Below, in pieces: positions 1-64,000 of a DNA stretch of 64,000 nucleotides. Each line of letters begins with the position of its first letter. Positions within the stretch are counted from its first letter, which is position 1. The translations under genes and the position numbers were made by a program. Source of the DNA: Lunularia cruciata (taxonomy: Eukaryota > Streptophyta > Marchantiopsida > Lunulariales > Lunulariaceae); NCBI GenBank assembly GCA_948567375.1, contig OX419760.1, positions 21,080,001 through 21,144,000 of the forward strand. The letters run 5' to 3'. A model generated the notes under the pieces. That model saw only the letters and a list, made by a program, of their open reading frames with translations, ran no database searches and was not told the origin of the DNA.

Positions 1-1755
1 ATCTCCTGGACCTGAATGATCTCAAAGAGGGACTGTGAGTTTGGCCCGCACTCCTAAGACATTGGAACTGATAACTATTTAAAGTACCGACTGTGACAGT
101 AATTCTGGGGACATGCTGCGAAGTCAGTAACGGCATCAAACAGCCTCACGGAGCAGGGAGGTAAGAATCCATGGTGTAAAAGTAGTGCCTGACCTGGCCT
201 GTCCATCTCCGTTTTGTGGATGTATTGTCGTAGGTCTGTCCACTTCCACCGAGTTCTCTTACAATCGTAATGGGAAAAGCAGAGTGAACATAAAGAGTTC
301 GATGCTTCACGTCTAGATAACTTTCATGACGTGGATACGTCATAGACGTGGATACTTTCACGTTTAACTACCGCAGTCCATCATCATCCAGGGCGGGTTG
401 TGCAGGCTACTGCTTACGATGTGTCGGACTTCGTGTAGCATTTCGCGCTTTAAACCCTGATTTTCTTCATCTAGGTGTCCATGGTGATGGCCTTGAACCT
501 CTAAATGCAGCAGCATGGTCATCACTTCTCTTTTACTTGGGACTGTGTCGGGATATTCTTCGATTGGTCTACCTTCAGGATCACGATGTCACAATGTCCG
601 TGTAGATTCTCTCTTTCTGACAACATTTTTGAGAAGTTTTAAGCCCCAAATCTATGTAAATTACTGAGGGGTGTGCGGAAAAGTCCCAAGTTTTATCACT
701 AAAGAAGTGAAACTACTCAAAATCACTCTGAATAGGTCTCATAACTTGCAACACGAAGCCATAGACTCAGCGCTCTTTAAAGTCCAGAGGAACTCTTCGG
801 CACTGGTAGTTCGAACCGTTTCGAGCTCATTCTAACGTCCTAGCTCGCATCATTTTGTCAAAGTGCTTTAGTTGCACTGATCAGTTTTACACTGAGCATG
901 TGCCTTTTGTAAACTCTTAAGCACTTGAGAGGATTGTGAGTTGATCTTTCAAACGTCATTACCGATGGTTCAATCGAGAGAAAACCGAAAGTACTGGAGG
1001 ATCAACGCAAGATGGAAAGCAGTGGATTCTGCAGTAAGGACCAGGTATCCCTCTCGACGTGATTCGGTTTCTCAGGGGACGAGATATATATCGGTCCATG
1101 TATTTGAGACCTGCACCTGATAAACACTCTGAAGGATTTTCTGGATCTGTCGTTCGTATTCAGCAGTGTTCAAAAGTGCGTGTCCCGCCTGCATTAACTG
1201 GAGGCATCATAAGCTGTACTATATCGTAAGCCCCTCGGACCCAAACTGAACAGAGGTCCGTCCCCTTTGCTGTAGTTCATGTCCGTATCCGCGGTATATT
1301 AACTGAAGGGTTGTCCACTAGACCAAACCTGGAATGTTGACGCTTTGGTTCCTCTCGCATTTCAAGAAAGTTGCAAAGTGAAAGTTGAAATCAATTTGCA
1401 AACGAAAATGAGTACTCTTTTGGGGTACACATCGACTGCTTCCATACATATCAGGATTTATATCTTGATCGAAACATATCTAGTGACAACTGATTACAAG
1501 CGTTGCTTTGAGCGAGTTTATAACTTTAGTCTCAAACAAACACATGATGTCGAAGTTGCACTCGTGTCTTAACTTAAAGTTCGGAAGGATTTATGCACAT
1601 GTTCTCAAGCATATGAGATGACCTTGGGAACTGCAATACTACTACCTCGGTATCGAGGATATGAAACACAATTCAAAATAAAACTTGTTTTGTCCAGAGC
1701 TGTAGCTCGTTATCTCAATCCCAGGGCATTTCAAGAGGAAAGAAGATCAGTTGCT
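1..1755. other. no recognisable gene; unassigned left edge
   Basis: I see no convincing coding region or repeat here. Short open frames exist on both strands (for example 348-605 on plus, 85 codons), but their translations match no family I know and show no motif. Composition is more balanced than the AT-rich DNA that follows, so part may be old single-copy or heavily decayed repeat DNA. Confidence 0.4.
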
Positions 1756-1759
1756 AAAG

Positions 1760-2165
1760 TTGAACTCATCTTTGTCACGACATTTGTACATTCGAAGCTA
1801 GTTTGTTCGGACTTTGGAGTGGTAGTGTTTGTACTTATAGGTATTTTGGTAGTTATTCATAGACTATTTGTTGGTAATCCGATTCATATTAGGGCTATTG
1901 AGCACATTGTGGGATCCGTCATCACTTGTACCGTTCACACCCTCGGATGCGCCATCAGTGGTGTCGTTAGGGCTAGAGACCTAGATAGAGCAAAAGGGTA
2001 TACTTCCAAAATGTAGTTCCAAAGAGCTCACTTCTTTGATGTTCAATTTTGAGTTCTTGGCTATGGTGGACATAGGCAAACAAACGTTACTTGAAGTCTC
2101 TTAGCTGGAGAGGGTGTGGCTTGACTCTAATTAGTGCTTGATTGTGGCAGATTGTTTGCATATTG
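1760..2165 (+). repeat. diverged A-type LTR-like repeat, fragment 1
   Basis: This stretch aligns by eye with the reverse complement of 18,643-19,070 and 45,710-46,138 and, in the same orientation, with 46,490-46,823. Shared landmarks in order are a segment around 1,835-1,880 (attttggtagttattcatag), the cacttgtaccgttcacacc block near 1,925, gggctagagacctag near 1,970, the gagctcacttc block near 2,025 and the gtgtggcttgactctaat block near 2,115. It lacks a visible terminal repeat, so it is a truncated copy. An open frame across it (1,618-2,016) is probably fortuitous. Confidence 0.65.
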
Positions 2166-2169
2166 TTAA

Positions 2170-3914
2170 GTGAAAAAATCTGAATTGAATTTGATGCGGG
2201 AGAAAAAATGAATTGATTACATCAAAGAAGTGAGTGTAAGGAGAAATCAGGTCATGATTAGCTAAAATTAGTCATAGTTAAGATAGAGTGGAATTTATTT
2301 TAGAGGAGGTGAAAAAAATGAGCACCACTATTTTGTATTCTAGCATATTGGTTTGGTATTATTCTTAAGTGTTTGGCTTTGAGAAAAAAGTAGAAAACTC
2401 TTGGACACACAAACCTTTTTATTTCGGATTCTTCTATAGTCCCAGGATAGCCCATGTGAAGGGATCCTTGACTTAGTGGTTTAATCAAGATAAGACCACA
2501 TGCTTAGGAGAATATTTCTATGAGTATGGATATTCCTTTCAACTTTAAACTTTATTTGACTTTTAGCCTAATAACTTGAGTTACTCCAGTAATTAATAAC
2601 TTTGGTGTGCAACTATTTCACAAGTATATAAACTAAGGGTGAGGAGACACTCATCATCCTTTCATTTGCAACTATTTTTCCTTCATTGAGTTCTCTAGTG
2701 AGCAATAGTTTGAGTCTTGGAGTGTTAGCCTTGGAAGAGTATGATGGAGTTGGGGTTTTTTGCCTTCTTAGTCCATGGTGCGCTACTATAATAGCCATCA
2801 AAGGTTCAGCTCAAGTGAAAGGTAGGTTGACTCGCATTTTTGGTTTTGTTACCGAGACCTCTCTAAAAGGCAAGATAATATTTCATGTACAATTTTATAT
2901 TAGATAAAAGGAGACTATGAGAACTCACTTGGAAAAAACATTAGGGGAAAAAAGAGACGGTTGAACTTATGTTAGAGAACTTGGACCTATTTTTATATCA
3001 TGTAGTTCATTATTATATTTTTGAGATGATATTGCATATATTATACACTTGAGAGAAATTGGAGAGATTGTGTGAGGTGGATTCCAACTTTTGGGGATTA
3101 TGGTGATTTTGGGCAAAAACTCAAGTTTGAAATCAAGACTTGAAATTTTCATAAAAGATAGCTTGGATTATTTTTTAAGTGAGACACTTCAAATTATTGT
3201 AAGATCTGTTACATGTATTGAGATAGAAGGTTTAGAAGGTGATAGGATAAATTATTCCCGCAAATTGCATGCTCTTTGGAGTTTTGTATAGAGTTTTCCA
3301 TTTCTTCATGTTTCATTGGATTGTTTGAAACTTTTCAAGAAACTTTAGTGCATAATATTCCACTTTTTGGTCTAAGAATGAGAGAGAGATTGATCTTGCG
3401 TAGGAAATTATGAGTTTTTAAGGTAAAGGGGTGATTTTTAGACCAAATTTGAAATATGTGTTCTAAATAGAAAGGTGCTTAGGGAAAATGGCTTGATGAA
3501 GTGATCTAAAATTTTGTAAGGGAAGATGCCCTAGGATCTTGACCAGGTGTGCAAAATTTCAAAGTACTATGATATACAGATTGAGAGAATTTAGTGATAT
3601 TGTGGGGAGACATTAATTTTGGAGAGTTGAGATCTAATGCAAGAGTTGAGATCTCATGAGGAGTGTGAGAGTAACCAAAAGCATATTTGAGTGTTTAAAT
3701 TCATATTGGGAACATAAAGGGTCACCAAGAGTGAAAGTTGAGGCTATGCAAGGTTCTTAAAGGGTTTGAGGTGATTGTAGGTTGATTTGAGAAAAGAGAA
3801 TTTAGAATAGAATTTGAAGAGAGTGTTGAGAGGATCCAAAAACATACACTACTTGGAGGAAAGATTGATTCTAAGTTATTTTTATGTGGAGAGAAGAAAT
3901 ATAAAGTAAACTCA
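2170..3914. other. AT-rich unassigned DNA
   Basis: I find no gene here. The sequence is A/G-rich on the plus strand, with many gagag and gaaatt words. It may be the worn 5' leader of the plus-strand retroelement whose gag relics follow, but no LTR end, priming site or conserved protein motif is visible. Confidence 0.35.
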
Positions 3915-3920
3915 TGTCCA

Positions 3921-4112
3921 TTGATTTTTGAGAGCAAAAGATTGAGAGAAAGGAGAGGTTTTCTTGACTTGGGATTGCATGTTGGACCTTCTTCACCAAG
4001 ATTGGGAGGGAAGAGATGTAAGAACAAGGAGTTGTGTAAGGTTTGTGGAATGGAAGAACTTCCAAAAGGACATGAGTGTAATGGAGTAACAGTACTTTTG
4101 AGACTTTGGTGA
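3921..4112 (+). pseudogene. zinc-knuckle-like fragment, probable retroelement relic
   Basis: An open stretch encodes a lysine/arginine-rich segment followed by CKVCGMEELPKGHEC, a C-X2-C-X8-H-X-C pattern resembling the CCHC-type linker between gag and protease in some Ty3/gypsy polyproteins. In that setting the motif would bind nucleic acid during packaging. It lies upstream of the gag-like stretch at 4,455-4,870, the reverse of the usual order, so the two may be separate fragments. About 340 bases between them (4,113-4,454) hold nothing I can assign. The fragment could also be chance. Confidence 0.35.
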
Positions 4113-4454
4113 AAGATCTTGGAGAGAGTCTTAGTACATCTACAAAGAACCTACCACTTTCATCAGCTAGTTCTTAAGATTAATGATGGAGATAATCTTT
4201 CAACTTATAGATAAACTATCCATGAAGGTTTAGTAAATATGTATTTTTGGTTTTGATCTTGCTATAGAAATCTTGGAACAACCTAAACCTTTTTTTTCCT
4301 AGGGTGGATTACTCTCAAATGGTGTTTGTCATATATATATTCTAGTAGTTATAGAGTGAGAGAAAAGGAAAAAAATGACTGAGAGAAAAGAGAATGATAA
4401 TGAAGGGTTAAGATGGGGTAACTTCTGGTTTTCTTTGGCAAGGATAGAGAAAAT

Positions 4455-4875
4455 TTGGAGGCCTTTGTGAGATACCTCAAGAGAGCTTGCATAGGAAACA
4501 ATGACAGGAGGAAGAATGAGTGGATCTCATTATTATTGGATTTATTTGAGGATGTTTCCCTTACATGCTATGAGTCAAAATATCAAAAGGGAGAGAAGAG
4601 AGATGGGCAAGAAGAGTCTTGGGAGAGTTTGACTTTAGTACTCATTGAGAACTTCTTCTAGATGAAAGTTATGAGAGATTGATGAGTGAGGTTACCTTCC
4701 TCAAACAAGGAGATGGAGAGACAATGAGAGTTTACGTAAAAAGAGTAGAAAAGTTAAAGTCTAAGTTTCACATAGTGTTGAGGAAGAGTGTGGATGATGT
4801 GGAGACTACTATGATTGACATAGGAGCCATGATCACCAAGAATTTTGTGAGAGGTTGAGACCACAAATTAGAAAA
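4455..4875 (+). pseudogene. gag capsid-like fragment (plus-strand gypsy relic)
   Basis: Conceptual translation gives a helical, charged segment of retrotransposon gag type: WISLLLDLFEDV, then ESWESLTLVLIENFF, then after a stop and frame change FLKQGDGETMRVYVKR and KSKFHIVLRKSVDD, ending NFVRG and, after another shift, LRPQIRKQKEELL. Gag capsid domains of this kind package the element RNA. At least two frame changes and several stops make it non-functional. It is interrupted near 4,880 by a minus-strand C-type LTR, so it predates that insertion. It is not obviously related to the gag genes of A, B, C or D here. Confidence 0.5.
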
Positions 4876-4879
4876 CAAA

Positions 4880-5452
4880 AAGAAGAACTCCTAAGAGAAA
4901 ACCTAGAAGAAGAAACACAAAGCTTCACACTCAAAACTCCGATGCCCCACAGGAGCACCTTGTCTTTATTATGTAGCAAAGAGGATTCCTTCAAAGGAAA
5001 CTCCACCCTTGGATCAGATACATGGATTGGTGACATGTCAGAAAAATCTACCCTTAGATTAGTTGTATACATGGGTGACATGTTGGTTTTGGTCCTATTT
5101 GGTGGGTCAAACAAACTTTAACTAGAGGAAATCCTTAGAGAATCTTCTTGTAAGATTCTCATAATTGCATACCATTAGAAATCTCTTTCCAAGACAAACA
5201 AGTGAGGAGGGAAAGCCAATCATCATTTCCTTTGGGGTAGGAAAATGTATCTTTTTAAGGCCTAATTCATCTATTTAGGCCTCCAAAATTGGCTCTAAAG
5301 TTTTAGGTTATTTTTGGCTTTTGCCCTATTAGTAGAAGTATTTTTTTGGTGATAAATCTCTCTGATCTACTCAGTCCATCGTATATGAAATCCTTCCATA
5401 TGTTACCAAGCCAATTTTCACCTCTAGATAATATATTTAGCAATTTGTAACC
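4880..5452 (-). repeat. C-type LTR, old truncated copy (C3)
   Basis: It matches the C-family LTRs at 30,034 and 42,174 over most of its length: the gatgccccacaggagcacc block, the caaagaggattcc block, ggtgacatg twice, the aaggcctaattcat block, gccctattagtagaagt and ccatatgttaccaagcc. It has only one copy of the roughly 150-bp unit that is duplicated in the younger C LTRs. The left border is blurred (gaactcctaag in place of the TGTAATACTCC-type end). It is followed on the right by the polypurine tract and chromodomain end of the same element, so this is a 3' LTR in minus orientation. Confidence 0.8.
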
Positions 5453-5718
5453 TTCTCGCTTTTAAGATGCAACGTACTCATTGTGAAGTTGTTGCTCCAA
5501 GATTTCACTAACACTGGTGCATGGGTCAAGTTGGCTATTGGCTCTTATGTCACCTCATACAAAGGGTAATCTTTCCACTATATAAAATATTCCACACACG
5601 GATAGCAAGTACCACGGTTGCATTTATGGAAAATGCGTTCAAGTTTATATTCCACTGTTCCATCAATGAGTGTTGGACAAGGTCAAATGTTTTGGATAGA
5701 AGGAAAGTGAGGTAATCA
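5453..5718 (-). pseudogene. C-type pol 3' end with broken chromodomain (C3)
   Basis: Read on the minus strand, this gives a decayed version of the chromodomain seen at 34,733-34,915: CPTLIDGTVEYKLERIF, then a core around VEYFI and WKDYPLYEVT with stops inside, then EPIANLTHAPVLV. Chromodomains at the end of gypsy integrases are thought to steer integration towards marked chromatin. The stretch stops abruptly near 5,718, where plus-strand B-type gag begins, so everything upstream of the chromodomain is missing. Two in-frame stops in the domain rule out function. Confidence 0.7.
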
Positions 5719-5719
5719 G

Positions 5720-6549
5720 GAGGAATTACTTGGTCAATTTCAAACTATAAATGCCACCCGATCTGCATGAGATAAATTGGCAGAGTTGAAGCAGATTGGC
5801 TTTGTAAGGAGTTACATCACACAATTTTAGAACATCATCATGCAAATTCCATATATACAAGAAGGTGAAGTTCTGGATCAATTTGTGCAGGGATTGAAAG
5901 CACAAAACCAAATTGGAGATGACCATATGGGAACCACAAAACATAGAAGAAGCCATGCAATTTGTTGAGCGCTTTGATTCCTTGGTTGGGATAACTTGGT
6001 CTTGAACTCGATCTACACAAAGCCTACCAGTACACTACGCATGGGTGGAGGAACAAGCACCAATGGAGATTGATGCTATCCAACAAAGACCACTTGGTAC
6101 AATAGATAGAGAAAGATTACGAAAAAATAAAGGTTGTTTCTATGCAATGTCCACTCAAGAATGGGCGACCTTGACAAGTTGCCCATATGGAGTTTGTGAA
6201 ATAGAATGATCAAGGAAATGAGGAATCCCAATAAGAGATTTGGAGCCATCTACATGGAGCTTGATTAGTTCCAATGGGATTGAAGGCTTGACCTATGCAA
6301 GTTTGCTTCACTTGCAAGGTATGATATCTAATTGGGGTTGTAAGATTTTGGTTGATTCTGGAAGTTTAGAGAATTGCATGTCTATGAAACTAGCAAAGGA
6401 ATTGGGTATTCCTATCAAGCCAATAATTAGAAGTAGATTGATGATAGCAGATGGTAGAAATGGTTTTGCATTTCTGTACCTCACATCCTATTACTTTAAG
6501 ATTGGGAAGGAGTATTTGGAGTGTATGAGGTTTGTAGTGACACCTCTAC
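5720..6549 (+). pseudogene. B-type gag-protease fragment (B3)
   Basis: This runs parallel to the B2 gag-protease region (about 7,545-8,400) and to B1 on the minus strand. Recognisable pieces are KLAELKQIGFVRSYI, an NIIMQIPYIQEGEVLDQF segment with one stop, the linker at 6,060-6,240, and a protease with the active-site stretch [17 protein letters not shown] (D-S-G). The reading frame changes several times, and the zinc-knuckle region is largely deleted around 6,130-6,160. Homology stops inside the protease at 6,549, exactly where the B2 5' LTR begins, after the residues FVVTPL. It is a relic of a third B-family copy. Confidence 0.75.
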
Positions 6550-6902
6550 TATAACAATGTGGAGTTTAGCGACGAAGTTAGTCGGGCTTACAAAGTAGCA
6601 CATAAGACAAATTAGCCTAGAATATTCCAAAAGTATCTAGGAAGCTTCTTGGGAAGCTTCCTGGCTAGCTTAGCTTGCACCTCAAGTAAATAGCTTCTAG
6701 AAGCTTCCAATTAGCTTAGCTTGCACACCAAGTAGGCAACTTCTAGAAGGAAGCTTCTTGAGAAGCTTCTCAAGGGCCTTGTATGCTACCTATAAATACC
6801 AAAGCCAAAGCTCATGCTAGGCATTTGGAGTTTTCCCTCATTCAAGTGTCCCAATGTGAGCTTTCATTCTCCTATTTCTCTCCTCGGATTTGGTCTTTTA
6901 CA
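6550..6902 (+). repeat. B2 5' LTR with heat-shock-element-like arrays
   Basis: It starts TATAACAATGTGGAG (the 3' LTR has TGTAACAATATGGAG) and ends GGTCTTTTACA. U3 contains repeated GAAGCTTC palindromes at 6,641, 6,653, 6,750 and 6,762, a GAATATTC at 6,620 and a perfect TTC-nn-GAA-nn-TTC triplet at 6,695-6,707. A TATAAATA box follows at 6,791-6,798, placing transcription start shortly downstream. Relative to the 404-bp 3' LTR it lacks about 50 bp. The layout is that of a pol II promoter driving the element RNA. Confidence 0.9.
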
Positions 6903-6916
6903 TTGGTATTAGAGCA
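6903..6916 (+). other. B2 primer-binding site
   Basis: TTGGTATTAGAGCA follows the LTR end directly. It differs by one base from the common plant retroelement site TGGTATCAGAGC, which pairs with the 3' end of initiator tRNA-Met and primes minus-strand DNA synthesis. Confidence 0.85.
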
Positions 6917-7173
6917 AGAATGGGATGGATGGAATTTATGGACCACCAAATCCACTTCCACCAAACCATTGGGATTTTTGCATCCAAATACTACCAAAGC
7001 ATCATTTCACACAATTCATCACCTCACACTTTGGACAAGACTTTCCACATATGATCACCATATTTGAGGAACCCTTGGTACTTCTGGTTGTAACTTATGG
7101 AGAATGGTGGACGTGTTGTTTCTATGTGTTAATAAATTAGATAGATTGGGAGTGGTGTGATAGAGTAGCAACC

Positions 7174-8085
7174 ATGGCGGTAATACCCAATGTTATCCTT
7201 GCTATGCAACAACAAATCAAGCACCTTACTCAATTGTTGGATGAACAAGATCTTTGACAATAAGAGCAAGTAGAGAGAGTACTGATTTGAGAAGGAGAAG
7301 ATTGGATTAGATTCCCTAAACCCAAGGTATTTGAAGGCAAGAATCTTTTGGGTGTTGTGGAGAATTTTTTGTTTGATTGTGAATGTTATTTTGAAGCTAG
7401 CAATCTACAAGACGAGCAAAAATAGATTCTATTGGCTTCTAGCCAAATGGATGGAGTAGCAAAGCTATGGTGGAATTCCAAGTAGAGCAAGCGGAATGAC
7501 AAATTGTTGCACCAATCTTGACATGGGCAGAATTCAAGAGCGCAATAATTAGTCGGTTCTAAGCTATAAATGCCACACAAGTTGCACGGGATAAGTTGGC
7601 AGAGTTGAAACAGATTGGCTCCGTAAGAAGTTACATTACGCAGTTCCAAAACACCATCATGCAAATTCCAGATATATTGGAAGGTGAAGCTCTGGATCAA
7701 TTTGTGAGGGGCTTGAAGGCAAGAACCAAATTAGAGGTAACCATGCAAGAGCCACAACACTTGGAGGAAGCCATGCGATTGGCCAAAAGTTTTGATTCCT
7801 TGGTGGCAACAACTTGGTCTGGACCTTGACCTCCACATAGCCTACCAATACACTATACACAAGTGGATGAGCCAGCATCCATGGAGATTGATGCCATTCA
7901 ACAAAGACCACTTGGCATAGTAGATAGAGAGAAATTGCAACAAAATGGTGGTGGTTTTTATTGTTGCCAATTGGTGCATTGCATTGATGAATGTCCACTC
8001 AAGAATGGACGACCTCGACAAGTTGCCCAAGTGGAAGTCATGGAGCGGAATGATCAGGGAAATGAGGAATCCTAGTAGGAGATTT
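7174..8085 (+). pseudogene. B2 gag, with stops and frameshifts
   Basis: The start ATG at 7,174 opens MAVIPNVILAMQQQIKHL, the same beginning as B1 gag on the minus strand. A capsid-like region follows with RFPKPKVFEGKNLLG, then KLAELKQIGSVRSYITQF and IPDILEGEALDQFVRG in a changed frame. The zinc knuckle near 7,955-8,000 reads FYCCQLVHCIDEC: the first cysteine of the C-X2-C-X4-H-X4-C pattern seen in B1 (CFYCRQVGHCIAEC) is gone. Stops lie at several places after codon 25. Gag would form the virus-like particle; this copy cannot encode it. Confidence 0.8.
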
Positions 8086-8550
8086 CGAGTCACCTACTGG
8101 GAGCTGATTAGTTCTAATGGGATTGAAGGCTCATATCATACCTATGCAAGTTTGCTTCACTTGCAAGGTATGATATCTAATCAGGGTTGTAGGATTTTGG
8201 TTGATTGTGGAAGTTTAGAGAATTGCATGTCTATGCAAGTAGCAAAGGAATTGGGTATTCCTATCAATCTAGTGATTGGAAGTAGTTTGATGATGGCGGA
8301 TGGTAGAAAGGGTTTTGCATTCTGCACCTCGCATCCTGTTACCTTCAAGATTGGGAAGGAGTATTTGGAGTGTATGAGGTTTGTAGTGGCACCTCTACAC
8401 TATGATATCATTCTGGATCTACCTTGGCTTGAACGTCATAAGGTTCAATTTGATTGGAACCGACGCCAAGTTCAAGTACAACACCAAGGTAGAAATTTCT
8501 GATTAGGTTGTCTAGCACCTCTGAGTAAGACACCTAAGAATAGTCAATCC
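8086..8550 (+). pseudogene. B2 aspartic protease region
   Basis: An open frame through 8,502 carries the retropepsin core CRILVDCGSLENCMSM and the later hydrophobic [15 protein letters not shown] block. The active-site triplet is D-C-G here, while B1 and B3 have D-S-G, so the copy is probably inactive. The protease would cut the gag-pol polyprotein. After GRNF the frame stops, and near 8,560 the sequence jumps straight to the middle of RT, a deletion relative to B1. Confidence 0.8.
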
Positions 8551-8555
8551 CAAGA

Positions 8556-9590
8556 CCGGTACTGTTTGTTCCAAAGAAGGATGGAGGACTTCATTTCTGT
8601 ATTGATTATCATGGGCTCAATAAGCAAACTGTGAAGAATGCATATCTCTTGCCTCGGATCGATGACTTGCTTGATCAACTAAGTGGAGCATGCTACTTTT
8701 CCAAGTTGGATCTTTGCAGTGGCTATTGGAAAATTCCCATTGAGAGAGAGGATGTGCAAAAGACTACCTTTCATACAAGGTATGGGCATTTTGAGTAGAG
8801 AGTTCTACCTTTCGGACTCACTAATGCTCCTCCAGTCTTCATGGATCAGATGCATCAAGTATTGGATGGACTATTGGATCGGTCCGTGGTGGTGTTCTTA
8901 GATGATATCTTAATTTATAGTAAGATAGAGGTAGAACACATGAATCATGTGCAAGAAGTCTTAAGACGACTATGACAATGGAAATTTTACTGCAAGAAGT
9001 CAAAGTGTGCCTTTTGGCAGAAGGAGGTTACCTTCTTGGGTCATAAAATCTCATCAGAGGAGATCAAGATGGAAGAAGAGAAGATCAAGGCCAGTACTGA
9101 TTGGCCTATCCCGAAGGATGCTACAGAAGTACGGGCATTCAATGGATTGGCCAACCTTTACCAACAATTCATCCATTATTATGCTCATGTGGCTGCACCA
9201 TTGACTGACCTCTTGGGAAAGAACTCGAGCTTCTAGTGGACCACCAAGCATGAAGAAGCATTCCAGAAGTTAAAGCATATTGTGTCTTCAAGACCCATTC
9301 TTCAACCATATGATCCTCAACTACCTTGTGTGGTTGATTTTGATGCTTCTAACTTTGCAATTGGAGCCGTGCTATAACAAGAATTCCCATATGGACTCCA
9401 TCCTATTGCCTTTGTGTCTTGCCAACTCAATACGGCTCAACAAAACTACTCTACTTGAGATCAAGAACAACTTGCAATGGTATACGCCACCAAGGTATGG
9501 AGGCATTACCTCTTGGGGAAACAAGTGATCATGCAAACTGATCACAAACCATTGTTGCAGACCTTACATTGGAACACATAGAGAGTCAAC
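8556..9590 (+). pseudogene. B2 reverse transcriptase-RNase H, N-terminus deleted
   Basis: It begins at [20 protein letters not shown], continues with [13 protein letters not shown], then after a TAG at 8,796-8,798 with [11 protein letters not shown] and the catalytic [12 protein letters not shown] (YxDD-type motif). The RNase H region follows: ASTDWPIPKDATEVRAFNGL, then DFDASNFAIGAVL and a QTDHKPLLQ block near 9,535-9,560. Several stops are scattered through it (8,974, 9,235 and about 9,375). RT copies the RNA and RNase H removes it. Residues before the first conserved RT block are lost with the upstream deletion. Confidence 0.85.
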
Positions 9591-9594
9591 ATCA

Positions 9595-10850
9595 TCGATG
9601 GGAGGAACAACTCCAACTGTATGATATCAAACTTGAGTACAAACCAGGTCGGTTCCATGTCATTCCTGATACTTTATCAGGACGACCTAATTTGAAGTCT
9701 CTTCCTCTCATCACAACAACAATTTCAATGGTGTCAGTTGACTCCAAGGTCCAAAACGAGTTTCAGTCAGCTTTACACCAAGATCTCTTCTTCCAAATGA
9801 TACATGATCACCTTACGGCATGCAATAAGGAGTACAACACCTTCTCTATCAAGGAAGGCCTTTTATTCCACGAGGACTAGATCTATGTTCCAGCTAAAGG
9901 TGATCTTTGACTTGTGTGCCTTCAAGAAACCCATGATTTACCCATCACGGGTCACATGGGTGAGGACAAGAACTTGAGTACCCTCCAATGTCAATGGTGG
10001 TGGCCCAACATGATACAAGATGTTTGAGAATTTGTCCGATTGTGTGAGAGCTGCCAACGTAACAAGGCCAACAACCAGAAGCCAAGTGGACTCCTTCAAC
10101 CACTTGCCATTCCATCCGCTTGCTAGGAGCATGTGAGCTTGGATCTCATCACATTCTTGCCAAAGACAAAACAAGGACAAACCACAATCATGGTGTTTGT
10201 GGATAAGCTTAGTAAGAAAATCCACTTGGCACCAACCTATAATACCATGGATGCCCCAACCTTAGCACAAATCTACTTCAACAATGTCTTCAAGCATCAT
10301 GGGATGCCACGTGTAATCATCTTTGACCGTGATCCTTGATTTACCGGGAAGTTTTGGCAAGCACTCTTCCAAATACTTGACACCAAGCTTGCTTTGTCCA
10401 TGGCCTATCATCCTCAAACTAATGGAAAAACCAAATGTGCAAATCGTACATTGGAGGATATGTTGCATGCCTTTGTCAATGTCCACCATACCAATTGGGA
10501 TGAATGTCTTGCTGCTGCAAAATTTGCCTACAACAATTCAAAACAGTCAAACACCGGATTTCCTCCTTTCTTTCTCAATTTTGGCCAAGATCCGCTTGTT
10601 CTAGATTCTCTTCTTGCTCCTTATCCATCTTAGATTCCTCATACTTCTACATTCTTGACCACTATATCCCAATCTCCCCAACAAGCCAAGTCTCACCTCC
10701 TTGTTGCTCAAACCGCCAAAAAAATTATGCAAACCACCATCGTTGTGATCTCACCTTTGAAATTGGTGATAAAGTCATGTTATCCTCTAGTAACCTCCCT
10801 CTCCCAATTGATACCCAAGTTTGTAAACTTGCCCTAATTGGATAGGACCC
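9595..10850 (+). pseudogene. B2 integrase (H2C2 zinc finger and core)
   Basis: The HHCC finger region reads HDLPITGHMGEDK through CESCQRNKANNQ (9,930-10,075). The catalytic core holds SLDLITFLPKTKQG (first Asp) and IFDRDP (second Asp). An in-frame TGA follows at 10,337-10,339. The glutamate expected 35 residues after the second Asp is a lysine (codon 10,433-10,435, within NGKTKCANRTLED). B1 has the same stop and the same lysine, so the defect is shared. Integrase would insert the cDNA into chromosomes. The C-terminal part ([16 protein letters not shown]) is recognisable in a shifted frame. Confidence 0.85.
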
Positions 10851-10959
10851 TTTGATATCACCCAAATTGTCTCTCCTATTGCTTATAGACTTGCCTTACC
10901 TTGTCACATGCATATCCATCCTATCTTTCATGTTTCCAAGTTGAAACCCTTTGTTCCTA

Positions 10960-11215
10960 ACCCATGTTCCTTTTCCTCTCGAGTCCAACCTTCCACTCTT
11001 CTTGTCCCTATAAATGATCATGAGGAGTACAAAGTTGATTGTATCCTCACACGTTGCCATATTCAACAAAGCCATCGCCAACATACAGAGTACAAGGTCC
11101 TTTGGAAAGGGTATCCCCTTCATGATGCTATATAGGAACCTCTTTCTCACCTTCAGAATGCACAAATAGCCATCTAGGAATTTGAAGCTTCACTGGCAAT
11201 GAGGATATCACCAAC
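10960..11215 (+). pseudogene. B2 chromodomain
   Basis: The integrase tail carries YKVDCILTRCHIQQSHR, TEYKVLWKGYPLHDAI, a stop, then EPLSHLQNAQ. The WKGY and W/EP landmarks are those of chromodomains, which bind methylated histone tails in chromoviruses. The tryptophan expected just before EP is replaced by the stop (TAG at about 11,132). The B1 copy is open through this point. Confidence 0.8.
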
Positions 11216-11231
11216 TAGCGACAAGGGAATA

Positions 11232-11635
11232 TGTAACAATATGGAGTTTAGTGACAATGTTAGTCGGGCTTACGAAGTAGCACATAAGACAAATTAGCCT
11301 AGAATATTCCAAAATTATCTAGGAAGCTTCTTGGGAAGCTTCTTGGGTAGCTTAGCTTACATTGGAAGCTTCTAGAAGCTTCCAACTAGCTTAGCTTGCA
11401 CGCCAAGTAGACAACTTCTAGAAGGAAGCTTCTTGAGAAGCTTCCTAGTTAACTTGGCTTGCACTATAAGAAAGCGGCTTGAGGAAGCTTCTTGAGAAGC
11501 TTCTCAAGGGCCTTGTATGCTACCTATAAATACCAAAGCCAAAGCTCATGCTAGGCATTCATAGTTTTCCTTCATTCAAGTGTCCCAATGTGAGCTTCCA
11601 TTCTCCTATTTCTCTCCTTGGATTTGGTCTTTTAC
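11232..11635 (+). repeat. B2 3' LTR
   Basis: TGTAACAATATGGAG to GGTCTTTTACA, 404 bp. The purine-rich GACAAGGGAATA just upstream is the likely plus-strand primer. It contains a perfect 20-bp palindrome GGAAGCTTCTAGAAGCTTCC (11,364-11,383), that is four alternating GAA/TTC pentamers, further GAAGCTTC units, and a TATAAATA box near 11,525. Sequence to the right (aaggctc...) is the integrase of element D. Confidence 0.9.
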
Positions 11636-11639
11636 AAAG

Positions 11640-11915
11640 GCTCATCCTTCCACCTGGTAAGACAAATTCTCTTGTGCAAAAACCAATTATTGCATTTGCT
11701 ATATCCCAACCGGCATAGTAACTAGATCCACAACCCACTTGAAATGCATTGTGAGCAGATAGGTAGGATGCAATCCATCTTTATGTCAAATACCTGAGTA
11801 TGTTTGGCAGATTTCACACATCTCCACAAACTGAACTACATCTTTGTACAGATTATGCCACCAATACTTCTCCTTTAGCTTGGAAAAGGTAGCATAAATA
11901 CCCCTATGTCTAGTC
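11640..11915 (-). pseudogene. D integrase N-terminal part, truncated
   Basis: Minus-strand translation shows the second half of an HHCC finger, KYWWHNLYKDVVQFVEMC followed by EICQTYSGI, then HPTYLLTMHFKWVVDLV with the first catalytic aspartate, and FAQENLSYQVEG, after which the B2 LTR cuts it off. The remaining two catalytic residues are absent from the window. Confidence 0.75.
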
Positions 11916-12189
11916 CACAAACTCTCATGGAATTCTTTGATCAATAGCTTCTTGGTCTCCTCGTTGCATACAACCTTTAAGGAGGTTTGTCACTCTATTT
12001 AGCTTTTTTCCACAAATAACTCCCTTCCAAAAGGTAGTTGTATGCTTTTTGCCTCAATTGTTTGTACCAATCATCATTCTATTTTGGTTGCTTGGTCAAG
12101 GAGGTAAGGTAATGCCCAATATCCAGCCATTCTCCTTCATAGAGCTCCTCCATAAAAGAACTTGGGATGCTCATGCTCTCCTACTTGAG

Positions 12190-12660
12190 CCCTCAAAAGA
12201 AAGTAGTGCCTATAACTTTGGTATTGTCAACCATCAATTCCTCATCTTGATATTTAGCCCAAGATAGCATAGCAACTACTAGATTATCCTTGCTCACTAT
12301 GTGTTGAATCTCAAGATTCAAGGACTTGATGTATGTTATCCACCTAAGCATTTCAATGTTTGGGGTATTACAATTTTTAATCATCCCTAATAGTGGTAAA
12401 CAATCTATTTCTACTATAATTGGTGCACCAATCAAGTAGTCTTTCTTTGACTTCATCATTGTAACCACTCCCCATAGCTCTTGTTTAACTTGAGGGTAGG
12501 CTTTTTGGTGCTCACTCATCATCTTTGCTCCAAAATGTATAGCAAATCAATTTCCATCTTCATCATCTTGTCATATCACCCAATCAATAGCTACAAGACT
12601 AGTATCAATCATGAGTATTATGGGTTTTTTGTTCTCATAGCTGATGTGTCATAGTATAGA
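12190..12660 (-). pseudogene. D RNase H domain
   Basis: An open minus-strand frame (12,193-12,522) carries AYPQVKQELWGVVTMMK, the IVEIDCLPLLGM strand with a catalytic-type aspartate, MLRWITYIKSLNLEIQHI and LVVAMLSWAKY. These are the usual landmarks of gypsy RNase H (the glutamate helix, TD/ID-x-xPL, and the VAD-LSR end, here AMLSW). Upstream pieces such as LVIDTSLV appear across stops. It would degrade the template RNA in the RNA-DNA hybrid. Confidence 0.65.
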
Positions 12661-12759
12661 TAGAAAAAACAACATTTTTTAAGGTTTTGAACCGCTCGTG
12701 TGTGTCTCCCTTCCCACCTAAACTTCTAACCTTTTTGTAATAGCCCGTAGAAAGGATCT

Positions 12760-13760
12760 GCTACTTAGGCAAAGTGTGGAATCCACAAATGATTAAACAC
12801 GCAAGCTCCAAAAATCTACTTACTTTTGTTGGTGAGGTGCATGTGTTATTCATCCGTTGAATTGCATCCACCTTGCTTGGATTAGATTTGCAATCAAACC
12901 ATCCACATAAATGCCCAACAATGACCACTTCTTCAACTCCAAACTTGGATTTAGCACTTGATAATATCACATGAGCCTCCTCAAGTTGTGATAGGATCTG
13001 ATCACAATCTGAAATGCGATCAACAACAAACCTATATCACCCCCTTTGATCCACTACTTCATCTTTCTCTTCCTCTATGCAATATTTTATTGGAATATCA
13101 TCCATAAAATGATTTTTTTTTCTTTGGAATGAACTCCTTAAGAATTTTATTCATTCCATTCACAATATGTGCAACAAAATTTGTTGCTCCTTGTGGCAAC
13201 ATACACATCCTCATCAACCCAATGGGGTCTTCATTGTGGTGACATCTTTACTCCCTTCAGCAAGTTGTAATTGGTCATAACCAGAGTGTAAATCTTCCAA
13301 GGAATATATGGCTCTACCCGCAAAAGCTTCAACACATTCTCCAACGAGTGGCTCTATTCCCGTGTTCTTGATTGTCACTCGATTCACTAACTGCATATCC
13401 TAAATGAATTTCAAAGCTCCATTCTTCTTAGGCACTATAAAATAGTGACTAGAATAAGGTGCAAATGATGTCTTGAGGATCTTTGCATCAATTTTCTTCT
13501 TTGGAGATCCATAAGTTCCGACATGTAAGCTCTAGGTACCAAAATGGGTCTCAAGTCCCAATGTGCATGTGGAATCATCAAGATGATCATTGGAGCCACA
13601 ATACTTGAATCTACACACCCAATTCCAAAAAGCTCAAAAGAGAAAGCTTTCCTATGCCAACTCAACATCTCCCAAAACCTTTTCTTCTCCGTTGGTAGAA
13701 GAAAATCTGATGAACCAACCGTCAACTCCTTGAGTGTAGCTTCTATGAACTTGTAACCTA
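12760..13760 (-). pseudogene. D reverse transcriptase
   Basis: Open pieces include 13,214-13,396 with VEAFAGRAIYSLEDLHSGYDQ (the finger/palm block ending in the SGYDQ motif), TMKTPLGLMRMCMLPQGATN, and 12,761-12,970 with VIVGHLCGWFDCK and ARWMQFNG-like residues. The N-terminal part is at 13,435-13,725 (AFSFELFGIGCVDSSIVAPM). The expected xxDD motif near 13,090 is not readable because of a run of frameshifts. RT would copy the element RNA; this copy is inactive. Confidence 0.7.
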
Positions 13761-13809
13761 TCTTATTTGGATCCCTTAAGCTCTTTTCCTTCTAAGCAAG
13801 TTGGACATG

Positions 13810-14120
13810 CTAATCAAAGTCACTTGGAAGAGGTTCAGCTATAGGCTTGACTTTTTTCTCCACACTCTTGTGTGTGGTTTCCACCTTAGCCTTAGAACCT
13901 AAAAAGGACTCTCTTGCTGAATAGAGCTTCCTTGAATGTATTTCCACCACCTTATCCTCATGCTCATGCTCAGGCTCCATCCTCTTGAGCTCTCCTAATA
14001 GATCTTCCAACCTTATCTCCATGTACACTCTTAATATTGTGTCAGCATCATCAATCAACCTCACTCTTTTTAGCTCTTTTTCATGTTCTTGCACAACTTT
14101 TTGCTTCCATTTGTGCAAAT
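13810..14120 (-). pseudogene. D protease-RT linker segment
   Basis: A minus-strand frame of about 100 residues, rich in charged residues (HKWKQKVVQEHEKELKR, LEDLLGELKRMEPEHEHED). It lies between the protease and RT of D and is probably the spacer of the polyprotein. I see no catalytic motif, and function is unknown. Confidence 0.45.
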
Positions 14121-14394
14121 TGGCAAGTTATGTGTACACACTAACACTTTGAGAAAACTTCATCACTCTTAAGGTACATAAGGTATTTCCTCTTTGAAGC
14201 AAGAGCACCTTCTTTGACATACCACTATATTCTTGCCCTATAGCGGTACTTGGAGAAAATTCTTGATACTTAAAGTGACTCCACCGTCACTTTAAGTAGG
14301 GAACCATTCCTCAAGTCATCCCAATTGCGCTCATAGTTTGCAGGTACATGGAGAAATTGCACTATTTTCTTGCACTATTTTCTTGGCTTCTGAT

Positions 14395-14890
14395 TCAAGC
14401 ATAGGCAGAACTATCATCAAGGACTTTGGTCTCCATCTTAATCATTGTAATAAACGGTTGTCCAAGGATAACTTGGTATGATGTAGTCTCTTGAACAAAG
14501 AAATTTTGTTCAATAACTATATCTCCAACCTTCACCTTCACATCTAGGAAGGCACCATAGAGCTCTCCCTTGTTGTTTTTTGCTACCTTGATCACTAAAT
14601 CGTGCTCTATATCAATTGGCCATTTTCCCTACTTGTAGAGCTCCTTGGAAACAATGTTGATTTCCGATCCGTGATCAATAAGAGCAACCATGGGATCTAT
14701 CATACTGCCAATCTTGACTAGGGTTTCAATGGTAGCTTTAGCCCAATGTCCTCTTGTATAGTGACTAGGGATCCAACCATCATCACCCTCATCCTCTACA
14801 AATTTGACCTTACGGTTGTTACAATATTGAGTAAGCTCTAACTCCTCTTCTTTTTGTAACCATAGTATCAAGAGCGTTTGATACAACTTC
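14395..14890 (-). pseudogene. D aspartic protease with DHG active site
   Basis: Reading leftwards: TIETLVKIGSMIDPMVAL, IDHGSEINIVSKELY, then after a stop HDLVIKVAKNN, LYGAFLDVKVKVGDIVIEQ, NFFVQETTSYQVILGQPFI. This is the retropepsin fold with the flap region and the hydrophobic ILGQPF second motif. The active triplet is D-H-G instead of D-[ST]-G. I recall DHGSEIN as usual for this gypsy lineage, so it is probably not a private mutation. Confidence 0.7.
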
Positions 14891-15395
14891 TCCTATCAAT
14901 TGTCACATGTCCTTGATGGTGTCTATGATGACATCATGAAACTCCTTCTTAGCAATTCCAAGGATCTCTCAAAGAGTAAACTCCACCTTAGCATTGAGTA
15001 CTCTCTCTTCTAGTATTCCTTTCAAGTTAGTAACCACTTCAATATCCAATTGAAGCTTGTAAGTGGTGGTTTACCCTTCTCCTTCCCCTTCCCTTTCATT
15101 GATGTTTTAGAATCAGAAGGCAAGGTATCCTCCATGAACTCCTATTGTGAAGGTACCACTCCTTGCCTTTGGGGAGCACTCTCTTGATGGAGTTTATCTC
15201 CCCTGAACAATTTTGAGTTGATCTCTCATCACCAAGCTCTATGTCTTCTCTCCTTCATTTTTCTTTGATGATAGCTTCATGTTGGTTTCTTGCCAAGTAG
15301 GCATGAATAGACATAATATCCACTGGATCAACACACTAAGTGGCATTTTTTATTTCTGTAGCAACTAGCAATAGTTCTCTTCTTGTGGTTTTCCG

Positions 15396-16260
15396 CTACT
15401 CCATTGTATGTAGAGCATTGCTCCACATGCTTCTTGTATCTACATGCATCCAAAAAACTTCCTCTCCATTTCCTACTACCTCTACTCCATAGGTATTAGC
15501 CTCAACTGATGTGGTAGTTTGTATTGACAAGAAATTGTCCAACAGCTTCTGCATTTTCTCTTTCCTAAAATTGGTTTTTAGGATTTCCCTTATGTCTTTC
15601 AATGCAATTTTCCCATGTTTCTAGAAAACCACTCCTTGCTAAATACTATGAGAAAATTCACCACACTCCTTCCTGGTGTGTTCAGCTCTATCACACCAAA
15701 TTCACCTTTGTACATAGCCTTACTTTGTCACCATTCTTGTTTTGGAACCGCTTCCTTTCTCCTCCAACCTTGCCAATTTGATTTGCAAATATCGCATTCC
15801 TTTCACCAAATCATCAATGGTGGTCTTTTGTTATGGAGTGGTGACAATTGGATTAGGGATAGTTGGTGTTATGGCAATAGGTTTCAATGGTTTCCTTGGA
15901 GCCATTTCAACCACCGGTGGTATTGCTTCCGGTCTTACCACCACTTTTCTTCTATGGTATTCTTGCTTGGAAAAAATACTCACCACTTTTGACACCTTCC
16001 TCCAATAAAATTTCAACCCACTATCCTCTGATCCATCCTCTAGCAAAATCTCCAACTCTCTTTGTAGCTCACTATCCATTGATTGAAGGAACAATTCCAT
16101 CTTGTCGGTCTTAAGTATGAGCTTCTCCATTTGAGACAATTGTGAATATTGTCTCTCAAACTCCCAAAATAGCTCAGTTGCACTCAGCCCATAGGTAGTT
16201 TTGTTCACCTATGCCATGAATGACTTCTTTGTCACCTGATCTGCATCCTCCAAGCAATAA
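15396..16260 (-). pseudogene. D gag capsid region
   Basis: The longest open piece (15,831-16,208, 125 residues) reads LSATELFWEFERQYSQLSQ, KLILKTDKMELFLQS and KFYWRKVSKVVSIFSK before a proline-rich tail. A second piece at 15,396-15,602 (IREILKTNFRKEKMQKLLDNF) follows after frame changes. The helical, lysine-rich character and position upstream of protease support gag. No zinc knuckle is readable. Confidence 0.6.
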
Positions 16261-16264
16261 TCCT

Positions 16265-18550
16265 CCTTCAAATGAAGAGAAAATCTCTCCCAACTACCTC
16301 CATGAGCTCAAATAATCTCCTTCATGTGTACATAGAGCTCCGAGATAATGGCAAGCAAAAATGTGTATCATCTCCCATTCAAGAACCTTGTTGAGCTCCA
16401 TCTCCCTCAAGTAATACTTCAAGTAATTTTAGATGTTCCTCCCAAAAAATTGATCCAACATCCCTACCATCGATTACAAGGCTTTAGTAGCCAATGCCTC
16501 CTTACGTTCCACAACTTGGTGTTGTTGCATATATAGTGAAAATGCTCCAAGCATTTGCATTGTAGCTGGATCAAGCTGTAATATGGATGCCTATGTAGAG
16601 CTACTAGTACCCAAATTCCCTATTCTCTTGTCAGATCTTCCATCCATGTCCACTAACAACCTCTTTTTTCACTCTCTACCCCAAAAGTTTCACATCGAGT
16701 TCACCACTGGTGTACTTTGCCTTTCTCTCTCTAGGAACACAAAGGGTGCCTAGCTGTGGAGCTTATGGATTATAGGTTGTGTGTAGAAATTTCTTTACTA
16801 ATCTAAATGCACGTGGTACCCAACCAATAGAACCCACCACTCTTGTTCCTAAGATTCCTTCTATCAAGTAGGGGAGCAATGGGCAACCTAACCTATCATC
16901 ACAACATGCACTCTTGGTCTATTGGTCATTGCTTCCAACATTACCAAGGAGAACAACACAGCATACCTAGAAGGAAGGAACCTAACCGCAATGCTTGCAC
17001 ACCAATCCAAGTCAACTGGGCACACAAACAAGCATGCAAGCATCGAGAGGATCTGATCACAAGAATTCAACAATAATTCTCTGTGCTTTTTGTTGGGAAA
17101 GAGCTTCAAAGCCTTCTTGCTCTATCATCAAGCTAATTTCAACCTGTACTCCAAGCCTCCTCCAATATATTCTTCAGATTTCAACAAACTTCTAATCCAA
17201 TTGAGGAACTTCTATATATTTTTGATGGGGAAAACTTTGTGCAACTCATATGGATATAAATTTTTCTATGTGACTTGGATTCAAGTGTTCTAAGATTCAA
17301 TCAAAAGCACATGAGATAAGCTTTCCAAGGACATGACATAAGCTACAATTTCATTACTATAGCTCTAATGACAAGCTCTTAAAATTGGCCAATTTTTTGT
17401 AAATTTTCACCCTTTATTTGGAATCCTTAATTTTGGGTTTGCTTCTAGTTCTTTGCAACTTTCCCCAGATTTCTCACCAAAAGGTACACTTGATCCTCAT
17501 AAACACTCCAGAAATCTAAAATCCTCAATCACAATCACAAAAATAGGAGAATTGCCATTCAATAATGATTGAAAATAAAATTTCTCTACCAAGCTTGGGA
17601 TAGTATTTTCAATAAAACTTGTTGCATCAACTTTCACTCTCCTTGGACTCAAAGCCTACCAAATTTTCTACAATAGCTATTTTTGCCCTTTTCTAACTCT
17701 TTGTAGAGTTTGATGACCTAATCCAATCCCTAGATATAGATCAATTCTTGAGTTGTGCTAACTTGTTAGCTCTATAGATATACTTGATCCAAGGCCTTGA
17801 ATTCTCTTTTCAAGGAATTCATATGAAACCTTTGCATAAAGGAGCAAAACTTAACCACCAATAACATTGGAAATTTTTACAAAGTGAATTGAACCAAAAC
17901 TTGAGGAGTGATCAAAACTCCAAACTTGATCATCAACACTTCTCCAACACCTTACATCCCAAAAGCATCAACTTCAATCAACCAGATTTGATTTCAGATT
18001 GATCCAAAACTAGAATTTCTTTCATTTAGCACTATAAGCACTTTGTCTAATCTCTAAACCCTATTTTCAGATCATGAAAATGTTTCTTGAAGCTCTCCAA
18101 ATTGCTTATTTTTTGCTCCTAGGTATGAATTCTACCCCCTTATTCAATCAATCATATCTCCCCAAAATCTACTCAAATCATCTACTTTTTGTCTTCAAAT
18201 TGTAGCCTATCAGCTCTTCTCTCCGACCGTGGTCTTCACTCCCTGAATGCCCTTCCCAAACTCCTTTGATCATTGAAAAAGTCTCAAATTCTCCTCTTGG
18301 GACCCAATCTCTTACAAGTTTGTCATTTAGTCTCTTAACTTCTTGACAAATGGACCCCACAAATCCACCCTAAAGCTCATGAGAAAAATTGAGTTGTTCT
18401 CCATCTATAAGAGCACATAAATTGTTAAATCCCATACTTGCTTATAAGTAAGTACCAAAAGGACGATAGGATCTGAGTTTCTCATCATTGATTCCATGAA
18501 TGTCGCTCTGAAATGTATCACCATCCAATGTCATAAGTCGTCACAATGTA
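16265..18550 (-). other. D leader and possible 5' LTR
   Basis: No protein-coding domain is seen. On the minus strand TGTCATTAGAGC (17,362-17,373) resembles a tRNA-Met priming site at 9 of 12 positions, which would put a 5' LTR at about 17,374-18,440, beginning TGGGATTTAACAATTTATG in minus sense. No second copy of this LTR exists in the window to prove it. The stretch 16,265-17,360 would be gag start and leader. Confidence 0.35.
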
Positions 18551-18555
18551 GAATC

Positions 18556-19179
18556 TGTTGTGCTTATATACATCACTACACAACATACATCATTGTCAAT
18601 ATCATACACAATAAAATCACAACTCACACATAAGTCAGATCAAATCGTTTACAACTCAAATCAGATCAATACTTGATCTGATCCTCAATAACTTGCAAAC
18701 AATTGTGCACTGATTACAGTCAAGCCACACCCATTCTAGCTAAGAGATTCCAGGTGACGCTCACCGGCTTTCTATCCACTCTAGCTAGGAACTCGAAGGC
18801 TCAACATCAGAGAAGTGAGCTCTCTAGAGCTGCACTTCCAGGGTATACTCTTTATTTTGACCTAGGTCTCATCCCAACGGTCCTGCTGATAGCACACTCG
18901 GTGGCACAAACGGTGCAAGTGACAATGGGTCCCACCATGAAGTCAGTACCCTAAACACAAAATTTGACCATCGGAAAGTAGTCTATGAGTAACTGCCAAA
19001 ATGCCTCTAACTACTAACACTGGAACTCCAATGTCCAAGCAATCTAGATGTGACACTACAAATGGCATGATAGTTGTCGTGTGTATATACATTGCTACAC
19101 GACTTACATCATTGTTAAAATTATACACAATAGAAGCACAACTCACACACAAGTCATACATAAACTCTAAAGTGCCACA
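18556..19179 (-). repeat. A 3' LTR, or TRIM-like unit, with terminal direct repeats
   Basis: A 624-bp unit starting TGTTGTGC and ending GTGCCACA on the plus strand (TG...CA in minus sense). Its first about 85 bp (18,556-18,640) and last about 100 bp (19,078-19,179) resemble each other: both carry atatacat, ctacac, catcattg and cacaactcaca in order. It sits directly beside the purine tract 19,180-19,193, as a 3' LTR should. Terminal direct repeats within an LTR are odd, so a TRIM-like element is the alternative. The central part recurs at 1,760, 45,710 and 46,490. Confidence 0.6.
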
Positions 19180-19193
19180 ATTGCCCTCCTAGT
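19180..19193 (-). other. A polypurine tract
   Basis: Minus-strand AACTAGGAGGGCAAT immediately precedes the TGTGGCAC start of the repeat. It is the expected position and composition for the plus-strand primer of an LTR element. Confidence 0.55.
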
Positions 19194-19329
19194 TGGTGGT
19201 TAGGTCCTTCTAACTCTAGATAGCCATTTACTCCAAGTATATGGTATACCCTATGATGGGCAAAGATCAGGAGGCCGGGTGCTATGGAGCCCCATTGTTA
19301 GTTGCTTGTCTGCAATCTATACCATATAA

Positions 19330-19684
19330 AGAATGAACTAGCTATAGGTCAAGTACATCTACATAACCACTGTCCCTGAAGAACCACCATGAGGGGAGGA
19401 GTCATACATGCCATATGTCATCCTCTCAAATAGTGATCACACACCAACATAGTAGCAGCTCCACTAGAAGAACCACATAACATACACCTCAAGCCTGCAC
19501 GTACAAGTGCCAAGCTTAGGTCTATAGTACCATCAATGTTTGGGAGGTGGCATGGCATACAATTGTGCACATGATCCTTCCAAACAACACCATCACGTCC
19601 TTCTAACACAAGGACTCCAAATAGCAAAACCTCATGCACTCTCAAAATAATGCGGCCTATCAAAACATCAAGTGTCATTGGTGT
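19330..19684 (-). pseudogene. A pol C-terminal PHD-type zinc finger
   Basis: Downstream of the integrase a mostly open frame reads VLIGRIILRVHEVLLFGVL, GRDGVVWKDHVHNCMPCHLP, then CMLCGSSSGAATMLVCDHY, LRG, a TGA stop, HMACMTPPL and finally QWLCRCT. Spacing matches a C4HC3 PHD finger: C-x2-C, a C-D-x-x site, H-x2-C, then W-x-C. The fourth cysteine is Tyr (one transition) and the conserved Trp before His is the stop TGA. PHD fingers read histone H3 tails. Here the domain takes the place held by chromodomains in B and C, so it may have guided integration. Confidence 0.7.
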
Positions 19685-19699
19685 TGTCTACTATAGATA

Positions 19700-20560
19700 T
19701 ACATAGTCTCTTGGATGAAATCAATGGATTGAGGGTCTATAACCTCCTCCTCTAATAGTAGCATAACATAAAGTATCTCTATGATAATCAATCACCAAGT
19801 TCTCAAAGGCCATGGGCATCACTCTATGAAAGATCTCTACCCGTTGAGAACATGCATTCATCCATACATTTGGGTCATCCAAGTCCAAGACTACAATAGC
19901 ATCTTGACGTATGGCTATAGGTAAATCTGGATCTTGTCCATAGAGTAGAAAGTACGGAGAGAATGATGCTAAGGAGGCTTGCCGGCTGAACCAATAGCCC
20001 ATGGCCAACCAAGGTAATTGGAGATCCCAATCTCCCAAGTGGCCTCTTTGCAAACCATACTTTTGCAATCCTCTTTTCATTGTCTAAACCACTCTCTCTG
20101 CTAAGCCATTTCCTCAGGGTGATCTTGGGAGGTAGTATGGTGATCAATTAAAGCCTTGTCACACAAGACCTAAAACTCCCCCAAGAACTTTGTACCCTGA
20201 TCAGTCAAAACCTCAAATGGTGCACCAAAATGACTAAGAACTCAATCCAAGAACGAGTAAGTTGTCCCTTCACTAGACTTGTCAAGAAGTGCCACCAACT
20301 TAATCCACGTGGAGAAGTGCTCCACCATCATTAAGGCATACCAATGATGTCTCACAATCAGTGGTAAAGGTCAGTGAGGTCCAAACTCCAACGGTAACCC
20401 AATCCCATGATAGGTAATGGGTGTAACTATGGTGTAGGAGCATTGAATGATGCTCTAACTTGGTCACAAACCACACATTTGGCAAAAAATTGCTGTACCT
20501 TAGTCTTCATACCGCGTCACCAATAATGACTCTAGAGTAAGCTATATGTATGCTTTACTC
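19700..20560 (-). pseudogene. A integrase
   Basis: Minus-strand words in order: KCVVCDQVRASF (end of the HHCC finger), GYRWSLDLTGPLP (first catalytic Asp), HHWYALMMVEHFSTWIKLV, DQVLSHFGAPFEVLTDQGTKF (second Asp; the first residue of this word sits on a stop), SQDHPEEMA in the region of the catalytic Glu, then TMKRGLQKYGLQRGHL and a C-terminal part SPYFLLYGQDPDLPIAIRQ and VFHRVMPMAFENL-like residues. Stops interrupt it at several points. It would catalyse insertion of the cDNA. The tail continues into the PHD-type finger. Confidence 0.75.
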
Positions 20561-20779
20561 CAAAATGTCATAGCTTCTCATGAGCATGATGGACCAACTA
20601 TGGTCTTTGAGATGGAAGTGGTACTACTCGCACTCTACTATCCTCCCATACATGCAAAAGGTGTCTTCCCTCCAATTTGAACCGTCTGGCTTGCTGAAGA
20701 ACACGGTCTCTCTCCTTGGCCCCAATTGTGCCACCCACAACACCAATGCAAAGATAGTCCATCACTAAGACATCATCAT

Positions 20780-21480
20780 GAATGTCTCGCTAAACTATAC
20801 CAATATCTTCACTCTCTGGATCTATGACCTCAATAACTCTTCCTATATGCATTGAGAGAGATACCACCAAAGCCTCAAAAAATATACAAAGAAAGGCAGA
20901 TGCATGCCAACCTAGCACCATCTCCTTATCTGTCTCACATGCCAACGTGCTCCAATATAATCCTTGTGGTTGGGACATGGGTTTCTACTCAACCTATCTA
21001 CATCACAGTTCACCGCTCCAGGTCTATGAACAACCGTGAAATCATACTCCTATAAAATCAGAGCCCATTTTGCATGCTTCCTTAAAAGCTTGTCGGATTT
21101 TATCCACCACTTCAGCAGCTAATGACCAGTGATGAGAGTGAAAGGGTTACCAAATAGGTAACATTGGAAATGTGCTATTGCCCAAACTACTGCCAAGCAC
21201 TCTCCCTCCTATGAACTATACTTTGCCTCTATTGAATTGTTGGAGTGACTAACATAGGCCACCACAAACTCCTTCTCCTCATCATCATGTTGGGTGAGCA
21301 CCGCTCCAAGCCCCAACATACTCCAATCAGTATAAACTTGAAATGGTCATCCTCTAATTGGTCTTCTCAAAATAGGAGCATATATCAACCTCTTCTTGAG
21401 CTCTACAAAAGCTCTCTTTTGCTCATCTCCCTAACACCACTCATGTGTAAGCTTGGTCAGCTTTGTCAAGGCCTTGGCAA
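20780..21480 (-). pseudogene. A RNase H region
   Basis: The minus strand shows FQVYTDWSMLGLGAVLTQHD (RNase H start with its aspartate), KEFVVAYVSHSNNSIEAKYS, GECLAVVWAIAHFQCYL, a TLITGH-type second acidic strand with Gly for the usual Asp, WALILQEYDFTVVHRPG and a CDVDRLSRNP ending. These are ordered landmarks of gypsy RNase H. Several stops and the altered acidic residue make it inactive. About 200 bp further (20,560-20,780) holds only linker. Confidence 0.7.
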
Positions 21481-22260
21481 TGGCACTAAATCCTCTAACA
21501 TAGGGGCAATAGAAGTTTACCAACCCAAGAAATGCTTGCACTCTGCTCACATCCGTAGGCCAAGAAATATGTGCAATACCCTCCACCTTGGTCTATTGAA
21601 CACCAAGTCTTCCAGGGTAGATAGTGTGACCCAAATACTCAACCTACTTGTGGAAGAACCTATACTTCCTTGGATGTAATTTGAGGCCATGAGATCTCAA
21701 CCTCTCAAACACCTCCAACAATTGTCTCTCATGCTCCTCCATAGTAGTGCTATAGACCAAAATGTCATTAATATAGCACCAAGCAAAATCCAATCCAACT
21801 TGGATCCTATCCATGACTCTCTGGAACTCAACATGAGCATTCTTTAACCCAAATGGTAAAAATCTCCACTGATATAACACATCCTTGCCATGAGGATCAA
21901 TAGCCTAGAATTTTGTCTTGGACTTATCCTCCTCCCTAATTGGCAACTGATGATATCCCGCTCAAAGATCCAAAGTATTGAAGACCTTTGCATGCCCAAT
22001 TGCATCAAAAATGTCCTCCAATGTAGGCATGGCATACCAATCAGCCCTAGTCTGTTGGTTAATAGGACAGTAATCTCCACACATTTGCCTATTTGTGTAG
22101 TTGCCATGCATATCCTTCTTGGTTGGCATCATTGTTGCTAATGCATACTCTCCATGTGAAATCTCTACCAAACCAGCCTCAAAAAGGTCACTACTCCAGC
22201 TCTGAATCAATGTCCTCTCCATATCACTATATCGATAAGGACGTCAGAAAACTAGTGTAT
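21480..22260 (-). pseudogene. A reverse transcriptase
   Basis: Three pieces cover the RT: LFEAGLVEISHGEYALATMM and CGDYCPINQQTRADWYAMP (22,222-21,962), then after a stop AGYHQLPIREEDKSKT, then LYQWRFLPFGLKNAHVEFQR and CYINDILVYSTTMEEHE (21,880-21,644). The catalytic YxDD motif reads Y-I-N-D: the first catalytic aspartate is Asn. VEYLGHTIYPGR and VQAFLGLVNFYCPYVRGF follow in the thumb and connection. RT would make cDNA; this copy is disabled. Confidence 0.8.
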
Positions 22261-23941
22261 TGCTAGTCAGCTCAATCCGTATACCATGTCCCTTCAGAGC
22301 ATCCAAATCATTCATATTGAAGGCAAAACAACTCGTGTGGCTCCTCAAGAACCTCCAAACCCTCCGTCTTTCCTCTCCAGTAAGCTTGGGTCCAAGATCT
22401 GGCTCCCAAGTATCCTCTGTAATTGTAGTATGAGTGGAAGATGTACTAATTGGCTGCTACACTAGGCCCTTGGGAGCAATAGTGTCATACCCTTAACCAC
22501 TAGAGGTCCCAACCTCTGTGTGAAAAACTCCTTCCACTTTGGCTACAAGCTCCACACATCCTCTAGTTGCATCCCAAGTGGACCAAGGGTGTAATCCAAG
22601 TAGCCCACGCTCACCTGGATGGACTCCAAGTAGACCACTTTCCCTAGTAGCTACTGGCTGTGTCCCAAGAATACCATGTCCACTCAGTCCATCGCCCCCA
22701 ACATGTGCTTGAATCGTCTTGATAGGCACAAGGCTCACAAGTGTCTAAGTGGTGATGCTTATCAAGCGCATCCTATGTTGCTTTGCCAAGCTAAGGATCA
22801 TAATCTAGGTCAAATAGTTCAAGTCCATAGCTTGACCTAACACCTAATGCATAGATGCCTCTAACACTACTAGAACAGCGGTAATATCGGTGCAAAAACC
22901 CATTGCACGGTCTCTCTTATCAGCATTGGGCTCCACCAATTGCTATAATTGTGAGTCTCAAACAAGTCCGGGTCCTCTCTCTTGAAAAGCATGAGAGCTT
23001 GGGAAACTCATGAGTGTGGGAAATGAGGCTCTAGGCTGTCCAACTAGGTTCACCATTGCCATAGGTGACCTATCAGTCACTACCACTGTCTTAGACTGAT
23101 GCCCAACATCCAAGATATCATCAACAAAGATGTGGTCAAGTCACTCAATCCCATCATATGCACGTTGTAAAACCTCTCTGGGTAAGAGGTTCATCCACCA
23201 AAGATGAAGACGATGAGCCCGTGATCCCACTCTGGCTGCATCTAACAATATAGTAGGTCCCATCAAAGAATGGACTTGATATGTTCTCGCCACCACTCTG
23301 GTGCAAGAATCACCCATCAAAGGAACATTATCCAAAAGGTAAGTTAGAGAAATGGACATATGAACCTCAAGATGTTGTAGTATCCGTAACATCTTCCAAA
23401 ACACACTAGAACAAGGATCTTGAAGACCCAAACCTTAGCCATCATGTGTACGTCCCTAACATGGCTATCCAGAAATCACCAAGTGAATAGGCCTATGTCT
23501 CTCTAGATCATGTGCCCCAGTAAAGAAATGTCTGTTGGTAGGGCCTTTTGGTAATTGCTGACATCAATAATAACTCTGGATACCAATAGGCCAAGTGTGC
23601 CACATGATGTAGAGAGACTCGCCTAGTAGTCTCATCTTTATCTACATACAAGTACCTCTATACTCGTATACCCGCCTATAATACCAAAGCTAGTCCGTTG
23701 CTAATCCCACCAAACAACGCCAATAGACATATCCCTTTATTGGATACTACCAAGCAATGAGTGTGATATCCAAAGGTGTCAAAGTAATCAATTTTGGAGG
23801 CTCATCCTCACACTCAACTCCTGATGGTACAAAGGCTCCACTTCAAGCATGTTCCACCAACTGATCTACATGTTGTTGCAATGCCTCCTTTGAACTCCAC
23901 AATGGAACATCCAAGGTGGATGGAACAATCCTACTTGTACT
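22261..23941 (-). pseudogene. A protease-RT linker region
   Basis: This holds the spacer between protease and RT of A. The minus-strand frames are open only in patches (for example 23,141-23,431 and 22,493-22,738, the latter with repeated GLLG and GERGLLGLHP residues). I recognise no catalytic motif. It is continuous with 29,256 onwards once B1 and one copy of its CCAAA duplication are removed. Confidence 0.45.
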
Positions 23942-23946
23942 CCAAA
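23942..23946. other. target-site duplication of B1, left copy
   Basis: CCAAA directly before the TG of the left B1 LTR; the same five bases occur at 29,256-29,260 directly after the CA of the right LTR. Confidence 0.9.
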
Positions 23947-24337
23947 TGTAAAAGACCAAAACCGAGGAGAGAAATAGGAGAATAAAAACTCACATTGGGA
24001 CACTTGAATGAGGGAAAACTCCAAATGCCTAGCATGAGCTTCGGCCTTGGTATTTATAGGTAGCATACAAGACTCTTGAAGCTTCTCAAGAAGCTTCCTT
24101 GAGCCACTTTCTTGGAGTGCAAGCCAAGTTAACTAGGAAGCTTCTCAAGAAGCTTCCTTCTAGAAGCCGCCTACTTGGCGTGCAAGCTAAGCTAGTTAGA
24201 AGCTTCTAGAAGCTTCCTTCTAGAAGCTACCTGCTTAGGGCGCAAGTTAGATGCTTCTAGAATATTCTAGGCTATTTTGTCTTATTCTCTACTTTGTAAG
24301 CCCGACTAACTTCATCTCTAAACTCCATATTGTTACA
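23947..24337 (-). repeat. B1 3' LTR
   Basis: 391 bp, TGTAAAAGACC to TTGTTACA on plus (TGTAACA...TTTTACA in minus sense). It has a perfect tetrameric GAA-nn-TTC array at 24,199-24,216 and a TTC-nn-GAA-nn-TTC triplet at 24,255-24,267. The TATA box is TATAAATA on minus (24,051-24,058). Next to it on the right lies a G-rich polypurine tract (GGTGGGGGAATA on minus, 24,338-24,349). Confidence 0.93.
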
Positions 24338-24359
24338 TATTCCCCCACCGCGAGTTGGT

Positions 24360-24565
24360 GACGTCCTTGTCACCAGTAAAGCTTCAAAGTCCTTGATGGC
24401 CCTCTGTGCATTCTGGAGGTGAGAAAGAGGTTCCCATGTGGCATCATGAAGAGGATACCCTTTCCAAAGGACCTTGTACTCCGTATGTTGGCGATGGCCT
24501 CGTTGAATATGGCAACGTGCAAGGATACAATCAACTTCGTACTCCTCATGATCATTGATAGGGAT
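24360..24565 (-). CDS. B1 chromodomain (open)
   Basis: Minus-strand frame: YEVDCILARCHIQRGHRQ, TEYKVLWKGYPLHDATWEP, LSHLQNAQRAIKDFEALL. All chromodomain landmarks are present, including WKGY and TWEP, where B2 has a stop. It is the C-terminus of the pol polyprotein and runs on to the purine tract. In chromoviruses this domain binds methylated histone H3 and biases integration. Confidence 0.8.
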
Positions 24566-24586
24566 AGGAAGAGGGGGAGGTTGGAC

Positions 24587-25700
24587 TCAAGAGGAAAAGG
24601 AAGAAGGGTTAGGAACAAAGGGTTTTAACTTGGAAACATGAAAGACAGGATGGATACGCATGTGACAAGGTAAGGCAAGTTGATAAGCAATAAGAGAGAT
24701 AATGTGGGTGATTTCAAAGGGTCCTATCCAATTAGGAGCAAGTTTATGAACTTGGGTATCAAGTGGGAGAGGGAGGTTACTAGAAGATAGCATGACTTTA
24801 TCACCAACTTCAAAGGTGAGATCACAACGATGATGGTCCGCATATTGTTTTTGGTGATTCTAAGCAACAAGGAGGTGAGATTTGGCTTGTTGGATAGATT
24901 GGGATATAGTGGTCAAGAATGTAGAAGTATGAGGAACCTGAGAGGAAGGAGGAGCAAGAAGAGAATCTAGAACAAGCGGATCTTGGCCAAAATTGAGAAA
25001 GAAGGGAGAAAATCCAGTGCTTGCCTATTTGGAATTGTTGTGGGCAAATTCTGCAGCTGTAAGACATTCATCCCAGTTGGTATGGTGGACATTGACAAAG
25101 GCCTACAACATATCCTCCAATGTATGATTGGCACGTTTGGTTTGTCCATCAGTTTGAGGATGATAGGCCGTGGATAAAGCAAGTTTGGTGCCAAGTATCT
25201 GGAAGAGTGCTTGCCAAAACTTCCCGGTAAATCAAGGATTTCGGTCAGAGATGAGTACACGTAGCATCCCATGATGCTTGAAGACATTGTCAAAGTAGAT
25301 TTGCACTAAGGTTGGAGCATCCATGATATCACAGGTTGGTGCCAAATGGATTTGCTTACTAAGCTTATCCACAAACACCACAATTGCGGTGTGTCCTTGT
25401 TTTGTCTTTGGCAAGGATGTGATTAGATCCAAGCTCACATGCTCCCAACAAGCGAATGGAATGGCGAGTGGTTGAAGGAGTCCACTCGGCTTTTGGTTGA
25501 TGGCCTTGTTCTGTTAGCAACTTTCACATGATCAAACAAAGTCTTGAACATCTTGTGTCATGTTGGGCCACCACCATTGGCGTTGGAGGGTGCCTAAGGT
25601 CTTGTCCACTCCCATGTGACCAGCTATTGGTAAATCATGGGCTTCTTGAAGGCACACAAGTTGAAGATCACCTTTGGCTGGAACATAGATCTGATCTGCA
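24587..25700 (-). pseudogene. B1 integrase
   Basis: HHCC finger (HDLPIAGHMGVDK... in the frame ending near 25,532), then SLDLITSLPKTKQGHTAIVV (first Asp), KHHGMLRVLISDRNP (second Asp), a TGA at 25,232-25,234, [32 protein letters not shown], and the C-terminal [16 protein letters not shown]. The residue 35 positions after the second Asp is Lys (codon 25,136-25,138) instead of the catalytic Glu. The same stop and Lys occur in B2. The N-terminal half up to the stop is open. Confidence 0.85.
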
Positions 25701-25704
25701 TGGA

Positions 25705-26260
25705 ATAAAAGGCCTTCCTTGAAAGAGAAGGTGTTGTACTCCTTGTCGCGTGCTGTCAGATGACCGTGTACCATTTGGAAGAAGGGATCCTGTTGTAGAG
25801 CTGATTGAAACTCATTATGGACCTTAGGGTCAATGGACACCGTTGTAATTGCTGCCGTGATGAGAGGAAGATCCTTCAAATCAGGTCGTCGTGATAGAGC
25901 ATCGGGGATGACATAGAACTGACCTAGTTTGTACTCAAGTTTGATGTCAAACAATTGGAGTTGCTCTTCCCATCGATGATGCCGACTCTTCATGTGCTCC
26001 AAGTGTAAGGTCTACAACAATGGTTTGTGATCAGTTCGCATGATCACTTGTTTCCCCAAGAGATAATGCCTCCATACCTTGGTGGCATATACCATTGCAA
26101 GTTGTTCCTGATCTTAAGCAGAGTAATTTCTTTCAGCTGTATTTAGTCGGCGAGACACAAAAGCAATAGGATGTAGTCCATCTGGAAATTCTTGTTGCAA
26201 CACAACTCCAATTGCAAAGTTAGAAGCATCAAAATCAACCACACAATGTAGTTGAGGATC
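25705..26260 (-). pseudogene. B1 RNase H C-terminus and pre-integrase spacer
   Basis: The frame 26,002-25,532 begins at MKSRHHRWEEQLQLFDIKLE and YKLGQFYVIPDALSRRPDL, the typical end of gypsy RNase H (the aDaLSR motif), followed by a spacer of about 80 residues leading into the HHCC finger. The catalytic start DFDASNFAIGVVL lies near 26,230 in another frame. A TAA-type interruption near 26,115 separates the pieces. Confidence 0.75.
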
Positions 26261-27261
26261 ATATGGTTGAAGAATAGGTCTTGAGACACCATATGCTTTA
26301 ACTTCTGGAATGCTTCTTCATGCTCGGTGGTCCACTGGAAGCTTGAGTTCTTTCCTAAGAGGACAGTCAATGGTGCAGCTACATGAGCATAATAGTGGAT
26401 GAACCGTTGGTAAAAACTGGCCAATCCATTGAATGCTCGTACTTTTGTAGCATCCTTCGAGGTTGGCCAATCAATAATGGCCTTGATCTTCTCTTCTTCT
26501 ATCTTGATCCACTCTGATGAGATCTTATGATCCAAGAAGGTAACCTTCTTCTGCCAAAAAGCACACTTTGACTTCTTGCAGTAAAATTTCCATTGTCGTA
26601 GTTGTCTTAGGACTTCTCGCACATGATTCCTATGTTCTGCCTTTGTCCTACTATAGATTCAGATATCATCTAAGAACACTACCACGGACTGATCCAATAG
26701 TCCCTCCAACACCCGATGCATCTGATCCATGAAGACTGCTAGAGCATTAGTGAGTCCGAATGGTAGAACTCTCTACTCAAAATGTCCATACCTTGTGCAA
26801 AAGGCAGTCTTTTGCACGTCCTCTCCTTCAATAGGAATTTGCCAATAGCCACTACGAAGATCCAACTTGGAAAAGTAGCATGCTCCACTTAATTGGTCAA
26901 GCAAGTTGTCGATCCGAGGAAAGGGATATGCATTCTTCACGGTTTGCTTATTAAGCCCATGGTAATCAATACAAAAACAAAGTCCTCCATCCTTCTTTGG
27001 AACAAATAGTACCGGTGCTCCCCACGGAGAGGTACTATGTCGTATGAAATCCTTCTCCAACAACTCTGTAAGTGTTGTTCGCAACTCCTCCAACTCCTTT
27101 GGTGAGAGCCGATAGATTGGTCTACTCATTGGAGTACTCCCTGGCAATAACTCAATCTTGAAGGGCATACCTCGATCAGAGGGTAATCCCTTTGGCAGAT
27201 CATTTGGAAACACATCTGTAAACTCCTGAACTATCCAATCAACCATTGCTTGATGCGGCAC
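26143..27261 (-). pseudogene. B1 reverse transcriptase
   Basis: Open from 27,261 to 26,773 ([77 protein letters not shown]), then TAG in the middle of the palm at the same site as in B2, then [19 protein letters not shown] with catalytic aspartates kept, and a thumb/connection open from 26,622 to 26,143 (KFYCKKSKCAFWQKKVTFL, AFNGLASFYQRFIHYYAHV). Only two stops break an otherwise full RT, so B1 is among the better preserved copies. Confidence 0.88.
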
Positions 27262-27900
27262 TTGGCCCTCCTCAGATTGTTCTTATGCAATCGGCTTGAT
27301 CCACACCGCGAATACAGACTTATCTTCCTCCAAACTTGCTCTATGGCTACTTCATTAACAAACTTCCCTTCTAGGAACTCATCTCTCTTCCAAGCTTGCT
27401 CCATGGTTGCCTTCTTGGCAAACTTCCCATCTTGGGACTCAACTCCCTTCCAGATTTGCTCTATGGCTACCTTCTCAACAAACTTCCTATCTTGGGACTG
27501 ACTATTTTTAGGTGTCTTACTCAGAGGTGCCAGACAACCTAATCGGAAATTCCTACCTTGGTGTTGTACTTGAATTTGACGTTGGGTCCAATCGAATTGA
27601 ACCTTATGACGTTCAAGCCAAGGTAGACCCAGAATGATATCATAGTGTAGAGGTGCCACTACAAACCTCATACACTCCAAATACTCCTTCCCAATCTTGA
27701 AGGTAACAGGATGCGAGGTGCGGAATGCAAAACCTTTTCTACTATCCGCCATCATCAAACTACTTCCAATCACTGGCTTGATAGGATTACCCAATTCCTT
27801 TGCTACTTGCATAGATATGCAATTCTCTAAACTTCCAGAATCGACCAAAATCCTACAACCCCGATTAGATATTGTACCTTGCAAGCAAACTTGCATAGGT
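27231..27900 (-). CDS. B1 aspartic protease (open, 221 codons)
   Basis: The minus-strand frame is open through the whole domain: [18 protein letters not shown] with the canonical D-S-G triplet, [53 protein letters not shown] (second hydrophobic motif), then a linker with three imperfect repeats of about 20 residues ([42 protein letters not shown]). The protease matures the particle. The repeats are unusual for a linker and are missing from B2 through its deletion. Confidence 0.82.
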
Positions 27901-27904
27901 CAAG

Positions 27905-28869
27905 CCTTCAATCCCATTGGAACTAATCAAGCTCCCAATAGGCGGCTCAAAATCTCCTACGGGGATTCTTTGTTTCCTTGATCATTCTGTTCCACAAACT
28001 CCATCTGGGCAACTTGTTGAGGTCGCCCATTCCTAAGTGGACATTCAGCAATGCAATGTCCAACTTGGCGACAATAAAAGCAACCTCTATTTTGTCATAA
28101 TCTTTCTCTATCTGTTGTGCCAAGTGGTCTTCGTTGGATAGCATCAATCTCCATTGGTACCGGTTCTTCCACTCGTGGTAATGGTAGGTTTTGTGTAGGT
28201 CAAGGTCGAGACCAAGTTGTTGCAACTAAGGAATCAAAACGCTCAGCCAATTGCATGGCTTCTTCTATGTTCTGTGGATCTTGCATGGTTACCTCCAATC
28301 TGGTTTGTGACTTCAATCCTCGCACAAATCGATCCAGAACTTCACCTTCTTGGATATCTGGAATTCAAATGATGATATTCTGAAATTGTATGATGTAGTT
28401 TCTCATTGAGCCAATCTGCCTCAACTCCGCCAATTTATCTTGTGCAGCTCGGGTGGCATTTATAGTCTAAAATCGACCAAGTATTGCATCCTTGAATTCT
28501 GCCCGTCAAAATTGGTATAACAATTTGTCGTTCAGCTCTTTCTACTTGGAATCGCCACCAAAGTTTTGCCATGCCATCCAATTAGCTAGAAGCTAAGAGA
28601 ATTGTTTCCGCTCGTCTTGAAGATTGGTGGCTTCAAAGTAACGTTCACAGTTAAACACAAAATTCTCCACTGTGCTTGGAAGATTCTTGCCTTCAAACAC
28701 CTTGGGTTTTGGAAATCAAATGCAATCTTCTCCGTCTCAAACTGGCACTCTGTCTATCTGTTCTCGTCGTTGCTGGTCTCGTTCATCCAACAATCGAGTA
28801 AGATGCTCAATTTGTTGTTGCATTGCAAGGATAACATCTGGTATTGCCGCCATTGCTACTACTCTATTC
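27905..28869 (-). pseudogene. B1 gag
   Basis: It starts at about 28,853 with MAAIPDVILAMQQQIEHL and RLLDERDQQRREQID, followed by a TGA, FPKPKVFEGKNLPSTVENF, capsid words KLAELRQIGSMRNYIIQF, IPDIQEGEVLDRFVRGL and EVTMQDPQNIEEAMQ, then the zinc knuckle CFYCRQVGHCIAEC (C-X2-C-X4-H-X4-C, intact) at about 28,040-28,085. Several stops and at least one shift separate the pieces. Gag packages the RNA. Confidence 0.85.
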
Positions 28870-28953
28870 CACTACCCTCAATTTATCTAGTTGATTAACA
28901 CATAGATACAACACTACCCTCAATTTATCTAGTTGATTAACACATAGATACAA
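28870..28953. repeat. 42-bp tandem duplication at the truncated B1 LTR
   Basis: The unit beginning cactaccctcaatttatcta occurs twice head to tail (28,870-28,911 and 28,912-28,953), identical by eye. It comes from the B1 leader, just inside the point where the 5' LTR is cut off. Confidence 0.9.
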
Positions 28954-28957
28954 CACG

Positions 28958-29255
28958 TCAAGAAGCTTCCTTGAGCCGCTTTCTTGGAGTGCAAGCCAAG
29001 TTAACTAGGAAGCTTCTCAAGAAGCTTCCTTCTAGAAGCCGCCTACTTGGCATGCAAGCTAAGCTAGTTAGAAGCTTCTAGAAGCTTCCTTCTAGAAGCT
29101 TCCTTCTAGAAGCTACCTACTTAGGGCGCAAGTTAACTAGTTGGGAAGCTTCCCAAGAAGCTTCTTAGATGCTTCTAGAATATTCTAGGCTATTTTGTCT
29201 TATTCTCTACTTCGTAAGCCCGACTAACTTTATCTCTAAACTCCATATTGTTACA
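28958..29255 (-). repeat. B1 5' LTR, inner end deleted
   Basis: It corresponds to the outer three quarters of the 3' LTR and ends ATTGTTACA at the CCAAA duplication. It has one extra cttctagaagcttc unit and an extra segment near 29,128-29,165 relative to the 3' LTR. The part equivalent to about 23,947-24,085, including the TATA box and U5, and the adjoining priming site are missing. The tetrameric GAA/TTC array is at 29,071-29,088. Confidence 0.9.
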
Positions 29256-30033
29256 CCAAATCCAAGTGATCTCTTCTAGTATTGGAGTATCCTCTGCATG
29301 GGTGTTCCCTTCCAACAAGTCACCAGGCCAAGTAACTGCACCACTAAAAGCTAAAACTGATGCGGCCATGGTCCAGGACTGTAGTGAGCCAAGACTACCA
29401 CTAATGAAGCATACTGGAAGCAACATACCCGTCCCTCACCAGACTACCAACCTAGTCTATAGGAGGTTATCTCCTCCCAATAGTCAATATTGAAACCCAT
29501 GGGTATAACACTACTCCCCCAACTAGCACATCATATGACTCAGCTATTGTCTCAATAACATGAGCTCTCACCACCGAGCTATCAATCGGATGACCAGGCT
29601 GAACTTGGACAACAAGCTCCTCACGTGTGATGTACTATGTCAAACCACCACCAAGAGATGTTTGGATTTGAAATGGACACCTCTACACATCAATCTTCCG
29701 TAACTCCAAACCGACTATTGTAGCCTTCTCCAACATAAGGGGCTATGCACCAAAGTCTAACAAGACTCTCTATGGTGTACAAACCTTCCTTAAAGGTCCC
29801 ACCAAACGGAAAATCCCCCTCTAGTTATCAAATAGGACAACACCAGGTGTGAACCGTGCTCTCTCAAAGGCCGGTCTAGCTGGCAACTCCTCTAGTCTAG
29901 TCGTTGCTACCTGCCATAAACCACTGGTCGTTGAATGGATCTCATGCTCCTCAACCAAGTCAGCTCCACTATCAACCACCTTTGCTCTAGTAGTAGGGAC
30001 TGCATCATCCCTACTCTCATAAAGCGTGAAAGC
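29256..30033 (-). pseudogene. A protease and linker, left of C1
   Basis: Reading leftwards from 30,033: LVEEHEIHSTTSGLWQVA, RPAFERARFTPGVVLF, GIFRLVGPLRKVCTP, then RVLLDFGA and, after a stop, PLMLEKATIVGLELRKIDV and CPFQIQTSLGG. This is a retropepsin active-site region, but the triplet is D-F-G in place of D-[ST]-G. Later words are GHPIDSSVVRAHVIE and YDVLVGGVVLYPW. The frame continues across the B1 insertion (ITWIW...). The protease is inactive through stops and the Phe. Confidence 0.7.
30029..30033. other. target-site duplication of C1, left copy
   Basis: AAAGC directly before the C1 left LTR; the same five bases stand at 42,905-42,909 directly after its right LTR. Confidence 0.88.
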
Positions 30034-30764
30034 TATTATACTCCAATGACAAGAGAAGAGAGAAAACATAGATTACACACTTAACATTCAGTGTCCCAAA
30101 GGAGCATCTTTTCTTTATTATATAGACAAAGAGGATTCCCTCCAAGGAAGCTCCACCATAGGATTAGGCACACAAATCAGTGACATGTCAGCAAGCTTCA
30201 CCCTTGAATTACTTACTTGGATGGGTGACATGTCGTTCTAGTCTTATTTGGTTGGTCAAACAAGCTTTGACTAGAGGGAATCTTTTAGGGAATCTTCTTG
30301 TAAGAGTCTCAAAATCATGTAAGGTACCATTGGAAAGCTCTCAACAAGACAAACCAAAGGGGAGGGAAGGCCTAACTTTCCTTAATCAGGAGGCAATGTG
30401 CACATTTTCAAGGCCTAATTCATTCGTTTAGGTCTCCAAAATTACCTTCAAAGATTTCAGGCATATTTTGGTTCCTACTCTATTAGTAGAAGTCCCTTTT
30501 TGGTGATACTTCTTTTTGATCTGTTTAGTCCATCATGTGTAACATCCTTCCGGATTTTACCAAACCAATTCTCTCCTTTAAATCATATGTCTAGCTATTG
30601 GTTCTAAAGTTCTCAAGTCTATTTTGCTTTTTGCTCTATTAGTAGAAGTACTCTTTTGGTGATACTTCTATCTGATTTATTTTGACCATCATGTATAACA
30701 TGATTCTAGATGTTACCAAACCAAATTTCACATCTAGATCATATGGCTAGTTCTTGGTATTACA
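30034..30764 (-). repeat. C1 3' LTR
   Basis: Plus-strand ends TATTATACTCC (mutated from TGTAATACTCC) and TTGGTATTACA. It contains two copies of a roughly 150-bp unit at about 30,457-30,602 and 30,613-30,760, each with ctattagtagaagt, ttttggtgatac, ccatcatgt and ttaccaaacc in order. The TATA-type word tattatatag lies near 30,115. Confidence 0.93.
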
Positions 30765-30960
30765 AACCTCCCTCCTTTTAAGACGCAACGTCCTCATTGT
30801 GCAATTGTTGCTCAAATGCTTGCACCAACACTAGTGCATGTGTCAAATTGGCAGCAGGCTCCCATGTTGCTTCATAGAGGAGGTAACCTTTCCACTATAT
30901 TAGATAGTCCACCCGCGGATGGCAAGTACCACGCATGTGCTTTTGGAGAATACGCTCCAC
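30765..30960 (-). pseudogene. C1 purine tract and broken chromodomain
   Basis: The tract AAAAGGAGGGAGGTT (minus) occupies 30,765-30,779. Upstream, the minus strand reads ILQKHMRGTCHPRVDYLI, a stop where C2 has Gln, then WKGYLLYEATWEP and ANLTHALVLVQAFEQQLHN. It is the chromodomain end of integrase with one visible nonsense codon. Confidence 0.8.
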
Positions 30961-30999
30961 TTCATATTCCTCTATGCCATCAATGAGTGTCGGACAAGG

Positions 31000-32320
31000 T
31001 CAAATGTCTTGTCTGGAATGACCCTAGCTTGATTGGGGAGCATATCTGCATAGTAGGGAAACATGGAACATTGGATGGATCTTCATGTGTGGTGGCAGCT
31101 CAAGGTGATAGACCACAGCGCAGACATGACAAAGAATTGAGAAAGGCCCAATAAAACAAGGTCTAAGCTTACAAGGTCCAACTAATGTGAGGTTGTTTGT
31201 TGATAGCCACACTTGATCCCCCCACCATTGAACTCCATGTGCCTACGGTGTGCATTAGCATACTGCTTCTGTCAATTTTGTGCAATTTGTAATCTATGTT
31301 TGGTGCTCTATACATCTTGTTGGATTTTAGAGACAAATGTGTTGACTATATTGACCTTGGTAGCCATTGGCCGGATCTTCATCAAGCTAGAAGGTGTGAA
31401 GGGATGCTCACCATACATGAGGAAGAATGGAGTGCCCTGGGTAGATGCATTCACTGAATTGTTGTAAGCAAATTCCACCAACAGGAGTAGGGTGTCTCGT
31501 CTCTCTTGCTCTTCTAAGGTGAAGCCGCGTAACATGTCTTCAATCGTGCAATTAGCCTGCTCTGTTTGGCCATCTGTTTGTGTGGGTAGTAAGCTATGGA
31601 TATGGCTAACTTGGTTTTGAAGAAACCAAAGAGTGTTTGCCAAAACAAACTGGTGAATTGAGTGCCTTTATTGGTGATAAGTACTCTAGACAAGCCATGG
31701 TGAGAGAAGACTGCATCTAAGTATAATTGAACTAGTTGTGGAACGGTCACATCCTTGGTGGTAGGGCATACATGAATCATTTTGCTGAGCCAGTCCATAG
31801 AGACCACGATGGAGTCAAACCTGAGGTGGTCTTGGGTAATTCACAAACAAGATCCATACTCACTTATTCTCCACGTTAGGGAGGCGTGGAGAGAGGTTGA
31901 AGGAGCCCTACAAGAGCTTGATTAGAAGCTTTGTTTTGTTGACAAAGTAGGCAGCTACGCACATAGTCCATCATGTCGTTGCTCATCTTGGGCCGATAGT
32001 AATGGCACTAGACTGCATCCAAGGTCTTGTCCACTCCAACATGACCTGCAATGGCCAAATCATGACATTCCGCTAGAATGGTGGTGCATAATTTTGGGAC
32101 ATTTGGGATCTATAATCTGCCATTATGAAAGGTGAGTCCTTGGGTGTTGGTGACGCCTTTAGATGATTGCACTTCTACAATCTGCAGATTAGTTTTTGTA
32201 GCAGCCAGAATCTTTGGCCAAAATCCAAGGTTAATATTAACTTCTGCCACCAAGTTGTTTGCCATTAGCATGCAGGTGAATGCATCTGCAAGTTGCTTCT
32301 TACCTTCCACGTAGTTGATT
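31000..32320 (-). pseudogene. C1 integrase
   Basis: HHCC finger segment near 32,090-31,930, catalytic core from 31,807 (MVSMDWLSKMIHVCPTTKDV, AVFSHHGLSRVLITNKGTQF: the second Asp of TDRG is changed in TNKG), then a frame change through the region of the catalytic Glu (31,643-31,308 continues with NCTIEDMLRGFTLEEQERRD and LLVEFAYNNSVNAS), and a C-terminal piece KIHPMFHVSLLCRYAPQ at 31,024-31,212. Stops and shifts separate the pieces. It is colinear with the better C2 copy at 34,733-36,223. Confidence 0.85.
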
Positions 32321-32487
32321 TACTTATTGAAGCGTTGTCGCTACTCTGCCCACCAAATTTGGCGACGAGATAGATCCTTCTGCATCTCAAGGTAGACTAG
32401 AGGTTTGTGGTCTATCTCTACTACAAATGCCTTCTCGCCTTGATAATGCTTCCAATGCTTGGTTGCCAGAACAATGGCCAGCTCTTC

Positions 32488-33640
32488 TCATTCTGTGGTG
32501 TGGTAGTTGGGCTTTGCCAATAACAACTTTTGAGAGAAATATGCAATTGGATGCCATCCGTCATGCCACTCTTGTTTTAGTACTGCTCTTATTGCTATGC
32601 TTGATGCATCTATAGCCAACTTGATTGGTCGTTTTGGGTCATACTTCTTCAAGATTGGTGCATGTAGCAAGGTGACTTTCAATTGTTGAAAGGCCAACTC
32701 TTGTGCGGTTCCCCATGACCACTTCTTCCCCTTGCCAAGTAGTGCCATTAAAGGTTGTGCAACCTTCAAGAAGTCCTTGAAAAATCTACAATAGAATCCC
32801 ATCAACCCCAAGAAGCTCTTGAGTTGAGTCTGATCTTCTAAGGCACGCCATTTTTTAATGACCTCTATTTTATTTGTCAATACTTGAATGCCCTTTGCAC
32901 TTATTCTATGCCCCAAGTAGTTTACTTCAAACTTGCCAAACTCGCACTTTGAGATTTTGGCATACAATTGATTATGTCTTAGAATTTGGAGGACCTCTTG
33001 TAGATGTTGTTTGTGTTCCATCATTATGCTCTTGTATACTAAGATATCATCCAAGAAGACAATAACAAACTTATCCAAGTATGGATGAAATATGTCATTC
33101 ATTAGACTCATGAAAGTGGCAGGTGCATTGTTGAGGCCAAAAGGCATCACAAGATACTCAAAGTGGCCATACTTGGTTCGAAAGGCAGTTTTGTACACAA
33201 CCTCCTCTGCAATTTGGATTTGATTATAACCGCTCTACAAGTCCAATTTTGTGAAGTATCTTGTTCCATGGAGTTGATCAAACAGGTCATCTATGCAAGG
33301 TAAGGGGTATTTTTTCTTCACTATTTGATGATTGAGACCTTGATAGTCAATGCACATGCGCATTGTACCATCCTTCTTCTTCACAAAACAAGACATGAGC
33401 TCCATATAGTAATACGCTAGGTTGGATGAACCCCTTCTGCAGCATCTCCTCAATTTGAGTCTTACACTCCTCTAACTCATGAAGTGATAGGCGATATAGG
33501 ACCTTACAAGGAGGTGTCTTATCCGAGAGTGTCTCAATTTTATGATCTACTCTCCTTTTTGGTGGTAATCTTAAGAGTAGATCATCGGGAAAGACATCTT
33601 GAAATTCATCTACCATAGCCTTCAATTTCTCAAGAACTTG
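32488..33640 (-). pseudogene. C1 reverse transcriptase-RNase H
   Basis: The main open frame (33,198-32,488, 236 residues) holds [31 protein letters not shown] with an intact DD pair, [50 protein letters not shown] and [18 protein letters not shown]. The N-terminal palm lies at 33,453-33,235 ([33 protein letters not shown]), and the region before it at 33,625-33,347. Three frames are needed, and a stop sits near 33,235. RT copies the RNA into DNA; the catalytic part is well kept. Confidence 0.88.
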
Positions 33641-33965
33641 TCATCAAGTTGTGCACTCTAGACTTATCTTATTAGACCCATGAAACATCTATCGGTCTTA
33701 TAGACAATTGCCATCTCCATAACATATAGAGGCAGATCTTGCTAGGGTGAATTTTCTTTAACCCCAATGATTGGCCATTGGTGGGTTCTCACTACTTTCT
33801 TCCTCCAATCTACCATAGGGTTGTAATGCTCCATCAATGCCATGCCTAAGATTGCATCATAACAAGCTAATTATATCACTCGCAACTCAATTGCTTCTTG
33901 ATATTCTCCTACATAGAGTGTTACCCATATAGGTAATGATTCAATCCTCTCGTTTGCCCATTAGG
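33641..33965 (-). pseudogene. C1 protease, distal part, cut by C2
   Basis: The minus-strand translation covers the end of the protease and the RT-proximal linker, with residues equivalent to the C2 words RRVTLSVGEYQEAIEWR and ARYDAILGMPWMEQYN, several altered. Homology continues directly at 40,241 on the other side of C2. The last five bases (TTAGG, 33,961-33,965) are the target-site duplication. Confidence 0.8.
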
Positions 33966-34719
33966 TGAAATACTCCAAGGACAAGAGAAGAGAGAAAACA
34001 CAGATTGCACACTCAAACATTCGATGCCCCAAGGGAGCACCTTCTCTTTATTATATAGACAAAGAGGATCTCCTCCAAGGAAGCTCCACCATAGGATTAA
34101 GGACACAGATAGGTGACATGTCAGCAAGCTCCACCCTTGGATTACTTACTTGGATGGGTGACCTGTCTGGTCTAGGTCCTATCTGGTCTAGGTTCTATCT
34201 GGTTGGTCAAACAAGCTTTGACCGAAGGGAATCTTTTAGGGAATCTTCCTATAGGAATCTCAAAATCACGTGAGTAAGGTACCGTCGGAAAGCTCTCGAT
34301 GAGACAAAGTAGGGAGGAGGGAACGCCAACCTATCCTATATTGGGGGGGAATTTGCACATTTTCAAGGCCTAATTCATCCGTTTAGGCCTCCAAAATTAC
34401 CTTCAAAGATTTCAGGCATATTTCGGTTCCTACTCTCTTAGTAGAAGTCCCCTTTTGGTGATACCTCTTTCTGATCTGCTTAGTCCATCATGTGTAACAT
34501 CCTTCCAGATGTTACCAAACCAATTCTCTCCTTTAAATCATATGTCTAGCTATTGGTTCTAAAGTTCTCAAGTCTATTTTGGTTTTTGCTCTATTTGTAG
34601 AAGTACTCTTTTGGTGATACTTCTATCTGATTTATTTTGACCATCATGTATAACATGATTCTAGAAGTTACCAAACCAAATTTCACATCTAGATCATATG
34701 GCTAACCCTTGATATTACA
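33966..34719 (-). repeat. C2 3' LTR
   Basis: 754 bp, TGAAATACTCC to TTGATATTACA on plus. It carries the same internal roughly 150-bp tandem duplication as C1, plus a short local repeat ctaggtcctatctggtctaggt near 34,171-34,195. The purine tract (GGAGGGAGGTC on minus) follows at 34,720-34,734. Confidence 0.92.
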
Positions 34720-34732
34720 GACCTCCCTCCTT

Positions 34733-35815
34733 TTAAGACGCAACGTCCTCGTTGCGCAATTGTTGCTCAAATGCTTGCACCAACACCGGTGCATGTGCCA
34801 AATTTGCAGCGGGTTCCCAGGTTGCTTCATAGAGGGGGTAACCTTTCCATTGTACTAGATATTCCACCCGCGGATGGCGAGTACCATGCATGCGCTTTTG
34901 GAGAATCCGCTCCACTTCATATTCCTCTATGCCATCAATGAGTGTCGGACAAGGTCAAATGTCCTGTGTGGAAGGACCTTGGCCTGATCGGGGAGCATAT
35001 CTGCGTAGTAGGGAGACATGGAACATTGGATGGATCTTCATGTGTGGTGGTAGCTCAAGGTGATAGGCCACAGCGCCGATGCGACAAAGAATTGAGAAAG
35101 GCTCAATAAAACGAGGTCTGAGCTTACGAGATCCAACTAATGTGAGGTTGGTTGTCGATAGCCACACTTGATCCCCAACATTGAATTCCATGTGCCTATG
35201 GTGTGCATCAGCATATTGCTTTTGTCGATTTTGTGCAATCTGTAACCTGTGCTTGGCACTCTCCACACCTTGTTGGATTCTAGAAACAAATGTGTTGACT
35301 GCATCAACCTTGGTAGTCACTGGACGGATCTTCATCAAGCTAGAAGGTATGAAGGGATGCTCACCATACATGAGGAAGAACGGAGTGACCTGGGTGGAGG
35401 CATTCACTGAATTGTTGTAAGTGAATACCACCAACAGTAGTAGTGTGTCCCACCTCTCTTGCTCTTCTAAGGTGAAGCCGCGTAACATGTCTTCAATCGT
35501 GCAATTAGCCCGCTCTGTTTGGCCATCTGTTTGTGGGTGGTAAGCTGTAGACATGGCCAACTTGGTTTTGAAGAAACCAAAGAGTGTTTGCCAAAACAAA
35601 CTGGTGAATTGGGTGCTTCTATCGGTGATGAGTACTCTAAACAAGCCATGGTGAGCAAAGACTGCATCTAAGTATAGTTGAGCTAGTTGTGGAGCGGTCC
35701 ACTCCTTGGTAGTAGGGCGTACATGAATCATTTTGCTGAGCCGGTCCACAAAGACCACAATGGAGTCAAACCCTGAGGTGGTCTTGGGTAATTCGCAGAC
35801 GAGATCCATACTCAC
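34733..35815 (-). pseudogene. C2 integrase core and chromodomain, one stop
   Basis: The frame from 35,815 reads MSMDLVCELPKTTSG (first Asp), HHGLFRVLITDRSTQF (second Asp), [19 protein letters not shown] (catalytic Glu kept), AYHLELPPHMKIHPMFHV (C-terminal domain), runs 286 residues and meets a single TGA at 34,955. The same frame then continues CPTLIDGIEEYEVERILQ, VEYLVQWKGYPLYEATWEP and QAFEQQLRNEDVAS to a TAA (34,733-34,735) that overlaps the purine tract. Apart from the TGA the integrase-chromodomain looks complete, including the D-D-E triad. Confidence 0.9.
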
Positions 35816-35887
35816 TTGTTCCCAACGTTGGGTAGGAGTGGAGAGAGGTTGAAGGAGCTCTGCATGAGCTTGATTAGAAGCTTTGTT

Positions 35888-36240
35888 CTATTGACAAAGT
35901 AGGTAGCTACGCACATAGTCCATCACGTCGTTGCTCATCTTGGGCCAATAGTAATGGCGTTTGACTGCATCCAAGGTCTTGTCTACTCCGACATGAGTTG
36001 CAATGGCCGAATCATGACATTCCGCTAGAATGGTGATGCGTAAGTCTGGGACATTTGGGATCCATAATCTGCCATCCCAAAAGGTGAGTCCTTGGGTGCT
36101 GGTGACACCTTTGGATGATTGCGCTTCTACAATCTGTGGATCAGTTTTTGTAGCAGCTAGAATCTCTTGCCAAAATTTAGGGTTAATCTTAACCTTTGCC
36201 ACCAAGTTGTTGGCCATTGGCATACGGGTGAATGCATCTG
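35888..36240 (-). pseudogene. C2 integrase HHCC zinc finger
   Basis: An open frame of 111 residues with a spacer (KINPKFWQEILAATKTDPQ) and the finger: HDSAIATHVGVDKTLDAV, HYYWPKMSNDVMDYV, RSYLLCQ. The second half of the finger has one Cys replaced (SYLLCQ where C-x2-CQ is expected), and a TAG follows at once, separating it from the catalytic core. It belongs to the same polyprotein as the core at 35,815. Confidence 0.8.
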
Positions 36241-36244
36241 CCTA

Positions 36245-37480
36245 TTGTTTCTTACCTTCCATGTAGGTGATTATCATGTTGAAGCATTGTCGCCACTTTG
36301 CCCACCGAATTTGGCGATGAGAGAGATCCTTCTGCGTCTTGAGGTACACTAGAAGTTTGTGGTCTGTCTCCACTACAAATGCCTTCTCGCCCAAGTAGTG
36401 CTTCCAATGCTTGGTTGCTAGAACAATGGCCAGCTCTTCTTATTTTGTGGTGTGGTAGTTGTGCTCTGCCGGTAATGACTTTCGAGAGAAATATGCAATT
36501 GGATGTCATCCATCATGCCACTCTTGTTGTAGGACTGCTCCTATTGCTACGCCTGATGCATCTATAGCCAACTTGATTGGACGTTTTGGGTCATACCACT
36601 TCAAGATTGGTGCATGTAGCAAGGTAGCCTTCAATTCTTGAAAGGCCAACTCTTGTGCGGTTCCCCATGTCCACTTCTTCCCCTTGCCAAGTAGTGCCAT
36701 TAAAGGTTGTGCAACCTTGGAGAAGTCCTTGATAAATCTACGATAGAATCCCGTCAACCCCAAGAAGCTCTTAAGTTGAGTCTGATCTTATGGGGCACTC
36801 CATTTTTGAATGACCTCTATTTTATCTATCAATACTTGAATGCCCTAAGTAGTCTACTTCAGACTTGCCAAACTCACACTTTGAGAGTTTGGCGTACAAC
36901 TGATTCTTTCTTAGAATCTGGAGGACCTCTCATAGATGTTGTTTGTGTTCTGTCATTGTGCTACTATATACTAAGATATCATCCAAGAAGACGATAACAG
37001 AATTATCCAAGTATGGACGAAATATGTCATTCATTAGACTCATGAAAGTGGCAGGCGCATTGGTGAGGCCAAAAGGCATCACAAGATACTCAAAATGGCC
37101 ATACTTGGTTCGAAAGGCAGTTTTGTACACATCTTCCTCTGCAATTTGGATTTGATTATAACCGCTCCGCAAGTCCAGTTTGGTGAAGTATCTCGCTCCA
37201 TGGAGTTGATCAAACAGGTCATCCATGCAAGGTAAGGGGTATTTGTTCTTCATTGTTTGTTGATTGAGACCCCAATAGTCAATGCACATGCGCATTGTAC
37301 CATCCTTCTTCTTCACAAACAAGACAAGGGCCCCATATGGTGATACGCTAGGTTGGATGAACCCTTTCTATAGCATCTCCTCAATTTGAGTCTTACACTC
37401 CTCCAACTCATGAGGTGATAGGCGATATGGGGCCTTACAAGGAGGTGTCTTCCTCGGGAGTGTCTATATTTTCTGATCTA
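36245..37480 (-). pseudogene. C2 reverse transcriptase-RNase H
   Basis: RT palm and fingers are open in 37,322-36,930: [70 protein letters not shown] follows, then a deletion of roughly 20 bp relative to C1 near 36,845, and the frame 36,763-36,506 with GLTGFYRRFIKDFSKVAQP, KLAIDASGVAIGAVLQQE (RNase H start). Remaining RNase H words appear near 36,480-36,300 across stops. Catalytic residues are kept. Confidence 0.88.
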
Positions 37481-38042
37481 CTCGCCTTTTAGGTGGTAAT
37501 CTTGAGGGTAGATCATCGAGAAAGACATCTTGAAACTCATCCACCACATCCTTTAATTTCTCAGGAATTTGTCTAGCGAGTTGTGCACTCTGGACTTCTC
37601 TTATTAGACCCATAAAACATCTATCGGTCTTACAGACAGTTGTCGTCCCTATGACATATAGAGGCAGTTTTTGCCTGTGTGATTTTTCTTTAACCCCAAT
37701 GATTGACCATTGGTGGGTTCTCATTACTTTCTTCCTCCAATCCACAATTGGGTTGTACTGCTCCATCCATGGCATACCTAAAATTGCATCATAACGGGCT
37801 AACTGTATCACTCGCCACTCAATTGCTTCTTGATATTCTCCTACAGAGAGGGTTACCCGTCTAGGTAATGATTCAATCATCTCTGTTTGCCCATTTGGTA
37901 ACTCTACTTCTTCACTTCCATCTCTCTCTAGATCCATTCCCAATCTTATTGCAACAGAGCAAGACAAGAAATTCTCTATTGCTCCCGGATCTATTAATAC
38001 TCTCACTTGATTACCTTCTAGGATTCCATTCACGACAATCAA
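37464..38042 (-). CDS. C2 aspartic protease with DPG active site (open)
   Basis: An open frame of 192 residues: LEGNQVRVLIDPGAIENFLS, GSEEVELPNGQTEMIES, LPRRVTLSVGEYQEAIEWR, ARYDAILGMPWMEQYNPIV, and a linker ending FQDVFLDDLPSRLPPKRR that leads into RT. The retropepsin active triplet D-[ST]-G is D-P-G, from codons GAT CCG GGA. The C1 copy also reads D-P-G (GAT CCA GGA), so the change precedes both copies. A proline there should disturb the fireman's-grip hydrogen bonds. The frame is otherwise undisturbed. Confidence 0.85.
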   Translation of the reverse strand: MIVVNGILEGNQVRVLIDPGAIENFLSCSVAIRLGMDLERDGSEEVELPNGQTEMIESLPRRVTLSVGEYQEAIEWRVIQLARYDAILGMPWMEQYNPIVDWRKKVMRTHQWSIIGVKEKSHRQKLPLYVIGTTTVCKTDRCFMGLIREVQSAQLARQIPEKLKDVVDEFQDVFLDDLPSRLPPKRRVDQKI

Positions 38043-38059
38043 TTGTGAGGTTGCCTTTT

Positions 38060-39240
38060 AGGATCTTTGCGCATTATTCTTCTTCCTTCCCTTGTTTCTC
38101 TGCTTCCTTATTGAGCCAGTAAGGCCGCGAGGTACATTTATTGGCGATCTTCATTTTCCAAAGTGGTTTCTACCTCCTCCTCTTCAATGTGCCTCTCCAT
38201 GTTGTTCAAAGATTGCCTGTACAAAGGCCGAGGGCCTCTAGGGAAACAAGTGCAACAATTGGTAGATATGTGCCCAATACGGCCACAATTGTAACAACGG
38301 CGTTGTTCTCCTCGAGTCCCTTCTCCTCTTGGGACTCCATCTCTTTGTTCTTCAACCCGTCCCTGCTCCCCTTGAAGCGGCCGTGCTCCTTCATACCGGA
38401 ATCAAAGGTTGCCCAATTCCATCGGTACTAGTCCACCCATGTGTGGCATTTCTGCCCAATAATGTTGAGGTGGAACTACTCCTTCACCTCCACCTAATGC
38501 TCTTGCTATTCTCTACGTACAAGCAATGGCTTCAAATACCGTGCAAGGGTTTTGCACCATGACTTCTTGGCAAATCCGCTCTTTCAACCCTTGTTTGAAA
38601 TTGTCGAGAGCCTATGCTGGACTCATGTCGGTAATTGCAACTTGTAGATCCAAAAATGCCTCCACATACTCTTGTACGCTATTCTTCTGTCTCAATCTCC
38701 ATAGTCGGGTTTGAGCCATCTGCATAGAATCCACCGATTGGAAATTCTTCAGCAGTCCTTCTTGCATTGTTGTCCATGTGACCTCCCTTCTCTCGGCCAA
38801 CATGGATCGTTCCCAAGCATCATACCATGTGAGCGCTTTATCGGTCAAGTACCCACATGCAAACACGCCTGCAGCATGCTCTATGATCTCTATTGAGAAC
38901 AATTGGAAATATCAAATCATTCTCAAGATCCAATTTTCCACTACTCCCATCGTACGCTGCCCCTTGTAAGGCTCAATGTTGCAGGTCTTCTTCATCCAGA
39001 GTAGCAATGTGGCTTCATCGTTGATAGGGTTCGTAGGCACGGGTGCCTCTCCAAGTACTTCAGTCGTAGGTACTGGGTTTTGAGACGGCTCTTCTCCTTG
39101 CATGGCTTGATCATTCCTGAGGATTTGCACTTGACTTTGTAATGTCTCCATGGTCATCTTAATCTCTCAAAATTCATTCAGCATCCCTTGCATTCCTTGC
39201 ACCAGCTCTTGCAACTACGGATCCATGGTTCCTGCAACAC
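38060..39240 (-). pseudogene. C2 gag with zinc knuckle
   Basis: Pieces on minus: start region near 39,225 (MDPXLQELVQGMQGMLNEF-like, one stop), EEPSQNPVPTTEVLGEAPV, MKKTCNIEPYKGQRTMGV, then 38,902-38,612 with FACGYLTDKALTWYDAWER, AMQEGLLKNFQSVDSMQMA-type residues and NSVQEYVEAFLDLQVAI, a spacer, and the knuckle RCYNCGRIGHISTNC (38,285-38,240, C-X2-C-X4-H-X4-C complete). Two or three stops break it. Gag makes the particle and binds RNA. Confidence 0.85.
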
Positions 39241-39526
39241 CCAATTGCTAACGTCTACTTCAATATAGAGTCAATTTAATCAATCTGGAAGGCGCACAAA
39301 CTATCGGAACTACCATTGGGATCTCAAAAGCTATCACTTGTTGATAATACTCCTCACCCAAAATTCCTAACCACAAAATCTCTAAACATCACTTTTGGCC
39401 TCACTACATAACGGATTTCTACTTGAGTGTTGAAAGGGAGAGGATTTGGGACATTCATATCCATATTATCATAATAGAATGTAGATCGTCATATCCCACT
39501 CTTTGTCATATATTTTAACGGATCTA
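39241..39526 (-). other. C2 leader remnant
   Basis: Colinear with the C1 leader 41,600-41,850: on minus it gives NTQVEIRYVVRPKVMFRDF and FVVRNFG, with stops. It ends at about 39,526, where the protease duplicate begins, so the priming site and LTR junction that should follow are lost. Confidence 0.7.
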
Positions 39527-39777
39527 AACGGATTTTTCTTTAACCCCAATGATTGACCATTGGTGGGTTCTCACTACTTTCTTTCTCCAATCCACCATTA
39601 GGTTGTATTGCTCCATCCATGGCATACCTAAAATTGCATCATAACGGGCTAATTGTATCACTCACCACTCAATTGCTTCTTGATATTCTCCTATAGAGAG
39701 GGTTACCTATCTAGGTAATAATTCAATCCTCTCTGTTTGCCCATTTGGTAACTCTACTTCTTCACTTCCATCTCTCT
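39527..39777 (-). repeat. duplicated protease segment in the C2 leader
   Basis: About 250 bp that matches 37,679-37,927 of C2's own protease (starting gatttttctttaaccccaat and ending cttcacttccatctctct). It replaces the leader end, priming site and inner LTR. At the right junction both partners share a short tag word (ctctctctag against cctataggaatctca). Confidence 0.88.
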
Positions 39778-40240
39778 AGGAATCTCAGAATCACGTAAGG
39801 TACGTTGGAAAGCTCTCGACGAGACAAAGTAGGGGGGAGGGAAGGCCAACCTTTCCTCTATTAGAGGGGAGAGTTGGCACATTTTCAAGGCCTAATTCAT
39901 CCGTTTAGGCCTCCAAAATTGCCTTCAAAGATTTCAGGCATATTTTGGTTCCTACTCTATTAGTAGAAGTCCCCTTTTGGTGATACCTCTTTCTGATCTG
40001 CTTAGTCCATCATGTGTAACATCCTTCCAGATGTTACAAACCAATTCTCACCTTTAAATCATATGTCTAGCTATTGGTTCTAAGGTTCTCAAGTCTATTT
40101 TGGTTTATGCCCTATTAGTTGAAGTACTCTTTTGGTGATACTTCTATCTGATCTATTTTGACCATCATGTATAACATCATTCTAGAAGTTACCAAACCGA
40201 ATTTCACATCTAGATCATATGGCTAACCCTTGGTATTACA
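39775..40240 (-). repeat. C2 5' LTR, inner part missing
   Basis: It aligns with about 34,250-34,719 of the 3' LTR, ends CTTGGTATTACA at the TTAGG duplication and keeps both roughly 150-bp units. The first about 290 bp of the plus-strand LTR, including the TATA region, is gone. Confidence 0.9.
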
Positions 40241-41600
40241 TTAGGCAACTCTACTTCTTCACTTCTATCTCTCTCTAGATCCGTTCCCAATCTTATTGCA
40301 ATAGAGCAAGAGAAGAAATTCTTTGTTGCTCCTGGATCGATTAATACTCTCACTTGATTGCCTTCTAGGACTCCATTCACAACAATCAATTGTGAGGTTG
40401 CCTTTCGGGATCTTTGCACATTAGTCTTCTTTCTTCCCTTGCTTCTCTTCTTCCTTATTGAGCCAATAAGGTTGCAAGGTACATTTACTGGCAATCTTCA
40501 TTTTTTGAAGTGATTTCTACCTCCTCCTTTTCAATGCGCCTCTCCATGTTGTTCAAAGATCGCCTCTACAAAGGCCGAGGGCCTCTAGAGAAACAAGTGC
40601 AGTAGTTGGTAGATATGTGCTCAATACGGCCACAATTGTAACAACGGTGTTGTTCTCCTCGAGTTCTTCTCCTTGTGGGACTCCATCTCTTTGTTCTTCT
40701 ACTTGTCCACACTCCTCTTGAAGCGGTTGTGCTCCTTGATCTCAAAATTGAAGGTTGCCCAATTCTATTGGTATTGGTCCACCCATGTGTGGCATTTCTG
40801 CCCAATAATGTTGAGGTGGAACTACTCCTTCACCTCCACCCAGTGCTCCTACTATTCTCTACGCACAAGCAATGGCTTCAAATACCATGCAAGGATTTTG
40901 CATTGTGACTTCTTGGTGAATCCGCTTCTTTAACCCTTGTTTGAAATTGTCAAGAGCCTGTGTTGGACTCATGTCGATTATTGCAACTTGTAGATCCAAA
41001 AATGCCTTTACATACTCTTGTACACTATTCTTTTGTCTCAATCTCCATAGTCAAGTTCAAGCCATCTGCACAAAATCCACCAATTGGAAATTCTTCAACA
41101 ATCCTTCTTGCATTGCTGTCCACGTGACCTCCCTTCTCTCTGCCAACATGGATTGTTCCCAAGCATCATACCATGTGAGGGCTTTATCGGTCAAGTACCC
41201 ACATGCAAACACGCTTGCAGCATGCTCCATGATCTCTGTTGAGAACAATCAGAAATGTCGATTCATTCTTGAGATCCAATTTTCCACTACTCCCATCATA
41301 CGCTGCTCCTTGTAAGGTTTGATGTTGTAGGTCTTCTTCATCCGGAGTAGCAATGTGACTTCATTGTTAATAGGGTTTGTAGGCACAGGTGCCTCTCCAA
41401 GTACTTCAGTCGTAGGCACTGGGTTTTGAGACGGCTCTTCTTCTTGCATGGCTTGATTGTTCTTGAGGATTTTCACTTGACTTTGTAATCTCTCCATGGT
41501 CATCTTAATCTCTTGAGATTCCTTCAACATCCCTTGCATTCCTTGCACCAGCTCTTGCAATTGCGGATCCATGGTTCCTACAACACTCAATTGCTAATGT
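40241..41600 (-). pseudogene. C1 gag and protease start
   Basis: From 41,572 leftwards: MDPQLQELVQGMQGMLKES, MTMERLQSQVKILKNNQAM, EEPSQNPVPTTEVLGEAPV, MKKTYNIKPYKEQRMMGV, then FACGYLTDKALTWYDAWEQ, RRIHQEVTMQNPCMVFEA-like residues, a spacer, the zinc knuckle RCYNCGRIEHISTN (40,655-40,615) and the protease start EGNQVRVLIDPGATKNFFS (D-P-G again) and DRSEEVELPN, where C2 interrupts. Several stops and shifts. The conserved KALTWYDAWE helix marks the capsid. Confidence 0.87.
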
Positions 41601-41605
41601 CTACT

Positions 41606-42033
41606 TCAATACAAAGTCAATATGATCACTCTGGAAGGCGCAAAAACTATCAGAACTACCATTGGGACCTTAGAAGCTATCACTCGTTGATAATACTCCT
41701 CGCCAAAATTCCTAACCACAAAATCTCTAAACATCACTTTTGGTCTCACTACATAACAGATTTCTACTTGAGTGTTGAAAGGGAGAGAATTTGGGACATT
41801 CACATCGATATTATCATAATAGAATTTAGATTGTAAAATCTCACTCTTTGTCATATATCACCACAGGTAAAATCACCGGGTTTGGTGAGTTCAACCTTAT
41901 CCATGAATTTTGCGCCAAAGTGATAAACTAGTGATACCCTCATTTGCTCACGCTGGATGTACATAACCTTGATATGGAATGGATTTGGGAATGGAAAGCT
42001 AAGTGCGGGAAATTGTCTTCTCGGTGCATCCAT
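41606..42033 (-). CDS. C-family leader ORFs, unknown product
   Basis: Between priming site and gag the minus strand has two frames joined by an overlapping ATGA (stop TGA of the first shares bases with the start ATG of the second): 42,033-41,851 (FPNPFHIKVMYIQREQMRV, SLVYHFGAKFMDKVELTK) and 41,854-41,606 (NTQVEICYVVRPKVMFRDF, VVRNFGEEYYQRVIASKV). I recognise no family. Parts recur in C2 (39,250-39,500) and in element E (63,430-63,800; HIKIMYIQCEQVRV, SPKVMFGDFVVHNF). It may be the decayed N-terminal part of a longer gag, or conserved only as DNA. Confidence 0.45.
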
Positions 42034-42160
42034 CCCATCCGCTCTCTAAAGTCCTTCCTAAGTCTAGCAATTACTCTATGTTCTCCACCTCAAATTACTC
42101 AATTTTAGTAGTTTGTGTTCTTCCGAGAGGAATGATCCACTCTCTTGGACTAAGACACTT

Positions 42161-42173
42161 GCTTTGATACCAT
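42161..42173 (-). other. C1 primer-binding site
   Basis: The minus strand reads TGGTATCAAAGC directly after the LTR end (one spacer base), one mismatch from the plant initiator tRNA-Met site TGGTATCAGAGC. Confidence 0.85.
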
Positions 42174-42904
42174 TGTAATACTCCGAGGAAAAGAGAAGAG
42201 AGAAAACACAGATTACACATTCAACATTCGGTGCTCCAAAGGAGCACCTTCTCTTTATTATATAGACAAAGAGGATCTCCTCCAAGGAAGTTCCACCATA
42301 GGATTAGGCACACAGATTGGTGACATATCAGCAAGCTCCACCCTTGGATTACTTACTTAGATGGGTGACATGTCAGTCTAGGTCCTATCTGATTGGTCAA
42401 ACAAGCTTTCACCAAAGGGAATCTTTTAGGGAATCTTCTTGTAAGAGTCTTAGAATCACGTAAGGTACCATTGGAAAGCTCTTAACAAGACAAACCAAAG
42501 GAGAGGGTAGGCCTAACTTTCCTTAGTTGGACAATCGGTGTATTTTTTCAAGGCCTAATTCATCCGTTTAGGCCTCCAAAATTGCCTTCAAAGATTTCAG
42601 GCATATTTTGATTCCTACTCTATTAGTAGAAGTCCCTTTTTGGTGATACCTCTTTCTGATCTGTTTATTCCATCATGTGTAACATCCTTCTAGATGTTAC
42701 CAAACCAATTCTCACCTTTAAATCATATGTCTAGCTATTGGTTCTAAGGTTTTCAAGTATATTTTAATTTTTGCTCTATTTGTAGAAGTACTCTTTTGGT
42801 GATCCTTCTATCTGATCTATTTTGACCATCATGTATAACATGATTCTAGATGTTACCAAACCAAATTTCACATCTAGATCATATGGCTAGCTCTTGGTAT
42901 TACA
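42174..42904 (-). repeat. C1 5' LTR
   Basis: 731 bp, TGTAATACTCCGAGG to CTCTTGGTATTACA on plus, the best preserved C LTR ends in the window. It carries the tandem roughly 150-bp units, and the TATA-like tttattatatag at 42,254-42,265 (CTATATAATAAA on minus). It is followed by the AAAGC duplication at 42,905-42,909. Confidence 0.95.
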
Positions 42905-42909
42905 AAAGC

Positions 42910-44960
42910 CAACCAGAACACTAGGGTTGGGTCAACTCCCAATATAAACATGTCACTCGCTCAAAAACAAAGTGCACCGCATAATTAGCTGAGCTGCCCC
43001 CAACATCATGCTAGACTTACTCTGTGTAGTAGTAGGGGGCTGACTAGCAAGTAGTCTATCATGTATTCCATTACCACCTACCACACTTGCACTAGGACGT
43101 CTAGGAACCATGGATGTCGTCTACAATGCCTTAGATAGCGTGAAAGACTGGCGGACCTATCTCCAAACCTCTCCTCTCTGTGTGTCCAACTCCATTGATG
43201 TTCCTCTAGGCTCTAGAGCACGTACTGCACTCCTAGTCATTGCTATAGATGCATCCACTTGTGTTGCTCTGCACATGAAGTCCAAAGCATCTTTATCACA
43301 AGCCTATGAGGTGGAAGCCTCAGCACCCGAATCTGATCTCCTTTGAGCAATAGGCATACTAGCCAATCTCTGCTCCAACTACTCAATCCAAGTAGCCATA
43401 GTTGTATCAAAAGTAAGGGCAGGTACTGCACCCCTACTAGGTGTAGATCCTCTACCACCACCTCTACCACCTTGTCCTCCATGAACTAGAGCTCCTCTAC
43501 TACCTACCATAGCATCCCTACCACTCCGTAACTCCGGGTGTAGGTCAAAGCACCAGTCACTAGTGTGACCAAATCTATGGCAATGCTCACATTGCTTGTG
43601 TGCTGGTTGTGATGCACCCAAGGTATCAGGTCCACTACCTTGAGTACACTCTCTCCGATGGTGAGGTCCACCACAAGTCCAACAAGCAACACCACTACTC
43701 ATTGGCTGTTGTTGACCTAAAAATGAAGGTAAGGGTCTAACTCCACTTGCTCCATAGGACCTAGGCTATCCGCCCTATCCTCAAAAACCAATTGGGCATG
43801 GTGCACACTACTGCACTCTAGAAGAAGTAACAGCTATGGATGAGATCTCCCTACCAAATCCAAATGTCACCACTCTCTCCACCATGTTGAGCTCAATATG
43901 CTCAGCCAAACCAAAGACCACTACCAAAGAAGGCCAAGTAGTCTATAACAACGTAGCATCACAAACTCTACATCACAACTCCTTGTCTAGTATCCCATAC
44001 CAAAACTAGATTGCTTGGGCCTCAATAACTCCTTGAGTGAAACTGATCGGCCGCCTCATGCAAGTGTATGCCTTGCGTAGGCTCTCTCTAGCCTTCTGTT
44101 GGAACTCTTGCAAGTTTCTCAGCTTGTTAGTCCGCACTCCTTGGTAGTTATGCCTCAAACACTAAAAGAACTCTACCATGGGGTTAAACCTTGGTACCAT
44201 ACCACCTCTTGTAGTGGTACCTCCACTCGTGGTAACACTATCTCCAGCTAGTGCACCTCCACTAGCTCCACCAACACTACTCAAGCTAGAACTTGTGGGT
44301 ACATCCGATCTACTCCTGGCAACCAAGCCTAAAGTGATAGAGATATAGTTCGGAGATCAATATTGTCTCCATAACTCAATCTCCTCCAAATGAGCTCTCC
44401 TGAACTCATGGTAGTCATCTATTGGTGGACCCTCCAAATGCTAAAACAACCCCTTCCATGCCATGAAAGGTGTGAACAAAATCGGGTTCCGCATCTGCGG
44501 CATATCACACCAACTATTGAACTCCTGGATGAAGTCATCCAACTCAATGGTACCCATTATACCAAAGTAACGCCTAGGGCCTTTGGAGGCCCCATAAATT
44601 TTGTCCATGTCCCACAACAATGGTGCAGACACGACAAGTGCACTCTCAACTGGATCAACTCATGTGTTGAACTCCAACTCAGAGTCAATCTCTTCTCTCA
44701 CTGGGACCTGAGATACAGGCTGATATCAAGCATCACTCCAAGTAAACCCATTGCGTACTATAGGGCTATCTTTTTTGGAATCCCCAAAGAACTCCGTCAT
44801 GACAAAATAACCAAAACTGCAACAACAACCACAAACTGCAACAGCAAGTACCCCACCAAGTGCCAACACCAACACTAACCAAGCACCACCAAGTGCCAAC
44901 ACCAACCGAACACCACCAGGTGCCAAAACTAACGAAACATTGTCCACTAATGTAACTCTA
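42910..44960 (-). pseudogene. A gag with two zinc knuckles
   Basis: The clearest part is 43,702-43,379: ACWTCGGPHHRRECTQ (C-X2-C-X3-H-X4-C) and KQCEHCHRFGHTSDWCFDL (C-X2-C-X4-H-X4-C), followed by a glycine/arginine-rich GGQGGRGGGRGSTPSR tail. Upstream (44,900-43,750) the frames are broken; visible words include FEDLGEERFHPTIDDY-like and MPQMRNPILFTPFMAWKG (44,632-44,441). Gag would form particles and the two knuckles bind RNA. The region joins protease at 30,033 once C1 is removed. Confidence 0.7.
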
Positions 44961-45704
44961 ACCGAGACAACTATACTAGAGGCAAGGGCGACCTATAACC
45001 TGCGATCACAATATGCATTCTCACGGTCTGCAAGTCGTCACTTCTTGCCTCACCGGAGAGAAACAAAGATAGTCTGACTGGTCATCACTCCAACCTCACT
45101 ATTGAGAGTACATCAGAGCACCAATGCTCAAAATTTAGGGCACCTCACACAAACACGATGCACAAACATGAAGCAAAGAATGGAGGGGGTCCAATCACGA
45201 GAATGTTAAACAACAATCACAAGACTAACTCTGTCACCATTTGGCATTAGACATAATCAAAGTACATCGAGGATCATATTCAAGTTCTTCTCGCCAAAAT
45301 CTGACATAACTCCTTCACAAAATCTGACGTAAATCTGACATAAAATCTTACATAAATCCCTAAAAATGGTTGACCACTAAATCCTCAACTAACTCTTCAC
45401 TCGAGCCAAATTGGAAAAATGGGTTTCGTCCAATCTTCAATTTGTGAAGATCTACTCCCAACTCCACCTTCAATTTCAATTTCTGAGCTCAACTCATAAC
45501 AAATTGGTCCTAAGCTCAAAATCATAACTACCACTTGAAAATTGCTTCTTCCTTGGCTCCAAATTTTGCGAGTGCTTCCGCACACACACTCTCTTAGGGA
45601 AATCTGAACTACTTGAGCGAGACACCATGATCCACCGAGCTTGGAGATACCAACAACACTTGTAAATCCTGCACCCAATTTCCCCTTGACTCACTTTTGT
45701 GATG
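44961..45704 (-). other. A leader region
   Basis: There is no coding domain. Near 45,105-45,125 the minus strand has GCATTGGTGCTCTGATG, a possible but unusual priming-site region (TTGGTG in place of TTGGTATC). Repeated aaatctgaca(t/c)aa words occur at 45,297-45,345. I see no gene. Confidence 0.4.
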
Positions 45705-46138
45705 TACTCAGATCGTTTACAACTCAAATCAATCAAACTCAGATCAATACTTGATCTGATCCTCAACAACTAAGCATTGATTATAGTCAGGCCACACCCA
45801 CTCTAGCTAAGAGACTCTAGGTGACGCTTGCCGGCTTTCTATCCACTCTAGCCAAGAACTCAAAGGCTCAACATCTGAGAAGTGAGCTCTCTAGAGCTGC
45901 ACTTCCAAGGTATACTCCTGATTTTGACCTAGGTCTCATCCCAACGGTCCCATTGATGGTACACCCAACGACGCAGATGGTGCAAGTGACGGTGAGCTTC
46001 ACCATGAAGTCAATGCCCTAAATATAAAATCTGACCGTCGAAAGTAGTCTATGAGTAACTGCCAAAATGCCTCTAACTACTAACATTGGAACTCTAGTGT
46101 TCAAGCAATCTAGATGCAACACTACAAATGGCATGACA
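45705..46138 (-). repeat. A 5' LTR-like repeat, truncated at both ends
   Basis: It aligns with 18,643-19,070 over its full length (gatcgtttacaactc to aaatggcatgaca). The roughly 100-bp terminal repeats seen in the left unit are absent on both sides. It ends TGTCATGCC in minus sense, and AATC follows at 46,139, as it precedes the left unit at 18,552. Confidence 0.7.
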
Positions 46139-46489
46139 AATCTAAAGGGATCTAAAGCCTAATTAGAAAAGGATTTGAGAGTGGCAGATTGGAAGCATGA
46201 GATCTCCTACTCAATTGCTCTCTTTGATGCCCTAGTCTCCATGCTCTACTACTCTCAACATCCTCCTCCCGCTTGAGAATCCTCTCAACTCTTCCCACCT
46301 ATACATATCAAAGCCTTTGAAAAGGATAAAATCATAACCCATGTGTCCAATCGCATATATGTACATAGATTGTTCATACGGCAAGAGCTCAACCGTGTGA
46401 TCTGTGATACAACCTACTCCACTAATGTGGACATAAACCATGTTATTTTACTTTTTCATGGGCTACGCAAACCACAACATGAAAATGGT
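46139..46489. other. spacer between inverted A-type repeats
   Basis: About 350 bp without a recognisable gene or repeat. It separates the minus-oriented copy on its left from a plus-oriented copy on its right. A short minus frame (46,232-46,441) has no known match. Confidence 0.4.
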
Positions 46490-46931
46490 CCAATTTCATG
46501 TTAGTGTTATTGATCAAATGATGAGACCCAACATCACTTGCACCGTTCATACCGTTAGATGTGTTGTCAATGGTGCCATTAGGGCTAGAGACCTATGTCA
46601 AGCAAAGGAGTATACTTTTGAAGTGCAGCTCTAGAGAGCTCACTTCATTGATGTTGAACATTTGAGTTATTGGTTATGGTGGAAGAAGCCGACAAGAATC
46701 ACTTAAAGTCTCTTAGGTAGAGTGGGTGTGGTTTGACTATAATCAATATCCGATTATTGATAACTTAAAGAACGAGAGATTGAATATATATCTAATTTGA
46801 GCATAAAAATAAACTGATTATTGTGACACTTTAGAGTTAACGTATAACTCACAGTGAATTGTGTTTCTATAATGTATGATGTTGTGAACAAGATATACCG
46901 TGTAGGATGTATATACACATGACACTTCAGC
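46490..46931 (+). repeat. A-type LTR/TRIM-like repeat, plus orientation
   Basis: The central part matches the other copies (cacttgcaccgttcatacc, gggctagagacctatg, gtgcagctctagagagctca, gagtgggtgtggtttgacta). It is followed at 46,824 by TGTGACACTTTAGAGTTAAC, ending TATATACACATGACA at about 46,928, a full TG...CA terminal repeat matching the 19,078-19,179 end of the left unit. The 5' terminal repeat is not present. Confidence 0.65.
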
Positions 46932-47954
46932 TAATTAGTGAATCTTCTAGAATTTGTGATCATTTCACTCAAATTTGTGATCATCTATTTGAGTTGATCG
47001 AATGTTTTGGTGTATTGTTATTGTTGCATAAAGGTGATGCAAGAGCTGAGTCCCTTCATCGTCTCGTGGAGAGAAAATTCGTTCGTCCTTCGTTCTCTTA
47101 ACCAAAAGATTTAAGTGACCTTCAAAACCCTTTCATTCCTTCGACGGCAAGGCCATTTACCGCATACGTTGCATCCTTCTACTGCTTGATGGGGTCTTCC
47201 CATCGTTCGTGTTTTCTATGCGAGTCGTTCTATTTGTCTTCGAGGGCAAGTCTCGTTTGTGGACGAGTTCGAATGTGCCAGCCTAACGGTCGCCGTTATG
47301 AAACTTCTCACCGTCGAGACTTCGCCGTGACCAGTTGACGGTGAATCCGGAGGTTCGCTAAACTCAACTAGATGATCCGGATCTTCGGTGCCGGGAGTGT
47401 CACAAATGAACTGCAAGACAGGACTGTACGAACAAGAGTCCGGAATCTGCAGGAACAGTGAATAATGATACGTTTACGGGGCTACTACCGCAGTTCTGAT
47501 GGACTGTGAATTCGATAAAGGGATATCAACCGCTATCAATTGAACCAGTACGACTGCGCAGTAGAGAGAGAAATCCATTTTGACCGGATTAGTTTACCGG
47601 CGAGTGGGGTTTGGGAGTCGCTCGGCGATGCTCTTGCGTTAGCTTTCGCAACTGGATCGAAAACCCTAAGCCCTAGTACCGAGAACGGTGAGAACGAGCA
47701 GTTTGCCTCATAAGGAGGTCCAGAATCTCGGGAATTGGCTTCTGGAATTTGAGGGAAATTAGAAATTGATGGAATTTGAAGTATCGAATTGGTGTTTAAC
47801 GCAGTTCTGCTTGGCATGCATAGGCGAATGTTGGCGAACATCTAAATTGGCTCTTTGAATCGGTGGTGGCTATTCAATTTTGGGAAAAGTCGTCAAAATT
47901 AGCTCAAGGACTGACTGGAGTGTTGCAAATCGGGGGCATTGGTAACAGTTCAAG
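46932..47954 (+). promoter_or_regulatory. SAS10 upstream region with telo-box and MSA-like site
   Basis: The sequence becomes GC-richer and free of repeats. AAACCCTAA at 47,661-47,669 is a telo-box, a motif common near the start of plant ribosomal and ribosome-biogenesis genes. CCTAACGGTCG at 47,282-47,292 matches 10 of 11 positions of the mitosis-specific activator consensus bound by three-repeat MYB proteins; CGGTTA-type bases in inverted order follow (gccgttatg). No clear TATA box is seen. The transcription start is not determined; the 5' UTR probably begins in the 47,500-47,900 range. Confidence 0.55.
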
Positions 47955-50900
47955 ATGAGGAGACCCGGGGGAGGGATGAAGAAAGGGCGGAAGAAAGTGG
48001 CAGATGAAGATTTGGCGGAAGGATTAGGACGGGCGCACGAGGAAGAATTTCTGGGCCTTGAGGATGCGTCGGCAGCTGATTTCGAAGAAGAGAATGACAA
48101 CCCTGTGTTCAATTTGCAGGTATGAGTCAGAGGATTTTATAATATTAGATCGGGTTGTGTTGTATAGCGAATTGCAGTAGAAAGCACCGGGTTTGACTGC
48201 GACGTAAAGTGAACTGTTTCTGAACGTTGGTAGGAAGCTGTCACTTTCAGGGAAGCGAAAGTGAGGATGACGATGATGAAAATGACGACGATATGGATGA
48301 GGAGGAACTGACGGGTCTTGAAGCCAAATGTGAGTGCAGTAGGAAGGATGCTAGAAATTTTTGCACCTTCGGCACAGAAAATTCGTTTTTCTTGACTCGA
48401 ATTTTCCCTGGACCTTAACCAAGAGAGTTTCACCGAATTTAGTACGCGCGTCTCTGGGTACATGGACGGGAGATACTGCCCTTGTTCCATGCAGAAGTAC
48501 TACGAGCCCCGTTCCCTCTACATATAGCGCTTGCTGGGCTAATTCAGGGCTCTCGTGACGTAACGCTTGTTGGGCGAACGGTTTTGCGAATAGAAACTTC
48601 TTTGTCTTGGTTATTCCCTCTACATAATCTCCTTGAATCCTCTGTTTCTCTTGGTGGATTGAATGCGTAATTGAAATGCCCAGTTTAGTTTCTGGGTAGT
48701 TGATAATAAACAGACGGAAATAATGATCGCGGGTTAATAAAACGTTCAATTCTGGTTCATTGAGGGTCAACTGATTGTTTATATGCTGATGTGAATGTAG
48801 ATGTTTAGTGCTGGCTCTGTCCATCCCTCCTTTTTGGTGCGTTCGTAGTGGGTACTTGTACAGACTGTTGCTAAAAGTTATATGTTTACGTGACTTTTGC
48901 AGTGGTTAAGACTGCGAAGTTCATGAAGAAGAAGATCAGCCATGAGGAAGAAGACGATGAAGACGAAGAAGGGAAGGAGAAGCAGACAGCTTGGGGCAAG
49001 TCTAAAAGAATATATTATAACGCTGACAACGTAGACTATGAGGTTAGCAACAACACGTGATTATTTTGAAGTTCGTTGGTATCCTGCTCATTACAGTTTA
49101 TGTTAAGAGAGTCGCCGTCTGTACTGATTCACGTTTGGTTCAATCAGCTACAATCTAGTGACGAAGAAGCGCCAGCTGAAGAAGAAGCAGAAGTTCTTAA
49201 GCTGCAGCGCAAAGCTGCTGCATCCTTGAGACCTGAGGATTACGAGCAGGATAGCAATGATGATGATGAGAGCTCAGGCGGAGAGGAAACTCTTCAGGTA
49301 AAACCCTCTCAGCAACTGGCTCCTCATGGGAGCAAAAGAATTTGAGTTTGCAATATCCCAACTACCTACTTCATATGCACGTTCTCTGTCCCATGCTTAG
49401 TGGGTTCTGGATCCCCCGTTTTCCGAACGACTTCTGATGTCATATTCTGAATCTGCCATCTTTCAACATTTACCGGGAGAAACTGCTCAGTGTGGTGGGA
49501 GCTTCTTCAGATAGTTCCTTGTATTGTTTGTGTACAACTTGCTTCTTCTCACTATATTTCTGGCGTAGTTTGGAGCTTTACTCTCGTGTTGGGCTACTCT
49601 TTCAGGAAGCTGCCGCAAGAGACAGTAAAGGTACTGAAGCGGCTAAAAAATCATCCAAATCGGTAGCCAAAGAGAACTCCACAATGGCTGTTGAGAAAGT
49701 TCTGAAAAATCTCGATGCCTTATCTAAGGAGGAGAAGATGGACGTTGTTATGAGGTAAGAACTTTCTTAGAAACCTTCTGTGCACTTGTATATGTTATCC
49801 GGACTTGAAGTAGTTTTGTATGCCTGAGACGTCTCAACGTATTGATGAGACATTCTTTATTTGTCAATTGTGCATTCAAGATTGTACTGAGCAGTGAGGA
49901 ACTCACTGAAGTTGGGACTATGAGGTAGAAAGTCAAGGCTGATTGAAAGGGCATCCTGCTTGGCCTTGTACCCAATGCAACGTGAGATGCCACGAGCTAA
50001 ATAGGAAGTCGAGTTACGGGAGCTAATGCCACGTGGAATCCTTCTCTTCATTTTGTAGAGGCCTACTCTTAGACTGGGCATCCTTCTTGTAGACTAGGAC
50101 GCACAGGTTAGATCTAAATATTTAAGATAGAGAGTGTCCTGCTGAGTGATTATTGAGCGTAGTGAAGATGTTCACAAGGAAGTTAAAAGGCATTGGAGCC
50201 ATTCCCAGTTGGTCAGATGAAGACAAATGGACTGGCGTGTATTGTACAGTGATGCCCCAGAGCTCCTTGGACTTCTCACTGAGTTGAAGGAAGGGCTCGA
50301 TGAGCTTCGGACTAAGGTGCAGCCATTGGTTTCTAAGGTACATCTTTGATTCCCCTGGGATTACCATGTATCAATCCTCGTTCTTATGATGCAATGGTAA
50401 ATGAGTCTCCGGTTCAGTGCGTCTAATTGCAGCAAGCACCATTTAAACCAACATTGTCCAAAGGAGCCATTGAAGTCTATTGAGCTGAGTCTGTGTTCTG
50501 TCTTAGCTGCATTGCAAATTTACATCTTTATGGAACTTTCGCAGGTAAGAACTGGTCAGTATGCTACAAAGGACGGCATTAGTTACTTGGAAGTGAAAAA
50601 TCTACTCCTCCTGAGTTACTGTCAATGTATCATCTTTTACCTTATGCTCAAGGCAGAAGGCCGGCCTGTGAGGGATCACCCAGTTATCACTCGACTTGTG
50701 GAACTCCGACTTTACCTTGAAAAGGTTAGCTACATTTAATACCCTGGATCCATTTGATGCTCTGTTTCTACCTGGACGTACGGTGGATATCACTTACTCG
50801 CGGAGCCCAGTCTGGAAGATCATGGCTTAATTCTTTAATGGCACTGTTTGCAGATTCGACCAATCGATAAGAAACTGCATTATCAAATCGACAAGCTGTT

Positions 50901-53447
50901 GAAGGCTGCCAAATCTCCTGCAGCAGCTGACGGTGGAGATGAGAAAGAGGATGCTTTAAAATTCAAGCCTAATCCCAGCTTACTGATCTCAAAGATGGAT
51001 GAAGATATGCAGGTATGTACAGTTCTCCATGTTGCATGTGATCATTCACATTCGAGATGGAGGTTGACCGGATGCTCAAGGATCATGTAAGAGAAAGCTG
51101 CAAATATTCTCTAGATGTTTCTTAGCAATACAGTTCCAACAACTTAACCAGTGTTTGGTGGCTTGCTGTAGGATGGTGGAGGTGTATACAGGCCCCCAAT
51201 GATTGCCCCAGCGGCCATGGATGGGGAAAAGCCATCTAAGGACAGCAAGGCTAAGGCACGAGCAGACAAGGAATCTCGCCGGAAGGCTTCTCGCAGTGCG
51301 TTTGTAAAGGAATTAGCGGATGAACTGGATGGAAAGCCTGAAGAGGTACGCATACTAACTCTTTCCGTTGCCTATTTTGATAGGCAGTCGCCTGTGAGTT
51401 TGAATCAGCTATTATGATGCTATGCGAACCAGTTCGGCAGGTTTCTGACAGATTGTCCTAGCTTCATTTGGGACAAGTGTTTCTCGAAGTTAGTGATTGT
51501 CTTCTCCTTACAGTACTGCCCCGGCACGATAGTCTTGGGTTTTGCAGTTCACACTGCTGTTTCGGCTAAGCTTGTAACATGTACCGTCATTGTCATGTTT
51601 GTGCAGATGCAGGATATGATGAGTTTTGAGAGTAAGGGAATGCTTCGTGAGAAAGAAAGACTTGAAGCTCGTGCAAAGGAGGAAGAGGAGCTTTTTGCTC
51701 GTGTTCCTCTTACGAAGGTGGAGCGTAAAAATTTAAAGAAATTGAAGCAGTCCAGAAACGGGTAAGGGTTTAGCTTTTGTCAGTGTCAAACTTCTCCCCT
51801 ATACAATTTTAGGTGAGGTTCAGTCATTTCTAGAGTAGTTCACAGGCTTGTCGAAGCATAACGTTTCCTCACTTACCGAAGTTTACACCAGTTTAGAACT
51901 AAAGATCTGCAGTTTCAAGCAACCAGGTCTCCAGCCCGGTTAATCTCATGCAAATTTGCTGCCTTCTTCGCAGATTAATGGATCTACTGGACGATTTCGA
52001 TGACAATCTAGCCGATCTTGTTGGCATTGATGAAGAAGGACCTGGCTCATCTTTCCCTGAAGACTTGATCAAACCTAGAAAATTGTCACAAGTGATTGCT
52101 GAGAGTGGTAGACCATCGAAAAAGGCAAAGGTACTCTTATACGTTCATGCATACATATCCGGAGCACCTGCTTTATGATGCGATTTATGCACATTCTATC
52201 TACTTTTGAGTGATATAATATTCATTGTGAATGAATATGCCAGGAGAAATTATATGAAAACTGCATCAGTGACCCCTTGGGGATGTTATCTCAATCATCA
52301 GACAAGATATCTCAATCGTGGTCGTCATTCACATCGGTAGCCGTTCTGATGATCTGCGGTCATGTAAAACACTGTGTGACTAATCTCAATGGCCTCTTCG
52401 AGCGAGCAGGTGCTGTCAGGTGATGCAGACCTGCCAGTCAGAGAGGACTTGGGAGAAAGGAGGAGAAAACACGAAATGGCGAAGCCTTCGAAGTTTAGTT
52501 CTGATGATGGCGGAAGCGATGATCATCAAGGAGAGTTTGAAGCTGAAGAGGATGAATTCTACCAGGAGGCTAAGCAGATGTCGGAGGCAAAGAAGGCTGC
52601 CAAGCTCTCAAAGTATTCCAGGTAACTGGAGCTGCTAAATGCCTATACAAACAATCTGTTGAATCCTGCGTAAAATTTTACTGCGTCTCCCGCTTTTTTT
52701 CTGTTTTACGTCTATAATTGTGTAGATATACATACATGTTCTGAATCATTTTTATTTAATTGTGACCGAGCTTGGCCACTTTCATGATAGACAGTGTGGT
52801 TGTATATAGGAACACTGCTGCTCCGTCGGTGGAAGAAGATGCAGATGGGAAACGAAACATCACGAAAATGGTAAAGAATCGTTGCCTTTTGTTCTAGACG
52901 CTGGAAAGGTTCTAGTAAGCACTCTAGGTGGATAATTTGTATAAAACATAGCGACTCCTAATTTGTGATATCTGTAATCGATATGAGTCGTACGAGTATC
53001 ATCCTAGGCTACTCTAGTTGAAGTCAAATTCCTGACACACAAACCTGTGCTGTGCTGAATACAGATGGAGAAGAATAGAGGTCTCACACCACACAGGAAA
53101 AAACTCACTAAAAATCCACGCAAGAAGTACAAGGTAAGATGCAAGTTATGATTTAAACGCGACGCATTGGATTTATGATGCTTGTGCTGTCTCATACACT
53201 AGGATAGAATTGTGGTCATAGCTTCTCTTTCTTGGGTTTGCCTTTGCATCTGCCATGAAATTAACTTGAATCGTCATGCTTGTCACCCTTACACTTGTAT
53301 AAACAAATTTTGCAGCTCAAGCACGAGAAAGCAGTCATTAGACGCAAAGGACAAGTCAGGGATGTTAAAGGTCCCGGTGGAGCTTACGGTGGAGAAGCTA
53401 CAGGAATTAGGACAAATATCAGTAAGAGTATTAGAATACAAAACTAG
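47955..53447 (+). CDS. SAS10: SAS10/UTP3 family nucleolar protein, 15 exons, 689 aa
   Basis: SSU-processome factor for 18S rRNA maturation. Exons: 47955-48119, 48251-48329, 48903-49042, 49148-49297, 49606-49754, 50250-50337, 50545-50724, 50854-51012, 51172-51345, 51607-51761, 51974-52130, 52410-52621, 52810-52870, 53065-53133, 53316-53447; all introns are GT-AG and phases join without a break. N-terminus MRRPGGGMKKGRKK, acidic tracts, then the conserved AWGKSKRIYYNADNVDYE (about residues 110-128). The Sas10/Utp3/C1D domain spans about residues 215-330 (SDAPELLGLLTELKEGL, GISYLEVKNLLLLSYCQ, RDHPVITRLVELR, IRPIDKKLHYQIDKLL). The Sas10 C-terminal domain is about residues 610-689 (NRGLTPHRKKLTKNPRKKY, KAVIRRKGQVRD, GPGGAYGGEATGI), ending TAG. 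The start is the first ATG of a frame open into the acidic region. It is the only host gene I can name here. Confidence 0.95.
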
Positions 53448-53930
53448 ATTCCAGACTGCAATAGGCAATTTTGTTTAGATCTATTTTAGAACCCCTTCGT
53501 AGGCAATGAGATCGAGTAGGCTGTCTCATCAGAGACTACTCACCGAGTTTCACGAACTAGGCGCCTGTGGCTCAACCAGATGAAAAAGTGAAGGCAGTGT
53601 TCTTTCAAGTTTGCGGGATGGCAAGTTTTGACTCATTGAAGTTGGTGAAGTACAAAGTTCGAGCATCGAGATGGCTATAACTAATAAAGTCCAGTACTGA
53701 GAGAAAAAGCACATCAAGGAGAGCAACCATGCAATTTGGAACTGCATCCTAACTTTTGGTGATGGTTGCGTTCATACACGGCGGAAACTGAATTACAATG
53801 TGTAATCTCGTACCTCTCTTTCGTGGGCAGTGCGACTGGTTTCATCTTATTGTTTTGGCACACTGCTCCTCAAGAGAATGTCGCAAAGGTAAAAAGGTGA
53901 ACTCAATCCCTCGCACACAGTTGCAACCCC
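53448..53930 (+). other. SAS10 3' flank
   Basis: Probable 3' UTR and flank. No canonical AATAAA lies close to the stop; the words aataaag at 53,683 and aattac near 53,790 are the nearest. I see no further coding exon: the frame after the TAG has no Sas10-like residues. Confidence 0.5.
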
Positions 53931-53940
53931 ACCCCCACCT

Positions 53941-53964
53941 CCCCCCCCCCCCCCCCCCCCCCCC
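53941..53964. repeat. poly-C tract, 24 C
   Basis: An uninterrupted run of 24 cytosines preceded by accccacccccacct. The true length may vary with sequencing error. Confidence 0.9.
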
Positions 53965-53987
53965 AATTTGTATTAGAATACAAATTG
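53964..53987. repeat. perfect inverted repeat, 11-bp arms
   Basis: CAATTTGTATT, AG, AATACAAATTG: perfect 11-base arms with a 2-base loop, directly abutting the poly-C tract. Confidence 0.95.
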
Positions 53988-53989
53988 AA

Positions 53990-56900
53990 TGCTATGTGGT
54001 TGGATTTTGCACCGAAGTTCTAATGGAGCTGTGATTGCAGTGGCTCCTGCATCTACATAAGATAATTGCCAATTCTGCCTGCGATTTTTTATACCTGTCT
54101 AATCCCCGTCTCATTTTAAGGGAGAACAGGTACCCATGGAAGTTCACATGCATCTCTACCCCAACCTTACATTGGCCAACTGTTACTGGGGCACGAAATC
54201 CGACAAGCATGGAACTCCCTCTTTAACAAATGTCACCTAATTTTAGTTAAATTTGATCTGATCGGAGGCCCTGATCTAAAGTCGTTTGCGCACTTCTCAT
54301 TCCACATCCTTCCAACCATCGTCCGTCAAGGACGGAAACCAGTAGAAGTGGAAGTGGAGTGATCGAGGAAAAAGCCACATTAAATTTGCAGCAATGCGCT
54401 GATTGCGCAGCACTAAATGGTAGTGAATGGCCCTTGAATAATGGAAATCAAAAGGAGACGCTTTGGAGAGCCTACATTGCAGTAGAGCTCTCTACGAACT
54501 TCAGTGTCCAGACTAGCGTGTGCTGTCATGGACTTCACACTGGATTACGTAAGTTAGATGTTTATGGTCACAGAGCACGAACATGCTCTTACATGGTCGT
54601 TTAGCCCGCCCCTTTGCACGATTTCAGATAGCATGTTATCAGACCTCTTCGACAACATTGACAGCCAAACCGTGACACAAACCGGCAACAGCGTGGACAG
54701 GGTTCCTGTCGGCTAGCACAGTGCATAGTTCTAGTTCAGCAAAACAGCAGGAAGCACATCGGAAGGCAGAATCTTATTTCTAGTTGACCACACGCAGGTA
54801 ATTCAACTGAATTTCAGCTAACTGGTCAAGGTGTTCCTTTCGTCGTCGTCTCAGCTGCCAATCTCAACTTCTCAGTGTCAAAGAAACACGATCACTACAC
54901 GCAGAATCTGAGATAAAACTCTGGAGATGCGCGGCCCTTGCCAGTTGTCTGTGACCGTCGTGTGTAGCATGCATGAACGTGCAGATAAGTCCACAACCCT
55001 GAATCTGCAGCACCCATGCATTTTGACCCATCGGAGAACACTTCTCATCCATCATGTGGAGACTTACGACAAAAAAACCAGCGGTGCAATCTACCAACCA
55101 ACACTCTTTCAGTCCAATCTCAAGCACAATCATTACTGGTCGATGGTGTTTAATTAGTCAAAACTCGTGCTCAATCCACCCAGTAAATAATCATCTCTTG
55201 ATTGTACGGTACTTAATTGGTCCAATTAAAACTCGTGCTCAGTTCATGCCTTGAATTCTAACCAAAGTTACATTCTAGACTACAGTACTCATTCTAGTGT
55301 ATGAGGAACTCGAAGCCGTTTCCGACGACCACCGATCCCAGACTAGATTAACAACTTATCGTGTTAGTCATGACAGAACGGTGGGTTTTAGCCAGCCAAA
55401 GCACACAGCATTAGCAATACAGTTGCTTATGTTCCTATTCATACGATTAAGAGAAACTTGGGTGGAGTCTTGTTAACACGCTATGAATCTTGCTTGGTCA
55501 GCTCAAGATAGAAGAGTAACTTTACGTACGGGGTGAGCAAGCAAATAAGATTTTTTTTCGTGTTTTGTCGATTTTCTATCAATGAGTACCAACATGAGTA
55601 CCAACCTTCTCGAAATGAGTCTAGTGCAATATTCTCTCTTAATCGACAATGATCTTTAAGCTTTATTTCGAACGTTTCATCTGTCCGGAGGACCGTCTTC
55701 CAACTGCATTCCACTCTCGGATGTTGCAGATGATTTTAAGTCTACTGAAAAGTGTAGTGTCACTTAATATATGAATTATGTTCTAAGTGTATGTGTCGAC
55801 AGAAGAGGAACAAAATCTATAGGGACATAGAAACGCTAAGGACTAAATCTATCGTTAAATGAAGCACGACTTAGAATTTAAACACACAAAATTTTGCAAA
55901 AGTTTTCTAATTTATTAGTATACGATTCAAACAAGAGAAATTCTTAAAAGTTTGAACCATATAAGAAGCATACATCTTATTCAGGAGTTCAACTTTCTAA
56001 AATTCATCACATTGAGAAAATCACATAAGAACACCCCAACTTAGTGTTATGAACTACTTTATAGCATAGAACAAGATAGACATGTTCTATATTTTAGGAG
56101 TCCCAACAAGTCCGCATTTACTTACAAGCAGACGCTTTTTCACATGAAATCGGCAGAGGTTTTTCATTTCTCGCGAGTAATGCAGACAGTTCTTGTTAAC
56201 TGTACAGTCCTGTTTGTAACATCGACTTTGAAGCTTCGATAATCTAGAGATGTGCGCACAAATATCCCATGAAATGCTTATATGGTCATTTATGGAAGTG
56301 AAGATCCTGTTGTGTTGACACATTCTTCGTGGGTTTTGGATATAGTAAAATTATGGATGGAGGCCGACTCATCGCTCGTTTTGTTGGTGGTGCGGCGGAT
56401 ATCACTGTCAAATGGATTACAAGAATATGATGTTACGAATGCGGATGTGTAAGTTTGGGAGATATCATAGATTGATCACCAGAAGCACACCCACCCTTAC
56501 TCTAAACCCTCTCTTCATGTGATATTTCTAGTAGATACAATGTCTTTTGAGTTAAAGTGAAGGGAAAATTAATAAAGATGGAGGTGGACTTCTCTGATGA
56601 AAATGTCATTTGCATTGTCAAGTCTTGGATCAAACAAAGGATTGTTTGAGAAATCTCATATGTTTATCTTCAATCACTGATTACGATGAAAAAAGCTTTG
56701 TACCAAAGAAAAGTCTCACAACCTCGGTAAGAAAACAGCCAGAGGAGAACTTTTTATTCGGTCTTTCTATTCATTTTGGAAGCAGCGATTCATTGAGCTA
56801 ACATTCAACACGATTAAGAAGCACATCGAAGACTCGCAGTCATCTGCAAAGATCTGTTCTACTTACTGTATATGGAGATGCAACAAACTTACAGTAGAGT

Positions 56901-59160
56901 ACAGAGAAAGTCCAGAACACCACACGCAGGACCTTCTTCGAACATGAATACTGTGCTTACTGTGCGCAGAAACGTGACATCCTGACGGTGTCGAGAGGAG
57001 TGTGGGGTGGGATGGAGGAACACTTGCTTTCAAGCAGCAGCCGAAAAGCATAAGTTGCCAGTCCACTTTCAGAAGAACGCGCTCTAAATTCATGAAACCA
57101 TTCAATGTTCTGAGGGAAATCAATCAATGTTCTGAAGGAGACAGTGCTGTCACTTTTAGTTATGTAGACAGGAAAGCAACCAGTTATTACTATGAGTTGA
57201 TTCCTTGGCACTTCTGCATTCACACTAGAATTTCACGGTTCTAAAGGCTCTTAGCTTTCCCAAGGTCGATACATCGGAGGGTGCTTTAGAATTCAACCAT
57301 ACTTCTGGTAGAAGAAGAGAGATGGAATGGGAACTAAGTTTATCAAGGGAACAAGTACAAGCTTCCATGTACCTCCTAATCAATCTTAGAAGAAAAGAAA
57401 GAAATAGTGAACACGGCAGCGCGCAATAACACATTTACAACAGACAAATCCACAAGCTCACAAGTTATGGCTACGGTTAAGGAACTTTCCCTGACTTTCT
57501 ACCAAGTCTCATAGCCAATCATGTAAAAGAGTGGAAATATCGAGACATCAGTTACCATTGATCATGTAATAAAGTGTTCAAAAATGCTCTCCGAACCAAT
57601 CGTCGATGAAAGAAAGTACTAACTTACGAACCCTTTTTATCCACCTTTTGAGTAGCGAGCATCCCCTATCACATGCTGCAAAAAGCTCCTTTAGTTCCTG
57701 CTCCAATGCTTGAGGAAAAGGAAAGAACTTTTGTCATAAGATTCACTGAGGGTCCTTGGCATATATGACAAGTCTTTCTGCTGGATACCATTTGCCGGTA
57801 TAAAGCTCCCTACGAGAATTATCCCTCATAGAGTCCATCCTTGTTCCAACTTCTCACAAGTGTAATCTTCGCCTTCTCCTCAGCACTTTAATAATAGGAT
57901 TAGTTCTAAACAAGACTCCTCGTTATGAACTGAGCATTATGGAAGAACATGATCTGTTAGGTTAAGCTTTGATTATGCTCTATATAGTATTGTGTAGATG
58001 CTTGAGAATGGACTCTCTTTGTGTTTTCAACCCCTTCTTTTATCTTATAAGCTGACAAGTACTCTGCCTTAGAAAGTGAATTTAAACCCCCCCCCCCAAA
58101 CAAAGTTAACCCCACGAGCATCACCCACAGGAAACTCAATCAAAACCTCCGCAAGCAACCCCACTAACATATCTGGTAGAAAACTGAATTGAAACCTCTA
58201 ATCAGCCCTCTAACATACTACTTTGCATTTCTTCTCTGCTATACAACAACCAAATTCTGCTTACTCAAAAACTGCAAACTCATCAAAACGAAGACACCAT
58301 CCGAGAAGTCGATAAGCCTTGGTCGTCCTTACTCTTGCCACCCTGTCTTCCCGGTGCTTACAAGTTATGAATCGGGCCGAGGGAACCATTTTGGGTAGCG
58401 AATCGGAGTGCTGTAGTACATACTCAGGGAAGTGGGCATCCACCCTCCTATCCATCTCATCTCATCCCATCCCATCCTGGCTCGAGATGAAAGAGATATA
58501 TACGAAATCCCTTTCCAATCCTGCCTTATAAGAAAAGGACGTCAAGCTACCGTAGTAGCAGTCAATCTCATGCGGCATGTGGACCCACATGCAGCATATC
58601 TGGAAGTGCAAGATTTATGGACCCAACACCGTTACGAGAGAGCCGCAAAAGAGAAATCTCGGGATTCTTGAGCAGCAAGCGGACCTGGTTGATTGATGGA
58701 AACCCCACGAGATAAGTAAAGGATAGGAGGCGAGGAAGAATATTTGGCAGCAAGGTAAGTTTAACAATTTGACTTATTGGTGAGGAATGAAGAACAAACC
58801 ACCTGGAGGGAAGTGTGAGGATGGAGCAGAATTCGCCAATGAGAATCGAGATCTGGGGAAGAGGACGCGAATAATCAACCAGAGGAAATAAATAGGAAGT
58901 GAATGCCATGCGCTATGCCATAGAGCAATAAAAGACAATAACGTTTCTATTTCCAAAATCCCCGTCTGGGCCAAGCTACTCTGTGGTGGGTGGCAAGTTA
59001 AATTTGACCAGGGACCTGTCCTGTTGCAAAGGTAGCCGAGTATATCTCACTACATAGAAATCGTGCCCTGGTAATCGCCCCGGATAACGTTAAAAAGAGT
59101 ATCAATCAGATGATGATTGATGAGCTCTTTCCAACCTTCCTTCTTCCTTAAAGTTTCCAT
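53990..59160. other. intergenic DNA, no confident gene
   Basis: I looked on both strands for splice-joined domains, tRNA arms and known motifs and found none. Short open frames (such as 54,359-54,604, 54,864-55,133 and 58,568-58,909) show no family signature. Local features are an 11-C run in 58,087-58,097 and a catcccatcccatcc patch at 58,460-58,480. It could hold a lncRNA or an unannotated gene. Confidence 0.4.
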
Positions 59161-59163
59161 GTT

Positions 59164-59430
59164 TTGTGTGGCCAAAATGAAATGGCACATGATGGAGAAG
59201 CAACTCTTATCCCCCTCCCCACTCAAAGGCGAACTTCTTCTCTTCTCGGCCCTTCACCCGCAAAAGTCCAAATCGAGCGCTTCCGCTCCAGCGTATTCGT
59301 TCTCGTCTTCCGCATATTCGGAGGTTCGATCCTCATGCTCTACGCGGGAGCTCGTACTTATGTCGATGATGGAAGCATCGTGTCAGCGCTTCGTGACTTC
59401 CGCTTGTCTATCTCAAGAGTTGTGAGATAG
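59164..59430 (+). CDS. hypothetical small protein or exon, 88 codons
   Basis: An open frame starting MCGQNEMAHDGEATLIPL, with PTQRRTSSLLGPSPAKVQIE, a hydrophobic stretch RSSVFVLVFRIFGGSILMLY (one possible membrane segment, about residues 42-61), and the end DDGSIVSALRDFRLSISRVV before a TGA-type stop. I do not recognise it. The residue composition looks more protein-like than neighbouring frames, but there is no homologue in view, and a second frame overlaps it (59,117-59,425). It may be an exon of an unannotated gene or chance. Confidence 0.25.
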   Translation: MCGQNEMAHDGEATLIPLPTQRRTSSLLGPSPAKVQIERFRSSVFVLVFRIFGGSILMLYAGARTYVDDGSIVSALRDFRLSISRVVR

Positions 59431-62045
59431 ACCGTATTCGGAAGATTGAGTCGTGTCCTTCATCCTTTTCGTTCAGGATGGATGGATGGACGGATGGATG
59501 CCAAAAGGAATATCAAACTATGCTACGTTTGCGTCTTTCAGCTCTACGTAGCGAGCGTGGACTAACTGACCCATTCACTGCGTTGGAGACGCGACCACCA
59601 TAATGATTTGGGAGCAGCAGCATCTCCAGTATTATTGGGATCAAATACGCGGAATATCGACCGGTTTATCTATAGCTAGCAATGTTTTAGAGGCTGTGAT
59701 CAAGACTCCGATTTGAGTCGGTTTAATCACTTGTTAGCAGTGCTGCCCTGACTTAGCAGCAATCTAGAGGTAAGTAAGCACTGTTTATGCCCAAGATGAT
59801 TCAACTGCCCGCTCATCTCACATTTTCGTACAAATTTTCAGGACTCGACATTCAATCATGTGGAATTCCTCAATGGATATTATAACAGCTGTGAATCTTC
59901 AGCGATTGAGGAATGCATGTGAAGTTTGTATGTATGCTCCTTGTTTGGGTTATGAATGTCATTATGCATTCAAAGTGTAGCAATCGATTAAATTGTTAGA
60001 GTTAGAATCACTGAGATCATGTATATATTCTTAATGGTTGGTTTTTACCAATACTGAGCGAAGATGTCATATGGCTTTTTCTCTTTGTTTCTATATACTT
60101 CTTTTCTTTTTTTTGCGTGAGCTCTAATAGTCAGACGAGACCCCGTCAAACTATAAATATAGAATTACCTATTCCACTCCCTTGGTAATTTCTCAAATAG
60201 TTCTTGGAGTATTATTGAAAAGACCTCACCAATACGTTATTTATTGTGGGTCCTGGCTCGTTTCGACAGTCGATTTCAGTATCTATATATCACATTTACA
60301 TATGTGACAGATCTATTTTTATATTACTTATTTAAATCCAAAAAAAAATTCCTAAGGTAAACAAATTTATTTTTAAAATGCCCAAAATCCATTAAATAAG
60401 GTTAATTTCCTATCCTTGGAAAATAGACATATCGGAAGGAAAAAAATTATTTTATTCAAACATGTTGATCAAATGGGTGTTCCGAGTTTATTTTAAATGA
60501 TAAATTTCAGTATGGTTTAATGACCTTTATATATGTATATAATCTCAAAATTGAATATAATGTACTCTACAAAATATAGACTTTTAAATAGACTTTTAAG
60601 TCTTATACAATAGTTGAGATTTCCCTGAAGCAAAGCAAAGATGAATACATTTTTCCTTCTTTTAAGAGCATATTTCTCAAAAAGCAAGGGAGAAGTTTAA
60701 GCCTAACTCAATAAGAAAATTGACACACATAACTTTATCATACTGTAATCATGTTGCAATAACAAATTTCATATTTATTGCCACCTTCACAGGTAGATAT
60801 TTATAAATATATGTATATATATTATTTAGTATAAAATATATATTAATTTATAATATAAATCATATTAATTTGAAAGTGTATTCTTACATTGATATAATCT
60901 ATCCCATGTTTGATAAAGAAATTTTAACTCTTTTAACGAGAATATTTAGTCAAACAAATTTATTATATGATTATACTTGCATCAAACTTCTTTCATACTT
61001 TAAATAAAATAAAACATTCATTATCAAATCTAACATAAGTGCAATACTTGCATCACACTTCTTTGATTCTTGAGATAAAAGAAAATATTCAAGGTTAAGT
61101 CTAACATAAGTCTTTCTATGAGTTCTTTGATATTATAATCATAATGGACCTTTCTATTTAAATTATCAAAGTCTTCATATCTTATTTTCTTAATGGAGTT
61201 GCAAACAAAATTGAACCTTATTTATGATGTACACAGTATTTTAAATTTCCAATTTGATGATATAGATCAGATATTTCCAATTTATGCTTTATTTATTTAT
61301 TTATTTTAAATAAATTTAAAAAATATCATTAATTATTTTCATGTTGACCTAATGTTTGGCTTGATGCAATCTTAAACGATTCTCATTTTTTAAATCTCAA
61401 ATATAACAAGTTTAGATTATGTAATGGAAAATGTAATAGTTTTAAATCTCAAATATAATAATTTTAGATTACATAATGGAAAATTTAATAAAAGATTCTC
61501 AAAATGAGAATTGATACATGTAAGAAATTAAAAGAAAAGAAAACTCATCAATCTATGCAAACTATGGAACTTAGTCATCTTATCCAAAGGAGCTAAAATA
61601 AGCTAAGTTTTGTTGGTATAAGAATTAGTAGTTTGTATCTAGGATATCAAATTATATAATTCATATGGTATATATATGCCATTATTGGAGTATCTAAAGA
61701 ATAAGTATCATGTAATACACTTGCCCCATTATTCATTGTACTAACTAGTGCTCTCTTATTGAAACACTCAAATAAGCATAATCTAGTCAAATTGACTTCC
61801 TCCATATTGCACAAACAACAAAAATACTTTTGTAGAGTATCATTGGAAGAAAGAACCATCACTTAGTACTAGTACTATTAGAACTTAGCACTTATAATGA
61901 TAAGCGTTAAGTTCTAATAGTTCTTTCTTATTTTCGTATTATACCATTCTTTTTTTCTTCAGAACAAATGATATTCAAACAAACGATGATTTATAATAAG
62001 CTACAAAATAGGAAAGTGAGACTCTTATGGTAAGCTCTTAACATA
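59431..62045. other. increasingly AT-rich intergenic DNA
   Basis: There is a (GGAT)n-type microsatellite at about 59,474-59,500. From about 60,250 the DNA is very AT-rich, with tttatttatttatttatttt near 61,285. Two similar 50-bp stretches, at about 61,388-61,430 and 61,441-61,485, carry tttaaatctcaaatataa(c/t)aa and form a local direct repeat. No gene is seen. Confidence 0.5.
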
Positions 62046-62050
62046 CTTGG

Positions 62051-62565
62051 TGTAATACCAAGAGCTAGCCATATGATCTAGATATGAAATTCGGTTTTGT
62101 AACATCTAGAATGATGTTATACATGATGGTCAAAATAGATTAGATAGAAGTATCACCAAAAGAGTACTTCTCCTAATAGAGCAGAAACCAAAATAGACTT
62201 GAGAACCTTAGAACCAATAGTTAGACATATGATTTAAAGGTGAGAATTGGTTAGGTAACATTTGGAAGGATGTTACACATGATGGACAAACAGATCAGAA
62301 AGAGGTATCACCAAAAGGGGACTTCTACTAATAGAGTAGGAATCGAAATATGCCTGAAATCTTTGAAGGCAATTTCGGAGGCCTAAACGGATGAATTAGG
62401 CCTCAAAAATGTGGGTTACCTATCTGTATGCTTAATCCTATGGTGGAGCTTCCTTGGAAGAGATCCTCTTTGTCTATATAATAAAGAGAAGGTGCTCCTT
62501 TGGGGCACCAAATGTTGAGTGTGTAATTTGTGTTTTCTCTCTTTTCTTGTCCTCAGAATATTACA
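62051..62565 (+). repeat. solo C-type LTR with CTTGG duplication
   Basis: TGTAATACCAAGAGCTAGCC to CCTCAGAATATTACA, plus orientation. It is flanked on both sides by CTTGG (62,046-62,050 and 62,566-62,570). It has both roughly 150-bp units but lacks about 200 bp in the middle (around 62,412) relative to 42,174-42,904. There is no internal element sequence, so it is the product of LTR-LTR recombination or a solo remnant. Confidence 0.95.
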
Positions 62566-62664
62566 CTTGGCTATTATTTTATTTTTTATATACATATTTA
62601 ATATTTATCTATAAGTAAATATAAATTTAAGGTTAGAGAAACAAGAAAGTAACTACTATACTTT

Positions 62665-64000
62665 TGTAATATCATCAGCTAACAAAATAATTGTATGGGA
62701 AAATGGCCTTGTTGATATCTTTTGAGATGTTATACATGATGGTCTAAATAGATCAAATAGAAGAGTCTCCAAAAGAAGACTACCATTAATAGTGTAAAAG
62801 CCAAAAACACACCAAAAGCATCAAAGCCAATTTTGGAAGCCTAAATGAAAGAATTAGGCCTTGAAAAAGGAATTCTTACCCCCCTCTTTGATAGAAAAAG
62901 CATTGCATTCTCCCTTTCTCCCATTTCCCCTTGTTTGTCATTGAGATCATTCTAATAGTACCTCTTCCATGTTGTTTTGAGCTTCTCCAAAGAAGATTTT
63001 CTAATGATTCCCCAAAGATGAAACTTGTTTGACCAACCAAATAGGACAAGGATCAACATGTCACCAATCCATGCATCTAATCTAATAATGTATTTCATTT
63101 ACATGTCACCAATACATGTATATAATCTAAAGGTGTAGCAAGAGGATCCTCTTTGCTACATAATAATGACAAGATGCTCCTTTAGGGCATCGGAGTTTTT
63201 TTAAGAGTTTCAATCTTATGTGCTTCTTGAGCTGTTACAATAGTATCAGAGCAAGTGCATTAATCTAAGTGAGTGGATCACACCACTTGGAGGAACACAA
63301 GCTATTGAGATTGCATAATTTTGATGATAGAAGGAGTAGTGTAGATTATGAAGTTGGGTGTTTTGGAGAGAGGATGGGATAGATCTTATTGGAGGACAAT
63401 TTCTAATACCTAATTCTTTCCTCAATTCTTTCCACATCAAGATTATGTACATCCAATGTGAGCAAGTAAGAGTGTACTTTGTTTATTATTTTGGAACAGA
63501 TTTATGGAGATATTAATAAATTTTCCAAACCTAATGATTCTACCTATTTTTATATAGAATAGAGAGTATAGAATAGATTTGATGATTTACATTATGTTAT
63601 GATGCAATGGATCTAAATATACCTATCCTTACCCTTTCAACGATCAAATAGAAATTTTTTATATAGTTAGTCCAAAAGTGATGTTTGGGGATTTTGTAGT
63701 TCACAATTTTTGTGAGGAGTATTATTAATGAGTGATAGCCTTTGAGGTCCCAAGGGGCGAAGCTATTTTCTTCACCCCTCCCCCCCCCCTCCCTCTCCAG
63801 TTGGTAGTCCAAATAGTCTATGCTATTTCCCAAGTGATTATATCAACCTTGTAGAAGTAAGTAGTATCTATCAAGAGTCCATAGTGTGTACAAATCATGG
63901 AACTAGAATGGAAGGACATGGTGCAAGGAATATAAGGGATGTTCAATGAGTTTTGAGAGATTAAGAAGATAGTGGAGGCATTACAAAGTCAAGTACATAC
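62665..64000 (+). mobile_element. E: C-related element, 5' end, runs out of the window
   Basis: LTR 62,665-63,239 (TGTAATATCATCAGC to GAGCTGTTACA) with only one copy of the unit that is duplicated in C1 and C2. A priming site follows (TAGTATCAGAGC, 63,241-63,252), then a leader with HIKIMYIQCEQVRV and SPKVMFGDFVVHNF-type residues, as in C1, and the gag start at 63,897 (MELEWKDMVQGI, a stop, GMFNEF). A relative of C in plus orientation, older by its divergence. The rest lies beyond 64,000. Confidence 0.85.

Follow-up and report, generated by a model that had tools for sequence, protein, structure and literature searches.

The U3 of B, a Ty3/gypsy chromovirus family with two partly preserved copies in the 64,000-nucleotide stretch of DNA analysed here (the window), is probably a promoter driven by heat-shock factors (HSFs) and induced by heat; its sequence suggests that it resembles the ONSEN promoter, that it was acquired independently, that its units switch rapidly and that its GAA/TTC triplets are held by selection. 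Under heat or another HSF-activating stress, host HSF trimers would bind the U3 sites, and the bound HSFs would drive transcription of genomic RNA from U3, so that copies with intact heat shock elements (HSEs) may be expected to leave more descendants. From the pattern of sites we infer both HSFs as the binding proteins and heat as the trigger. The best-studied heat-responsive long terminal repeats (LTRs) belong to low-copy copia families; if the reading given here is true, a large chromovirus family whose thousands of LTRs bear near-ideal HSEs, and with it thousands of potential heat-responsive promoters, would be tied to the heat shock response.

B elements and their HSE arrays

The two copies in the window, B1 on the forward and B2 on the reverse strand, are both degenerate, with short and broken open frames (Table 1). 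B LTRs start with TGTAACA (TATAACA in the B1 5' LTR) and end with TTTTACA, and the primer binding site (PBS) TGGTATTAGAGC that follows the B1 5' LTR is presumably of the initiator Met-tRNA type. Pfam matches in B2 run in the order gag-like piece, protease, reverse transcriptase, integrase zinc-binding domain, SH3_Tf2-1 and chromodomain, which is the Ty3 order; the Ty3-type capsid/gag piece is below the cut-off in B2 and above it in B1, the B1 chromodomain is partial and below the cut-off, and neither RNase H nor the integrase core gave a Pfam match in the submitted pieces of B1 and B2. A chromodomain is the mark of chromoviruses, and the B family is a Ty3/gypsy chromovirus. A copia origin is ruled out by the Ty3 domain order and the chromodomain, and membership of the ONSEN family (Ty1/copia COPIA78) was rejected because B does not have the copia domain order. 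The sequence-only reading had likened the B LTRs to those of the heat-activated copia element ONSEN, a likeness that holds for the HSF-type sites and fails for the superfamily.

Table 1. Positions of B-family features in the window
Feature	Position	Strand	Remarks
B1 5' LTR	6550..6902	+	353 bp; starts TATAACA not TGTAACA; ends TTTTACA
2-unit HSE GAATATTC	6620..6627	+	B1 5' LTR
Two GAAGCTTC octamers, 12-bp pitch	6641..6660	+	2-unit HSEs, mutually out of HSE register
3P HSE TTCTAGAAGCTTC	6695..6707	+	B1 5' LTR
TTCTAGAA and two GAAGCTTC octamers	6741..6769	+	Adjoin TATA box of B1 5' LTR
TATAAATA box	6791..6798	+	B1 5' LTR
B1 internal region	6903..11231	+	B family; frames broken
Primer binding site TGGTATTAGAGC	6904..6915	+	After B1 5' LTR
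B1 3' LTR	11232..11636	+	405 bp; TATA box 11525-11532
4P HSE GAAGCTTCTAGAAGCTTC	11365..11382	+	B1 3' LTR
Target-site duplication TTTGG (- strand reading)	23942..23946		3' side of B2
B2 3' LTR	23947..24337	-	391 bp; TATA box 24051-24058
4P HSE	24199..24216	-	B2 3' LTR
3P HSE GAATATTCTAGAA	24255..24267	-	B2 3' LTR
B2 internal region	24338..28957	-	Frames broken
Chromodomain	24338..24586	-	PF00385, E 2.4e-14, B2
B2 5' LTR	28958..29255	-	Truncated; without TATA box, R, U5, PBS
4P and 3P HSE, starts 14 bp apart	29071..29102	-	Extra 14-bp cassette copy, B2 5' LTR
3P HSE GAATATTCTAGAA	29173..29185	-	B2 5' LTR
Target-site duplication TTTGG (- strand reading)	29256..29260		5' side of B2

Comparison of the B1 flanks gave no matching target-site duplication (TSD), and a gag-protease fragment of the B family (5718-6549) abuts the B1 5' LTR; the two observations together suggest recombination between elements. 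The promoter of the B2 5' LTR is presumably dead, because its TATA box, R, U5 and PBS are missing.

The alternating GAA/TTC pattern of HSF sites that had been read from the letters of the B LTRs is confirmed, in the form of sites with 3 or 4 adjacent inverted nGAAn units (3P and 4P). Both 3-unit arrays and all three 4-unit arrays that had been cited are present (Table 1; the 4P of the B2 5' LTR occupies 29071-29088), and two further 3-unit arrays that had escaped listing lie in the B2 5' LTR (29090-29102 and 29173-29185). Three of the four window LTRs thus have a 4P site and the B1 5' LTR has a 3P. The arrays had also been placed upstream of a TATAAATA box throughout, which is correct for three LTRs and wrong for that at 28958-29255, which is cut before the TATA box. 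The U3 as a whole is a row of ~47-62 bp sub-repeats, each led by pairs of the octamer GAAGCTTC, and the commonest spacings between octamer starts are 12, 50, 47 and 10 bp (80 sampled LTRs). The nearest block of at least two units lies a median of 19 bp before an exact TATAAATA (range 19-80, 88 LTRs), and the 4P sites stand farther upstream, at a median distance of 140 bp (55 sites, range 81-202). The 4P sequence GAAGCTTCTAGAAGCTTC is the core of an oligonucleotide used for HSE pull-down (PMC8492855) and of a yeast HSE reporter (PMC4214751).

Chains of at least three units number seven in the 1,447 bp of B LTR in the window, against one in the other 62,553 bp. For all four U3s, none of 5,000 dinucleotide shuffles produced as many chains of at least two units as the natural sequence has, and the length of the longest chain had P values of 0 to 0.002. 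The pairing of units is therefore far beyond what shuffles give, whereas the result is weaker against the background expected from simple expansion of GAAGCTTC, the other control proposed in the sequence-only reading: random placement of a fixed number of octamers gave a 4-unit array with P 0.12 to 0.27 (12-27% of placements). Against the same null, the B2 LTRs alone have an elevated count of arrays of at least three units (P 0.022 and 0.002; 0.195 and 0.358 in the B1 LTRs). Since random octamers so often give a 4P, its 10-bp register is not significant alone, and the window by itself cannot show that HSE phasing matters. The lone 3-unit HSE outside the B LTRs (46940-46952) stands beside one copy of a dispersed, partly inverted repeat (18556-19181, 45708-46143, 46485-46924 and 1771-2145).

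Across the genome (566 Mb in 74 contigs), perfect 4P sites number 7,083 versus 117 for the reversed pattern, and the exact 18-mer GAAGCTTCTAGAAGCTTC has 5,213 copies versus 0 for its reversed pattern. An LTR anchor free of HSEs has 2,148 genomic sites, and a pattern joining LTR end and PBS has 3,214. We sampled 99 loci, which cover 100 of the 2,148 anchor sites and all lie on contig C1; 97 of these 99 LTRs reach 3P or more and 61 reach 4P or more, the corresponding values for a sample of 30 loci drawn with the LTR-end + PBS pattern (at least four of them also among the 99) being 25 and 12. Thus 2 of the 99 and 5 of the 30 are without even a 3P. Twenty 4P sites, 13 of them picked for unusual linkers, were examined and all 20 lie in B-type LTRs. 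Among the 4P sites L001-L004, L001 is a weaker relative, L002 has no match, and L003 and L004 are an LTR pair that was also sampled as L055 and L056. The L001 sequence (1293-1524, reverse strand), distantly related to the B LTR at 63 bits, has an alternating GAA/TTC array of 5 units; the linkers of this array are unlike those of B, and a TATA-like ATAAATA lies downstream of it on the same strand. The genome encodes HSF DNA-binding domains, with at least two matches over the cut-off, one of them with internal stops.

Unit turnover within single insertions

Under the standard replication scheme an insertion starts out with two identical LTRs. Mismatch between them is a countable readout of the rate at which promoter class changes. 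We collected 20 neighbouring same-strand LTR pairs in which both LTRs are complete (L106/L107 and L109/L110 were dropped for an incomplete LTR). The TSDs of these pairs match at five of five bases in 15 cases, at four of five in three and at none of five in two; 18 pairs were accordingly taken as single insertions because their TSDs are identical or nearly so, and L092/L093 and L126/L127, which have no TSD, were excluded. In 12 of the 18 TSD-confirmed insertions the two LTRs are separated by indels of at least 12 bp, that is, by whole units. Such indels number 14 in total, 13 of them within the array, in comparison with 7 short ones (1-3 bp) and 203 substitutions. A 14-bp cassette accounts for eight of the 14; seven of these eight are identical and the other carries a substitution. 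Each pair with this indel combines a 4P with a 3P LTR, and the remaining large indels are of 59 (twice), 64, 117, 12 and 18 bp.

Unit turnover is therefore fast enough to set apart the LTRs of a single insertion. The proposal in the sequence-only reading that units turn over by duplication stands as far as the change of units is concerned, and is refined in that the changes involve mainly defined cassettes of 14 bp and ~59 bp. The 4P status is discordant in 9 of the 18 pairs, versus 8.5 expected under random re-pairing, although the LTRs of a pair are more alike (K2P 0 to 0.062) than random copies are (median 0.088). Both pairs that differ by one substitution also differ by a unit and the sole substitution-free pair does not, and pairs with unit changes are not significantly older than the others (Mann-Whitney p 0.12).

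The 14-bp unit sits between 12-bp direct repeats within the palindromes, and because of these flanking repeats its gain and loss are most simply put down to slippage, either when the element is reverse transcribed or when it is replicated. Slippage of this kind between direct repeats, at reverse transcription or later, would then account for the unit changes. We consider it possible, though somewhat doubtful, that the U3 is a contingency-like promoter. In that case gain and loss of the 14-bp cassette, plausibly during reverse transcription, would be so frequent that both LTRs of every new insertion would receive their HSE class afresh and independently, 4P presumably being the strong and 3P the moderate class; hot and mild promoters would circulate together and the triplets would be held by selection.

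Apparent constraint on HSE triplets and rival explanations

A test for constraint on the triplets that used only the four window LTRs fell short of significance (p 0.08 to 0.19), and a genome sample was thus needed. The constraint set consists of 67 of the 99 loci, with one LTR per pair and only complete LTRs of 341-479 bp with a recognised start; the shared-variant counts refer to part of one contig and to copies with an intact 15-bp anchor. Singletons should mostly be neutral changes made after insertion, and shared variants should mostly have been inherited from transposing sources; comparison of the two offers a route to detecting selection on a transposon promoter within one genome. In the 67 insertions, shared variants are present in 1 of 69 HSE triplet columns, compared with 9 of 36 isolated GAA/TTC columns (p 2e-4), 46 of 201 other U3 columns (p 6e-6) and 3 of 26 two-base linker columns (p 0.06), and singletons per column are 0.52 for triplets, 0.58 for isolated GAA/TTC, 0.43 for other U3 and 0.31 for linkers. 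As low a score was obtained in 0 of 240 sets when the triplet labels were slid round the array, and the column labels are robust to the threshold. Restriction to 34 copies of a single length left shared variants in 0 of 69 triplet versus 9 of 36 isolated GAA/TTC columns (triplets versus linkers, p 0.019). Raw substitution rates are 0.013 for triplets, 0.052 for linkers and 0.068 for other array columns.

The near absence of shared variants from triplets at similar singleton rates looks like a mark of selection on source copies. In the 3P GAATATTCTAGAA the triplets are kept and the TA linker is changed, for example to CA or TG, in many copies; such conservation of triplets with linker variation fits what would be expected of HSF recognition of nGAAn units. 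Freedom of the linkers in general is weakly shown, since only 1 of the 16 linker columns inside GAAGCTTC octamers has a shared variant and the p values are 0.06 (67 insertions) and 0.019 (34 copies). A genome-wide tally of single-site variants of the 18-mer gave a different picture, with changes at one triplet G (701) not rarer than those at a linker G (583) and 107 in the triplet A class. Counting every copy lets in old decay and lumps both kinds of variant together; the tally adds no support for constraint.

The HSE matches could instead be incidental, the array being a by-product of tandem duplication of the palindromic GAAGCTTC in a promoter with another driver. Units are clearly gained and lost, a 4P arises readily when a fixed number of octamers is placed at random (above), and the tally over all copies shows no triplet effect; moreover, close octamer pairs have the 12-bp pitch in 158 cases and the HSE-phased 10-bp pitch in 42 (80 LTRs). 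We nevertheless regard such an origin as unlikely, since expansion alone leaves the scarcity of shared variants in HSE triplets, relative to both isolated GAA/TTC and other U3 columns, unexplained, and since GAATATTCTAGAA, which is no copy of GAAGCTTC, has a variable linker but preserved triplets. Palindromes might also be kept for structure, as stacked hairpins in the 3' U3 RNA (for stability, packaging or 3' end formation) or as DNA cruciforms. The two LTRs that were folded do lie far below their shuffles (z -6.85 and -5.46), and a 12-bp pitch between paired octamers leaves loops of 4 nt, but once the octamers were fixed at their positions the folding energy no longer stood out in three of the four window LTRs (fractions 0.70, 0.26, 0.01 and 0.135). 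Furthermore, in the 67 copies, 52 cells with a change in an octamer pair lose the pairing whereas 24 retain it, and only one of those 24 has a two-sided change. RNA hairpins as the constraint were rejected, since the octamers themselves explain the folding in three of four LTRs and compensation is lacking, and a structural role as a whole appears quite improbable.

The third alternative concerns the protein rather than the site: a class-B (repressor) HSF, or some other factor that recognises GAA/TTC palindromes, could bind the array, which would then mediate repression or respond to some stress besides heat. Sequence evidence is blind to HSF class, and LTR promoters use several stress factors, for example WRKY at EVADE (PMC12786077). 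On the other hand, strong heat induction accompanies 4P HREs, and moderate induction 3P HREs, in Brassicaceae COPIAs (PMC5059998), and the presence of 3P or 4P in most sampled B copies fits activation better. We judge a repressor or other factor very improbable, and an HSF-driven, heat-induced promoter remains the probable explanation of the B U3.

Relation to other LTR promoters

Repeated enhancer units of variable copy number are present in the U3s of other elements, such as the BII boxes of Tnt1, the 13-bp repeats of Tto1 and the 72-bp repeats of retroviruses. These tandem enhancers are like the B array in being built of repeated units and unlike it in the transcription factors involved.

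The closest parallel is with ONSEN (ATCOPIA78) of Arabidopsis, which shares with B the HSF-type sites in the LTR and the change of units between 4P and 3P. HSFA2 binds the ONSEN LTR and heat activation has been demonstrated (PMC3907296); the ONSEN 4P arose by duplication of a smaller HSE, and one copy went from 4P to 3P by loss of a motif (PMC5059998). ONSEN is, however, a Ty1/copia family with eight full-length copies in Col-0 (PMC5059998), whereas B is a chromovirus with thousands of LTRs, and B, unlike ONSEN, has several HSE blocks per LTR, the units of which switch. The ONSEN promoter is also without CG or CHG sites (PMC3907296), whereas the U3s of the 99 B loci have on average 5.6 CG and 1.47 CHG. 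The window LTRs have 4-6 CG and 0-2 CHG each, the four together holding 3 CHG versus ~49 expected, and the CG observed/expected ratio is 0.24-0.38 in B LTRs versus 0.42 for the window. With CHG nearly absent but CG present, B thus resembles ONSEN only partly in its methylation sites.

Independent gain of 3P/4P HREs, as proposed here for B, and often of a species-specific kind, has been described for the Brassicaceae families TERESTRA, COPIA37 and ROMANIAT5, in which the predicted HRE class largely matches the heat response (PMC5059998); these are COPIA families, and the parts of that report considered here describe no difference in HRE class within an insertion. The moso bamboo elements PHRE1 and PHRE2 (4,980 and 5,515 bp) are, like B, Ty3/gypsy elements, and their LTR activity has been studied in heat, but the main text of that report makes no mention of HSEs or heat shock elements (PMC8656106). 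Heat-responsive Ty3/gypsy elements of Cryptomeria are tabulated in a review (PMC9780303). In Cryptococcus, TCN12 and TCN3 are LTR retrotransposons with putative HSEs and with mobility raised at 37 °C; they differ from B in being fungal and in having one and two putative HSEs, respectively, and the sections of the paper that treat them describe no unit switching (PMC12810828). A literature search that reached mainly journals outside subscription found neither a chromovirus with HSE arrays nor an insertion described as having LTRs of unlike HSE class.

Two other features of the window deserve mention. A second Ty3-like family (A) occupies 30038-42913 and 62051-62565, with a 156-bp tandem sub-repeat in several copies, and these stretches contain no alternating GAA/TTC chain of three or more units. 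The open frame at 51418-51762 has an end that we take to resemble a nucleolar protein of the Sas10/Utp3 type.
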